A DNA stretch of 64,000 nt from Chaetoceros tenuissimus (Eukaryota > Bacillariophyta > Thalassiosirophyceae > Chaetocerotales > Chaetocerotaceae), in assembly GCA_021927905.1 (NCBI GenBank), contig BLLK01000047.1:1-64000 (forward strand), in the 5' to 3' direction. The notes beneath the pieces are model-generated. The model did not search any database, had not been told where the DNA came from, and worked only from the letters and a program-made list of their open reading frames with translations. Positions 1-64,000 of the stretch are shown here, piece after piece. Made by a program: the position numbers and the translations under genes. Each line of letters opens with the position of its first letter. Position 1 is the first letter of the stretch.

Positions 1-2760
1 TCGTCTCTCTCATCGATATTCTCAATCTCTTGATGTTCATCATCATTACTGGATGCTGCTGCATCAAAATGTTGTTTCAAGTTTTGCTCTTCTAATGCGC
101 TCCTTTCGTCTGGATGTACCCATATCCGAAGAGGAATCATTCGGATCAATTGTAGTTTCACTTTCATCTTCATCATCACTATCATCTTCATACTATCGTA
201 TTTCGCAGCATATTCATCACGTTCTTGAAGTGCTGGCATTTCATCGTCATCGTCATCATCATCATTAGTAGATTCAGTTCAACTGGAAGTTGACTTCACT
301 GTCATTGTTGGAGCCTGAAACATCATTGCTTTCGCTACTGTCCACAAGAAGTCTCGGGTCTACATCGGTATTATAATCCGCTGTATTAGTCAGAGTCTAC
401 ATCCTCCTCATATCTATAATCTTGATCTCCTCTATTTTCATAATCATGTATCAATCCAGGATTGTCAAGAAAAGTTTACCATTTTTACGTATGGTCGGCA
501 TATTCTGTTCATTGCCAGTTTGTGAACAGCATCGATGATTTTATCAGTCATTGGAAGCTAGTCCATTGATTACCATATAAGTTCACCAGTGTTCAGATTC
601 ATAAAGTAGTAGCCGCCATTGTGGTTGGCTGGATGTAAGGAAATCCAATAGTCCTGTGCTCGCATCATTTTTATAGTTTCGTTGGCAAAACTGTACCGTC
701 CCCAAGCTTTCAATTCGTTTGCAGCATCCAATTTTCCTCTTCCAGTAACAAAAGTTCTTGCTGTCTTCGGAAGTTACTTGTTGGGAAAATTCCTGTATAA
801 ACACGGTGCTATAGCAGCAGACTCTGCCATGACAATCGGAAATTTGAGAAAAGGTACACGTTGAACTACAGTACGTGTATGTTCCTCCTGGGTGCGAGTA
901 GATCTCTCTACATCAGGTTGGTGCTCGCCTTTCGCTACGCATTCTACTCCACATCTCATTTTCCCTTTAAGACATTCAAATTGATCAGCATTAATAACTG
1001 CAACCTTAAAACCTCTGCTTTCAAAAATTTTGCAGACTTTATCCAAAGCTTTCTTCAAAGTCGCTTCATCCTCATTTGGCAAAGGTTCTGCAGTCACGTA
1101 TCGTATTCCTTTACATATCGTATGCATGAAAAGACCCAAGAAGTAAAATATGTCGACACAGAGATTGACATTTTGGATCTTTGCCAGTCCTCTGGTATGC
1201 CTTCTGGAATAAAATGGGGCACAATCACAGGTTTCTTTCTTGTTGTCCTCCCTCTGAGAGTCTTTTCCATGTACGTATTCATGTCTTGCCATATCGATAG
1301 CTTAGTTTGTATTCAAAATATGATTCTTGCGGAGGGCCTCTTTAATAGGACTTAGAGATGTTCGCTCATACAATTCGAAAGCTTTCTTCGCATCATTCAT
1401 CTCTCTAGGAGTGAAAGTTCTCTCTAAAAAAATAAGCGTTATGTGAACTTATTAGTGGAATTGTTAGTTGACCGCTGTTCAGTGTGCACATAAAGTCCCT
1501 TGTCGCTCCTTTTAAATTTCATGACAGGGTCACAGTTACAATGAAAGCAGATTCGACTGTAGAATCCATTGTTACCCGAAATTTCTCCTCCACTTCACAC
1601 ATTGTAATATATCTGCCATCGCATGATTGCTGTACCACACAGTCATCCCCAACTTGTGGTAGTCTCCAACTAGTTTGGTATGGAATATACCAATCGTTAG
1701 TCCTCCTCCATTACACAACCTGATATTTTCCAGTTTATCCCTGGTCCTAAAGATTGAGTGAGTGCTCTATTATCCAATAGTTCATATTTGGATCCAAGTT
1801 ACCATCAGCGTGTGCGCAAAGACACCGAACTGCACTCTATCTTTTCTGTGCACGGTTCTCATCTGCAAATTTCCCGTTAACAGTTCCACTTACCTGTGTT
1901 CCCGCTTCGTCTCCAGTACGCTCAGGGCACTTATCGGAATAATGTCCCTTTTTCTTTACATCCGTAACCCAGATTCCAGGGTGTACGACTCCAATTTACC
2001 GGCTACCATATCCCTTGCTGGAGAAAAGTGAGTCCCTCTCTGAGGTAGATGGTTCATTGTATCACGAGTAGAGGTTCCCTTGTATTGTTGCAGATATCAT
2101 ACGCTCCTGCTAGTTTTGTGAGGCCTCACCTTTTGTCCCCAAGACACTTCTTCTGTAGATCATTCAAAGAGTAAACATATTTCGCACGGCTTACAACCTT
2201 TAGAAAAGTTGTTAATTTGTCTCGTCGTTCTTTTTGTTTTTTCATTTGGTATTCACATTCAAATCATCCTCCTCTTGTACTTTCTTGCTACTTATTTGAT
2301 GTATCCTTTCAAGCATTAGCCTATGTTTTTATTCACTATCATTATCCTCTTTGTGCTCGAATCTTAAATTTTGTTCAGAAGGCTGAAGGGACTATTTTTC
2401 CAGTTCTGAATTGGTTTCTTCTTATAAGTTAGATTCAATGCGTTTCTTGTCTCAAAACTGAAATGAAATAAGTCTCTTTTTTTATGCACAGTCCTTTGAC
2501 GTAACCTCGTAAGTCGTCCAAATCGTTCTTTTTCTTGAATGCTTCCTTCTCTTTTCTAATTTATTTCATGTTAATATCTTCTTCTCACGTCGGCTCTTTA
2601 GTTTTTGAATGCATTCTTTCTCTTTGGTTCTTATCGATCTTTTTTTCGGTGCTGTTACTGTTCGTTTTTCGATCATTACTAAAAATTCAGGAAACTTTGG
2701 TGATGACTCTCGCCAGCAAATCCTTGAACTCTACCCTTGCCACAAATTGGGGGGTATGAC
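1..2760 (-). mobile_element. Degenerate copia-type retrotransposon (gag zinc knuckle and integrase remnants)
   Basis: No intact gene is left. Minus-strand translation across 560-1300 gives a recognisable copia integrase core: a VDIF aspartate strand, then VAVINADQFECL (second Asp), then DVERSTRT (the Glu helix), so the D-D-E set survives despite frameshifts. Beyond it (about 550-700) come pieces matching the region after the integrase core in algal copia elements. A zinc-knuckle relic (CKEKGHYSDKCPE, with a one-base shift) lies near 1915-1965, upstream in the minus direction, which fits the order gag then integrase. The first 500 bases encode an Asp/Glu-rich spacer on the minus strand; reverse transcriptase would lie beyond the left edge. 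The right limit near 2760 is approximate and no LTR was identified. Confidence 0.65.
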
Positions 2761-2839
2761 TTCTGGGGGAATAACGTCATGAAAATCACTTTAATTTGTA
2801 GAAGAAAAGTAACTTTTGTATAAGAAAAGACCCGTTGTT

Positions 2840-4755
2840 TATTAACACAGGATTAACAAATTTGCACATCATCCTCTGGCAATGCAAAAAGGAAGCCCGC
2901 TAGGCTGTTTCATCAATTAGTTGGCGGAATATGCTTTCTAAACCGGAAAATCTATTGGAAAGCGATATTGAAAATAGAAAGACATTTAGAAATGGGGAAA
3001 ATTGGGATTGATATTAATAATATGAATATTATGAATGCGAAATTATTGCAAATTCTGGAGATGATAAAACTTTTACATAAAAAGAGTTCCCAATTGTTTC
3101 TGAGTGGGCTCAATAGTTATTAAAGCTGCTGCAAAATTTGGTCAATTAGGAGTGTTGAGTGGATGAAGAAAAATAGTTTGAGAAGATCGTTATTCCCAGT
3201 GATTACTGTATCCTTGAAGCAGCAGCAGCGGTGATCTGAGGTATTGAAATGGGCAAAGGATGTTGCTGGCTTCAACTTTCAAGAAGAAAATGAAAGTGTA
3301 TTGATTAATGATAGCAGGAAGTGGAAATATCTTGTCAAATATATGAGAAGCAAAGGCATTCCATGCTGCCCACGCTGCAATGCTGTATAGCGACAACATC
3401 TCAATGTTCCAATACTTACTAGAAAATGAATGCCCACATGACGACCCCAGGATATGCAGCAGGTCAGTCGAAAAGGGTTCTAATGAGAAAACATTTGAAA
3501 AGCTGCAATGGCTAAGAGCATAATGTCCCTCAGGGAAGACTTTGTCAAATATATGAGAAGCAAAGGCATTCCATGGAATGAGACCACGTTCTGCAATGCT
3601 GCCTATAGCGACAACATCTCAATGTTCCAATACTTACTAGAAAATGAATGCCCACATGACGACCCCAGGATATGCAGCAGGTCAGTCGAAAAGGGTTCTA
3701 ATGAGAAAACATTTGAAAAGCTGCAATGGCTACACGAGCATAATGTCCCTTGGGATGGAAAGACTTGCTCCATCGCAGCAAGGAAAGGTAATCTGAAAGC
3801 TTTAAAATATGCAAGATCGAAAGGTTGTCCATGGCATGAAAACTGTCTCCGCAATGCAATCGTACATCGTAATTTTGATGTCGTGGAGTACTGTCTTCAA
3901 AATCGTTGCCCTATTGGAAATAGTGATATCTGTCACTATGCTATGGATGACAAAGATCATGATCGAGCATTGAGAATGTTGAGATTGCTACGTGAATTTT
4001 CCGTGCCGTGGGGTGAACGCACTTGCTCAAAGGCCGCTAGTACTGGAAATTTCCAGGCATTGAAAAGAAGTGTCTCTCAAGGATGCCCTTGGGATAGACA
4101 AGAGTGTGCAAACTATGCTGCGCAACATGGTGATATTGAAGCATTAAAATGGATTAGATCTCAGGGAGTTGTTTTTGACGAAATAAGTGCCATGAGATGC
4201 CGCATCTAACGGACATCTTGAGACTGCTAAAGTGGCTCAGATCTGCAGGATGTCCAATGGGCAGATGCTACTTTTCTTCATGCAGCTATATCCGGTAATT
4301 TTTCTGTAGTTGAATATTGTGTTGACAATGACTTTTCATGTGGAGACAGACTTTATGCAAATGCAATTGAAAACTTTGATAATCCTATTCCTGTCATAAA
4401 ACTACTTCAAAAGAATGATTATCCATGGCATCCAAGTGCCTGTAAAGCAGCTACCATACTTGAAGATCTCAAACTCCTTCGCTGGCTACGGTTCAATGGC
4501 TGCTCATGGGATGAAGAGACGTGTAATGCAGCTGTGATGAACGATAACTTTGATATTTTGAAATACGCCCACGAAAATGGATGTAGGTGGACAAAGGAGA
4601 CATATGCATATTGTTTTTCTTATTACGGTCTAGATAATGAATATTCTATTATCCCAACTGCAGCTGAAATTGAATGTTTACAAGCAATCTTTGATTATCT
4701 TATAAAGCACAAGTGTCCTAAGCCAGACCCCGGCGATTGGATTATAGTTGAATGA
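2840..4755 (+). pseudogene. Decayed F-box/ankyrin-repeat gene
   Basis: This is a broken relative of the intact genes at 5687 and 14306. The N-terminal F-box-like part is reduced to scraps (2900-3330). Open stretches at 3508-4209 and 4534-4755 still show the family's units of about 33 residues with WLHEHNVPW, KYARSKGCPW and YCLQNRCPIGNSDIC, and the typical ending CPKPDPGDW. The frame is lost near 4200, where the expected A-A-x-x-G-H-L-E-T unit is reached only after a shift, and an internal segment is duplicated (3333-3750). It lies in the same orientation as the tandem family that follows and probably represents the oldest module of the island. Confidence 0.8.
3333..3750 (+). repeat. Direct duplication, about 200 bp, inside the ankyrin pseudogene
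   Basis: The stretch 3333-3530 recurs at 3543-3750 (offset about 210). Both copies run from GTCAAATATATGAGAAGC through the block reading ENECPHDDPRIC to CATAATGTCCCT. The first copy has small deletions, the second keeps a clean reading frame. Confidence 0.8.
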
Positions 4756-4910
4756 GGGAGATATATTCTCTTCACTGAAGATGAATGAACCAATGCTGGT
4801 ACTTTGAGATTTGTAACGGTGTTCTCAAAGTCAACATTTACATCTTGGTTACGAGTATAAATACTACATGATTCTAATGCTAAATTTATAGTATATTATA
4901 GAATACTAAC

Positions 4911-5466
4911 TCAATTGTACTCCCCCATCATCTTCATTACGTAATCCTGAACTATATCCATCTCCTCAACATCCGAGTAGGGATTCTCCTTCAAATACTG
5001 AGATGGAGTTATACCAGTCTCGTTCTTTACCGTAAAAGCTCCAATACCTTTTGCTAAGACAATAGTGAGTAATACTTCCTTGAGCGGCTGAAATGAAGCA
5101 CAGGCTCTGTGGAGGGAATACTTGTCGTCATTGTTCATGTTCTTGAGCCAATTGTGTACATCATCAGTCTGATCATGGTAGATACCCCTTTCATTTAATT
5201 CAAAATGAGAATCACGAAGCAATTTTGTTCGGGAAATGGCATTTCGACCAATTACTGTATCACGAGAGACGTTGAATATAGTCAAGTTTTTGTTTGAAGC
5301 AAATGCCGAACCTCCAATTTCTCTGCATCTTGGAGGAATGAATACACTTGTGAGATCACAATGGGCGAATGCAACAAATCCAATATATTCCAAATTGATA
5401 GATAGCTTGATAAAGAGAAGACTCGAACAATACCCGAAAGCAAACCTTTCAATTCTCACGACAGTA
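4911..5466 (-). pseudogene. 5'-truncated BspA-type LRR gene
   Basis: The open stretch of 182 codons matches the C-terminal two thirds of the complete gene at 7831-8661. It has LRR_5-like units (FAFGYCSSLLFIKL, AFAHCDLTSVFIPPRC, AFASNKNLTIF), then a helical part with an ankyrin-like YSLHRACASFQPLKEVL, ending VMKMMGEYN. Homology stops abruptly at about 5466, where the sequence becomes the conserved promoter of the divergent ankyrin gene; about 90 N-terminal codons are missing. The first Met lies inside the repeat domain, so a functional product is doubtful. Confidence 0.75.
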
Positions 5467-5483
5467 TTCGAAACTTTTCACTT

Positions 5484-5520
5484 TTCTTCGTCGCCTCGTC
5501 TCTTAGCGACGTCATTGTTT
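5484..5520. promoter_or_regulatory. Conserved upstream box with GACGTCA core (module 1)
   Basis: GCGACGTCATTG at 5506-5517, preceded by GCCTCGTCTC, is almost identical to boxes at 8823-8850 and 12194-12221, each at the same place between the - strand LRR gene and the + strand ankyrin gene. The GACGTCA core resembles bZIP/CRE-type sites, which in diatoms have been linked to CO2/cAMP control. Function here is inferred from position and conservation. Confidence 0.5.
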
Positions 5521-5686
5521 AATCTATTAGATTACCTATACAATAGGTTATGCATGAAATAACTTGTCCATTTTCGACAGACGAAATCTCAAATTATAAG
5601 ATGATCTCTCTGTTGATATCATATCATATATGAATATATACAAGCTGTATTATCGACGCCACTCCATCTATCTATATCAACATTCC

Positions 5687-7675
5687 ATGTCAGCGAGAAA
5701 GAGAATGAGACTAGAAGGCGACGGCAGCAGTTCCGATCATAAAATGCTACTCGAGCCGTCTGCTACTATGAATGACTTACCATCTGAAGTGATGAAGAAC
5801 ATCTTTAGTTTTGTCGGCAAAGGAAATTACTGCTTCGTTGCACCAGTTTCGAAAGACTTTTGCTTCAACTATCTAACAATGGATGTGATTGAAGATAAAT
5901 TTGCACACAAGATGGACTACCTACAGGCTATTGGAAAGAATAAATTGACGACAGTAGAGGCAGCTTCAAGTTCATTTCAGATGGCGGAATATTGCTTTTT
6001 CAAAGCACCGGAAAGATTCCAGTGGAAAACACTTCGTAAAGCAATAAGGAAAGGAAGAACAGATATTGCATATATTGGACATGCCATGGGGATCGATGTA
6101 AAGGAAGTAACGCGTTATTATACCGGAGGGATTTTTCGTGAAATTGCACAAAAAGGTAATTTGGAGATGTTTAAATTACTGCTAGAAAAGGGTGTTGACA
6201 TTCATTCGACTGTCAAGTCGAAATTCATTATTCGTGATGCTGCTAGTAGTAATCAATTACAACTTCTGAAGTGGTTACATAGAAACAATGTCTGTCAAGA
6301 TGAGCACAAATCTATTGTTTTTATGGAAGCAGTAAAAAGTGACAATGTACAATTGTTTCAATGGGCGCAAAATGTTTTCAACTGCCGAAATGCTACTGCT
6401 AGAATTGAATTGGTAGAAAGAAATGATTTGATAAACGTTGCAACAGAAAGTGACGGACTTGAACTCATCCAATACTTTCGAAGCCAACAGTTATCTTGGG
6501 GCGAACAAACGTTTCGTATTGCAGCAAGAATTGGGAATATTGCATTGCTTGAATACCTGTTGGAAAATGGATGTTCTCATGACGACCCTTTGATATGCTC
6601 CAATGCAATCGAAATAAATAATCATGAAAAGGCATCAGAAGTGCTCAAATGGTTACACGAGCATAATATACCTTGGAATGAGAAAACTTGCGCGACAGCA
6701 GCAGGTAAGGGTAATCTGATAGCATTGAAGTACGCAAGATTGAATGGTTGTCCATGGAATGCAGAGTGTCTAGAAAAAGCTGTAAATTCTTGCAATCTAG
6801 AAGTAGTGGAGTTCTGTCTTCAAAATGGCTGCCCTATTGGAAACAGAGACATATGTTCCATTGCAATACGTGACAAAGATCATGATCGAGCATTGAAGAT
6901 GTTGAAAGTGCTCCGGGAGTTTTCAGTACCATGGAGCTCAAAAACATGCTCGGTTGCTGCTAGCGTCGGTAACTTTACAGCATTGAAATGGTGCGTTTCT
7001 CATGGATGTGGTTGGGATAGAAAAAGGTGTGCAAATTATGCTGCTGGACGTGGTAATATTGAAACATTGAAATGGATGAGGTCGCAAGGCTGTGAATGGA
7101 GTGATGGTATTGGTGCAAGTGCTGCATATAAAGGGCACATCGAGACATTAAAGTTTCTCAGATCTCAAGGTTGTCCAATGGGTAGAAATACTTTTCTTCA
7201 TGCAATTTCATCCAAAAAAATTGCCACCGTTGAATACTGTATAGAAAACGACGTTCCATTTGATGAAGAACTTTATCAACGTGCAATTGATGTGCTTCCT
7301 GATCCTATTCCTATCATAAAACTACTCCGAGATAGCGGTTATCCCTGGCATCCAAGCGCATGTGCTCAAGCTGCTACAAATGAAGATCTCAAACTCCTTC
7401 GTTGGTTGCGGTTTAATGGATGCCCATGGGATGAGAGTGTATGCAATGAGGCAGTGAAATATAGTAATTTGCAAATATTGAAGTATGCACGTGAAAATGG
7501 ATGTGCTTGGTCCAAAAAGACTTATGCATATTGTTTTTCTGAAGATGGTCTAGAGAATGAATTTTATGACATCCCAACTGCAGACGATATTGAATGTTCA
7601 AAAGAAATCTTTGAGTATATTCAAGAGCAAAAGTGTCCAAAGCCAGATTCAAGTGATTGGAATATAACTTTTTGA
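5687..7675 (+). CDS. F-box-like / ankyrin-type repeat protein (copy 1)
   Basis: Intronless, 662 residues from the ATG at 5687. That start is chosen because every relative begins M-[S/T]-x-A-R-K-R-M-R-L-E; the frame is open further upstream to 5630. Residues about 30-65 (LPSEVMKNIFSFVGKGNYCF, then VSKDFCFNYL) look like an F-box. The rest is a long run of ankyrin-type units of 30-35 residues with a G-C-P-W or W-L-H-E-H-N-I-P-W signature, as known in large protist and giant-virus ankyrin families, ending in a conserved CPKPDSSDW tail. The likely role is a substrate adaptor of a cullin-RING ubiquitin ligase, inferred from architecture only. It shares its upstream region with the LRR relic at 4911-5466 and is near-identical over its first two thirds to the gene at 9016. 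Confidence 0.85.
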   Translation: MSARKRMRLEGDGSSSDHKMLLEPSATMNDLPSEVMKNIFSFVGKGNYCFVAPVSKDFCFNYLTMDVIEDKFAHKMDYLQAIGKNKLTTVEAASSSFQMAEYCFFKAPERFQWKTLRKAIRKGRTDIAYIGHAMGIDVKEVTRYYTGGIFREIAQKGNLEMFKLLLEKGVDIHSTVKSKFIIRDAASSNQLQLLKWLHRNNVCQDEHKSIVFMEAVKSDNVQLFQWAQNVFNCRNATARIELVERNDLINVATESDGLELIQYFRSQQLSWGEQTFRIAARIGNIALLEYLLENGCSHDDPLICSNAIEINNHEKASEVLKWLHEHNIPWNEKTCATAAGKGNLIALKYARLNGCPWNAECLEKAVNSCNLEVVEFCLQNGCPIGNRDICSIAIRDKDHDRALKMLKVLREFSVPWSSKTCSVAASVGNFTALKWCVSHGCGWDRKRCANYAAGRGNIETLKWMRSQGCEWSDGIGASAAYKGHIETLKFLRSQGCPMGRNTFLHAISSKKIATVEYCIENDVPFDEELYQRAIDVLPDPIPIIKLLRDSGYPWHPSACAQAATNEDLKLLRWLRFNGCPWDESVCNEAVKYSNLQILKYARENGCAWSKKTYAYCFSEDGLENEFYDIPTADDIECSKEIFEYIQEQKCPKPDSSDWNITF

Positions 7676-7830
7676 GAAAAAAATCCTCTAGGTGTTGATA
7701 AACGAACAAATGCTTGTGCTTTGAGATTTGCAATGGCGTTGTCAATGTCAAAATTTAAATCTTCGTTACGAACACGTATAATATATTATACGATTCCAAT
7801 GCTAAATTTTTATTTTATTTTTATAGTAAC

Positions 7831-8661
7831 TCAATTGTACTCCCCCATCATCTTCATTACGTAGTCCCGAACTATATCCATCTCCTCAATATCCGCGTAG
7901 GGATTCTCTCTCAAATACTTAGATGGAGTAATATCAGCCTCATTCTTTACCGTAAAAGCACCAATACCTTTTGCTCTGACAATGGTAAGTAATACTTCCT
8001 TGAGCGGCTGAAATGAAGAGCAGGCTCTATGGAGAGAATATTTGTTGTCATTGTTCATGTTCTTGAGCCAATTGTGTACTTCTTCAGTGTGATCATGGTA
8101 GGAACCCCTTTCATTCAATTCAAAATGAGAATCATGAAGTAATTTTGTTCCAAAAATGACACTTCCACGAATTTCTGTATCACGAGGAACATTGAAGATA
8201 GTCAAGTTTTTGTTTGAATAGAACGCTACGGCTCCAATTTCTCTGCATCTTGGAGGAATGAATACACTGAAGAGATCACATTCTTTGAATGCAAGAACTC
8301 CAATATATTCCAAATAGATAGATAGCTTGATGAAGACAAGACTTGAGCATTTGCCAAAAGCACATGGTTCAATTCTCACGACAGTATCTGCCATGATGAC
8401 TCTCTTGATACTCTTGCAATGATGGAAAGTCAACTGTGGAATAACTGTGACGCCTTCTACCACGATTATCTGCTTCCATGTTTGTCGTTCTCTCCAATAG
8501 GCTTTGCATTCATCTGATAGATTCCATTCTTTCCAATCATCGATGTTTCCATTATGAGTATTGTATCCCTCCCACCACTCATTAGCCAGTTCTTCATTGT
8601 AGAGTTCCTTTGAACCGTCATAGAAGAGAGTCACGAGGCGGTCTACTGTGGCAACCCTCAT
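7831..8661 (-). CDS. BspA-type leucine-rich-repeat protein
   Basis: This is the complete member (276 residues) of a three-copy family here. The N-terminus (MRVATVDRLVTLFYDGSKEL, then a Trp-rich stretch) precedes four LRR_5/BspA-like units, seen in IPQLTFHHCKSIKRVIM, IEPCAFGKCSSLVFIKL, LAFKECDLFSVFIPP and VAFYSNKNLTIF. The C-terminal 90 residues are helical with an ankyrin-like motif (YSLHRACSSFQPLKEVLLTI). No signal peptide or membrane segment is visible. BspA-like LRRs generally mediate protein binding; the partner is unknown. It runs divergently from the ankyrin gene at 9016 across a 354-bp promoter region, and the LRR-ankyrin pair is the repeating module of the island. Confidence 0.8.
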   Translation of the reverse strand: MRVATVDRLVTLFYDGSKELYNEELANEWWEGYNTHNGNIDDWKEWNLSDECKAYWRERQTWKQIIVVEGVTVIPQLTFHHCKSIKRVIMADTVVRIEPCAFGKCSSLVFIKLSIYLEYIGVLAFKECDLFSVFIPPRCREIGAVAFYSNKNLTIFNVPRDTEIRGSVIFGTKLLHDSHFELNERGSYHDHTEEVHNWLKNMNNDNKYSLHRACSSFQPLKEVLLTIVRAKGIGAFTVKNEADITPSKYLRENPYADIEEMDIVRDYVMKMMGEYN

Positions 8662-9015
8662 CCTCTCTCAGATTTCTTCCCTTTCAAACCTTCCTTTTGG
8701 AGTATGAACAGGGCTCAGTTCTGATCTCTAAAGAAACGATTGCAACAATAAAGCTTTGTCAACTATATCTAGTTACTATGGTATCGTTTTATTATTGTCT
8801 ATTGCCATAGCTTTTCACTTTTCGCCTCGTCTCATGGCGACGTCATTGTTTAATCTATTAGATTACCTATACAATAGGTTATGCGCAGGGAACTTGTCCA
8901 CTTTCGACAGACGAAATCTCAAATTCTAGATGATCTCTCTGTTGATATCATATCATATATGAATATATACAAGCTGTATTATCGACGCCACTCCATCTAT
9001 CTATATCAACATTCC
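8662..9015. promoter_or_regulatory. Divergent promoter region between LRR and ankyrin genes (module 2)
   Basis: This 354-bp region contains no gene. It holds the conserved box at 8823-8850 (GCGACGTCATTG at 8837-8848). From about 8808 to the start codon it is nearly identical to 5467-5686, so the promoter was copied together with the module. Confidence 0.55.
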
Positions 9016-11004
9016 ATGTCAGCGAGAAAGAGAATGAGACTAGAAGGCGACGGCAGCAGTTCCGATCATAAAATGCTACTCGAGCCGTCTGCTACTATGA
9101 ATGACTTACCATCTGAAGTGATGAAGAGCATTTTTAGTTTTGTCGGCAAAGGAAACTACGCTCTTGTCGGCCCAGTTTCGAAAGACTTTTGCTTCAACTA
9201 TCTAACAATGGATGTGATTGAAGATAAATTTGCACACAAGATGGACTACCTACAGGCTATTGGAAAGAATAAATTGACGACAGTAGAGGCAGCTTCAAGT
9301 TCATTTCAGATGGCGGAATATTGCTTTTTCAAAGCACCGGAAAGATTCCAGTGGAAAACACTTCGTAAAGCAATAATGAAAGGAAGAACAGATATTGCGT
9401 ATATTGGACATGCCATGGGGATCGATGTAAAGGAAGTAACGCGTTATTATACCGGAGGGATTTTTCGTGAAATTGCACAAAAAGGTAATTTGGAGATGTT
9501 TAAATTACTGCTAGAAAAGGGTGTTGACATTCATTCGACTGTCAAGTCGAAATTCATTATTCGTGATGCTGCTAGTAGTAATCAATTACAACTTCTGAAG
9601 TGGTTACATAGAAACAATGTCTGTCAAGATGAGCACAAATCTATTGTTTTTATGGAAGCAGTAAAAAGTGACAATGTACAATTGTTTCAATGGGCGCAAA
9701 ATGTTTTCAACTGCCGAAATGCTACTGCTAGAATTGAATTGGTAGAAAGAAATGATTTGATAAACGTTGCAACAGAAAGTGACGGACTTGAACTCATCCA
9801 ATACTTTCGAAGCCAAGAAATATCATGGGGCGGACAAACGTTCCGTATTGCAGCAAGAATGGGGAATATCGCATTGCTTGAATACCTATTTGAAAATGGA
9901 TGTTCCCATGACGATTACATGATATGTCCCAATGCAGTCAAAATAAATAATCATGAAAAGGCATTAGAAGTGCTCAAATGGTTACACGAGCAGAATATAC
10001 CTTGGAATGAGAAAACTTGCGAATTCGCCGCTAAAAATGGTAATCTGAAAGCTTTGAAGTACGCAAGATTGAATGGTTGTACATGGAATACAGAGTGTCT
10101 AGAAAAAGCTGTAAATTCTTGCAATTTAGAAGTAGTGGCGTTTTGTCTTCAAAATGGCTGCCCTATTGGAAATAGTGACATATGTTCCATTGCAGTACGT
10201 GACAAAGATCATGATCGAGCATTGAAGATGTTGAAAGTGCTCCGGGAGTTTTCAGTACCATGGAGCTCAAAAACATGCTCGGTTGCTGCTAGCGTCGGTA
10301 ACTTTACAGCATTGAAATGGTGCGTTTCTCATGGATGTGGTTGGGATAGAAAAAGGTGTGCAAATTATGCTGCTGGACGTGGTAATATTGAAGCATTGAA
10401 ATGGATGAGGTCGCAAGGCTGTGAATGGAGTGATGGTATTGGTGCAAGTGCTGCATATAAAGGGCACATCGAGACATTAAAGTTTCTCAGATCTCAAGGT
10501 TGTCCAATGGGTAGAAATACTTTTCTTCGTGCAATTTCATCCAAAAAAAATGCCACCGTTGAATACTGTATCGAAAATGACTTCCAATTTGACGAAGATC
10601 TTTATAAAGATGCTATTGAAGATATTCCTGATCCTATTCCTGTCATCAAACTTCTCCGAAATAGCGGTTATCCCTGGCATCCAAGCGCATGTACTCAAGC
10701 TGCTACAAATGAAGATCTTAAACTCCTTAGATGGCTACGGTTCAATGGCTGTGCATGGGATGAGAGTGTCTGCAATGAGGCGGTGAAGAATAGTAATTTG
10801 AAAATATTGAAGTATGCACGTGAAAATGGATGCCCTTGGTCCAAAAAGACTTATGCATATTGTTTCAGTGAAGATGGTCTAGAAAATGAATATGATGACA
10901 TCCCAAATGCAGACGATATTGAATGCTCAAAAGAAATCTTTGAGTATATTCAAGAGCAAAAGTGTCCAAAGCCAGATGCAAGTGATTGGAATATAATTTA
11001 TTGA
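9016..11004 (+). CDS. F-box-like / ankyrin-type repeat protein (copy 2)
   Basis: 662 residues from the family ATG at 9016 (frame open from 8881). It is a tandem duplicate of the gene at 5687, offset 3329 bp. The first 300 residues differ at only a handful of sites (for example GNYALVGPVSK for GNYCFVAPVSK), and the C-terminal third is more diverged. Domains are the same: F-box-like segment at residues 30-65, then ankyrin-type units with repeated W-L-H-E-Q-N-I-P-W and G-C-P-W signatures, ending CPKPDASDW. Divergence is patchy rather than even along the gene, which suggests gene conversion or mosaic exchange between paralogs. Role inferred as for copy 1. Confidence 0.85.
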   Translation: MSARKRMRLEGDGSSSDHKMLLEPSATMNDLPSEVMKSIFSFVGKGNYALVGPVSKDFCFNYLTMDVIEDKFAHKMDYLQAIGKNKLTTVEAASSSFQMAEYCFFKAPERFQWKTLRKAIMKGRTDIAYIGHAMGIDVKEVTRYYTGGIFREIAQKGNLEMFKLLLEKGVDIHSTVKSKFIIRDAASSNQLQLLKWLHRNNVCQDEHKSIVFMEAVKSDNVQLFQWAQNVFNCRNATARIELVERNDLINVATESDGLELIQYFRSQEISWGGQTFRIAARMGNIALLEYLFENGCSHDDYMICPNAVKINNHEKALEVLKWLHEQNIPWNEKTCEFAAKNGNLKALKYARLNGCTWNTECLEKAVNSCNLEVVAFCLQNGCPIGNSDICSIAVRDKDHDRALKMLKVLREFSVPWSSKTCSVAASVGNFTALKWCVSHGCGWDRKRCANYAAGRGNIEALKWMRSQGCEWSDGIGASAAYKGHIETLKFLRSQGCPMGRNTFLRAISSKKNATVEYCIENDFQFDEDLYKDAIEDIPDPIPVIKLLRNSGYPWHPSACTQAATNEDLKLLRWLRFNGCAWDESVCNEAVKNSNLKILKYARENGCPWSKKTYAYCFSEDGLENEYDDIPNADDIECSKEIFEYIQEQKCPKPDASDWNIIY

Positions 11005-11245
11005 GAAATGAATTGAATTCACCTCCCCGGTGTAGACAAACGAACAAATGGTGGTGCTTCTCTAACTAAATATACCCACTAATGACTACTAATAAGGTGA
11101 AATACAGTGATGGCTGAGGATGACACCAAACCTTGAGAAGCAATGCCATCCAATCTTCTAGACCAACACCTTAAATCTTCGGTATATAAATGTATTGAAA
11201 GATTCCACAATTTTAGATTCACAATATATTTATTTTTATACTAAC

Positions 11246-12070
11246 TCAATTGTACTCCCCCATCATCTTCATTACGTAATCTCGAACAATATCCCTCTCC
11301 TCAATTTCCGCATATGGGTTCTCTCTCAAATACTGAGATGGAGTTATACCAGTCTCATTCTTTACCGTAAAAGCACCTATACCTTTCGCTCTAACAATAG
11401 TGAGTAATACTTCCTTGAGCGGCTGAAATGAAGCGCAGGCTCTGTGGAGGGAATACTTCTCGTCATTGTTCATGTTCTTGAGCCAATTGTGTACATCATC
11501 AGTCTGATCATGGTAGGTACCCCTTTCATTTAATTCAAAATGAGAATCACGAAGCAATTTTGTTCGGCAAATGGCATTTTTTCCAATTTCTGTATCACGA
11601 AAGACGTTGAATATAGTCAAGTTTTTGTTTGAAGCAAATGCCGAACCTCCAATTTCTCTGCAAGTTGAAGGAATGAAAATACTCTTGAGAATAATACAAT
11701 GGGTGAATGCTGATCCTCTAATATATTCCAAATTGATAGATAGCCTGATAAAGAGAAGACTCGAACAATACCCAAATGCACACCTTTCAATTCTCACGAC
11801 AGTATCTGCCATGATGACTCTCTTGATATTCCTGCAAAAAGAAAAAGTACAGAATGGAATCTCTGTCACTCCTTCAACCACGATTATCTGCTGTTCTCTC
11901 TCTCCAATAAAGTTTCATTCATCAGATAGATTCCATTCCTCCCAATCATCCATATTTCCATCATGATTATGACATTCCTCCCACCAATCCGTATCCAGTT
12001 CCCAATTGTAGAGTTCTCTCGACCCGTCGTAAAAAAGAGTCACGAGGCCGTCTACTGTAGCAACCCTCAT
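11246..12070 (-). pseudogene. BspA-type LRR gene with broken N-terminus
   Basis: The family start (MRVATVDGLVTLFYDG) is present at 12070 and the frame is good to WNLSDE, where an in-frame TGA appears near 11913 after a small deletion. From about 11881 to 11246 the correct frame is open for 211 codons with all LRR units and the C-terminal helical domain. It could still yield a truncated protein from an internal start, but no ATG stands at a natural boundary. It pairs with the decayed ankyrin gene at 12240. Confidence 0.75.
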
Positions 12071-12193
12071 CCTCTTTCAGATTTGTTGTATTCAAACCTT
12101 CCCTTTGGAATGAACAAAGATGGATTGTCAAAATGAAGTTCTACCAACTATACTTTGAAGAAGTTCTAAAAGGCGGTGTAGGAAGTTGTCGGA

Positions 12194-12221
12194 CGCCTCG
12201 TCTCATAGCGACGTCATTGTT
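12194..12221. promoter_or_regulatory. Conserved upstream box with GACGTCA core (module 3)
   Basis: GCGACGTCATTG at 12208-12219 with the upstream CGCCTCGTCTCATA block matches the boxes of modules 1 and 2. Both flanking genes are broken, so the box survives as a relic. Confidence 0.45.
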
Positions 12222-12239
12222 AAAAATTTTCATCTGAAA

Positions 12240-13874
12240 ACCAGGAAAAAGGGAGGAAAGATATCGTAGAAATGGGACTTGCTATTGGACAAGGTTTGTT
12301 CCTTGCTAAGGGATCCAATATGAATCCTTTAGCATTACTACATAATGAAAGAGAAGAGATTGCAAATCAATGTGACACAGAAATGTTAGAACTTGTACTC
12401 AACAAAGGTACCTTTCATATAACATTCAATTATGACTGGGTAGACTCTATCATTAATGCTGCTATGAAAAGTGATCAATTAGGAGTGTTGAAGTGGCTAA
12501 AGAAAAGGAATTTCTTTGAATATCCATATTTCAAGAGAGTACTGTTTATTGAAGCAGCCAGAGGAGGTAACTTAGGCATGATTACATGGGCAAAGGATAT
12601 TGCTGGCTTCAGCTTCCAAGATGAAAGTCATTTCATCAATGCCGCAGCGGAGAGTGGAAATATTGAACTCGTCAAATATCTGAGAAGCGAAGATATTTCA
12701 TGGAATGAGAGCACATTTGGAGCTGCTGTGTCAAGTGGGAACATTGCAATACTTCAATATCTAATTGAAAATGATTGCCCCCATGATGACCAAAGGATTT
12801 GTGCCAATGCTGTCGAAATACATGATTGTGAAAAGGCACTGGAAGTGCTACATTGGCTTCATAATCAAAATATCTCTTGGGATGAGAACACTTGCATCAC
12901 GTCAGCAAGAATCGGCAATCTGAAAGCTTTGAAATTTGCAAGATCGAAAGGTTGTCCATGGGATAAAAATTGTCTCATCAAAGCAATTAAGAATCATCAT
13001 TATGAGGTGGTAGAGTATTGTCTTCAGAATAGATGCAGCATGGGGAATAGTGATATCTGTCACTATGCTATGGATTATAACAATGATCACGATCAAGCAT
13101 TGAGAATATTGAAATTGCTACGGAAATTTTCTGCACCGTGGGGTGAACACACTTGCTCAATGGCTGCTAGTACTGGTAATTTTCATGCATTGAAATGGGC
13201 TGTTTCAAATGGTTGCGCTATAAATAGACAAGATTGTGCAAGTGATGCTGCTTGGCATGGAAAAATTGAAGCACTGAAATGGATCAAGGCTCAGGGCGTT
13301 GTTTTCAATGAAAAAATTGCTACGAAAGCTGCATAGTAAAGGTCATCTTGAGGTATTAAAATGGCTCAGATCTGAAGGATGCCCAATGGGTAAAAAAACT
13401 TTTCTTGAAGCATGTATATCCGGTAACACTGCTGTAGTTGAATTTTGTATCGAAAATGAGTTTCGATTTGGACACGGTGTTTATGATCGTATTATTAGAA
13501 AATTTCATGATCCCTTTCATCTCATAAAGCTACTTCAGAAGAATGGCTATCCATGGTATCCAAGCACATGCAAAGCAGCTGTATCCATAGACGATTTGCA
13601 GTTGCATCGTTGGCTACGGTTCCAAGGTTGCCCGTGGAATGAAAAGACTTGTAATGAAGCGGTCGCGATGGATAGATATGAGGTATTGAAATATGCACAT
13701 AAGAATGGATGTCCTTGGTCCAAACAAACATATGCATGCTGCTTCTCTGAGGAAGGTCTAAAATGGGCCTATGACGAGATTCCAACTGATTACCAATGTT
13801 CAGAAGAAATTATTGAGTATCTCCATAGGCATAATTGTCCACAGCCGAACCCGGACGATTGGATCATTGAATGA
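12240..13874 (+). pseudogene. F-box/ankyrin gene lacking the F-box and frameshifted
   Basis: Homology begins directly after the promoter box at a point equal to residue about 120 of the intact genes (KDIVEMGLAIG), so the F-box-like N-terminus is deleted. The frame runs 12272-13336 through about eight ankyrin-type units, then a small deletion creates TAG in the sequence for an A-A-x-K-G-H-L-E unit. The remainder is open in another frame (13299-13874), ending CPQPNPDDW. Two independent lesions argue against function. Confidence 0.8.
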
Positions 13875-14305
13875 ACATATTATAGAAGATATGAATATAA
13901 GTTCGGTGTTTGTTTCCTCGTCTCCCAGCGCTTTCAAACCTTTTCAAAAACAATGACAGTCTAATTTCTTCAAAATATAAAGCTAAAGCGAAAAAATATA
14001 CATCAAAAACTTTACTCTTAATCTCTACTCTTTCAGACTGACTGCGTAAATATTCAATCGATTGATTTTTAATATAATCGTAGAACTATGTCAAGATGAT
14101 GACGTCACACTGAATTCTGCTTTTCTATTCTCTTTGGAATGGTGCTATAATAGGTTCTGGTTCTTATTGAACCAACATGAACATTCCAACATCATTTTTC
14201 TTTTCCTTTCCACATGTTCATAACTTATGCTTAACATCATTACTGTCATTAGAAAAAGCAAACAATTCAATCACCATCGACGCACTCGATCTAGAACAAT
14301 ATATC
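13875..14305 (+). promoter_or_regulatory. Upstream region of ankyrin gene with a palindromic TGACGTCA site
   Basis: No gene is seen. TGACGTCA, a perfect CRE-type palindrome, lies at 14100-14107, 206 bp before the start codon at 14306. A partial relic of the family box (CCTCGTCTCCCAGCG) lies at about 13917. The module here has no LRR partner. Confidence 0.45.
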
Positions 14306-16264
14306 ATGACTCAAGCGAGAAAGAGAATGAGGCTCGAAGATGGTAGCAGTACTTCTGAAGCACTTCAACCATCTGCAACTATGAATGACTTGCCCAGTGA
14401 AGTTGTGAAGAATATCTTTAGTTTTGTCGGCAAAGGAAATTACTGTTTTGTTGCACCGGTGTCGAAAGAATTTTGTTACAATTATCTTACAATGGATGTC
14501 ATTGAAGATAAGTTTGCACACAAGATGGATTGCCAACTTGCAATTGGAAAGAATAAGTTTACTACAGCAGAGGCCGCTTCGTCTTCTTTCGAATTGGCCG
14601 AATATTGCTTTTTCGAAGCACCGGATGATTTCCTGAAGAAAATAGTAAAGAACGCAATTAGAAAAGGAAAGAGGGATATATTGGAATTAGGACATGCTAT
14701 GGGGATCGATGTGGAGGAATTAACCCGGTTCAATACTGAATTTCGAGAGATCGCAGAGAAAGGTGATATTGATATGTTTAAATTACTTCTTGAAAAGGAT
14801 GTCGAAATTAGTTCCTGGTTGTATCAAATCCTTCCTGCTGCTGCTAGTAATAATCAATTGCAGCTTCTGAAGTGGTTACATAGGAATAATTTGTGTCAAG
14901 GTCCTGAGTGCAAATCGTATGTTGTTTTGGAAGCAATAAAAAATGGCAATATGCAAATGTTCAAATGGGCACAAAATGTTTTTAACTGCCATAGGATTGA
15001 ATACGTAGGACACGATTTCTTGGATCATACCGCAAAAAGTGACGGTCTTGAACTCATCCAATACCTTCGAAGCCAAGAAATATCATGGGGCGAACAAACA
15101 TTTCGTTTTGCAGCAAAAATTGGGAATATATCATTCCTTCAATATCTAGTAGATACTGGGTGTCCCCATGAAGACCCCAGCATTTACACTCATGCTATGG
15201 AAATAAAAGATAATGAAAAGGCGCTGGAAGTGCTGCAATGGCTTCATCAACATGGTGTTCCTTGGAATGAGAATACTTGTTTCAAAGCAGTAGAAAAGGG
15301 TAATCTGCAAGCTTTGAAATATTTAAGATCGAACGATTGTCCGTGGAATGACAGTTGTCTCATCAAAGCAATTGAAAATCACCATCAGGATATAGTCGAG
15401 TATTGCATACAAAACAGCTGTCCATTTGGAAACTATGACATCTGTCGCTATGCTATGTATGATGAAGATCATGATCGAGCATTGAAGATGTTGAAATTGC
15501 TCCGTAAAAATTCAGTGCCGTGGGGCTTAGAAACATGTACAACAGCTGCTCGTAAAAATAACTTTCAGGCATTACAATGGGCTTTCTCTCAAGGATGTGC
15601 TTGGGATAGACAAATGTGTGCATGTTATGCTGCCGAACGTGGTAATATTGAAGCACTAAATTGGATCAAATCTCAAGGTCACGAATGGGATGAAGAAATA
15701 AGTGCAAGGGCTGCAAAGAAAGGCCATCTTGAAACACTAAAATTTCTCAAGTCTCAAGGATGTCCATTTGGCGGAGGCACATTTCGTGCTGCAATTTCAT
15801 CTGGATATTATACCATCATTGAATATTGTATCGAAAATGACATTCCATTTGATGATTATACTTATGCAGATGCAATTGAAGACACCACTGATCCAATTCC
15901 TATCATAAAACTACTCCGAAACAGCGGTTATCCTTGGCATCGAAGTGCATGTGCTAGAGCTGCAATGGTTGAAGATATCGACATTCTTCGATGGCTTCGC
16001 TTCAATGGTTGTCCATGGGATGAAAGTGTGTGCAATGAGGCAGTGACAAGTAATGATTTGGAAATATTGAAATATGCTCGTGAGAATGGATGTCCTTGGA
16101 CCAAAGAAACATATGCATATTGTTTTTCGGATGATGGTCTAGAAAATGAATATTATAGTATCCCAACTGCAGACGATATTGAATGTTCAAAAGAGATCTT
16201 TGAGTATATTCAAGAGCAGAAGTGCCCACAGCCAGATCCAAGCGATTGGAATATAATTTATTGA
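14306..16264 (+). CDS. F-box-like / ankyrin-type repeat protein (copy 4)
   Basis: 652 residues from the family ATG (MTQARKRMRLEDG) at 14306; the frame is open to 14177, but the added residues have no counterpart in relatives. F-box-like segment LPSEVVKNIFSFVGKGNYCF at about residues 25-45, then ankyrin-type units (WLHQHGVPW, KYLRSNDCPW, RWLRFNGCPW), ending CPQPDPSDW. Clearly more diverged than copies 1 and 2, so older. Intronless. Probable adaptor role as for the family, by inference. Confidence 0.85.
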   Translation: MTQARKRMRLEDGSSTSEALQPSATMNDLPSEVVKNIFSFVGKGNYCFVAPVSKEFCYNYLTMDVIEDKFAHKMDCQLAIGKNKFTTAEAASSSFELAEYCFFEAPDDFLKKIVKNAIRKGKRDILELGHAMGIDVEELTRFNTEFREIAEKGDIDMFKLLLEKDVEISSWLYQILPAAASNNQLQLLKWLHRNNLCQGPECKSYVVLEAIKNGNMQMFKWAQNVFNCHRIEYVGHDFLDHTAKSDGLELIQYLRSQEISWGEQTFRFAAKIGNISFLQYLVDTGCPHEDPSIYTHAMEIKDNEKALEVLQWLHQHGVPWNENTCFKAVEKGNLQALKYLRSNDCPWNDSCLIKAIENHHQDIVEYCIQNSCPFGNYDICRYAMYDEDHDRALKMLKLLRKNSVPWGLETCTTAARKNNFQALQWAFSQGCAWDRQMCACYAAERGNIEALNWIKSQGHEWDEEISARAAKKGHLETLKFLKSQGCPFGGGTFRAAISSGYYTIIEYCIENDIPFDDYTYADAIEDTTDPIPIIKLLRNSGYPWHRSACARAAMVEDIDILRWLRFNGCPWDESVCNEAVTSNDLEILKYARENGCPWTKETYAYCFSDDGLENEYYSIPTADDIECSKEIFEYIQEQKCPQPDPSDWNIIY

Positions 16265-16469
16265 GAAATGAATGTTTTCTTAGTCTAAATAAACGAACCA
16301 AAGCCTCCAAAATTTAACAATAACGTCTTTCTCTAGCTAGAGACTCAGTTTAATTTTTGTCTCAAATATATGAACAACGCCTAATCATTCTCTTTACATA
16401 TTAAATCTTTCTCTAACAATATATATTTACAAATAGTGCAATGTCTTTCGCGAGACAATTGAATTACAT

Positions 16470-18089
16470 TTATCTTTTCACAGTGCTGGCTGAAGATGAC
16501 ACCGCACCTTGAGAAACAATGCCATTGGAGCTTCTAGTCCAATAACTTAAATCTTCGTCATTCCTACTAGAACCTCCAACAACAGAATCAGGTGTTCCTA
16601 TGCTCAACGCATTCTCCGCATTAGAAATACCACGATGAAATTGACCTTCGTCCATTGTTGCTAATGCTTCTTTTGAAAAGATATTTGATATTCTAGTCAG
16701 CGTTTCTTGTTTTGTTGGCTCTGAAGTGGCACTTAGACTTTCAATACCAATGGATTTGGAAAATCCTGAAGGTGTGCTTACTGAGGAAAGGGCAAATCTG
16801 TCTATTACCATGTCGTCTTGAAAGATTTCATTTTGCTTGTCCATCATTTCCTTCTGTTCTTTTTTTTCTTTCTTTCTCATGGCTATATCTTTGTCGATAA
16901 TATCTAAACTTGGCATAAGAAAATCAGGTACTTCACTCGGATTGACTATGACAATTCGTAATGCTTGGCAAAATGACAATGGCTCGTTTCTTGATTCACG
17001 AAGAATGTGTATCTTATTGTATAAAAAAATCATCAAATTGAAAAATCCTTGCGCAGGATTAAAGAGTAATTTTGCTCGATCGAGAATATACCGTATGGCT
17101 CCCAATTGATTGAATGATCCAATGGCAACGGATAAAACTACCCAACCATATGTTAGGATAAAAGCTCCAATATACATCAAGGCTACTTTTAATACAGAAT
17201 GCGTATTTCCAATGCCACTTTGTTCGATTTCAACAGTTTCGTCTACACCAGCACTAACGACATTAGTTTGAATCTTGTTCAAAGCCTTTTTAGTTTTGAA
17301 AACAGATAAAACTACCAATATTAACGAAATAAGAACTGTAATGAATACAAATCCCATCAGCCCAAAAAAGAGGGATATAAATACTGTATATTCAGTCAAT
17401 GAAATATCTCCAGCGATACATTCAACCTCATCATTTCCAAGACAGTCCCAAGGATATGCTGAACCAGTATAGCACAACGGCCAGTCTGGTACAGGATTAA
17501 GCATATCGTATGCCAGGGCTGTAAATACAACAGTAAGGCCAATAGCAACTGCTAATGTAAATCCAATTGGTTCCAATTTCTTTCGAATGAAATCGTCACT
17601 TTTGTTGTATCGTATTTTGAAGAGATAATATAAATTCAAAATTACATTTGAAAGCACTGCACATACTTGACCAAACACAATGGTAAAGGCTTGAGCAGAG
17701 CAAGTATTTTTGTTTCCCAAAGTCAATGTAGAAAATGGATATACAACATCTGATGGTACGGGCAATGTAGCTAGAGTGATTGGTGCTGATGCAATTATAT
17801 CGGATATACTCATGAAAAGCATGATGCGATGATATGACGAGAATGATATTTCTTTCGATCGTAGAATGATGAATACAATCAACAATGAAGATAATGTTGA
17901 TAGAGCTCCTGCAGTGCAAGTGATGATCGTCGCTTCTGTCGAGTAATAGAAATAGTCAGCCCTATTCTTGTACAGTGTTGAATTGGAACTATTCTCTAGC
18001 CACCGCATTGGCCAAGGGTCGTGGTAATTGTCAGAGAGTAAAGAAGAGCTTGAATGATTCATATTTGGGCTGTTCCAACTAGTGAGCAT
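16470..18089 (-). CDS. Seven-transmembrane receptor-like protein (GPCR-like)
   Basis: 539 residues from the ATG at 18089; the open frame begins at 18137 with no ATG. A short N-terminus with N-glycosylation sequons (NHSS, NSSNST) precedes about seven hydrophobic segments, for example ATIITCTAGALSTLSSLLIV, IMLFMSISDIIASAP, AFTIVFGQVCAVLSNVIL, FTLAVAIGLTVVFTALAY, VFISLFFGLMGFVFITVLIS, ALMYIGAFILTYGWVVLSV and LLFNPAQGFFNLMIFLYNK. The order and the last segment (NPAQGFFN before a basic juxtamembrane patch) resemble cAMP-receptor/secretin-like GPCRs of protists. A 170-residue Ser/Lys-rich cytosolic tail follows. Ligand unknown. A DNA transposon begins 82 bp upstream of the start codon. Confidence 0.75.
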   Translation of the reverse strand: MLTSWNSPNMNHSSSSLLSDNYHDPWPMRWLENSSNSTLYKNRADYFYYSTEATIITCTAGALSTLSSLLIVFIILRSKEISFSSYHRIMLFMSISDIIASAPITLATLPVPSDVVYPFSTLTLGNKNTCSAQAFTIVFGQVCAVLSNVILNLYYLFKIRYNKSDDFIRKKLEPIGFTLAVAIGLTVVFTALAYDMLNPVPDWPLCYTGSAYPWDCLGNDEVECIAGDISLTEYTVFISLFFGLMGFVFITVLISLILVVLSVFKTKKALNKIQTNVVSAGVDETVEIEQSGIGNTHSVLKVALMYIGAFILTYGWVVLSVAIGSFNQLGAIRYILDRAKLLFNPAQGFFNLMIFLYNKIHILRESRNEPLSFCQALRIVIVNPSEVPDFLMPSLDIIDKDIAMRKKEKKEQKEMMDKQNEIFQDDMVIDRFALSSVSTPSGFSKSIGIESLSATSEPTKQETLTRISNIFSKEALATMDEGQFHRGISNAENALSIGTPDSVVGGSSRNDEDLSYWTRSSNGIVSQGAVSSSASTVKR

Positions 18090-18172
18090 AGTAATACTTT
18101 CCCTAATAAATACAATGAGGCAATTATTTTCCTGCAAACTCTTGCAAAGTAAAAACTGTGCTTCTACCAGTA

Positions 18173-18194
18173 CCTGTTTAGTGGGTATTTATCC
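18173..18194 (+). repeat. Left terminal inverted repeat
   Basis: Starts CCTGTTTAGTGG and pairs with 19202-19223 on the other strand at 21 of 22 positions. Confidence 0.85.
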
Positions 18195-19201
18195 ATACTA
18201 CCCCCCCTCCCCACACACAAAAAAATATTCTTGTAAAGGAAACAACACTTCCGTTGAAACACTTACAAGAGTCAAAACAAAATAAAATTTCGCACACATC
18301 TCTATTATATAGTGAAGAATACATGTACCAATTGATGTAGTTCGTTATGTTCATTTGGTCGAGATATATGAGGTGAACTGATACTACCTCGGTTGGGAGA
18401 CGATCTGGATTGATACTACCCCCTGAGACAAAAATGAAATTTTTCATTCTATGGAGTACTCAAATTCTCGGAACAATTAGATTTTCAGAATCTACACCAT
18501 CTGTTTGCTTATAGAGGATGGTGAGAGGTTGCCTGAAGATTGGATGAGTGCTGTGAAATCCGTGTCTCAAAGTGCACTTGGAAGGAATTTTTCATACGAT
18601 CACTCTTGACAAGAAGGAACACATAAAAATAGCAATACAAACAAGCCAAACTCAAAACAAATGCATGCAATAGTATATTGAATGTGTTAATTATTAAAAC
18701 GTATTTATTGAAGGTCAAACTTGAAAAACTCAGCAAGAAATAGGGGTATGTGTATCACTCTCAAGTCCAACATGTGTTCTGACATGAAACGAAAGAGACG
18801 GGGAAACACGCGGAGAAACCGAAAACGAAGACATTTTCCATGAAAAAGGGGGTAGTATCAACTTGTATTAGGAAAAAGTACATAAAAATAAAGAAATGTG
18901 AATAAACCAAAGTACGGATGCTTTCAATAACACCTTAAAGTTATATGTTCCGTAGTTCAAAGTTGTACAAATATTTTTTTTATGTAGTATTATCCATATG
19001 TAGTCAGTTTTCGGACGAACTTTTTGATACTACCCCCTCTAGGCCATTTCAAAAATCCTTAATTACAATACAAAAAAAAATCAATAGGTAAAATCTGATA
19101 CGCCACAATTGTAGAGCAGATGTGAAAGTATATGGCTGCATACTCTGATTGTTTCATTTGAATATTTTTTTTTGTTTTTTCGGGGGGGTAGCTATTTTTT
19201 A

Positions 19202-19223
19202 GGATAAATAGCCACTAAACAGG
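19202..19223 (-). repeat. Right terminal inverted repeat
   Basis: Ends CCACTAAACAGG, the complement of the left repeat, followed by TA. Confidence 0.85.
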
Positions 19224-19225
19224 TA

Positions 19226-19533
19226 GTACGTACGTAGCAAAACGGACGGACGACAGACATTGGGCCTCAACAGCCTAGCCAGAAAAATAAAATTCTAGCT
19301 ATTTCTGCAAGATTTTAGAGTGTCTTCAAAAAGAAGCTATTTGAATAAAATAGCTGTTTTTCAAAAATTGACACCAGAACTTGTTCCAATGACACACCTC
19401 ATGAAATTCGATTTAAAAGGCAATAACAGCAGGAGTCTCTAGACAACAACAGGCATCATTGATCTGCTACCTATTATCTATTGAAAGAATTCAATTTCTA
19501 CAATCTATATCATTGCGCTCTATCTAATATTCC
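19226..19533 (+). promoter_or_regulatory. Upstream region of ankyrin gene at 19534
   Basis: 308 bp between the transposon and the start codon. No gene and no copy of the GACGTCA box seen. It contains CTATTT/AGCTATTT-rich stretches only. Confidence 0.3.
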
Positions 19534-21417
19534 ATGTCAGCTAGAAAGAGAATGAGACTCGAAGATGGCAGCAGTTCCAATGTAATGCCACTTGAACCGT
19601 CTGCAACTATCAATGACTTGCCTAGTGAAGTCATGAAGAATATCTTTAGTTTTGTCGGCAAAGGCAGCTATTATTTTATTGGACCAGTCTCCAAAGACTT
19701 TTGTTATAATTACATTACAATGGATATCATTGAAGACAAGTTTGCACACAAGATGGATTACCTACAAGCAATTGAAAGAAACAAAATTACCACCGCCGAG
19801 GCTGTTATATCTTCTTTTGAGTTGGCCGAATATTGCTTTTTCAATGCACCTGAAAAATTCCAGAGACGACTTGTAAATAGAGCGATCAGGGAAGCAAAAG
19901 TAGAAGTCGTAGAAATGGGAGAAGCCATGGGGATTGATGTGGTGAAGAATTTATCGCGGTATTCCAAAGAGATCGTAGAAATAGTAGAAAAAGGTAATGT
20001 GGACATATTGAAGTTTATTTATGGAAGGCATTCTAATATTTATGAGTTGGAGTACGCCATCATTCAAACTGCTGCAAAAAATGATCAACTAGAAGTTTTG
20101 AAATGGTGGAATAAACACGAAATGATTACAGAGAGCTTCTACCAGTCCACATTGTTGAACGAAGCAGCCAAAAGTGGTAGTCTAGAGACAATGAAATGGG
20201 CAAAGGAAGTTGCTGGCTTCAACTTTCAACAAGAAAGTCAATTGATCAATTTTGCAGCACAGAGTGGAAACGTTGAACTCGTCAAATATCTGAGAAGCAA
20301 GGAAATCCCATGGCATGAAGAAACTTTTTGTAATGCAGCTTCGAGTGGAAACATCGTAATGCTTCAATATTTGCTAGAAAAAGGATGTCCGCATGATGAT
20401 CCCGAGATATACAGTAGATTAATCGAAACAGTTTGTAGTGAGAAAACATTGGAAATGCTGCAATGGCTGCACGAGCACAATGTCTCTTGGAATGAAAAGA
20501 CTTGCTCGGTTTTAGCAGAAAAAGGTAATCTGAAAGCTTTAAAGTATGTAAGATCTAACAGTTGTGCATGGAACGAACAGTGTGTCATCGGTGCAATCAA
20601 GAGTCGTAATGATGACATTCTGAATTATTGTCTTGAAAATAGATGCCCCATGGGAAACAGTGATGTCTGTCGTTTTGCTATGGATGATCCAGATCAAGAT
20701 CGGGCATTGAGAAAGCTGAAATTTTTACGTTCTAAGGGATGTCCTTGGGATGGACAAAAATGTGCATATAATGCAGCTCGACATGGTAATATCAAAGCAC
20801 TGAAATGGATGAGAGCTCAAGGTGTTGTTTTCGAGGAAGAAACTTGCAGAGCAGCTGCGAGACAAGGACATCTCGAGACATTGAAATATCTAACATCTGT
20901 TGGATGTCCATTGTGCGTGCTTGAGCATACTTTTCCTGCTGTAAAGAAGTCTGGCATTGCAATAGTTGAATATTGTATCGAAAATGACTTTCCATGCACA
21001 GATAAACTTTATTATTATGCAATTGAAGATATTGCTGATTCTTTTCCTGTCATAAAGCTACTTCAAAAGAATCAATATCCTTTGAACTCAAGCGCATGTG
21101 AGGGAGCTGCTGTATATTGGGATCTCAAAACCCTCCGTTGGTTGAAGTACAAAGGCTGTCCATGGGATGAAAGCGTCTGCAACTGGGCTGTGATGAATAA
21201 TGAGTTTGACATGTTGAAGTTTGCACATGAAAACGGATGTTCTTGGACCAAAGAAACATATGCCTACTGTTTCTCTTCTGAAGGTCTAGAAAAGGAATAT
21301 CATTCCATTCCAAGTATTTTTGATATCCAATGCTCTAAAGAAATCTTTAAGTACATTCAAAAGCATAAATGTCCACGGCCAGACCCAAGCGATTGGAATC
21401 TAATTATTGCTCTTTGA
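19534..21417 (+). CDS. F-box-like / ankyrin-type repeat protein (copy 5)
   Basis: 627 residues, intronless, starting MSARKRMRLEDG. F-box-like segment LPSEVMKNIFSFVGKGSYYF; ankyrin-type units follow (WLHEHNVSW, KYVRSNSCAW, FLRSKGCPW), ending CPRPDPSDW. It is shorter than copies 1 and 2 because one unit is missing near residue 395, where DRALRKLKFLRSKGCPWDGQ joins two units that are separate in relatives. It is isolated from the tandem array by the receptor gene and the transposon. Function inferred as for the family. Confidence 0.85.
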   Translation: MSARKRMRLEDGSSSNVMPLEPSATINDLPSEVMKNIFSFVGKGSYYFIGPVSKDFCYNYITMDIIEDKFAHKMDYLQAIERNKITTAEAVISSFELAEYCFFNAPEKFQRRLVNRAIREAKVEVVEMGEAMGIDVVKNLSRYSKEIVEIVEKGNVDILKFIYGRHSNIYELEYAIIQTAAKNDQLEVLKWWNKHEMITESFYQSTLLNEAAKSGSLETMKWAKEVAGFNFQQESQLINFAAQSGNVELVKYLRSKEIPWHEETFCNAASSGNIVMLQYLLEKGCPHDDPEIYSRLIETVCSEKTLEMLQWLHEHNVSWNEKTCSVLAEKGNLKALKYVRSNSCAWNEQCVIGAIKSRNDDILNYCLENRCPMGNSDVCRFAMDDPDQDRALRKLKFLRSKGCPWDGQKCAYNAARHGNIKALKWMRAQGVVFEEETCRAAARQGHLETLKYLTSVGCPLCVLEHTFPAVKKSGIAIVEYCIENDFPCTDKLYYYAIEDIADSFPVIKLLQKNQYPLNSSACEGAAVYWDLKTLRWLKYKGCPWDESVCNWAVMNNEFDMLKFAHENGCSWTKETYAYCFSSEGLEKEYHSIPSIFDIQCSKEIFKYIQKHKCPRPDPSDWNLIIAL

Positions 21418-21621
21418 GAAAGAGATTTGTCGCTTTGAGTTTATGCTTGTTGTGCAAAAATATTTCTCTTCAAATATGAGAAATAAAAACAATAATAGCA
21501 GTCTATATTCTTTACAAAAACCATATGAATAACCATATGAATATTTTACACTTTTTGTTTTATACCTAGAAAAAGCCCCCAATCCTTTCTTGATACAATG
21601 ACACAATTCTATCTTCTGTAA

Positions 21622-24333
21622 TTATAGAAGATGAGTCTTCGGTACTCCTAAATTATTCAATTCCTCATTACAATTCACGAAGTAATTTGGATCTGGAAAT
21701 CCATGACAACTGAGTCCCCCGCTAAGACTTGTTTTATGGTGAATGCTTGCCCATGTGCACTGATTTGGTACTCCTGATGTAGCCGAAGTACCAACTGTAA
21801 AAGTGAGTCCCCTTGAAAATGCATACTTCAACCGCTTGAGCAAATCTTGACCTTCTCGATTGTTTGGAAGATATGCTGTCGCCCTCTTCGATCCATGGGT
21901 GACACCTGGATTATCATGATAGCTCTTTTGTTTACTAGATTTCATGGAATAATTGATGACAATGGATCCACAGTTATAACCTCCACATTTACTATGAGTT
22001 GTCGAAATAATCATGGTTCCGGATGGTGATTTGCCTTGAGGTTCAGATAGAGCCTTGCGACAGATTGGACACTGAGGTTTCATTTTGAGAGACTGTTCAA
22101 TACAATCAGTGTGAAAGAAATGGTTGCATACTTTCAATGATATGACTGGTTGTGGTGAACGCAAGGCAGACATGCAAATAGCGCAATCTTCTTTTGGAGC
22201 AAGATTAGAATTGAAAACCCGAATAAATGCAGATTGAGATACACTCTTTTTGAAATTCTTGGGTGCTTTGTATGTGAGAGAACAGACTGAAGAAGGCTGA
22301 TTTTGCATAGAGTTTGGCGCAGTATATGCTGGCATGGGCGTAGGCGGAATGCCTTGCAAAGTTTGAGCAGCTTGAGCAACAGCCGACATGATGCTTGAAG
22401 TCCATGCTGATGAAAGTCCCAGAGATGGTGGTCTAGTAAAATTATTCCCGACTCCACTTGCAACTTGTCGAGCATAACCAAATGCTCCAGACCTTTTGCT
22501 AGAACCCGATGGCTTCGACTTCATTGCGTCCTCATCATTGCAGAGGTCATCAATAATCTTTTGTAGTTCATCGTGTAGATAAGCAATGCACTTGAGTCCA
22601 TTTGGCTGTGAAAGAAGGCTTCCATTATATTTCACCATTGGTAAACACTGGGAAGCTTTCCGTAAAACAAATTCGTGACGCGCATCACTTGAAGGCCAAT
22701 TATTCCCATGAGCAGTCTTGTCTCCAATGATGGTATTTGCGGAATCAGTTTCAGGGCTTTCTCCGTTAACCAAACGTGCTAGTCCCATATCCATCGGAAC
22801 TCTCACTGTATTGCCTTGCAGACGAGCAACAACCAATCCAATATTACCATAGGAACTAAAGTTGGAAGGATTATTGGCTGTATAGATCCCATCACCAAAC
22901 ACTGCACCTTTAGAAGTTGCAGAAATATTTGAATTTGTCCGCTCCTGTCTCGACATGAGGCCATTGGTTCTAATATGATGCATATTGTTTGAGTCCGTAT
23001 AATGATATCCAATATCAATATACGTCGGAATAGAGTTCCTAGCAGAAGTTGCAACTCCATTACCACCCAAAACATAATTCTTGTTTGTCCCGAATTCTTG
23101 TTGCTGTTCCAACAGTCTCTCGGATAAAAACACCAGATCGTCCACGGCAACGGTCTCAATAGATGACAAAGTGACTAAATGCGAATACTCACGATGTGAT
23201 TTCAAATTTTCTACTAGTGCTACAATTCTCTGAACCAACAAGTAAGCCTTTCCAGTAATATTCTTTGTCATTTCTTCATGTTCCTTTTCCGCATCAGCCT
23301 TGGTGAAAGATTTATCCTCCTCTTGTTGAAGCAAATGAGCGAGGGCTTGATCCGATTCTTCCTTTTGATTGCGAAGAGATTGTTGATGTTTGATTTTCTT
23401 ATCCTCTTCCTGTTGACGTTTCATTGCTAGTAATGTATCTGCTTGCTGCTTTCTGTCAAGTTTGGCTTGTTTCCGTTCCTCCTCTTGCTCCTGTTGAAGT
23501 TTCATTGCAAATGCTATATCTCTTGCTTCCTCTGCGGTAGGTTTTGAGTCTAGATAGCTTTGTGAATGCTTGAAGTTTGCATCTTCTCGACTTCTCTTAG
23601 AAACAGATCTTGACTTCTTTGCTTGATTCTTTCTAGAACTATTGAATGGAGGATCGCCATTACAAATTTGACAACTGATATCCGTCATTGAATTTGAAAA
23701 TGTACATCGTGTACAATTCCACGAATCGTTTTCCTTATCCGATCTACCATGTACATTATGAATTGAGGAATTGCTCCGTTTCAAAGAGTCAGCTTTTGCA
23801 CTGTAGAAATCTACATCTGAAGAATCATCAACTAATGAATCATCATCTGAAGAATCATCAACGCAAAGCGTAAGTTTTCTTTTCTCACGCTCATCTTGAC
23901 GTGAAGATGTCACAAATGGCTTCTCATTGCTCGAGCTACGTTTCAAATTGTTGCAATATCCCAAAGTGTATCTAGCTATTTCAGAATTATATGAATCTGC
24001 CGAGTCATTGTCTGAATCATCGACATCTAGAGTCACTTTTTTTCTAATCATCGATCTTCCTCTTTCGGTAGTATCACTCGTCTCTTGACTTGTAGGCCAT
24101 GACCGCTTCTTCATTTTCAATTGAGGCGACGGTGTAAGCTCTCGTTCCATCAGTTGTCGTTTTCTATTCTGAGGCTGACCATCGACATCTTTGCTTGAAT
24201 TCCTTTTTCTAGATTCTAGAGTCTTGTTGATGGCTTGCTGATTGCTCTTGCCCTTTTTATCTTTGTCGTCCAACACGATGATGCTTTCGTCATCGCTGCT
24301 AATGTCTATTGCTATAATTTCCGATGGACTCAT
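21622..24333 (-). CDS. RanBP2-zinc-finger / PARP-like / RING-H2 / Deltex C-terminal domain protein
   Basis: 903 residues, intronless, ATG at 24333. Order of parts: acidic Ser/Asp-rich low-complexity N-terminus (1-200); RanBP2-type zinc finger WNCTRCTFSNSMTDISCQIC (about 210-230); long Gln/Glu/Lys coiled coil with ALAHLLQQEE-type, UIM-like motifs (265-355); PARP-catalytic-like domain (about 430-590) with YHYTDSNNMHHIRTNGL and GAVFGDGIYTA; RING-H2 CAICMSAL-HFFHTDC-CPIC (about 720-765); and a Deltex C-terminal domain from GTMIISTTHSKCGGY through ATAYLPNNREGQDLL, FTVGTSATSG and TWASIHHKTS to GFPDPNYF at the end. In animals PARP9 and DTX3L supply the PARP and RING-DTC parts as separate proteins of one complex. 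The likely role is a ubiquitin E3 ligase coupled to ADP-ribosylation, inferred from domains; activity of the PARP part is unproven. Confidence 0.85.
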   Translation of the reverse strand: MSPSEIIAIDISSDDESIIVLDDKDKKGKSNQQAINKTLESRKRNSSKDVDGQPQNRKRQLMERELTPSPQLKMKKRSWPTSQETSDTTERGRSMIRKKVTLDVDDSDNDSADSYNSEIARYTLGYCNNLKRSSSNEKPFVTSSRQDEREKRKLTLCVDDSSDDDSLVDDSSDVDFYSAKADSLKRSNSSIHNVHGRSDKENDSWNCTRCTFSNSMTDISCQICNGDPPFNSSRKNQAKKSRSVSKRSREDANFKHSQSYLDSKPTAEEARDIAFAMKLQQEQEEERKQAKLDRKQQADTLLAMKRQQEEDKKIKHQQSLRNQKEESDQALAHLLQQEEDKSFTKADAEKEHEEMTKNITGKAYLLVQRIVALVENLKSHREYSHLVTLSSIETVAVDDLVFLSERLLEQQQEFGTNKNYVLGGNGVATSARNSIPTYIDIGYHYTDSNNMHHIRTNGLMSRQERTNSNISATSKGAVFGDGIYTANNPSNFSSYGNIGLVVARLQGNTVRVPMDMGLARLVNGESPETDSANTIIGDKTAHGNNWPSSDARHEFVLRKASQCLPMVKYNGSLLSQPNGLKCIAYLHDELQKIIDDLCNDEDAMKSKPSGSSKRSGAFGYARQVASGVGNNFTRPPSLGLSSAWTSSIMSAVAQAAQTLQGIPPTPMPAYTAPNSMQNQPSSVCSLTYKAPKNFKKSVSQSAFIRVFNSNLAPKEDCAICMSALRSPQPVISLKVCNHFFHTDCIEQSLKMKPQCPICRKALSEPQGKSPSGTMIISTTHSKCGGYNCGSIVINYSMKSSKQKSYHDNPGVTHGSKRATAYLPNNREGQDLLKRLKYAFSRGLTFTVGTSATSGVPNQCTWASIHHKTSLSGGLSCHGFPDPNYFVNCNEELNNLGVPKTHLL

Positions 24334-24662
24334 TTTCTATTCGTTTCGATTTATGTCAAGAACTAGATCATGAGATAAATGACTATCGTGCCGTTGTAGT
24401 TCGTTATGGAAAGTGTGTCTTCATGTCTACTGTGCAGCGGTTTTGAATGGAGGGTCATTGGATTCCTGTAAATTGAATGTTGACACAGAAATGACGTCAT
24501 GGACAATTTGTATTGATGTACGTACGAGGAGAACACCCCCAAACTTTTCTCTCTCCTATTCATTATGAATAGAAAGAAATAGATAGCTTGACCTACCACC
24601 TACCTCATACTATGATTTCTTATTATATGATAGAATTTTCTTATCGAATATGGTGAATGTCA
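24334..24662. promoter_or_regulatory. Divergent intergenic region with TGACGTCA palindrome
   Basis: 329 bp between the PARP-RING-Deltex gene (-) and the hydrolase gene (+). It carries a perfect TGACGTCA at 24492-24499, the CRE-type palindrome also found at 14100. No gene seen. Confidence 0.4.
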
Positions 24663-25850
24663 ATGTTCAAACGAGACGGTGCGAGGGTAGAGGTGAAAAG
24701 ATATGTACAACCTATGAAAATACAAAAAGATACTGTCAGTACCTCACAGTCAGCCTTCTTTTCGTTTTCCTTTTAAGTACATCTCAATTTATGGGTCCAA
24801 ACGAATGGAGTTGAAACTTTACTTCAGTACAGATTCAAGTCTGATGAAGAAGGTGATGTCACTCATATCACATTGAAGCCTAAACGGATCACAATAAAGG
24901 ATCGAGATGTATTGTATCAATTTCCACCTAGGCAATGTAGTAACATGACTGGTGTGCTATTTTTTTATCATGGCTGTAATCGATCGGCAGCAAGCTTCTT
25001 TTATTCGCCGCAGGGTAGGGATATGATGCTTTTAGCACTGCAATCTGGATTTACAGTCGTTGCATTTGAAAAGCCAAATACATGCTGGAGTGAACGAGAT
25101 TTGGAATCTACTTTTCAAATGGGTGCAGAGTGGCTAGAACATTATCTATTGCCTCATTGTGGTGCTAGAAACAGTGACCGAGAAGTTGTATATAAAATAC
25201 CCCGCTTTGGGTTTGGTGCTAGCTCAGGAGGATCATTTGTAGCATTGATGGGAGAGAAAACTCAATCTACAAATACAAGTTATGGGAACAAGATTCATTT
25301 TACTGCGACAAATGTACAAATCATGGCACCTAGCAATGGAAATAGTATAACAATTCCTACTTTATTTACAGTGATGGATGGAGATCGACATACGTTGCAA
25401 AGAGTGAATCAGATTTCATCTACGCTTCAACAGAAAGGAGTACCCACTAAAGTACTTGTAACACACTCCAAAGCTATAACACCTGAATACTTTGCAGCGC
25501 GGTTTGAAGAAATGCCAGATACAATATCGTCCATGATTAGCACAACATTGGTAGAAACATCCATTATTGACAAAGATACTAAAGAATTGATTGTGAATCC
25601 ACGATGGAAAGCTGCCGAGATTGAAGAGATCTGTCGAAAGTACAATATCTATAACCAAGGACCGTTTCCATATGGAATTGATAAAGATGTTTGGAATGTT
25701 TTGACCCCGGATGAACAAAAGGATGCATGGACTCTTTGGTTTATAGAAGAGCTTAATGTATGTTATAATCAACATGAGATAACTGCAGAATATTTCGATG
25801 AGATTCTACAATTTTTCATTCTTCAATCCGAGAGTGTAAATGTAAAATGA
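24663..25850 (+). CDS. Alpha/beta-hydrolase-like protein (5' end tentative)
   Basis: The main exon is open from about 24778 to 25850, with an HGxxRSAASF oxyanion-type loop (VLFFYHGCNRSAASFF), a nucleophile-elbow candidate GASSGGSF near residue 175 and a later VMDGDRHT that could supply the acid. This matches serine hydrolases/carboxylesterases; substrate unknown. The frame has no ATG near its start. A solution visible in the sequence is a first exon 24663-24738 (MFKRDGARVEVKRY onward) joined by a 39-nt GT-AG intron (24739-24777) whose phase fits exactly, giving about 382 residues. This intron would be shorter than the others in the window, so the 5' end is uncertain. Converges on the ankyrin gene at 25954. 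Confidence 0.6.
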
Positions 25851-25869
25851 AATATTTGTATTATTGAGG

Positions 25870-25912
25870 TCAAACATATATATAATATATATATATATTA
25901 TATATATATGTT
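25870..25912. repeat. AT-rich palindrome between convergent genes
   Basis: Alternating TA/AT run that can fold on itself, placed between the stop codons of the convergent genes at 25850 and 25954. It may serve termination or 3' end formation, but could be simple sequence. Confidence 0.35.
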
Positions 25913-25953
25913 GATGCTTGAAAATTAATAATCTATTATCTATTATCATATGT

Positions 25954-28005
25954 TTAAGGTATATCCCAGTCGTTTGGGTCTGGTTGCGGACAGTTGTGCT
26001 TTTGAAGATATTCAAATACTTTTTGTGAACAAATGATTTGGTAAGTTGTTTCAGTTGGAATCTCTACAAAGGCATCATCTAGACCCTCGTCAGAAAAACA
26101 ATATGCATATGTTTCTTTAGTCCAAGGGCATCCATTCTCATGGGCATATTTCAACATATCCAAGTCACTACCCTTCACACACCAGTTACAGACATTCTCA
26201 TCCCATGGACAACCATTGAATCGTAGCCAACGAAGGAGTTTGAGGTTACCATCATATGCAGCTCGAGTGCACGCATCTGCATGCCACGTATACCCGCACT
26301 TCCGAAGTAGCTTCATAATATATATTGGATCATGACAACATTCAATAAAATCTTCATACACTCCTTCTTCCTCAAAAGGAAAGTCATTCTCAATGCAATA
26401 TTGTATGGTGTCAACATTTTTGGAAAGAATTGCATTTCGAAATGTCTCTTCGTTCACTGGGGACCCTTCAGCACGAAGCCATTGTAAAACTTCAAGATTA
26501 TCATTAGAAGCAGCCAAGGCGCATGTTTCTTCATTATTGAACTGAAAGCCTTCAGACTTCAACCATTTTAGCGTTTTAATATCACCATGTTCAGCTGCGT
26601 AATTTGCACACTTGAGCATGTCTAATAGATAGCCTTCAGATCTTAGCCATTTCAAGCCTTCCAACTTCCTAGAAACTGCACTGACCAGTTCTTCATCCCA
26701 AGGTCCCGAAAAACTCCGCAATAATTTTAGCATTCTGAATGGTCGATCATAATCACAATCTTCATAAGGCCACAAACATATCTGAAGAACACTTTCAACA
26801 CTAATATCATCATCTTCATCATCTTCATCATCTTCTTCGACACTTGTAGGGCAATTATTTCGCAGGCAATACTCAACTACTTCAAAATGAAGATTGCGAA
26901 TACCATTTACAAAGGATACAGAATTCCATGGACAACCTTTTGATCTCATGTATTGCAAAGCCTTTAGATTGCCATATTCGGCAGCACTTGAGCAAGTCTT
27001 CTCATCCCAAGGAAAGCCATGCTCATGGAGCCATTTTAGCAACTCTACCGCCTTTTCGTGATTCTTGCTGCTAACTACATTGGAACATATACGAGGGTCG
27101 TCATGGGGACACTCATTTTCAAAAAGATATTGAAGCATTTCTATATTTCCACTTCTTGCTGCATAATAAAATGTATTGGGGGTCCATGGAGTTTTGGGTA
27201 GGTTCCAAGGTAAGTCATCGCTTCGAAAATATTTGACGAGCTCCACATTTCCACTTGCTGCTGCATCATTCATAAAATTTTTCATTAAAGGTTTGCTTGG
27301 TCTAGCCCATTTTATAGTCCATTTGAATATTGCCATTTGACCACATTTCGCTGCAGATGAAAATAAATCCATGATATATGTAGGCTGCAACTTTTTGAAC
27401 TTTTTGTGTTTACGTAACCATCTCAAAATTTCCAAATTATTATTGCAAGCAGTAGAATCAATTATTTGCCTCAATTCCCATTGGTGTTCAGGGAGTAATC
27501 CCTTCTCGTGTAAATACTGTAACATTTTCAAGTCCCCTTTTTGAGTAATCGAGTTGAAAGATTTCATGTTTCTTTGCATGGCTTTCTTCACATCTATCCC
27601 CATAGCATGTCCTAATTCCAATATGTCCAACTTTCCTTTACTCGCTACATTCCTGACTACTTCTTCTTGAAAGTCTTCTGGCGCTTTCAAAAAGCAATCT
27701 TCAGCCAAAGCAAATGAAAATGAAGCAGCCTCCGCTGTAGTAAACTTATTCCTTCCGATAGCTTGAAGATAATCCAGTTTATGCGCAAATTTATCTTCAA
27801 TGACATCCATAGTTAGATAGTTGTAGCAAAAGTATTTGGATACCGGACCAATAAAGCAATAGTTGCCTTTACCAACAAAACTAAAGATATTCTTTATTAA
27901 ATCGTCAGGCATATCAATGATGGTAGCAGACGGCTCGAGCTCTAGGGCTTCATCCGAAGTGCTGCCGTCTTCGAGTCTCATTCTCTTTCTAGCTTGAGTC
28001 ATCAT
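25954..28005 (-). CDS. F-box-like / ankyrin-type repeat protein (copy 6)
   Basis: 683 residues (two adjacent ATGs at 28005 and 28002; relatives favour the second), intronless. Start MTQARKRMRLEDG, F-box-like segment MPDDLIKNIFSFVGKGNYCF, then ankyrin-type units (WLHEHGFPW, QYMRSKGCPW, WLRFNGCPW), ending CPQPDPNDWDIP. It has a private acidic insertion (EEDDEDDEDDD) around residue 420 where relatives read CPIGNSDIC, probably from expansion of a GAT/GAA run. Opposite orientation to copies 1-5, so the family also spread by inversion. Confidence 0.85.
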   Translation of the reverse strand: MMTQARKRMRLEDGSTSDEALELEPSATIIDMPDDLIKNIFSFVGKGNYCFIGPVSKYFCYNYLTMDVIEDKFAHKLDYLQAIGRNKFTTAEAASFSFALAEDCFLKAPEDFQEEVVRNVASKGKLDILELGHAMGIDVKKAMQRNMKSFNSITQKGDLKMLQYLHEKGLLPEHQWELRQIIDSTACNNNLEILRWLRKHKKFKKLQPTYIMDLFSSAAKCGQMAIFKWTIKWARPSKPLMKNFMNDAAASGNVELVKYFRSDDLPWNLPKTPWTPNTFYYAARSGNIEMLQYLFENECPHDDPRICSNVVSSKNHEKAVELLKWLHEHGFPWDEKTCSSAAEYGNLKALQYMRSKGCPWNSVSFVNGIRNLHFEVVEYCLRNNCPTSVEEDDEDDEDDDISVESVLQICLWPYEDCDYDRPFRMLKLLRSFSGPWDEELVSAVSRKLEGLKWLRSEGYLLDMLKCANYAAEHGDIKTLKWLKSEGFQFNNEETCALAASNDNLEVLQWLRAEGSPVNEETFRNAILSKNVDTIQYCIENDFPFEEEGVYEDFIECCHDPIYIMKLLRKCGYTWHADACTRAAYDGNLKLLRWLRFNGCPWDENVCNWCVKGSDLDMLKYAHENGCPWTKETYAYCFSDEGLDDAFVEIPTETTYQIICSQKVFEYLQKHNCPQPDPNDWDIP

Positions 28006-28249
28006 ATCGCTTCTACGAATTTTTGTTTACAGATAGTCTTTGAAAAGTGATTATACTCAAATGGATTGGTGTACTTCAAATTAGATTTTCAAAGATATTC
28101 TTCATTTCTTTTCGTTGTTTGTTCGCTTCCGGGTCTTGGATTGAATAAAAAGACATACGTACTGGCTTGGACTAAATTCAATTGATTTAAAATTTGACAC
28201 GCTACCTGCGGTGCAGTCATTGGGTTCAGGATCTAGACTACCTTTACAT

Positions 28250-28291
28250 AGGAAAAGATTGCAAATGTTTCTTTTGTCCAAGGGCATTCTT
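28250..28291 (-). pseudogene. Short relic of an ankyrin-family 3' end
   Basis: About 40 bp resemble the YAYCFS/CPWTKETYAY coding region of the neighbouring genes (TTTCTTTTGTCCAAGG is shared with 28489-28505). Probably debris of a deleted paralog. Confidence 0.35.
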
Positions 28292-28334
28292 GTTGGTATT
28301 TGGCTCTAAAATCCATTACTATCTTATATTCTGA

Positions 28335-30287
28335 CTAATATACCCGCCAATCACTCGGTTGTGGACGTGGACAACCTTGTTCTTTTAGATAAGTAAGGAT
28401 ATCTTCTGAGCGTGAGTCTGCTTCTGTTGGAATCTCACGGTAAACATGGTCTAGACCTTCCCAAGAGAGACAGTAGGCATACGTTTCTTTTGTCCAAGGA
28501 CAACCGTTTTCATGAGCATACTTCAACATAGAAAGATCTTTATTTATAACAGCCTCATTGCAGACACTTTCATCCCATTGGTAACCATTGAACCGTAGCC
28601 ACCGAAGGAGTTTGAGATCTTCATAATCTGCAGCTCTAGTACAGGCAATTTTTTGCCCGACATATCCACTCTTTGTAAGTGCCCTCAAGATAGGTATTGG
28701 ATCCTCAACTTCTTCCATGATACATGCATATATTTCTTCATCAAAAGGAAATTCTTGGTCAATACAAAACCGAATGACATCCATGTGTCCATTTCTAATT
28801 GCATTCAAACACGCCTCTTTGTCCCACGAACAGTTTTCAGATCGAAGCCATTGTAAAACTTCGAGATGACCTTTACCTGCAGCAGCGGCAAATGTTTCTT
28901 CATCGAAATTACAACCCTTAGATTTCAACCATATCATCATTTCAATATTACCATATTCAGCCGCATGACGTGCACATCTTTTTAGATTCCATAAGCAGCC
29001 CTGAGATAAAAGCCACTTCAATCCATTCAAGTTTCCAGCACGAGCAGATTCACTGCATGTGATTTCACTCCAAGGAACTGTGAATTGCCGTAGCAATTTT
29101 AAAATTCTCAATGCCCGATTATGATCATTATCCTCCATAGCAAAGTGACAAACATCACGAGTTCCAATAGGACAGTTACTTTGAAGACAATACTCCACAA
29201 CATCATAATCCCGACTCCGAATTGCAAGGATGAGAGCCTCTTGATTCCATAAACAGCCATTTGACCTTAAAAATTTCAAAGCTTTCAGATTACCCTTCCT
29301 TGCTGCCGCTGCACAAGTACTTTCATTCCAAGGAACTCCCTGTTCATGAAGCAACTGTAGCACTTCTAACGCCTTGTCATGATTATCTAATTGTGCTGCA
29401 TCAGCACATATTTGTGGATCATCATGGGGACAGTCATTCTCAAAAAGGTATTGAAGCAATTCAATATTCCCTCCCTTTGTTGCGAAACCAAATGTGTCTT
29501 CGTTCCATGGAATATCTTTGCTTCTACACCATTTGACAAATTCAATACTACTATCTCTTGCTGCAAAACCCATAATGCTTCTTGCAAATTGCTGGTCACC
29601 AAAGGTCGCAAACTTGCCTCTAATTACTTTTGCGCCCCATTTGAGTATTGCCATATGACCATGTTGAGTAGCTGTAATGAACATTACCTTCCGACAATAG
29701 TCGGAAAATATTTCGTTCTTGTGTAGCCATTTCAAAACCTGCAGTTGACCATGGCTCGAAGCTTGTTCAATGATGACATCAATATTTTTTCCCTCCAAGA
29801 GTCCCTTCGCGTGAAGAAGTTGCAACATTTTCAATTTACCTCTCCTCGCGATTAAATTCACATCCCAGCCATTAATTATTGACATAAGATCTATTCCCAT
29901 GGCTTCTCCCATTTCAACGATATCATGTTTACCTTTCATTGCTGCTTTACGAACAACATTCTCTTGAAAGTCTTCGGGTGCATATAAAAAGCAATACTCC
30001 GCCAATTCAAATGAAGATGAAACGGCTTCAGCAGAAGTCTTCTTTCCCTTCTTCATCGCCAAGAAAAGATCCATCTTGTGAGCAAACTTATCTTCAATCA
30101 CATCCATTGTTAGATAATTGTAGCAAAAGTCTTTTGAAACCGGAGCAACAAAGCAGTAATTTCCTTTACCGACATAACTAAAGATGTTCTTCATGACTTC
30201 ACTAGGCAAATCATTCATAGTTGCAGATGGTTCAAGTAGTTCTCTTCGGCCCTCTTCGAGTCTCATTCTCTTTCTTGCTGGAGTCAT
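28335..30287 (-). CDS. F-box-like / ankyrin-type repeat protein (copy 7)
   Basis: 650 residues, intronless. Start MTPARKRMRLEEG, F-box-like segment LPSEVMKNIFSYVGKGNYCF, then ankyrin-type units (WLHKNEIF, LLHEQGVPW, FLRSNGCLW, WLLSQGCLW, WLRFNGYQW), ending CPRPQPSDWRVY. Relatives have FLYAPEDFQE-type sequence after residue 90, conserved here. The frame is complete. About 150 bp upstream (30437) lies GCGTCATTGGG, similar to the GACGTCATTG box of the plus-strand modules. Confidence 0.85.
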   Translation of the reverse strand: MTPARKRMRLEEGRRELLEPSATMNDLPSEVMKNIFSYVGKGNYCFVAPVSKDFCYNYLTMDVIEDKFAHKMDLFLAMKKGKKTSAEAVSSSFELAEYCFLYAPEDFQENVVRKAAMKGKHDIVEMGEAMGIDLMSIINGWDVNLIARRGKLKMLQLLHAKGLLEGKNIDVIIEQASSHGQLQVLKWLHKNEIFSDYCRKVMFITATQHGHMAILKWGAKVIRGKFATFGDQQFARSIMGFAARDSSIEFVKWCRSKDIPWNEDTFGFATKGGNIELLQYLFENDCPHDDPQICADAAQLDNHDKALEVLQLLHEQGVPWNESTCAAAARKGNLKALKFLRSNGCLWNQEALILAIRSRDYDVVEYCLQSNCPIGTRDVCHFAMEDNDHNRALRILKLLRQFTVPWSEITCSESARAGNLNGLKWLLSQGCLWNLKRCARHAAEYGNIEMMIWLKSKGCNFDEETFAAAAGKGHLEVLQWLRSENCSWDKEACLNAIRNGHMDVIRFCIDQEFPFDEEIYACIMEEVEDPIPILRALTKSGYVGQKIACTRAADYEDLKLLRWLRFNGYQWDESVCNEAVINKDLSMLKYAHENGCPWTKETYAYCLSWEGLDHVYREIPTEADSRSEDILTYLKEQGCPRPQPSDWRVY

Positions 30288-30588
30288 GATTTAATTAGAA
30301 ATGAACTGTGCTAGAGGTAGGTCGCTAGTAGTGAATCTATTCATGTGATCGAAGTTTGTACGAGTTGCAAATGCTTTGTGCATTCGCCACTCGCCACACA
30401 ATGCACGCCACATTGATCACTGCTGTATTCTCAGTGCGTCATTGGGAATGGCTAAAATAGATTTATTGACAGAAAGAATTCTTATTATTTCGAATATATA
30501 AATTTTGAATTAGCTGGATCTTCATCTCGATCTACAAAAACTGATAGAATAGGTAATACTTTAAACCCCAGTTCTTAAAATGATTACA

Positions 30589-32563
30589 TTATCGAAAACG
30601 TCGAGTGATTCTCCAATCACTTGGATCTGGACGTGGGCAACCGTGCTGTTCAAGATAAGATAGCCAATGATTTCATCTGAACATTGATGATCGGTTGGAA
30701 TCTGTTCATATTCACCATCTAGACCAGCTTCAGAAAAGCAGCGTGCATATGTTTCCTTTGACCAAGGACAACCGTTTTCGTGGGCATATTTCAATATCTC
30801 GAGATTATCTCCCTCTACCGCTTCATTGCAAACATTTTCATCCCATGGGCATCCGTTACATCTCAACCAAAGGAGGAGTTTGAGATCACATTCTACAACA
30901 GCTCTTGCACAAGCGCTTGGATGCCATGGATAACCGTTACTTCGGAGCAGTTTTATGGTGTTAATTGGATCGTCATTATTTGAGATAGCACCCACATATA
31001 ATTCTTCATCAAAAGGAATGTCATTGTCAATACAGAACTGAATCATATCAAGATCTCCACTGCTGACTGCGTTAAAGAAGGTATGATCATCCAATGAATA
31101 TCCCTCTGATCTAAGCCATCTTAGCACTTCAAGATTATTACCATATGCCGCAGAGGCGCACGTGTCTTTATCAAAAAAGAACCCTTGAGTTCTCATCCAT
31201 TTCATTATTTCAATATTACCTTGGCCTACAACGTTTTCTATATTGACACTTGTATCCAAAGGACATCCATTAGACACACACCATTTTAATGCCTGAAAGT
31301 TTGCATTATAAATAGCTGCTGAAGTTGTTTCTTCGCTCCATGGCGCTGAGTATTCTCGTAGTAATTGCAACAGTTTACAATCTAGATCGTGATCATCACA
31401 AGACATGGCAAAACAACAGATATCGTTGTTTCCCATGGGACATTTTTGTGCAAGGCAATACTCAACTACTTCAAAATGATGTTTTTGAAGTGCAACTTTT
31501 AGAGAATCTCTGCTCCATGGGCAACTATTTGATTTCAAATATTTCAAAGCTTTCAGATTGCCAGTTTTTGCTGCTGCTTCGCAACAACTCTCACCCCAAG
31601 GAATACCATGTTAATGTAACCATTGTAGAAGTACTACAACCTTGTCATGGTCACTTATTTCAATTGCATTCGTACAAATTTTGGGGTCTTCATGGGGACA
31701 TCCATTTTCCAGCAGGTATTGAAGTAATGCGATATTTCCACTTGGTGCTGCATTACAAAAAGTATGTTCACTCCATTGCATCTCTTTGCTTTTCAAATAT
31801 TTGACAAGTTTGATGCTCCCACTTTTTGCTGCATTATTCATTATATCCTGGTAGACAAGGTTGAACCTTGCAATATCTACCCCCCCCATTCAACAATTGC
31901 AAACTTGCCAAATCTTGCTGCGGTCATCAAGACAAAATCTCCATAATGACCATTTGAAAATGGAATAAATTTGTTTCTATATAACCATTTTAAAATAGCC
32001 AATTGATCATATGTAGCAGCAGTCTCTAGAATATTAAACGTTTCTGATTTAACATCGACATCTTTTCCTATTAGAAACTTCAACATCTCTAAGCTACCAT
32101 GTTTGACTACGTCTTGAAGGACACCACCTTCTACGTAAAGCAATGTTTTCTTCAAATCTACTCCCATGGCGAGGCCAATTTCTACGATATCTACTTTCCC
32201 TTTTCTAACGGCTTTCCTGACTAATTGTTCCTGAAACTTTTCGGGTGCTTTGAAGAAGCAATATTCGGCCAGCTCGAATGAAAACGACGCGGCTGCTGCT
32301 GTAGTAAACTTATTCCTTCCAATTGCAAGTTGGCAATCCATTTTATGTGCAAATTTATCTTCAATGACATCCATTGTGAGATAATTAAAGCAAAAGTCTT
32401 TGGATACCGGTGCAACGAAGCAGTAATTTCCTTTACCAACAAAACTAAAGATATTCTTCATTACTTCACTAGGTAAGTCATTCATAGTTGCAGATGGCTC
32501 GAGGGGCTCAACAGAATTGCTGCCGACGTCTTCAAGTCTCATTCTCTTTCTTGCTGGAGTCAT
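30589..32563 (-). pseudogene. F-box/ankyrin gene with three lesions (copy 8)
   Basis: The start MTPARKRMRLEDVG and an F-box-like segment are intact (32563-31877). Three separate breaks follow: a frameshift at a run of eight G on the minus strand (about 31880-31887), an in-frame TAA near 31615 where relatives have Glu (WLH-stop-HGIPW instead of WLHEHGIPW), and a 4-bp duplication near 30655 that shifts the conserved CPRPDPSDW tail out of frame. Between lesions all ankyrin-type units are present, so inactivation is recent. An upstream CGTCATTGG (32688) matches the family box. Confidence 0.85.
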
Positions 32564-33179
32564 TATCTAGTTTATTGAACTTTGTTCAGCACAGGACTGC
32601 TCTTTTGTTATGTATGAAAAATTGAAAATCTAATAGAGGAGTCTATGATCTATGAATTCTCTTCAGTTGTCCTCCTGACTCCACTCGTCATTGGATTCTA
32701 ATGAAAGAGAAATTGACTAAAATAGAAAAAAGATTTACGAAATATTGCTATCTTTAATTAGAAACATTCAACAAAACCACAAACACCTAGCTAGACTAGG
32801 TTTATAAAAAGTGAAGTTGAGTGTTGAGTCCGTCGCATCAAATGGAAAGTGGAAATCAAAGTAGGGGCACGCAAGATGTGAAGTTGAAGTCAAATGTCGA
32901 AATGACTAAATGGGAAGCTATTTTACTCAATCAAAAGTGAGGCTCTTTTGAAAGGATTTGGTCGTGATGAAAGAGAAAAGATTTTTGCCTTGTGTGGAGA
33001 GTTGAAGTAGAAGATTTGAGATTACGTCGTGTATAAAGCTGAGAACCAAAGCTGGCATCCAGAGCTGACAACCGTTCGTGCATAAATTGCGTCGTGCATA
33101 ATTCTTGACTGACACTTCTTGGTTTTACTATATGCCATAATTTACAATATTTCATACATTGAATCCTAAATATATCAAG
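32564..33179. other. Intergenic region without recognisable gene
   Basis: 616 bp, AT-rich. It separates the ankyrin cluster from the interrupted secreted-protein gene and holds the presumed promoters of both. No convincing ORF or RNA gene seen. Confidence 0.4.
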
Positions 33180-33276
33180 ATGAAGTTCCTAATCAAAAGC
33201 ATTACTATGACTATCCTCCTTGTTTCCAACTCGTATGCGGAGATGGAAACCAAGTCCAGCAACGCAGTGCGTTTGT
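33180..33276 (+). pseudogene. 5' part of a small secreted-protein gene, split by a copia element
   Basis: The ATG at 33180 opens a frame with a typical signal peptide (basic MKFLIKSITM, hydrophobic TILLVS, small residues NSYA before the likely cut). The frame runs into the LTR and stops at 33294-33296. The other part resumes right after the 3' LTR at 39923 in the same frame and ends at TAG 39965-39967. Ignoring the insertion, the product is about 45 residues, or longer if the 3' side is spliced. Confidence 0.6.
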
Positions 33277-33428
33277 TGAGAAAATCCCACTGTTAGGTTG
33301 GTAGATTATGAGAACCCGAATTCTTCACCCGAATTCTGTTGGAGAATTCTTCTATGTTTTTGATCAGAACTTTACATATTTTACATAACATAATTCTTAT
33401 TTTGATACGAAACAACTCTATCTTTTCA
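33277..33428 (+). repeat. 5' LTR of copia element
   Basis: 152 bp, begins TGAGAAAATC and ends TCTTTTCA. By eye identical to the copy at 39771-39922. TTGT lies directly before it. Confidence 0.9.
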
Positions 33429-33837
33429 GTTTATCAATACCCAATAGCTCTAACCAAGAAAGAAATTTAAGTAAGTGAATATTTGTTTGACTAGTGACAG
33501 TTTGGTGTGATTATACCTCGCATGTGCTTCGGCCTCTGCAATGAAGGTGCACAAACTGATGACATATAAAACGAGGTCCGAATATGAAACGGATAATGGA
33601 AAGTACTTGTGTTATACAACACAGTACACCTTGGCTCACGGATGGAAAGAACCTCTCTATTTAAACCTTATGTTTATAGAGAGCCCAACCAATAGCTTAG
33701 AACTCAGTCTGATCAACTGGAGTTATGGTTGGGAGCTCAGCAGAAGCCTATGGAGCAAGTAACCGTGTGAGCATTCCTATGGAATGAAATCAAAATATTT
33801 TGCTAATAAAATTTTCCAAATTTACCAAATAAATAGA
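33429..33837 (+). other. Leader region of the copia element
   Basis: Between 5' LTR and gag. It should hold the primer-binding site directly after 33428; I could not assign the primer tRNA. A 73-codon open stretch at 33541 is not recognisable. Confidence 0.4.
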
Positions 33838-35277
33838 ATGGATGATATTCCAACTTTCACTGCATTTGTGCAAAATGTTCTAGGCGTAGCCGTTGTAAGA
33901 GCTCGCACTGAACTTGTTGCTTATATTCCAACATTTAGACGATTGATGACAATCTCAGAAGAAGACATTGATAGATTCATTTCACAAGTCCATTCTTCCA
34001 ACTCTGGTCGCGCTGCTGCTCAGCGTATTGTGTATGGGCCTGCTTTGGCTGCGAATCTTAAGGCATTATCTTTCACTCTTAAAGATAGAGCAAGCTGTAA
34101 TGCTCTCTACGATGCTGCAGGTCTTGCTGCCTTGGATCAAGCCCAGTTAGCTCTCATGCAGAATTATCGTGACCAAGCACTACAAGATAAAGATAATGAT
34201 GATGCTGTAACTCTACCAGATATCGATGTGCCAAAGTTTACTACAGACAATTATGATGATTTTATGGCTAAATTCCTAACTGTCGTCTCACGTACAAAAG
34301 GTGTACATGGCGTATCTATCGATTACATTATTCGTCAAGCTGATGGAAATTTCAATGACATTCATCCAACTCGAAAGTTGAAGATGAGAGCATGTTTGGC
34401 CAGAAGAGGTCCGAAATTCCAAGAAGACTCCAAGACTCTCTTCGGCTTGTACCTCCAGTACATTGGTACAACAGGACATGGAGCAAATCTTGTGAAACAG
34501 TTTCAACCTCGTCATCAAGGCTTTAATTTGCACTTTGCTTTTGTTAATCACTTTGCAAATGCTACACACCTTCAAAACAAAGCAGCTCAAGCTGCAACAG
34601 ACTTGACTAAACTGAATTACTCTGGAGATAAGATGCGCTTCAAAATGGAAGATTATTATAATCGTATGACACAGTGTTTCAATGACTTAGCAAATGGTGG
34701 TGCCCAGTATGCTTTGAATGATCACCAGAAGATCCAGGCTTTCTGTCAGGGATTGAAGAATATCACTGCAATCAGATACCATGTGGATGCAAAGCAGGCA
34801 TGGGATGCCATTCAAGGACCAAAAGATTTCGACACCTATTACAATTTGTTCTCGTCTAAACTTCAACAATATCGTACTTTGGCGGGAGATGGATCACATA
34901 CTGACAATAGACGAATTAATAATGTTGATACAGGAGGTAGAGGCAGAGGACGTGGTGGACGATTTGGAAGAGGAGGTGGCAGAGGTCGTGGTCGTGGCCG
35001 TGGTAGAGGTAGAGGCTCTTACCACAATAATAATCCTTACCACAATTCCCCAGGTCTTCCTAACTTTACTGCAGAGGCTAGGAACTACCCTCAAGAGATG
35101 TTTTCCAAGATGTCCAAAATGCAGAAGGCTGCTGTACAACAAGCGAAAATCGATAATGGGTGGAAAGATGGCCGTACACCACCTGATGGCTTTACTGTAA
35201 ATGGTGACGGTTATGCCATTCCTTCCCCGAGCATTGTTGCTGCGATTCAGTCTCAAATGAATATTAGACACTGCTGA
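33838..35277 (+). CDS. Copia Gag-like protein
   Basis: The probable start is MDDIPTFTAF at 33838 (frame open from 33784). About 480 residues: a helical capsid-like region, then an RGG/GRGRG-rich stretch (33936-35020 downstream part, about residues 360-400) that probably replaces the zinc knuckle for RNA binding. The frame stops at TGA 35275; a coding-like continuation (Pro-rich LPPPPPPPPAAPPIPG) lies in another frame from 35271 to 35492, suggesting a one-base lesion or a programmed shift. Confidence 0.75.
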   Translation: MDDIPTFTAFVQNVLGVAVVRARTELVAYIPTFRRLMTISEEDIDRFISQVHSSNSGRAAAQRIVYGPALAANLKALSFTLKDRASCNALYDAAGLAALDQAQLALMQNYRDQALQDKDNDDAVTLPDIDVPKFTTDNYDDFMAKFLTVVSRTKGVHGVSIDYIIRQADGNFNDIHPTRKLKMRACLARRGPKFQEDSKTLFGLYLQYIGTTGHGANLVKQFQPRHQGFNLHFAFVNHFANATHLQNKAAQAATDLTKLNYSGDKMRFKMEDYYNRMTQCFNDLANGGAQYALNDHQKIQAFCQGLKNITAIRYHVDAKQAWDAIQGPKDFDTYYNLFSSKLQQYRTLAGDGSHTDNRRINNVDTGGRGRGRGGRFGRGGGRGRGRGRGRGRGSYHNNNPYHNSPGLPNFTAEARNYPQEMFSKMSKMQKAAVQQAKIDNGWKDGRTPPDGFTVNGDGYAIPSPSIVAAIQSQMNIRHC

Positions 35278-35492
35278 CCCCTGGTGCTGGTACACCACTT
35301 CCACCACCACCACCGCCTCCGCCAGCTGCTCCTCCTATTCCTGGAACCATCACTACCAATAATGCAGGTCAAGCTTTTGGCTCGTCTGCATCAAGGGGAG
35401 GAAATGGTGATGCTTCTAGTATTATTTCTACTGTCAATGGTCGGGCATACAATGGACATGTGTATGATGCGAACGGTAATAGAATCTCCTGA

Positions 35493-38400
35493 ATGATATG
35501 CCAGTTGTTACTGATGACTGGCCTATTTCTCTTGTTCCGTAGACTGTTTCGGGAACTATTGCTTCGTTCCACTTGTACTCCAACTCATGCAATTAGAGCG
35601 TTCATTACAACTACCATCTCTGCAACTAGATCATCCTTTGATATTGAATCCTTTGTGCATCCTACTTTGACTGCAAATGAACATCAGCGTGGTACGAGAC
35701 TTGGTATCGACTCATGGGCAGATACAAATTGTGCTGGAAAACATGCCTTTGTCGAAGAGTTTGTTGTTGACAAGTTTGTTACTGCTGGTGGATTCAGTGC
35801 TTCACTTGGAACCATCCCAGATTTACCCATTGCAAATGTGCTCTACGCTTATGATACTGATGATAGCAAGACATACATCATCGAATGCAATAACTCAATA
35901 TACCTTGGTGATAGGATGGATGACTCTTTGATGAATCCGATACAGGCGGAAGAGTCTGATGTAAGGGTTGATACGAGACCTAAGCGATATTACTCTGATC
36001 CACATGCACAAACCATAAGTTTTCCCTGTGGTACCATGATTCCTGTAGAATATGATGGGGCACTGCCGTTCATTCCTATTCGTCGTCCTACTGCTGATGA
36101 AATTCATATCTGTCCAAGACTTGTCATGTCAGCTAAGTTCCCTTGGGATCCTAGTGTTCCTGGTGGTAACTTCTCTCAGCCAAGATCTGTATTCTCTACT
36201 TCTTCAAGTATCCTTGATTCAGTGCAAGATGATCCAGTTGGATCTTCTCTCATGTCACTGCATCTGCTATCTGCTGTGTAATCAACTTCTGTACTCCATC
36301 CACATGAGGATACCTTTAAGTCATTACAAGCGATGAATTCGTATAAGAGCAAAGAAAGTATCAGTCCTGAGGAGTTGGCACGGTTGCTCAAGATCGGCTT
36401 GAAGACTGCCCAGAGAACTTTGCAGGCAACCACTTCGAAATTCATTAGAACTACTGGTGCTCTCTCTCGGCGTTTCAAGACTGACAAGGTTCAGCTCCGA
36501 TATAAACAATTGTCTAGAATCTTCGGCAAGTTTTATTGTGACTATCTCAAGGTCAATGCTACTTCGATTCGTGGATACAAAGGAGGAGTCATCTATACTA
36601 ATGGACTTGGTTTCTATAAGTTTCTTCCATGTGAAAATGAGACTTCTGAAACTACTGGTAGGACTCTTAGGTACTTCCTGCACGTTGTAGGTCTGCCGTA
36701 TAGTTTGCACTCTGATAACCATGGTAACTTCAAGGATGGACTCTTCAAGAGATTGATGAGGAAATTCGGAGTTTACCAGACCTTCACTGAGCCACACTCG
36801 CCATGGCAGAATAGGGCTGAGCCGGCTATTGGAGAGGTCAAGAAATATGCTAGAAAGATTATGATGAGTACTGATACACCTATTCGCCTTTGGTGCTTTT
36901 GTTATGAGTATACTGCTGACCTCTTATCACTTCTGGCAACCGCACTGTTCGATCTCCAGGGGAGAACGCCGTACGAAATGATTATGCACTACACTCCGGA
37001 TATCTCAGAATATGTATCATTTGGTTGGTTTCAGTGGTGTTACTACTTTGATGAGGACTCCAAAAGTAAGAAGATCTGCCGTTGGTTGGGTCCTGCTCAT
37101 GAGGTAGGACAGTCTTTCTGTCACTGGATACTTCTAAGCAACGGAAATTTTATAGCTCGATCATCTGTCATTCCTATACCGGATCATGAGCTAGAGTCTG
37201 ATGAATTAAAGCGCCGTACCAAGATCTTCATGGATTGTATACATGAGAAAATTGGAAATACAAAGGTACCAATCTATAACAATATCTACCCTCAGCGTGT
37301 TTACTATGATGCTTTTGACGACCCTGTCGAGGATGATGAGAGTCAATTACCATATGGCGAAGAACTGCATGAAGCTAAGCTTGAAGATGTCAATGATAGA
37401 TATCTCGAGGCACTTGACAATTACATTAATTCTGAGGTCATCATGCCTGACAAGGATGGTACTGCTGTACTTACCAAAGTGAAAGGTCGTAAGCGTGATG
37501 CTGCAGGTAACCCTGTAGGAGAGGCAAATGAAAATCCTATTCTTGATACCAGAGTCTATGAACTAGAATTTCCAGATGGCAGGATTGAGGAATATGCAGT
37601 CAATATGATTGCAGAGAACCTATTTGAGCAAGCTGACGAGGACGGCTGGGACAGTGGTATCATTGAGGAATTTCTAGACATTCGCAAGGACGATTCTGTA
37701 GCTGTACCCAAAGAACAAGGCACGTACTTTAACAGTGCTGGAGTTGAGAGGAACGTTGTAACAACCAAAGGATGGGAAGTCCAAGTCAAATGGAGAGACA
37801 AGTCTACGAGCTGGATTTCACTTAAAGACGCAAAGGAAGGTGATCCACTAGGTCTAGCTGAATTGGCTGTAGCATTGAAAGTACAAGATGAGCCTGCCTT
37901 TAAGTGGTGGACCAATCATGCCTTGAGACAACGAGCCCGACTGATCTCAAGATTGAAATCAAATGTTATTAGAAAAGGCAAGACTAAGTTTGGGATACAG
38001 GTTCCTGGCACATGGAAGGAAGCTGTCAAGATTGATGAAGCAAATAATAATACGCTCTGGCAGGACGCCATCAATAAAGAAATGGTCAATGCTAAATGTG
38101 CTTTCAAGTTATTGGCTCGAGGAGATAGACCGCCGCCTGGGTACAATGAGATACTGTGCCACTTGGTATTCGATGTCAAGCTGGATATGACTCGAAAAGC
38201 AAGATATGTTGCTGGAGGACACTTAACTAACGTTCCCGCAAATATGACCTATTCTAGTGTTGTCTCAAGAGATACAGTTCGAATCGGATTCCTTGTGGCT
38301 GCTCTTAATGACCTTGATATATTAGCTGGTGACATCCAGAATGCTTTTCTTTCTGCTCCTACGGAAGAGAAAATATTCTTCTATGCAGGAGATGAATGGG

Positions 38401-39722
38401 GTGCTGATAAGGACCGTGTAGTCGTTGTAGTCCGTGCTCTATATGGTCTCAAATCTAGTGCTTTACAATTTCGTAATCATCTTGCCGCAACACTTGGTAA
38501 CAAGCTTGGCTTCAAGTCCTGTCTCGCTGATCCTGATCTATGGTACAAAGCATGCATCGATTCCAATGGAAATGAGTATTACTCATACATTCTCGTATAT
38601 GTTGATGACCTGTTGATTATTGATAAGAATCCAAAGCGATTTATGGAACAGATCCAAGGTGACTTCACTGTCAAGAAGGAGAGCATCGGTCCTCCTGACA
38701 GATACCTAGGAGCTGACATCAGAAAAGTTGAGGATGATGGTGCCAAGCCATTTTGGACTATGAGTTCTAATTCCTATCTTGACAAGGCCATTAAGAACCT
38801 TAAGGCTAAGCTCAAGGAGAGCGGTTTGGAATACAACAAGAAACTTTCTGATCCGAATTACAGTCCAAAGCAACCATTTACTACTGCATCTTATCGACCT
38901 GAACTTGATACTTCTGAAGAATGTACTGATGACCAAGTTACTCTATTTCAGAACCTAATTGGGATATTGCGATGGGCAGTAGAACTTGGTAGGATCGATA
39001 TTGGATATGAGGTATCAGTTTTGTCTAGATATTTAGTTTCACCAAGGACTGGACATCTCTTACAAGCCATTCATGTATTCAAGTTTCTTGACATTCATAA
39101 GGACAACGAGTTAGCCTTTAGACCGAATTTGCCAAATCTAAGTCTCAATTACGAGGAGATCAATGAACAGACAACGTATATGAAGAAGGCATATCCTGAC
39201 GCTGTTGAAGATTTACCTCCTAACGCACCTGTTCCAAGAGGGAAACCATTGTCCATGTATGTGTTCGTGGATAGTGATCATGCTGGTGATAAGATAACTA
39301 GGAGATCCCAGACTGGCATTCTATTATATTTGAATTCTGCTCCAATTATTTGGTATTCTAAGAGGCAAGCGACTGTTGAATCATCTACCTTTGGATCCGA
39401 ATTTGTCGCACTCCGCGTTGCATCTGAATTGATCATTTCTATGAGATATAAGCTTCGTATGATGGGAGTTCCAATTGAGGGTCCGACTCATGTCTTTTGT
39501 GATAATGAGGCTGTTTACAAGAATTCTTCAATTGCTCATTCAACTTTGAAGAAGAAACATAATTCTATTTGTTTTCATCGAGTACGAGAATGTGTTGCTG
39601 CTGGTATCCAAGTTGTACACAAGGTTGACACTGCTGACAATTTATCTGACATTCTAACGAAATCATTGCCTGCTCATATTAGGAAGAATCTACGATCCTT
39701 AATCATGTATATCAGGAACTAA
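35493..39722 (+). pseudogene. Copia pol polyprotein with one in-frame stop
   Basis: One frame covers all of pol. Protease-like GIDSWADTNCAG (about 35700-35745, with DTN in place of the usual DSG). Integrase with Asp in YCDYLKVNA, Asp in LHSDNHGNF and Glu in AIGEVKKYAR. Reverse transcriptase with DIQNAFL and the catalytic YVDDLL (about 38600). RNase H with FVDSDHAGD and the typical SRRSQTG/ESSTFGSEF region. The frame is cut only by TAA at 36279-36281 between protease and integrase. Either this copy is dead, or readthrough or a sequencing error is involved. Confidence 0.85.
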
Positions 39723-39770
39723 CATTGTGATGCGAATTATTGAAATTGAAATTTAAACATTCGAGGAGAG

Positions 39771-39922
39771 TGAGAAAATCCCACTGTTAGGTTGGTAGAT
39801 TATGAGAACCCGAATTCTTCACCCGAATTCTGTTGGAGAATTCTTCTATGTTTTTGATCAGAACTTTACATATTTTACATAACATAATTCTTATTTTGAT
39901 ACGAAACAACTCTATCTTTTCA
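39771..39922 (+). repeat. 3' LTR of copia element
   Basis: 152 bp, appears identical to 33277-33428, followed by TTGTT. Confidence 0.9.
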
Positions 39923-39967
39923 TTGTTGCGTGACGATAAAAAAGCAAAGGCAAGGTTCGTATTTTAG
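39923..39967 (+). pseudogene. 3' part of the interrupted secreted-protein gene
   Basis: Continues the frame of 33180-33276 with a short Lys/Arg/Asp-rich stretch ending at TAG 39965. The GCAAG|GTTCGT at 39950 could be a splice donor, so the true gene may extend further. Confidence 0.5.
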
Positions 39968-40283
39968 CTATCTTGTGTGTGATGGATAAATTGTGGATAC
40001 TACCTTCCTACGTACATAATTATACACATGTTCAAGAAAACATGTGTCTATACCTAAATTAGCTACTCTGACTTCGCCACAAAAACTTTTTGGATTTGGT
40101 TCTACAAAGAAAAAGAAAAGCCCGATGCCATCAAAAAGTCTCATATTTTTAAGAATGTAGTGGGAAAAAAAACAGTTTCTTTTATAAGAACTAGACCATT
40201 TTCTGCAAAAGCAATCCAAAAAATATGGCGGTTGTTTTCTAATTAAAATTTTCAAAATTATTCATCCCATTTCAAAGCTGAAC
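39968..40283. other. Region without recognisable gene
   Basis: 316 bp, AT-rich. Probably 3' untranslated sequence of the large minus-strand gene ending at 40284. Confidence 0.3.
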
Positions 40284-43200
40284 TTATACTGGACATGCAA
40301 TTGGACAGTAGTAATAAGAAGTCGCATCTTTTGGACAACGGATAGAGCTCTTCTTCCCGAACCATGTACAATCTTTGGTTACGCCGAGAATAGAACTAAT
40401 CCAAAGTGCATCGTCAACGCCTTGTCCACTACATGCATTTGGACATTTTGCATAAGATTCAGAATCCTTTGGACATCTATTCCTTGCTCGCTTCTTGAAC
40501 CAAGCACAATTACCTTTGGTGTTGAAATTCGAACTTTTAGTTACCCAACCATCAGTATTCTTTCTACATTCACCTCCACACACACCTTTACAATTTTCTC
40601 TTGCTCCGGTTTTATAACATCTTCTTGTTGGTCGCTTAGCTACCCATTCGCAGTTCTTGTTAGCTTTATCCTTGAATAGCCATTCATCATTTGCGCAATC
40701 ACATCTATTACATGTTTGAGGACAGAACTGAAATACAAAAGCATTGTTCTTGGTGCTATCTTGCTTGACACATCTCTTACTTGGATTATTTCCTATCCAA
40801 GCACAGTTTCTTTGGTTACGATTTCCTAAACGAAAGCTATCATCATCTACACAGAATGGTTCTTCATTCAATGATACAGATGGAATGGAAGAAGGACTAT
40901 CAGAAGAAGCGATAACTGGCTTACTACTTGGACTGTCGCTTGAAAGATCAACTGGAGACGAAGAAGGTTCCGAAGATGGAAGTAGACTCGGCTCAAACGA
41001 CGGATTATTCGATGAGAAAGTGCTAGGCTGACTTGATGGAAGCAATGAAAGCTCTAAAGAAGGAAGCGATGAAGGCCCAGACGTGATCTCTGTTGGATTT
41101 TCAGAAGCAATATGTTCAGCGCTTGGAGCATTAGAAGCTAATTTTGTAGGAGATTTAGACAACGAAGGCAAGCTACTAGGTAACTTGCTCGGAATATGCG
41201 AAGGTGTTGCAGAAGCAAGCTTACTTGGGCTTTGTGAAGGCATCAGAGACGGAATCAATGATGGCGCTTCGCTTGGAAGTTCTGATGCAGCAACTATGAC
41301 AGAGATACCATTGTTTTGAGCTTCTTCTTCAATTGCCGATGCCACATTATTCAATTTTGTTTGACTTGTAGCATCATTCTCGGAAACTTTGCTTTCAATA
41401 GTTGCTTGTACACTGAAGTCCCCAACTTCCAAGAATCTTATTTTTTTCACTAAAAGATTTCTTCTTTGTGAACTGATAACTTCAAGTATGATAGAAGTTA
41501 CATTAACAGGGGCGAAAGCCAATCTAATTCCTTCTCTTATTGCATTTTCTAATTCTTGAGTCAATGCTATTTGACCTCGTAAACTAATAACTATTTCAGA
41601 AATAGAAGAATCGGAAAGAGTAGGAAGAAAAGAAATAGATGGTAAGGATGATGGAATCGAAGAAGGATTTGTAGAAAACGATGGAATATCTGAAGGTCCG
41701 CTTGAAGGTGCTTCACTGCTATCGGTTGGACTAACACTTGGTACAGAAGACGGACTCAAAGAAGGCTTGTCGCTGCTCATTGACGGAAAATCACTCGAAA
41801 GAGACGTAGGTCCGCTTGAAGGTGCTTCACTGCTATCTGACGGATTGTCACTTGGTACAGAAGACGGACTCAAAGAAGGCTTGTCGCTGCTCATTGAAGG
41901 ACTCTCACTCGAAAGAGACGTAGGTCCGCTTGAAGGTGCTTCACTGCTATCTGACGGATTGTCACTTGGTACAGAAGACGGACTCAAATAAGGCTTGTCG
42001 CTGCTCATTGAAGGACTCTCACTCGAAAGAGACGTAGGTCCGCTCGAAGGTGCTTCGCTGCTATCGGTTGGACTCTCACTTGGTACAGAAGACGGACTCA
42101 AATAAGGCTTGTCGCTGCTCATTGACGGAAAATCACTAGAAAGGGACGTAGATCCGCTCGAAGGTGCTTCACTGCTATCTGACGGATTGTCACTTGGTAC
42201 AGAAGACGGACTCAAAGAAGGCTTGTCGCTGCTCATTGACGGAAAATCACTAGAAAGGGACGTAGGTCCGCTTGAAGGTGCTTCACTGCTATCTGACGGA
42301 TTGTCACTTGGTACAGAAGACGGACTCAAAGAAGGCTTGTCGCTGCTCATTGAAGGACTCTCACTCGAAAGAGACGTAGGTCCGCTTGAAGGTGCTTCAC
42401 TGCTATCTGACGGATTGTCACTTGGTACAGAAGACGGACTCAAATAAGGCTTGTCGCTGCTCATTGAAGGACTCTCACTCGAAAGAAGTGTAGGTCCGCT
42501 CGAAGGTGCTTCGCTGCTATCGGTTGGACTCTCACTTGGTACAGAAGACGGACTCAAAGAAGGCTTGTCGCTGCTCATTGACGGAAAATCACTAGAAAGG
42601 GACGTAGGTCCGCTTGAAGGTGCTTCACTGCTATCTGACGGATTGTCACTTGGTACAGAAGACGGACTCAAAGAAGGCTTGTCGCTGCTCATTGAAGGAC
42701 TCTCACTCGAAAGAGACGTAGGTCCGCTTGAAGGTGCTTCACTGCTATCTGACGGATTGTCACTTGGTACAGAAGACGGACTCAAATAAGGCTTGTCGCT
42801 GCTCATTGAAGGACTCTCACTCGAAAGAGACGTAGGTCCGCTCGAAGGTGCTTCGCTGCTATCGGTTGGACTCTCACTTGGTACAGAAGACGGACTCAAA
42901 TAAGGCTTGTCGCTGCTCATTGACGGAAAATCACTAGAAAGGGACGTAGATCCGCTCGAAGGTGCTTCACTGCTATCTGACGGATTGTCACTTGGTACAG
43001 AAGACGGACTCAAAGAAGGCTTGTCGCTGCTCATTGACGGAAAATCACTAGAAAGGGACGTAGGTCCGCTTGAAGGTGCTTCACTGCTATCTGACGGATT
43101 GTCACTTGGTACAGAAGACGGACTCAAAGAAGGCTTGTCGCTGCTCATTGAAGGACTCTCACTCGAAAGAGACGTAGGTCCGCTTGAAGGTGCTTCACTG

Positions 43201-46200
43201 CTATCTGACGGATTGTCACTTGGTACAGAAGACGGACTCAAATAAGGCTTGTCGCTGCTCATTGAAGGACTCTCACTCGAAAGAAGTGTAGGTCCGCTCG
43301 AAGGTGCTTCGCTGCTATCGGTTGGACTCTCACTTGGTACAGAAGACGGACTCAAAGAAGGCTTGTCGCTGCTCATTGACGGAAAATCACTAGAAAGGGA
43401 CGTAGGTCCGCTTGAAGGTGCTTCACTGCTATCTGACGGATTGTCACTTGGTACAGAAGACGGACTCAAAGAAGGCTTGTCGCTGCTCATTGAAGGACTC
43501 TCACTCGAAAGAGACGTAGGTCCGCTCGAAGGTGCTTCGATGCTATCTGACGGATTGTCACTTGGTACAGAAGACGGACTCAAAGAAGGCTTGTCGCTGC
43601 TCATTGAAGGACTCTCACTCGAAAGAGACGTAGGTCCGCTCGAAGGTGCTTCGCTGCTATCGGTTGGACTCTCACTTGGTACAGAAGACGGACTCAAATA
43701 AGGCTTGTCGCTGCTCATTGACGGAAAATCACTAGAAAGAGACGTAGGTCCGCTTGAAGGTGCTTCACTGCTATCTGACGGATTGTCACTTGGTACAGAA
43801 GACGGACTCAAAGAAGGCTTGTCGCTTCTCATTGAAGGACTCTCACTCGAAAGAGACGTAGGTCCGCTCGAAGGTGCTTCGATGCTATCTGACGGATTGT
43901 CACTTGGTACAGAAGACGGACTCAAAGAAGGCTTGTCGCTGCTCATTGACTGAAAACCACTAGAAAGAGACGTAGGTCCGCTTGAAGGTGCTTCACTGCT
44001 ATCTGACGGATTGTCACTTGGTACAGAAGACGGACTCAAAGAAGGCTTGTCGCTGCTCATTGAAGGACTCTCACTCGAAAGAAGTGTAGGTCCGCTCGAA
44101 GGTGCTTCACTGCTATCTGACGGATTGTCACTTGGTACAGAAGACGGACTCAAATAAGGCTTGTCGCTGCTCATTGAAGGACTCTCACTCGAAAGAGACG
44201 TAGGTCCGCTCGAAGGTGCTTCGCTGCTATCGGTTGGACTCTCACTTGGTACAGAAGACGGACTCAAATAAGGCTTGTCGCTGCTCATTGACGGAAAATC
44301 ACTAGAAAGGGACGTAGATCCGCTCGAAGGTGCTTCACTGCTATCTGACGGATTGTCACTTGGTACAGAAGACGGACTCAAAGAAGGCTTGTCGCTGCTC
44401 ATTGAAGGACTCTCACTCGAAAGAGACGTAGGTCCGCTCGAAGGTGCTTCGATGCTATCTGACGGATTGTCACTTGGTACAGAAGACGGACTCAAAGAAG
44501 GCTTGTCGCTGCTCATTGACGGAAAACCACTAGAAAGAGACGTAGGTCCGCTTGAAGGTGCTTCACTGCTATCTGACGGATTGTCACTTGGTACAGAAGA
44601 CGGACTCAAAGAAGGCTTGTCGCTGCTCATTGAAGGACTCTCACTCGAAAGAAGTGTAGGTCCGCTCGAAGGTGCTTCGATGCTATCTGACGGATTGTCA
44701 CTTGGTACAGAAGACGGACTCAAAGAAGGCTTGTCGCTGCTCATTGACGGAAAACCACTAGAAAGAGACGTAGGTCCGCTTGAAGGTGCTTCACTGCTAT
44801 CTGACGGATTGTCACTTGGTACAGAAGACGGACTCAAAGAAGGCTTGTCGCTGCTCATTGACGGAAAATCACTAGAAAGGGACGTAGGTCCGCTTGAAGG
44901 TGCTTCACTGCTATCTGACGGATTGTCACTTGGTACAGAAGACGGACTCAAATAAGGCTTGTCGCTGCTCATTGAAGGACTCTCACTCGAAAGAGACGTA
45001 GGTCCGCTCGAAGGTGCTTCGATGCTATCTGACGGATTGTCACTTGGTACAGAAGACGGACTCAAATAAGGCTTGTCGCTGCTCATTGAAGGAATCTCAC
45101 TCGAAAGAGACGTAGGTCCGCTCGAAGGTGCTTCGCTGCTATCGGTTGGACTCTCACTTGGTACAGAAGACGGACTCAAAGAAGGCTTGTCGCTGCTCAT
45201 TGACGGAAAATCACTAGAAAGGGACGTAGGTCCGCTTGAAGGTGCTTCACTGCTATCTGACGGATTGTCACTTGGTACAGAAGACGGACTCAAAGAAGGC
45301 TTGTCGCTGCTCATTGAAGGACTCTCACTCGAAAGAGACGTAGGTCCGCTTGAAGGTGCTTCACTGCTATCTGACGGATTGTCACTTGGTACAGAAGACG
45401 GACTCAAAGAAGGCTTGTCGCTGCTCATTGACGGAAAATCACTAGAAAGGGACGTAGGTCCGCTTGAAGGTGCTTCACTGCTATCTGACGGATTGTCACT
45501 TGGTACAGAAGACGGACTCAAATAAGGCTTGTCGCTGCTCATTGAAGGACTCTCACTCGAAAGAGACGTAGGTCCGCTCGAAGGTGCTTCACTGCTATCT
45601 GACGGATTGTCACTTGGTACAGAAGACGGACTCAAAGAAGGCTTGTCGCTGCTCATTGAAGGACTCTCACTCGAAAGAGACGTAGGTCCGCTCGAAGGTG
45701 CTTCGATGCTATCTGACGGATTGTCACTTGGTACAGAAGACGGACTCAAAGAAGGCTTGTCGCTGCTCATTGACGGAAAACCACTAGAAAGAGACGTAGG
45801 TCCGCTTGAAGGTGCTTCACTGCTATCTGACGGATTGTCACTTGGTACAGAAGACGGACTCAAAGAAGGCTTGTCGCTGCTCATTGACGGAAAATCACTA
45901 GAAAGGGACGTAGGTCCGCTTGAAGGTGCTTCACTGCTATCTGACGGATTGTCACTTGGTACAGAAGACGGACTCAAAGAAGGCTTGTCGCTGCTCATTG
46001 AAGGACTCTCACTCGAAAGAGACGTAGGTCCGCTTGAAGGTGCTTCACTGCTATCTGACGGATTGTCACTTGGTACAGAAGACGGACTCAAAGAAGGCTT
46101 GTCGCTGCTCATTGAAGGACTCTCACTCGAAAGAGACGTAGGTCCGCTTGAAGGTGCTTCACTGCTATCTGACGGATTGTCACTTGGTACAGAAGACGGA

Positions 46201-49200
46201 CTCAAAGAAGGCTTGTCGCTGCTCATTGACGGAAAATCACTAGAAAGGGACGTAGGTCCGCTTGAAGGTGCTTCACTGCTATCTGACGGATTGTCACTTG
46301 GTACAGAAGACGGACTCAAATAAGGCTTGTCGCTGCTCATTGAAGGACTCTCACTCGAAAGAGACGTAGGTCCGCTCGAAGGTGCTTCACTGCTATCTGA
46401 CGGATTGTCACTTGGTACAGAAGACGGACTCAAAGAAGGCTTGTCGCTGCTCATTGAAGGACTCTCACTCGAAAGAGACGTAGGTCCGCTCGAAGGTGCT
46501 TCACTGCTATCGGTTGGACTTTCACTTGGTACAGAAGACGGACTCAAATAAGGCTTGTCGCTGCTCATTGACGGAAAATCACTAGAAAGCGACGTAGGTC
46601 CGCTCGAAGGTGCTTCGATGCTATCGGTTGGACTCTCACTTGGTACAGAAGACGGACTCAAAGAAGGTTTGTCGCTGCTCATTGAAGGATTCTCACTAGG
46701 AAGAGATGAAGGTCCAAATGACGGTGCTTCACTGCTATCGGTTGGACTCTCACTTGGTACAGATGATGATATATGAGAGGGTGTTTCTGTCAATTTTGTT
46801 GGAGAATTGCTAGGTATCTCAGAGACTTCTGCTTGAGCCGAAGACGGAGTTTCTGATGGTAGGTTTGAAGGGATTCTTGAGGGGCTCGTAGTTGGAAGAG
46901 GAGGCGGAACGTCTGCAAACATATCATTTTCATTAAATTGAAACGGCATGCTAGCGAAATTTTCGATGTTTGGAAGAACTTCTGTCATTCGACTCTGAGG
47001 TATTCCGGTCCATTTGCCGATTCCTTGGAACACTGCGTCCCAAGGAGAAGAGGGAATGAATCTTCCACGATGAAGAGTCAACGGACCTTCGTCTGTCAAA
47101 TTGTCTGGATATGTTCCAAGCATTTTCTTCCCTTTCACACTTCCTCCAAACATCATGTAGTGCCTGTTGGAGGAAACTATTGAGATTATATTTCCCTATG
47201 AATGTTCTTTAAATAATAGAGTCAAATACTTACCCGCCCCATGCATGATCTGTTCCATATCCTCCATTTGGATTCAATGTCCGTGCAAAGTCGCTATAAA
47301 GAGTGATTGAGGTTAGAGTGTTTCAGGGATAAAAGGCAAAGTAATTGGAATCCGATAGAACTTACGAAGTCTGAATTGTGACAGTATTATCCCAAACATT
47401 AAGCTCCTTTAGTGCTGCTGGAAAAGCAGATAAGGCTTCATTGACCTCCTGGAATCTATAGGATAGATTCTCTTCGATACTATGTGAAAAGAATACGTTA
47501 GTACAGAGGGAATGAAGGTAAGCACAACGAAATTAATCACATTATCAATACGTACTTGGAATGTAAATCGAATCCACCTATCTCCACATAGAATACATCT
47601 ACATCTGCTCCACGACTACTTCTAGTCTTTATGAGTTTGGCCACAGTCTCCAATTGCCTACTTAGATAAGAAGATCCAAATGTTGTGAAAAGAGTAACTT
47701 GGTCTAATTCACCTTTCAGAACTTTGTTGGTTGACAAAGACTTAATCAATGCATCTGACCAAGTCTCACTGAACACTGGTGACTGTGATAAAGTCTTGTT
47801 GTGCAGGTTTGGGAGAATATTTTCAACGTCGTAGAGATAAGCGTCCGGAACTCCATTTCTATTTACGATTGCTGGAGAATCACTCAAACCTGGAGTACCT
47901 ACAAGAGCAACAGAGTACCTGTTACAAGTGTTAATTAGTTAATGAGGTATAAAATGAAAAGCAATATAGCAAATGACGTACTTATCAACGCTAAATGCAC
48001 CGATATTATGTCCAAGACTATTTAGAACATCTGTCATTCTGCCTAATACCCCAGTGCCTGAATTTCCGTCCAAAGGATCAATGCGCTTCGACTCACGCTG
48101 CATATGACTATTGAGGAAAAGGAGAAGATAAGTATTAAGTAAAGAAAAGCTAAATAGAAATTCAAAGGGCAAATCTGGGTAGAAGGATACTCACTTGTGC
48201 GCAAACAATTGAACATTTGTCAATACGCTGTAGTTTTCTTTGGTCACTGGTTGACTCATAACTCCTGTATTTGCAAAGAAGAGTAAATCTTCATCGTTAT
48301 ACAAATCACGCACTGCTGGAAGATCTGGATGAATTCCAAACCTTGAACAAACTTGACCTTCCGCATCAATAGGCAGAAGTGAACTCTTTGGTAATGCAAC
48401 ACCTGCTCGCACTTGCAAATATTCCTCATAAAGGTCCTTACTTTCGCAAGTGTGTGGAGCGACCATGTTAAATGAATCGCAACCTCCAGACCACATCATA
48501 AAAACAATAGCTCGGTATGGTTTACCAGTACTTTGCGGAAACTCCACTCCAGGCCTTTGCACAGAACTTGGGTTGTATAAATTAGTAGAATGGAACTCTG
48601 AACTAGTCAATATCAGTCTTTGAGCCACTTTCAATCCATCTTCAGCACTCCCTGCCTTGTTGTATGCCTCAACGATAATAGCTCTATGATCTGCACTCAA
48701 CCTACCAGCAGTCAAAAGGTTCGCCAAGTCATCCACTACATTTGCAGAGTGTGAAGTTTGACCAATTTGTTGAGGATAAACAAATATCGTGCTGGAAGAA
48801 ACGTAGACATCATCAAAATATCCAATGGTATTCTCTGCACTATTCCTATCTCCCATTACAATTCTGAAAGCTGCAACAGAGTCTGGGATTTCAAATTGGC
48901 CTGAAATCCAAGTATTTGTTGCAATGGTACCATGATTGTGATGAAAGCTTAAAGTTACACCAACAACATTTGGATCTAAATCATAGTCAGTGTAGCCAAT
49001 GTAGCTTCCAGTATTATGGACAGTTGGATAGAAGCGGTAATGTACAATGTGTGCCGAGCTTCGCAAAATTCGTGGACTGTAAAAGTATCCATTCCAATCC
49101 ACTGGTTGAAGAACATGATTGTTGGAGTTCGTAGGGTCCTCAACAATATTACCCTTATAGAAATCGAATTCTCTCCCGACCCATACATTATCTAATCCCC

Positions 49201-49890
49201 CAGCAAGAGAGGGGCCTTCAAAGGTTTCCGATATAAAGTCGACAATTTCGGACTTGCCATAAGTCAATTCTCCATAAGCAGATGATGAATATGTACGACA
49301 TGACCAAACATGATGAGCACCAAAACCGCTGTTGCAATTAGTTAGACCATAAGTAACTAGCGAGAGTAATCCATTCAAAATTCCAACCATCTTTGGCATA
49401 TCTAACAAAGTAGCCTCAGGAGAAGTCAATCTTGCCTCTCCAACAGGTCCACTTGGTTCAAATTCAGGAAGAAAGAAAGAGAACACAGATTCGAAACTAT
49501 GACTGCGCTGACCTATGATAGATGTTAAAGATCCCATCCTCAGCTTAGGTCTAGACGTTTGGAACTCCATACTTCGAAGAACAGCCATTACTTTCAAGAG
49601 AGGTTCGCGAAGAGAACCTGAAGCAGGATCTTTATCAAGAACAACAGATCTAGCCTCTCGATCCAAGTAGATTGCGGCGAAGAAGGCTTCCATACTTCCA
49701 TATTCACCGGAGCCAAAAGTGTGTGGACCGCTTGAAGTGTTGACCGTGTACGATCCAGAGATGAATGCCTTTGAAACACTTTCAATGTACCTAGGTGTTG
49801 GGTTTGACTGTGAAACCAATCGCTGAATAAATCTAGATGCCAAGAATGGTGGAGTATTATCATGATAAAAGTAATGATCTAGTGTAGCAT
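40284..49890 (-). CDS. DUF1800 (C-terminal part) - DUF1501 - Pro/Ser-repeat - Cys-rich protein (gene A, 3' part)
   Basis: Six exons splice in phase: 49890-48195, 48107-47982, 47918-47556, 47479-47366, 47293-47234, 47163-40284 (introns 63-87 nt). The product starts inside DUF1800 (ATLDHYFYHDNTPPFLASRF) and continues to DUF1501, which belongs to the alkaline-phosphatase-like superfamily: FMMWSGGCDSFN, IEIGG-type YVEIGGFDLHSN, TSDFARTLNPNG, DHAWGGHYMMFGGSVKG. Then come about 44 Pro/Ser repeats of 38 residues, a ferredoxin/SEA-like stretch (ITEL-type FAPVNVTSIILEVISSQRR), more Pro/Ser sequence and four Cys-rich units (C-A-W...RCPKD...CPxxC). Probably secreted and wall- or surface-associated, by family and composition. 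The 5' part lies at 53312-55028 behind a 3.4 kb interruption whose splice phases do not fit. Confidence 0.8.
41690..46790 (-). repeat. 114-bp coding minisatellite, about 44 copies
   Basis: Tandem units of 114 bp encode 38 residues around MSSDKPSLSPSSVPSDNPSD and SSEAPSSGPTSLSS. Units differ at a few alternating sites (PSL/PYL, SDNPSD/SESPTD, FPSM/SPSM, DSSE/DSIE). A higher-order period of seven units (798 bp) is visible: 42109-42789 recurs at 42907-43587. The other strand is also largely open because of the 114-bp period. Confidence 0.95.
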
Positions 49891-49894
49891 CTGT

Positions 49895-50987
49895 ATTTTA
49901 AACACAGAGTGCAAAGCATTGGTGTTTCAGTCAGAAGTTTTTCAAAGTGATCCAAGTGCCGATGTCTATTAAGATTTGCGAAATCTTTGGAATATTTCTT
50001 AGTCATTTTGATAATCGTAAGACAAGTAGAACACTGCAAGACTTACCATTATCACATATCTTACAGTAAAAAGCATCTTTCCTATCACATTTTCTACAGC
50101 GCATATGTGTAAAGTGGATGCCTTCATGAGATTCAATTGGAAAATACATTTCCCCATAACATTTTTTCCCTCTAACAGTTCTCTGACACTTAGTCCAACA
50201 ACTCTCTACTACTTTGAATTCAATGTTATCTGGATCTATTCCTGTTGGAAATGTATCAGGTCCAAGCGATTCGGCTTTTTCGTATCTTGTGTCAAAATCC
50301 TCGTATCCTGTACTATTCCAAAATGTGCAATACCTTTTTGCTTTTTCCAAGGCATTTTTGATTTGGTCTTTTGTAAGTACTTTTGAATGATATTTCGAAC
50401 AGAAAGGAATCCCTACATATCCGTATTTGGCATTTGATACTCTTCTCCTAGTAGTTTTAGGACGCATTTTGAAGTAATGGTCATTGCCTATTTCTTCAAG
50501 CATTTCCATGCTGCGAAAGCAGTTGAATATTGTATAAGGGTGCACTTTGTCTTCCTTGAATGCTTCTAATTCTGCAATCAAATGACATATCTCCACTGTA
50601 GTCATTGCCATACTTTTACCATGAATGCACGGATGTAGTAGATGATTCTGATTATGGTGCATACCAGGAACTTCATTCTTTTTTCTTTTCATATGTTGAG
50701 TAAACAAATAAAGTGGAACATAGTGTTTATCTTCGAGACTGGTGGCACATTCGCCTCTCTCTTTAGCAGCTTTGCAATCTTCACTCAAGACTTGTAGATA
50801 CTGATGATGTAGGTGGCAGCTTTATTTTGAGACAACCAGTACTTTGATGAATGAATAATATCAAAAGACAATCACTTACATAGTTTGACATATTGATGCT
50901 TAGTGCTGTTAGGTTCTGTTGTTTTGGTGAATGGGTTGTAATTACTTCCTTTTGCTTGCTATGTTTATGATTGTAACAGCGTTTCAT
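49895..50987 (-). pseudogene. Truncated copy of zinc-cluster gene Z (5' exons only)
   Basis: Corresponds to 59367-60459 of the full gene. Exon 1 50987-50880 (start MKRCYNHKHSKQK), exon 2 from 50800 with Cys pairs (CRKCDRKDAFYCKIC). The sequence is cut at 49895, inside CTLC, where it joins gene A. The NAG-kinase-like C-terminus is absent. Confidence 0.75.
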
Positions 50988-51238
50988 TTCTCTCCTTCGT
51001 CAAGTTTCGTCGGGCTTCGTTTGGCTTTTCATGAAATCATTTGGAAATTTGTACTGGAAGTAGCTACGTGATGTTTTCACAAGGGGGGACTTGTTTCATA
51101 CAAAATCTAAATTTGGAATTTTTTGTGTTTTTTGCCACCAGTTCCAGCGTGAAAAAGCGATGCAGAGACAAAGCAAAATCAAATTCATTATCAATGCACA
51201 ACAGTACCGATTCGTTGTAATAGACCACACCTTTCATC

Positions 51239-53236
51239 ATGTCAAAGCCGCTTACAGATAGTACTAATACTACATCCAAAGGAAGGAAAAGAACTAGAGG
51301 AAGTAAGAGAGGGATTCGCAATGTCAGTCAGCGAAGAGATCCAATCGATTCCAGTCAAATGACTGATGTTGTCTTTCACGACTCAAGTTTGTCAGCATCG
51401 AGCACCTCTTCTAGAACTGCTTCATTGAGCATCTCTTCTAGAACTGCTTCATTGATATCCGAGATGAAGTCAAACATAACAAAAGCATTGAGTTTTGGAT
51501 CAAATTCAAAGCAGATTGATTTGGATTCTATTGACTTATCTTCAAGTGACGACTCCTCTTCTAGTGATGAATCCTACTCTAGTGACGACTCTTCTTCTAG
51601 TGACGACTCCTCCTCTGACTCTAGTTATGATTCAATTCAACGTGTTGGCAAGCAAAAGATATCCATGAAGCAAGGCAATTGCCGTCTTCACTCGTCTTCC
51701 AACCAGAATAGATTTAGCTCCAGTACACTCAATCTACTTGCGACTATGCAAAGGAATCCACAAAGACCTCCTGCCTCGAGTCAAAGAGGATCTTTGGCTG
51801 CATCTAGTTCACGTAGACATCCAGTATCAAATCAAAGGGAATTGTCAATATCCAGTTCACGTACACCACCGGCGTCGAGTAGAAGAGATTCATCAGCACC
51901 AAGTTCTCGTAGAACTCCAGTCTCAAGTCGAATGGATTTGTCAGAATCAAGTGATGGACCTCCTGTAACAAGTCAAAGAGGAGCACGTAGACCTGATTTG
52001 AATGCAGACATTGATTTGAATAAATCGCCATTTCTTCAAGAATACAAAACAAAGAAGAATGAATTGAACACAAACACTAGGGCTAGGCTTCCACCAAAAG
52101 CATATCTCCAATTAGATGGTGCCACAACTCGCACTGATGACATCAATTTCAAAAACTTTGAAAACTTTGGACTTCTTATTGTAAAGGTGGAATTTCTTTA
52201 TCAACCAGGCGAAAAAGTGAAAAGACGTGATGACAAAATGTATTTTAGAAGAGCAAATGCAAAACATTTTAGAGGGCATGGAGAACTATTTCATGGCATT
52301 GTCCACAACACCCCAAATCCAAATGATAGTATTCTTTGCAAGTTGAAAGGTAAAGATCTTGACTCAAATCTTGTAAAAGTGGAATGGGTTCTTGGTTTCA
52401 TTGTTTCTAATAAAACCGACTTCACGAAGTGGACCCCAATTGAATTCTTGGATTTGATACAAATGTTCGTTGGCAAAGGTAGAAACAATCTTACAGAGTT
52501 TTGTCAGGGTGGATATTCTACTGCCATCAATGACAAAGGAAATTTTGCTGTACTTCCTCGGAATTTCAAACCTGACAGGCATACACTATTAGGTTGTTTT
52601 ATAATGAAGAGAGATGCTGATGGATTAGTAGAATTCGATCTTCTTCGACAGCGTGTGAGAGAGATCGCAAAACAACTGTCGCCAAATGACAGTTGTACAG
52701 CTGATAATTCAATGGCAATACTTCAAGAGAAGAACCCTCAAATGGCATCAGAGATCAAAAAGAAATTTGACACTATTGTTGAAAAATGCAAAAAAGAATT
52801 CATGATCTGCACTAGAATCAATGCACAATGTGACGAGAGAAAAGTAGAACTTCACTTTGGAAGGGTCAATGTAAATCAAACTGAGAATTATAGTTGGTTG
52901 AAGTTTCCTCAATTTGCTAGTAAATCAAATGTATGTTACCTCTTGTCGCTGATGAAAGTTTTTGGTAATATGCCTGTGAATCCTTTGTCGAAACCAGCAT
53001 TCGTATTGAAAAGAAACGAAAAGAATCCCAATATGATCGATCTTGTTTTGACAAAGATGCGACTTGGCGGGCAATTGTATTTACGTAAACTCTTTGAAGA
53101 GGCAATGTATTTGGAAAAGAAGCAAATGAGGGGAGAGGATGGTGAAGTAGTCACAAAGTGGTGTGTACAACTTGTTCCGGAAAAATGGGTCGAGATAAAG
53201 CAATTTCTAAAAAGTGATGTTGAAATTGAGGAATAA
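51239..53236 (+). CDS. Uncharacterised Ser-rich protein P (copy 1)
   Basis: 665 residues, intronless, ATG at 51239. Residues 1-20 are basic (SKGRKRTRGSKRG, a possible nuclear signal). Residues 90-130 form an SSDDSSSSDES-type acidic Ser run, likely a CK2 substrate. Residues 165-250 carry SSSRRTP/SSQRGS repeats. The C-terminal 400 residues look globular (YLQLDGATTRTDDINFKNFE, LPRNFKPDRHTLLGCF, LRLGGQLYLRKL-type) but match no family I recognise. It lies antisense within the interruption of gene A, 75 bp from the A exon end. Differs from the copy at 60711 by one noticed residue. Confidence 0.6.
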   Translation: MSKPLTDSTNTTSKGRKRTRGSKRGIRNVSQRRDPIDSSQMTDVVFHDSSLSASSTSSRTASLSISSRTASLISEMKSNITKALSFGSNSKQIDLDSIDLSSSDDSSSSDESYSSDDSSSSDDSSSDSSYDSIQRVGKQKISMKQGNCRLHSSSNQNRFSSSTLNLLATMQRNPQRPPASSQRGSLAASSSRRHPVSNQRELSISSSRTPPASSRRDSSAPSSRRTPVSSRMDLSESSDGPPVTSQRGARRPDLNADIDLNKSPFLQEYKTKKNELNTNTRARLPPKAYLQLDGATTRTDDINFKNFENFGLLIVKVEFLYQPGEKVKRRDDKMYFRRANAKHFRGHGELFHGIVHNTPNPNDSILCKLKGKDLDSNLVKVEWVLGFIVSNKTDFTKWTPIEFLDLIQMFVGKGRNNLTEFCQGGYSTAINDKGNFAVLPRNFKPDRHTLLGCFIMKRDADGLVEFDLLRQRVREIAKQLSPNDSCTADNSMAILQEKNPQMASEIKKKFDTIVEKCKKEFMICTRINAQCDERKVELHFGRVNVNQTENYSWLKFPQFASKSNVCYLLSLMKVFGNMPVNPLSKPAFVLKRNEKNPNMIDLVLTKMRLGGQLYLRKLFEEAMYLEKKQMRGEDGEVVTKWCVQLVPEKWVEIKQFLKSDVEIEE

Positions 53237-53311
53237 GCTTAGAAATGAGTTTAGAAAGAAGCAAAAAGATAGATGTAGCAAAAGATATTGTATATAATTA
53301 TATATTATTAC

Positions 53312-55028
53312 AGGAGTTTCTACAACCGCACAGGTCCCGCAGGTATTAGATGCTAAAGGCCAACTTCCATACTCAGTAGTCCATTGCACTCTGAAGAAAT
53401 TCTCGTTGCTTTCTTCTACATGTGAAACAATGTTGCTGCTATCAAAGATGTCATGAACGATTGCGATGTTACCATTCTTGGCAATCTTTAGAAGCAAGTT
53501 GCATGAATCTTTGGACCAAAAGAACATGTCGTTCAAACGATAATCTCCATTGACTTGATTGAAATCACATGTAATCATAGACATTGCACTGCAGCGAACA
53601 GCTGCAGTTTCGTACATTAACCTTTCGCCATCATATTTCTTGTTTCTATCTGCATTCAGGGAAAATTGGGTACAGCAGGCCTCTGAGGCTTCGGCTAGAT
53701 TTGGATTTGCACACATTGCTCTCATCGAACGAATCCTTGGCGTGATTTTCATTGGATTATTGTAGAATGCAGTATGAACGCAAGGTTCTGGGACATATTC
53801 AAAATACGCACCCTCTGCAACTTGCACAACTCGAATAGTATCCATATTTGGATCGCATTCAGGACCATTTTCACAGTTTGTAATGGTTGCATCTAATGTT
53901 ACAGTAGTTTGATAGCGACAATTACCTTGCGTATCTGCATTACATAGTTTTTCACGCAAAGGTGAGGAAGTTGAAAGGGTCAATCTCGCAACTGAATCAA
54001 GGGTTTCATAAGCTGAAGGATCAGTGCTAAGTTCTGGAAGGGGCTTACTTCCAAGGAATCTAAACGTGGCGCCTTTGTAAAGATATCCTTTAGATGGAAG
54101 ATCTTCACATTTCACATATCTATCACCAATGTAACCACCAGTCGTGTCGGTCTTTGGGAAACGATCTCTCCATTCAGCAATAATTCTCATCGGATCAAGC
54201 CGATTGCCTCTAGATGGGACAGCAGCTTCGATATTGGACCGAGTTGGTTGCAAGTCAAAACCTGTCCAAGCTCTTGCGAGTGACTCAATATCATCATTGG
54301 TGTAAGACAGCAGTGGATTTCCATCTTCGCCTAGAAGCAATGTGCCGTCAATGTTGAGCTTATTTAGTCCAATCGTGAATAGTTGCATGATTTCTCTTGC
54401 ATAGTTCTCATCAGCTTGCGATTTAATTTCATACTCTTCCCAAAGGAATGCTGAACTCCGAGATCCAAGGAATGAAAGATGCTCTGCCATTAAAGGGCTA
54501 AAACTAATTTCCTTTAAAATCTGCCTATAATTTGTGAACGCATTACGAACAAAGATATCGTAGTATGAAAGGAACCACTCCGAGTATCTTACACCGCCGC
54601 CTGTTTGACATATTAGATTATAAGTATTAATTTCATTCCAAGCGAATATCAAAGAAGATATGCATCTAAGCTTTCTTACCAACTGCATCTGTTACAACTA
54701 CAAGAATTTGAGCAAGACTCCAAGCTATAAGTAAGATACGTAAGAATTAAATTCAAGCGAATATCAAACAAACTATTCATGAAGGCTTTCTTACCAATAC
54801 GTTGCCTTAACTGATCTTCAGCTTCTAATGCCATTGCATACCACACGTTCACTTTATCTTCTCCATTGGGACTAGCACCTTGAATAGTGTACTCATAATC
54901 GTCGTGAATGCCAAATGTAAATTCATTCGACTTCACATTTGCAACTTCATTATAAGATCCGCAGACCAAGACAGCGTTATCATTCTCATTGGGAGGATTG
55001 AAATAGTTTGTAAAATAAGACAATTTCT
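53312..55028 (-). pseudogene. DUF1800 gene A, isolated 5' exons (copy 1)
   Basis: Three exons splice in phase: 55028-54795 (ends AEDQLRQRI), 54724-54680 (AWSLAQILVVVTDAV), 54600-53312 (GGGVRYSEWFLSYYDIF, DENYAREIMQLFTIGLNKL, then ARAWTGFDLQP). This is the DUF1800 core, followed by a Cys-containing insertion. The exon end at 53312 is phase 0, whereas the next A exon at 49890 needs phase 1, so direct splicing would break the frame. The N-terminal exons (signal peptide, start of DUF1800) are missing upstream, where gene Q begins on the other strand. So this is a fragment of a broken gene, or the assembly is wrong here. Confidence 0.7.
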
Positions 55029-55157
55029 ATATTCATCAAATCCGACGAGTTTGAAACCAAAGAAGAATTACAAGTTGAAACCGAAGAAGAATTACAAGTA
55101 GAAACAAAACACATTTCGCAGCATAGAGAAAAAGTGGAGTTTGTGAAAGATGTAGAT

Positions 55158-56408
55158 ATGTGTCTCGGGAATTTTCGAAGTGACTTGTTTTACAAAAATC
55201 ATCTTTGTTTTTCAAAACGCAGTCAATGGGAGTCGTGGGCCCTTTTCTCTATAGACGACCATAGAATGGATGAATTCTCATCAGATAAAAAAAGTAGATG
55301 GGTGTCTGCACGTACGAAAGCGAGAAATAAAAAGATCTCTCTTATTGTATCGAAAAAGAGTGATGAAGATGGCATCAGTATAGATGACAAAATTATGCAA
55401 TGTCCGAAATGCCAATATTGGCGAAATATCGACGACTACAAAAACTATACTAAAGGAAAAACGTATGGAGAATTTGTAAAGGATTTAAAAAAACACCAGA
55501 CAGTTCAATGTGTTGGATGCTGGAAGAAACTGATTCTTATCAACTCGACAAGATTTAGTAGATTGATGCTGATGTTACTTACATCAAAAGCTTCTGATGA
55601 GATAGTAGAAAAAAATTTCATACCAAACTTGAGTGAGTTGGCGTGTGTGGACGATTATTTCAAAGATGCAGGGTCTATGGATTGCGAAGCATTGCGAATC
55701 CATTTTTATCCAAAAATCAAAGGAATTGGACTTGGACAAAAGAATAGCATTGCGATACCTCTTCTACTATTCGTTTTCCGATATATTTTTGATGAAAATA
55801 TAATCGACATGACATTCGACGAAATTTGTAGCTTCCGACAAGTAGGAGTGAAAAAGGCTGGTGTTGCATCGGATTTATGTGTCGGTTTAGATGTTCATAT
55901 ACTTGAACTCACTGGAAGGTGGAATTGGAGTTTGGAGAAAGACGAAGAGAAAAGACATCATGAAATATGCCGATTCTTTGAACTTGACAAAGAAATTATG
56001 CCTCTTCTTAATCGGTCAATTGTTTCAATTTGTCAGTTGTTTCGAAACAAAGAAACTACTCTAATTGGAATCGCCATGCTGGAATGTCTATTATATTATG
56101 ATGATTGCAAATATTGCGATTTAGTATTCCACTGGTATGTAAAGGAATTTTCGAATAAAAAAAAGTCAAAGGAGAAAACACAGGCCGATATATTTGCTTG
56201 GAGAAGAAAATTTTGGGATTTATATGATCAAAAAGTCGATAAAACGCTGAATCTAAGAGCTATTGAAGATGAAGAGTTGAAAGCCCAAATGAGAATTGAA
56301 AAATATACAATCATGGTGGCCCGCCGAGTATTTTCAAAGCACAAAATTGAATTGATGCGTGCGAATTATTCCGAGATTGAATTGGTGCTGTCATTTATTC
56401 TTGACTAA
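55158..56408 (+). CDS. Uncharacterised protein Q, weakly HhH-GPD (endonuclease III)-like
   Basis: 416 residues from the first ATG; the frame is open back to 55014 without ATG, so a 5' exon may be lost at the junction near 55014-55030. Two Cys pairs (CPKC ... CVGC, residues about 75-125) suggest a zinc ribbon. Residues about 200-255 (KNSIAIPLLLFVFRYIF, FRQVGVKKAGVASDLCVGLDVHI) align by eye with the helix-hairpin-helix and Asp of endonuclease III-type glycosylases (PGVGxKTA ... VDTHV), but with key substitutions. This is weak similarity; DNA repair or DNA binding would be a guess. Lies between gene A fragments and Z. Confidence 0.5.
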   Translation: MCLGNFRSDLFYKNHLCFSKRSQWESWALFSIDDHRMDEFSSDKKSRWVSARTKARNKKISLIVSKKSDEDGISIDDKIMQCPKCQYWRNIDDYKNYTKGKTYGEFVKDLKKHQTVQCVGCWKKLILINSTRFSRLMLMLLTSKASDEIVEKNFIPNLSELACVDDYFKDAGSMDCEALRIHFYPKIKGIGLGQKNSIAIPLLLFVFRYIFDENIIDMTFDEICSFRQVGVKKAGVASDLCVGLDVHILELTGRWNWSLEKDEEKRHHEICRFFELDKEIMPLLNRSIVSICQLFRNKETTLIGIAMLECLLYYDDCKYCDLVFHWYVKEFSNKKKSKEKTQADIFAWRRKFWDLYDQKVDKTLNLRAIEDEELKAQMRIEKYTIMVARRVFSKHKIELMRANYSEIELVLSFILD

Positions 56409-56951
56409 AAAATTCATTATGTGACTAATTTTTAATCTAAATTTATGTGAATAACCGTTTATTTAACTGTAATGACCTTTCAACGCACGATAATTTCCTC
56501 CATTTCTTCTATTCTCAAAATTGAGAAATTACTTCTCCCTCCACGACAACAATTCAAATTAAGTGAATATCGCTTGAAGTAAATGTGTTTATTCTCATGT
56601 AATAATATATATTTCACATTCACTTGAAAATGCTATCTTGTGAATTGTCAGAAAAGTAATATTACCAAATTTCGAGAATGTTTGTTAGCAAAGTGTAGAT
56701 ATCTTGACTCATCTCTCACTGTAGAAAACTATGTAATGAGAATGGAATAAAATAAGGGTTACGAAAATATTTTACTACTATTCTCATTTGATTATTGCTT
56801 GATTATATATATATATCTTAGAATGCTACAATGATCTCCGTAATTGCAATTCCCCTTAACTACAATACCAATCATAGTCTAATCCTCCTCCACCACAAAA
56901 CGATCCGTATCGCATTCAATCAATTCATGGCTTCGACTCAATTCAATCAAT
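56409..56951. other. AT-rich intergenic region between convergent Q and Z
   Basis: 543 bp, no gene seen. At its right end a unit of about 27 bp containing ATTCATGGCTTCGACTCA is repeated twice in tandem (about 56917-56970), the second copy overlapping the stop codon of Z. Confidence 0.4.
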
Positions 56952-59900
56952 TCATGGCTTCGACTCAATACGTGTACCAAATTCAACATTCTCTGGATTG
57001 AAGACTGAAAGCAATACCCCGTTAGGAATATTCTCATTCAAAATGGTTACAGATCCAACCTTGTCACAAACATCAATTGCGCCTTGAACCATTGTAGTCA
57101 TATCTCCTGTAATGGATTTTTCCTTTATCATTGTTTCCGCTTCTTCCACAGACAATAAAGGAATGACTTTCATATTACTGTCCAATATACCACGACTTTC
57201 GCTCATCAGAATGAGATTTGAAGCTTTGAGAAGGGATGCAGTTTCCCAGGCACGATGACTGTCTCCATAAAAAGTAATTACTTCCAAATTCAAATTTCGG
57301 AGAATACCAACATCCATGTCGAAATATTTCTTTAGTGCCGAGGAGTTCAATACATTGTCACTAACTTTGATTACAATTGGTCTCCCTGAGAGAAATTTCA
57401 TAGAGGTACCAATTGATGATAGGATTTCAACAATCCTAGTAGGAGAGTCTGGAGTAATATTCTCATCGATTCCAACAGGAGACACGACTTTGCTTTCATG
57501 CTTCTGTTCCCCATTGCGAGTAGTAGTAGATTCTTTAGGAATTCCAACAGGAGATAAAAACACTTGGCGTGAAGTAGTAGATTCTTCAGCGGCTTGAGTA
57601 ATAGCATCATCATTGTTACCAACAGGAGACTCGCACAGGCTTTGATCCTTCTTTTCCACTCTAGTAGTAGATTCGTCAGCAGTATTGACTCCGAAATTTG
57701 CTGTTTGGTGAGATCTGAATTTGACTGCGTTCATGGAGGTAGATTCGTTATGATCGGTATCCATAATAGAATCTGGTGAAGTATCCATAATAGAATCTGG
57801 TGAAGTACTTGACTCGTCTGATGATTCGTAGTTCTCTTGCTCATTGTTCTCTTGCTCGTTTGTATCAATCTCTCTAGCGACATTCCTATTATCAATATAG
57901 ATATTTTGCAAATTCATTGCTGGTTGAGGTCTGAAATTCACTGTCGAACGAGATCTGAAGCTGACAGCCTTCATGATCGAATGGTCCATTTTAGATACTT
58001 TGCTCTTGTCATCTTTGCTCTCATCGCCAATGCTCTCAATGCCAATGCTCTCAATGCCAATACTCTCATCAATACTTTGGGAATTATCAAAAAGAGATTC
58101 TTCCATTTGTCTCTTGAATGCTTGCATTTGTTCCATTTGTCTCATGAGTGGTTGCATTTGAATCTCGACTTCCCTCTCTACATGTTCACTCACAATTGCT
58201 GGGATACCATTAGTTGGTGATAGAAACCCATTCAAAATCACATTAGTTACTTTTCCAAGAGCCTCGTCGATGTACTCAATACACTCAGATTTGATCTCAG
58301 CAATCTCAGCAGCATTCTCAGTTTCGATCTTGTCAAACATCTTGTCAATCTTCTGACATAGCGATGCTATAATCTCAGATTTAGCTTTTCCGTTTTTTGA
58401 TTTGACATAATTCTTTATCCCATCGATAAACTCTTGTGTATGTGCAATGTAGAAAACTTTTTCTTCGTCATCATCACTATCATTTTCAGAATTCTCTTCT
58501 GAATTCTCTTCACTGACGACCTTTGAAATCTCATTTTCAAAATCAACTCCTTGATCCTCCACATCATTGTCGTGTGCCTCAAGTAGTTCTGGATTCAATC
58601 TTGAACTTCTACGGTTCTGAGTTATTGGAGATGATGATTCTTTGTCATCCCTATCACTCTTGTATGCATTATTTTTCAATGTCTTTCTCCTCTTACTCCC
58701 CCTCTTGTCATAGGATCTCTCTTCATGACTCACAACCTTGGAAATATCATTATTCATATTGTCAACTGCCTCCAAATCATTGTCATGTGCCTCAAGTAGG
58801 TCTGGATTCAATCTGTTGCTTCTACGGCGACGGTTGGTATTAGGGTCAGTCTTTTCCCTCTTCGAAGATGCTGAATTTGTCTGCTCCTTCCTTGAGGAAT
58901 CTCTCTCTCTCTCTAGATTGGACGACTTTCTCTTTTTGGGTACTGTAAGGCATTTTGTTAGGTTTATATAATATTTCCAATGACCTTTGTACTCGATCTT
59001 GCTTTTAGGAGCAAAATCCTTTTTGCATTTAACCAAATGGTCGTTCCATTCCTTCTCAACAAGCTCTCCGTCAATCACTGGCATTACTTCATCTTTTGTT
59101 GTAAATAAGAAATATGAGATGATATGTACCAATGCTACAAAATGTAAATGGAAACTTACAATGCTTTCCAATGTCACACCATACAATTTTATGTCTATCA
59201 CATTTTCTATCAACTTTTTTTGCGTCCTTGTAAACAGTCATCTTTTTCATTTGTTCTTCACAAAGGGCATTCTTGCATATTAGAATATTCCCATTTTTTG
59301 CATCTTTGACTAACAAATCTTCATCTTCGAATTGTAAAACAGATCCATGGCGCTCAGGTGTGTTTGATTTTAAACACAGAGTGCAAAGCATTGGTGTTTC
59401 AGTCAGAAGTTTTTCAAAGTGATCCAAGTGCCGATGTCTATTAAGATTTGCGAAATCTTTGGAATATTTCTTAGTCATTTTGATAATCGTAAGACAAGTA
59501 GAACACTGCAAGACTTACCATTATCACATATCTTACAGTAAAAAGCATCTTTCCTATCACATTTTCTACAGCGCATATGTGTAAAGTGGATGCCTTCATG
59601 AGATTCAATTGGAAAATACATTTCCCCATAACATTTTTTCCCTCTAACAGTTCTCTGACACTTAGTCCAACAACTCTCTACTACTTTGAATTCAATGTTA
59701 TCTGGATCTATTCCTGTTGGAAATGTATCAGGTCCAAGCGATTCGGCTTTTTCGTATCTTGTGTCAAAATCCTCGTATCCTGTACTATTCCAAAATGTGC
59801 AATACCTTTTTGCTTTTTCCAAGGCATTTTTGATTTGGTCTTTTGTAAGTACTTTTGAATGATATTTCGAACAGAAAGGAATCCCTACATATCCGTATTT

Positions 59901-60459
59901 GGCATTTGATACTCTTCTCCTAGTAGTTTTAGGACGCATTTTGAAGTAATGGTCATTGCCTATTTCTTCAAGCATTTCCATGCTGCGAAAGCAGTTGAAT
60001 ATTGTATAAGGGTGCACTTTGTCTTCCTTGAATGCTTCTAATTCTGCAATCAAATGACATATCTCCACTGTAGTCATTGCCATACTTTTACCATGAATGC
60101 ACGGATGTAGTAGATGATTCTGATTATGGTGCATACCAGGAACTTCATTCTTTTTTCTTTTCATATGTTGAGTAAACAAATAAAGTGGAACATAGTGTTT
60201 ATCTTCGAGACTGGTGGCACATTCGCCTCTCTCTTTAGCAGCTTTGCAATCTTCACTCAAGACTTGTAGATACTGATGATGTAGGTGGCAGCTTTATTTT
60301 GAGACAACCAGTACTTTGATGAATGAATAATATCAAAAGACAATCACTTACATAGTTTGACATATTGATGCTTAGTGCTGTTAGGTTCTGTTGTTTTGGT
60401 GAATGGGTTGTAATTACTTCCTTTTGCTTGCTATGTTTATGATTGTAACAGCGTTTCAT
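56952..60459 (-). CDS. Zinc-cluster protein Z with degenerate N-acetylglutamate-kinase-like C-terminus
   Basis: Exons: 60459-60352 (MKRCYNHKHSKQK...), 60272 to about 59520, about 59511-59160, 59092-56952; the first and last introns fit in phase. The N-terminal half has many Cys/His pairs (CRKCDRKDAFYCKIC, CSTCLTI, LCTLC, CDRHKIVWC) typical of DNA-binding zinc clusters. The central part is acidic, with an internal duplication (RRSNRLNPDLLEAHDND and RRSSRLNPELLEAHDND), coiled coil and SPVG repeats. The last 145 residues (56955-57390) follow N-acetylglutamate kinase: RPIVIK ... LKASNLILMSESRGIL ... LLSVEEAETMI ... ITGDM ... VTILNENIPNGVLLSVFN ... GTRI. The HGGGP loop is replaced by YGDS and about 100 middle residues are gone. 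A one-base frame change at 59515-59525 (beside GTAAGTCTTGCAG) is unexplained. Confidence 0.6.
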
Positions 60460-60710
60460 TTCTCTCCTTCGTCAAGTTTCGTCGGGCTTCGTTTGGCTTT
60501 TCATGAAATCATTTGGAAATTTGTACTGGAAGTAGCTACGTGATGTTTTCACAAGGGGGGACTTGTTTCATACAAAATCTAAATTTGGAATTTTTTGTGT
60601 TTTTTGCCACCAGTTCCAGCGTGAAAAAGCGATGCAGAGACAAAGCAAAATCAAATTCATTATCAATGCACAACAGTACCGATTCGTTGTAATAGACCAC
60701 ACCTTTCATC

Positions 60711-62708
60711 ATGTCAAAGCCGCTTACAGATAGTACTAATACTACATCCAAAGGAAGGAAAAGAACTAGAGGAAGTAAGAGAGGGATTCGCAATGTCAGT
60801 CAGCGAAGAGATCCAATCGATTCCAGTCAAATGACTGATGTTGTCTTTCACGACTCAAGTTTGTCAGCATCGAGCACCTCTTCTAGAACTGCTTCATTGA
60901 GCATCTCTTCTAGAACTGCTTCATTGATATCCGAGATGAAGTCAAACATAACAAAAGCATTGAGTTTTGGATCAAATTCAAAGCAGATTGATTTGGATTC
61001 TATTGACTTATCTTCAAGTGACGACTCCTCTTCTAGTGATGAATCCTACTCTAGTGACGACTCTTCTTCTAGTGACGACTCCTCCTCTGACTCTAGTTAT
61101 GATTCAATTCAACGTGTTGGCAAGCAAAAGATATCCATGAAGCAAGGCAATCGCCGTCTTCACTCGTCTTCCAACCAGAATAGATTTAGCTCCAGTACAC
61201 TCAATCTACTTGCGACTATGCAAAGGAATCCACAAAGACCTCCTGCCTCGAGTCAAAGAGGATCTTTGGCTGCATCTAGTTCACGTAGACATCCAGTATC
61301 AAATCAAAGGGAATTGTCAATATCCAGTTCACGTACACCACCGGCGTCGAGTAGAAGAGATTCATCAGCACCAAGTTCTCGTAGAACTCCAGTCTCAAGT
61401 CGAATGGATTTGTCAGAATCAAGTGATGGACCTCCTGTAACAAGTCAAAGAGGAGCACGTAGACCTGATTTGAATGCAGACATTGATTTGAATAAATCGC
61501 CATTTCTTCAAGAATACAAAACAAAGAAGAATGAATTGAACACAAACACTAGGGCTAGGCTTCCACCAAAAGCATATCTCCAATTAGATGGTGCCACAAC
61601 TCGCACTGATGACATCAATTTCAAAAACTTTGAAAACTTTGGACTTCTTATTGTAAAGGTGGAATTTCTTTATCAACCAGGCGAAAAAGTGAAAAGACGT
61701 GATGACAAAATGTATTTTAGAAGAGCAAATGCAAAACATTTTAGAGGGCATGGAGAACTATTTCATGGCATTGTCCACAACACCCCAAATCCAAATGATA
61801 GTATTCTTTGCAAGTTGAAAGGTAAAGATCTTGACTCAAATCTTGTAAAAGTGGAATGGGTTCTTGGTTTCATTGTTTCTAATAAAACCGACTTCACGAA
61901 GTGGACCCCAATTGAATTCTTGGATTTGATACAAATGTTCGTTGGCAAAGGTAGAAACAATCTTACAGAGTTTTGTCAGGGTGGATATTCTACTGCCATC
62001 AATGACAAAGGAAATTTTGCTGTACTTCCTCGGAATTTCAAACCTGACAGGCATACACTATTAGGTTGTTTTATAATGAAGAGAGATGCTGATGGATTAG
62101 TAGAATTCGATCTTCTTCGACAGCGTGTGAGAGAGATCGCAAAACAACTGTCGCCAAATGACAGTTGTACAGCTGATAATTCAATGGCAATACTTCAAGA
62201 GAAGAACCCTCAAATGGCATCAGAGATCAAAAAGAAATTTGACACTATTGTTGAAAAATGCAAAAAAGAATTCATGATCTGCACTAGAATCAATGCACAA
62301 TGTGACGAGAGAAAAGTAGAACTTCACTTTGGAAGGGTCAATGTAAATCAAACTGAGAATTATAGTTGGTTGAAGTTTCCTCAATTTGCTAGTAAATCAA
62401 ATGTATGTTACCTCTTGTCGCTGATGAAAGTTTTTGGTAATATGCCTGTGAATCCTTTGTCGAAACCAGCATTCGTATTGAAAAGAAACGAAAAGAATCC
62501 CAATATGATCGATCTTGTTTTGACAAAGATGCGACTTGGCGGGCAATTGTATTTACGTAAACTCTTTGAAGAGGCAATGTATTTGGAAAAGAAGCAAATG
62601 AGGGGAGAGGATGGTGAAGTAGTCACAAAGTGGTGTGTACAACTTGTTCCGGAAAAATGGGTCGAGATAAAGCAATTTCTAAAAAGTGATGTTGAAATTG
62701 AGGAATAA
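60711..62708 (+). CDS. Uncharacterised Ser-rich protein P (copy 2)
   Basis: 665 residues, identical to the protein at 51239 except for the one noticed Arg for Cys change near residue 148. Divergent from Z (start codons 251 bp apart), so the two may share a promoter and act together. No family recognised; see copy 1 for sequence features. Confidence 0.6.
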   Translation: MSKPLTDSTNTTSKGRKRTRGSKRGIRNVSQRRDPIDSSQMTDVVFHDSSLSASSTSSRTASLSISSRTASLISEMKSNITKALSFGSNSKQIDLDSIDLSSSDDSSSSDESYSSDDSSSSDDSSSDSSYDSIQRVGKQKISMKQGNRRLHSSSNQNRFSSSTLNLLATMQRNPQRPPASSQRGSLAASSSRRHPVSNQRELSISSSRTPPASSRRDSSAPSSRRTPVSSRMDLSESSDGPPVTSQRGARRPDLNADIDLNKSPFLQEYKTKKNELNTNTRARLPPKAYLQLDGATTRTDDINFKNFENFGLLIVKVEFLYQPGEKVKRRDDKMYFRRANAKHFRGHGELFHGIVHNTPNPNDSILCKLKGKDLDSNLVKVEWVLGFIVSNKTDFTKWTPIEFLDLIQMFVGKGRNNLTEFCQGGYSTAINDKGNFAVLPRNFKPDRHTLLGCFIMKRDADGLVEFDLLRQRVREIAKQLSPNDSCTADNSMAILQEKNPQMASEIKKKFDTIVEKCKKEFMICTRINAQCDERKVELHFGRVNVNQTENYSWLKFPQFASKSNVCYLLSLMKVFGNMPVNPLSKPAFVLKRNEKNPNMIDLVLTKMRLGGQLYLRKLFEEAMYLEKKQMRGEDGEVVTKWCVQLVPEKWVEIKQFLKSDVEIEE

Positions 62709-62783
62709 GCTTAGAAATGAGTTTAGAAAGAAGCAAAAAGATAGATGTAGCAAAAGATATTGTATATAATTATATATTATTAC

Positions 62784-64000
62784 AGGAGTTTCTACAACCG
62801 CACAGGTCCCGCAGGTATTAGATGCTAAAGGCCAACTTCCATACTCAGTAGTCCATTGCACTCTGAAGAAATTCTCGTTGCTTTCTTCTACATGTGAAAC
62901 AATGTTGCTGCTATCAAAGATGTCATGAACGATTGCGATGTTACCATTCTTGGCAATCTTTAGAAGCAAGTTGCATGAATCTTTGGACCAAAAGAACATG
63001 TCGTTCAAACGATAATCTCCATTGACTTGATTGAAATCACATGTAATCATAGACATTGCACTGCAGCGAACAGCTGCAGTTTCGTACATTAACCTTTCGC
63101 CATCATATTTCTTGTTTCTATCTGCATTCAGGGAAAATTGGGTACAGCAGGCCTCTGAGGCTTCGGCTAGATTTGGATTTGCACACATTGCTCTCATCGA
63201 ACGAATCCTTGGCGTGATTTTCATTGGATTATTGTAGAATGCAGTATGAACGCAAGGTTCTGGGACATATTCAAAATACGCACCCTCTGCAACTTGCACA
63301 ACTCGAATAGTATCCATATTTGGATCGCATTCAGGACCATTTTCACAGTTTGTAATGGTTGCATCTAATGTTACAGTAGTTTGATAGCGACAATTACCTT
63401 GCGTATCTGCATTACATAGTTTTTCACGCAAAGGTGAGGAAGTTGAAAGGGTCAATCTCGCAACTGAATCAAGGGTTTCATAAGCTGAAGGATCAGTGCT
63501 AAGTTCTGGAAGGGGCTTACTTCCAAGGAATCTAAACGTGGCGCCTTTGTAAAGATATCCTTTAGATGGAAGATCTTCACATTTCACATATCTATCACCA
63601 ATGTAACCACCAGTCGTGTCGGTCTTTGGGAAACGATCTCTCCATTCAGCAATAATTCTCATCGGATCAAGCCGATTGCCTCTAGATGGGACAGCAGCTT
63701 CGATATTGGACCGAGTTGGTTGCAAGTCAAAACCTGTCCAAGCTCTTGCGAGTGACTCAATATCATCATTGGTGTAAGACAGCAGTGGATTTCCATCTTC
63801 GCCTAGAAGCAATGTGCCGTCAATGTTGAGCTTATTTAGTCCAATCGTGAATAGTTGCATGATTTCTCTTGCATAGTTCTCATCAGCTTGCGATTTAATT
63901 TCATACTCTTCCCAAAGGAATGCTGAACTCCGAGATCCAAGGAATGAAAGATGCTCTGCCATTAAAGGGCTAAAACTAATTTCCTTTAAAATCTGCCTAT
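62784..64000 (-). pseudogene. DUF1800 gene A, 5' exon (copy 2, cut by window edge)
   Basis: Same as 53312-54528, with the DUF1800 core (DENYAREIMQLFTIGLNKL, ARAWTGFDLQP). On its 3' side P and Z follow and no DUF1501 part exists, so this copy cannot encode the full protein unless it continues in an unseen place. Confidence 0.7.

What the first reader, a model, noticed from the sequence alone, without database searches (positions are those of the whole stretch)
21622..24333. One polypeptide joins PARP-like, RING and Deltex C-terminal domains
The sequence shows RanBP2 finger, coiled coil, PARP-like domain (GDGIYTA), RING-H2 and a clear Deltex C-terminal domain (TWASIHHKTS, GFPDPNYF) in one intronless frame. 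In animals the PARP part (PARP9) and the RING-DTC part (DTX3L) are separate partner proteins linked to ubiquitin ADP-ribosylation. A natural fusion in a microalga would suggest that the coupling is ancient or arose twice.
Basis: partly seen in the sequence, partly recalled or inferred. Interest (0 to 1): 0.85.

Follow-up and report, generated by a model that had tools for sequence, protein, structure and literature searches.

The report
One-piece ADP-ribosylating ubiquitin ligase, diatom
A diatom gene joins in one protein a PARP-like domain, expected to attach ADP-ribose to targets, and the Deltex module, known in animals to put ubiquitin on ADP-ribose; the same genome holds a run of relatives that also carry a piece of the COP9 signalosome, so two signalling chemistries that work through separate proteins in animals may be one enzyme here.

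Summary
Window 21622-24333 (minus strand) is one open frame of 903 aa: TAB2-like NZF finger, PARP-like domain, RING-H2, Deltex C-terminal (DTC) domain. DTC and RING are unambiguous. The PARP part is below Pfam's cut-off (E 0.17; 0.015 alone), but a paralogue profile, two AlphaFold models of middling confidence and fold searches lead to PARP catalytic domains, and His444-Tyr484-Glu554 is invariant in the 8 copies (of 10) with a complete domain. All 10 DTC copies found in the 41 Mb genome have a PARP-like part upstream, 7 in one unbroken frame. The DTC His-Glu pair that ubiquitylates ADP-ribose is kept in 9 of 9 copies compared. Most likely this is a self-contained ADP-ribosyl-ubiquitin writer; activity is inferred, not shown. 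Ancient coupling versus repeated invention cannot be decided here.

The parts
21622..24333 (-). Single open reading frame, 903 aa: NZF - low-complexity/E,K,Q-rich - PARP-like - linker - RING-H2 - DTC
   Evidence: dN below dS in PARP, RING and DTC among cluster paralogues where dS could be estimated
23659..23727 (-). Residues 203-225: NZF/RanBP-type zinc finger with the Thr-Phe dipeptide of ubiquitin-binding NZFs (role of the dipeptide recalled)
   Evidence: TAB2 NZF best match E 1.7e-4; Pfam 17.0 bits, below cut-off 27
22564..23046 (-). Residues 430-590: PARP-like ADP-ribosyltransferase domain; triad His444, Tyr484, Glu554 (motifs HYT, FGDGIYTA, HEFVL...SQC)
   Evidence: Pfam sub-threshold
22057..22188 (-). 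Residues 716-759: RING-H2 finger
   Evidence: zf-RING_2 E 7.3e-12; E3 RING chains in PDB
21643..22038 (-). Residues 766-897: Deltex C-terminal (DTC) domain; catalytic-pair equivalents His865 and Glu891
   Evidence: PF18102 E 2.7e-41; DTX3L E 5.7e-30, DTX2 RING-DTC E 8.1e-30; residue positions; His-Glu role from passages of PMC7615817 and PMC10810221

Best explanation
The gene encodes a one-chain writer of the hybrid ADP-ribosyl-ubiquitin mark. The PARP-like domain takes NAD+ and puts ADP-ribose on a target (or on itself); the RING brings an E2 loaded with ubiquitin; the DTC domain holds the ADP-ribose and its His865-Glu891 pair activates the 3' hydroxyl so that ubiquitin is passed onto it. The N-terminus chooses the place: an NZF finger that probably binds ubiquitin in the window gene, a CSN2-like scaffold in the eight tandem copies, which would steer the enzyme to cullin-RING ligases or the COP9 signalosome. 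Shown: domain order, one frame, conservation of both catalytic sets, constraint on all three modules in the pairs that could be measured. Inferred: both activities, their coupling, and the targets.
For: Single frame in the window gene and in 6 further copies. 10 of 10 DTC copies in the genome have the PARP-like part upstream. PARP fold: Foldseek best E 0.015 (prob 0.94) for the window domain and 0.0073 (prob 1.00) for a sister domain, both PARP10; VIA top Z 8.1 (rmsd 3.8, 125 aligned) and 9.6 (rmsd 4.0, 131 aligned), in both cases the RCD1 PARP domain, tied with many other PARPs; the 50 VIA rows shown are all PARP-family in both runs. H-Y-E invariant in 8 of 8 complete domains (two broken copies dropped) and placed by MAFFT on the triads of the genome's own WGR-PARP and GRF-PARP. 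DTC His and Glu invariant in 9 of 9 copies aligned (the split tenth left out); in DTX2/DTX3L these residues serve ADP-ribose ubiquitylation (passages). Closest full-length pair: PARP dN 0.17, dS 0.52; DTC 0.10, 0.72. PARP and RING-DTC trees of 7 copies share the split of window gene plus nearest copy against the cluster, 100/100 in each.
Against: Pfam PARP below cut-off; the profile search of PDB sequences found PARP16 only at E 1.7, beside an unrelated protein at E 1.3. The profile match to own PARPs is local (41-48 columns) and the probability is 80% for the two together, 42% and 27% for each alone; the global alignment, which does place Glu on Glu, has 18%. The glycine after the catalytic histidine of PARPs (HGT/HGS; recalled, and seen in the two own PARPs) is a tyrosine (HYT) in 8 of 8. 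AlphaFold models are of middling confidence (pLDDT 61.9 and 68.0, long stretches under 50); no Foldseek row reached E 0.001, and the top rows have TM-scores of 0.36-0.47 and rmsd of 8-9.5 A; the tool notes that Z of 7 to 8 is common. A conserved triad does not prove activity; RCD1 is recalled as an inactive PARP. No transcript or protein data.
Confidence: 0.55

Rival explanations
1. The PARP-like domain is a dead or reader domain (as recalled for PARP9 or plant RCD1) that recognises targets or NAD+/ADP-ribose, and only the RING-DTC is enzymatic, ubiquitylating ADP-ribose made by the genome's other PARPs.
For: Divergent sequence, HYT in place of HGT in 8 of 8, low-confidence stretches between the Tyr and Glu motifs of both models; the genome has a WGR-PARP and a GRF-PARP that could write the ADP-ribose.
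Against: H, Y and E are all invariant in 8 of 8 complete domains, which are as little as 34% identical over the domain; dead PARPs often lose part of the triad (recalled).
Confidence: 0.27
2. An ordinary RING E3 that makes lysine-linked ubiquitin chains; the DTC only recruits ADP-ribosylated or other substrates.
For: Canonical RING-H2 with an Arg after the last Cys (sequence); DTC can bind ADP-ribose (PMC7615817, passage).
Against: The His-Glu pair tied to hydroxyl ubiquitylation is kept in 9 of 9.
Confidence: 0.13
3. Gene-model artefact: two adjacent genes read as one.
For: No RNA reads were available.
Against: No stop for 2,712 bases; the same order in one frame in 7 copies at 3 genomic places; the linker varies but stays open.
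Confidence: 0.03

Closest known systems
DTX3L/PARP9 heterodimer (vertebrates)
   Same: Couples a PARP-family domain with RING-DTC; same DTC domain and His-Glu pair.
   Different: Two proteins there, one here; no macrodomain match here; triad intact here; N-terminus NZF or CSN2-like, not the D1-D3 domains of DTX3L (abstract in the listing).
Deltex family RING-DTC E3 ligases (DTX1, DTX2, DTX4)
   Same: RING followed directly by DTC at the C-terminus.
   Different: No WWE domain among the Pfam matches; a PARP-like domain instead.
Fungal clade 6A PARPs with a UBCc (E2-like) domain and the Dictyostelium PARP with a U-box and macrodomain (Citarelli et al. 2010, PMC2964712, passages seen)
   Same: PARP catalytic domain and a ubiquitin-transfer domain in one chain.
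   Different: E2 or U-box, no DTC, so no known module for ubiquitylating ADP-ribose. The word deltex does not occur in the held text of that paper, which found no PARPs in the two diatoms it searched.
COP9 signalosome subunit 2 (CSN2)
   Same: The N-terminal 400 aa of the two cluster copies searched match CSN2 over its solenoid and PCI part (E 2.3e-21 and 2.9e-22).
   Different: Followed by PARP-RING-DTC; 28% identical to the genome's separate CSN2 over the aligned part of its first exon.

Membership tests
Deltex RING-DTC E3 ligase | DTC domain at C-terminus | tested here: met
   PF18102 141 bits, cut-off 25
Deltex RING-DTC E3 ligase | RING just before DTC | tested here: met
   RING 716-759, DTC 766-897
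Deltex RING-DTC E3 ligase | His-Glu pair for ADP-ribose 3'-OH ubiquitylation | tested here: met
   Invariant in 9 of 9 rows of A2; the IHHKT and EEL positions align with DTX3L and DTX2; that these are H707/E733 rests on counting back from DTX3L's length, which is recalled
Deltex RING-DTC E3 ligase | Ubiquitin transfer to ADP-ribose | not testable with these tools
   needs biochemistry
DTX1/2/4 subgroup | N-terminal WWE domains | tested here: not met
   no WWE among the 18 Pfam matches to E 1
PARP/ARTD (PF00644) | Curated profile score over cut-off | tested here: not met
   11.8 and 15.3 bits against 26.7
PARP/ARTD (PF00644) | PARP catalytic fold | tested here: met
   PARP-family domains lead both Foldseek lists and fill the 50 rows shown by VIA in both runs; models of middling confidence, Foldseek E above 0.001, TM under 0.5
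PARP/ARTD (PF00644) | H-Y-E triad | tested here: met
   8 of 8 complete domains, aligned to own PARPs
PARP/ARTD (PF00644) | Gly after the catalytic His (HG[TS]) | tested here: not met
   Tyr in 8 of 8
PARP9 | Macrodomains | tested here: not met
   no Macro among the Pfam matches to E 1 of the window protein
CSN2 (cluster paralogues only) | CSN2 solenoid and PCI sequence | tested here: met
   E 2.3e-21 and 2.9e-22 for the two copies searched; Pfam PCI over its cut-off in only 1 of the 6 cluster copies scanned (24.0 against 22; the others 18.5, 14.0, 12.7 or no match)
CSN2 (cluster paralogues only) | Assembly into the COP9 signalosome | not testable with these tools
   needs pull-down
NZF ubiquitin-binding finger | W-x-C-x2-C-T-F ... 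C-x2-C and similarity to known NZFs | tested here: met
   TAB2 NZF E 1.7e-4; Pfam RanBP-type model below cut-off

The most novel reading that the evidence does not exclude
In this diatom lineage the whole ADP-ribose-then-ubiquitin reaction became a single enzyme, and one branch was bolted onto a duplicate of COP9 signalosome subunit 2 and amplified into a fast-changing tandem array. That would be a family of ADP-ribosyl-ubiquitin ligases aimed at cullin-RING ligases or the signalosome, perhaps as inducible defence against algal viruses, in parallel to interferon-induced PARP9/DTX3L.
Probability: 0.3. Interest if true: 0.9.

Novelty: new variant of a known kind. Interest (0 to 1): 0.72.

Why it matters
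Deltex enzymes put ubiquitin on ADP-ribose, but which PARP supplies the ADP-ribose, and whether the two steps are coupled in cells, is open. A natural enzyme with both modules in one chain would make the coupling directly testable in a single purified protein. The CSN2-headed copies would link the hybrid mark to control of cullin-RING ligases. If the genome is a diatom's, it also shows that the 2010 statement, based on two species, that diatoms lack PARPs is not general.

Tried and rejected
Relatives outside the genome: viral contigs with the full protein, the RING-DTC alignment and the PARP alignment and prokaryote contigs with RING-DTC: none confirmed by tblastn. The scans start from a few short patterns and the collections hold no other algae as such, so nothing follows for other diatoms. 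The phage and plasmid collections were not searched.

PARP profile against PDB sequences: 3 matches, an unrelated protein at E 1.3 and PARP16 at E 1.7 and 1.9; a negative.

DarT-type ADP-ribosyltransferase: considered because Pfam DarT gave E 0.056 on the same stretch. Put aside because the GIYT motif and the E...SQ block line up with PARPs and the fold lists show PARPs; related ART clans are not excluded by absence from the lists. Pfam's Catalase_C model also touched 4 of 8 members at E 0.043 or worse; taken as chance.

RanBP2 RNA-binding finger: put aside for NZF, on the better TAB2 match (Nup153 fingers follow at E 0.008).

MIU-like ubiquitin-binding motifs in the E/K/Q-rich stretch were noticed from recall only and not tested.

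Literature: among the titles and abstract starts listed (capped lists; one search listed 20 of 542, 10 of 30) none is about a PARP-RING-DTC or CSN2-PARP-DTC protein; (PARP + deltex + stramenopiles) found 0 papers. Term finds inside PMC12687431, PMC7615817, PMC10810221, PMC11467253 and PMC11354881 showed no such fusion. Subscription papers are not held, so absence in print is not established; a review of the natural history of ADP-ribosyltransferases (recalled) was not read.

Full report
What is there. The minus-strand frame 21622-24333 is open from ATG to stop, 903 aa. Pfam gives DTC (766-897, E 2.7e-41) and RING-H2 (716-759, E 7.3e-12) with no doubt; the PARP model is hit at only E 0.17, or 0.015 for the domain alone. 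Against solved structures the RING-DTC matches DTX2 (E 8.1e-30) and DTX1 (E 1.6e-24), and the DTC matches DTX3L (E 5.7e-30). The N-terminal finger (203-225) matches TAB2's NZF best (E 1.7e-4).

Organism. The genome searched as 'own' has 41,027,912 bases in 68 contigs; window GC by 4-kb block is 0.36-0.47. Chaetoceros tenuissimus NIES-3715 is published with 41.0 Mb, 38.9% GC, 85 scaffolds and more ankyrin-repeat genes than three other diatoms (passages of PMC8613185). That identification is inference, not a tool result.

A family, not a single gene. In the own genome, the DTC profile has 11 matches, which I read as 10 gene copies because two pieces at C27:1579.0-1579.3 kb look like one broken copy. 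Each of the 10 has a PARP-like match just upstream (10 of 10; in one broken copy the match starts only at query residue 477). One is the window gene, one is at C27:999-1001 kb, eight lie at C27:1554-1588 kb in both orientations. Seven of the 10 have PARP, RING and DTC in one unbroken frame: 903, 812, 954, 986, 980, 1034 and 938 aa; the other three carry stops or are split between frames.

The cluster copies begin with a CSN2-like protein. Residues 121-389 of the 954-aa copy match COP9 signalosome subunit 2 (PDB 9is6 over 123-389 at E 2.3e-21), and residues 19-407 of the 980-aa copy match it at E 2.9e-22; these are the two copies I searched against PDB. Pfam PCI exceeds its cut-off in 1 of 6 cluster copies scanned. 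A search of the genome with the 954-aa copy's N-terminus found this stretch, at least in part, in all eight cluster copies and in neither of the two outside copies. A separate CSN2 gene, apparently in at least two exons, sits about 210 kb away on the same contig; its first open frame matches CSN2 chains at E 5e-60 and is 28% identical to the 980-aa copy over 346 aligned columns. So the fusion uses an extra, diverged CSN2, not the only one.

Is the middle domain a PARP? Evidence against: sub-threshold Pfam, PARP16 at E 1.7 in a profile search of PDB sequences, and Tyr instead of Gly after the catalytic His in 8 of 8. Evidence for: the paralogue profile (A3) against the genome's own two PARPs scores 42.3 (probability 80%), above 200 of 200 column shuffles (maximum 25.0) and 29 of 29 pieces of unrelated window proteins (maximum 26.0); singly the two PARPs score 33.8 and 30.7 (42% and 27%). 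That local match covers 41-48 columns around the His and Tyr motifs. MAFFT, and a forced global profile alignment (18%), put the Glu of the triad on the Glu of the PARPs too. The two own PARPs are clear ones: WGR-PARP_reg-PARP and GRF-PARP. Two further broken copies lack part of the domain and were left out of the count of 8.

Structure. AlphaFold models of the window domain (pLDDT 61.9, pTM 0.65) and of a sister domain (68.0, 0.70) have PARP10 as best Foldseek match (E 0.015, prob 0.94; E 0.0073, prob 1.00). With VIA the 50 rows shown are PARP-family domains in both runs (387 and 992 chains aligned), top Z 8.1 and 9.6 to RCD1, with many PARPs within 1. In the 50 rows shown of the second Foldseek list, unrelated folds (kinesin, chorismate synthase and others) appear lower down with probabilities of at most 0.11. 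Weaknesses: no row reached E 0.001, top-row TM-scores are 0.36-0.47 with rmsd of 8-9.5 A, and the tool warns that Z of 7 to 8 is common. I call it a divergent PARP-like ADP-ribosyltransferase domain with an intact H-Y-E triad and do not place it in a named PARP clade.

Selection. Nei-Gojobori estimates for the closest full-length pair (1034- and 938-aa copies): PARP dN 0.17, dS 0.52; RING 0.22, 0.75; DTC 0.10, 0.72; CSN2-like 0.22, 0.42; the linker between PARP and RING 0.43, 0.59 on 28 codons. For the window gene against any copy, silent sites are at or near saturation, so no ratio is claimed for it. Amino-acid identity among the five intact cluster copies is 72-88% in DTC, 50-74% in PARP and 26-64% in the CSN2-like part, so the head changes fastest. 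PARP and RING-DTC trees of the 7 intact copies agree on the split of window gene plus the 999-kb copy against the cluster (100/100 in both); most other forks are open. One fusion before that split is the simplest reading.

How it most likely works. In DTX2 and DTX3L a DTC His-Glu pair activates the 3' hydroxyl of ADP-ribose for ubiquitin transfer straight from E2 (passages of PMC7615817 and PMC10810221). The equivalents here (His865, Glu891) are kept in 9 of 9 copies aligned; the tenth, with a split DTC, was not aligned. Joined to a triad-bearing PARP-like domain, the protein has what is needed to make the substrate (protein-linked ADP-ribose) and then modify it. The genome also holds two macrodomain matches, possible erasers. 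The N-termini would set the target: ubiquitin through the NZF, cullins or the signalosome through the CSN2-like part. The two activities and the targeting are inferred.

Compared with what is known. Animals split the parts between PARP9 and DTX3L. Fungal PARPs with an E2-like UBCc domain and a Dictyostelium PARP with a U-box are precedents for PARP plus ubiquitin transfer in one chain (PMC2964712, passages), but without DTC. That paper lists Phaeodactylum and Thalassiosira as without PARPs; this genome has two clear ones over Pfam's cut-off besides this family. The listings showed no report of PARP-RING-DTC or CSN2-PARP-RING-DTC; the lists are capped and the library is incomplete.

Limits. No other algal genome, transcript or protein data were available. 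Ancient coupling versus repeated invention remains open.

Noticed in passing
G000 contig C27, about 1554-1588 kb (L017-L020, L024): Tandem cluster of eight CSN2-like/PARP-like/RING/DTC genes, five intact and three broken, in both orientations; the CSN2-like head is the fastest-changing of the domains compared.
   Followed up: yes
G000 contig C27, 1798.3-1799.6 kb (L031): Canonical CSN2 gene, apparently in at least two exons, on the same contig as the fusion cluster.
   Followed up: partly
L025:1055-2509 and L026:561-2300: A PARP with four GRF-finger matches and a WGR-PARP_reg-PARP gene, although the two diatoms searched in 2010 were reported to lack PARPs.
   Followed up: partly
window 5630-31436: Eight ORFs resembling each other by eye, ankyrin-repeat proteins where tested (Pfam run on two; weak F-box match E 0.12 in the one at 25954-28005), surround the gene; 5491-7721 and 8822-11059 are 94% identical in DNA.
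   Followed up: partly
window 49895-54528 and 59367-64000: 4,634-base direct duplication, 99.98% identical, running to the window's end: very recent duplication or an assembly effect (which left out matches under 400 bases and queries starting in 40000-47500).
   Followed up: no
window 33784-39722: Retrotransposon-like reading frames (gag-like, then integrase and reverse transcriptase motifs, by eye only).
   Followed up: no
window 40284-47156: 2,290-aa protein made mostly of Ser/Pro-rich repeats with a cysteine-rich C-terminus, secreted or cell-wall-like by eye only.
   Followed up: no
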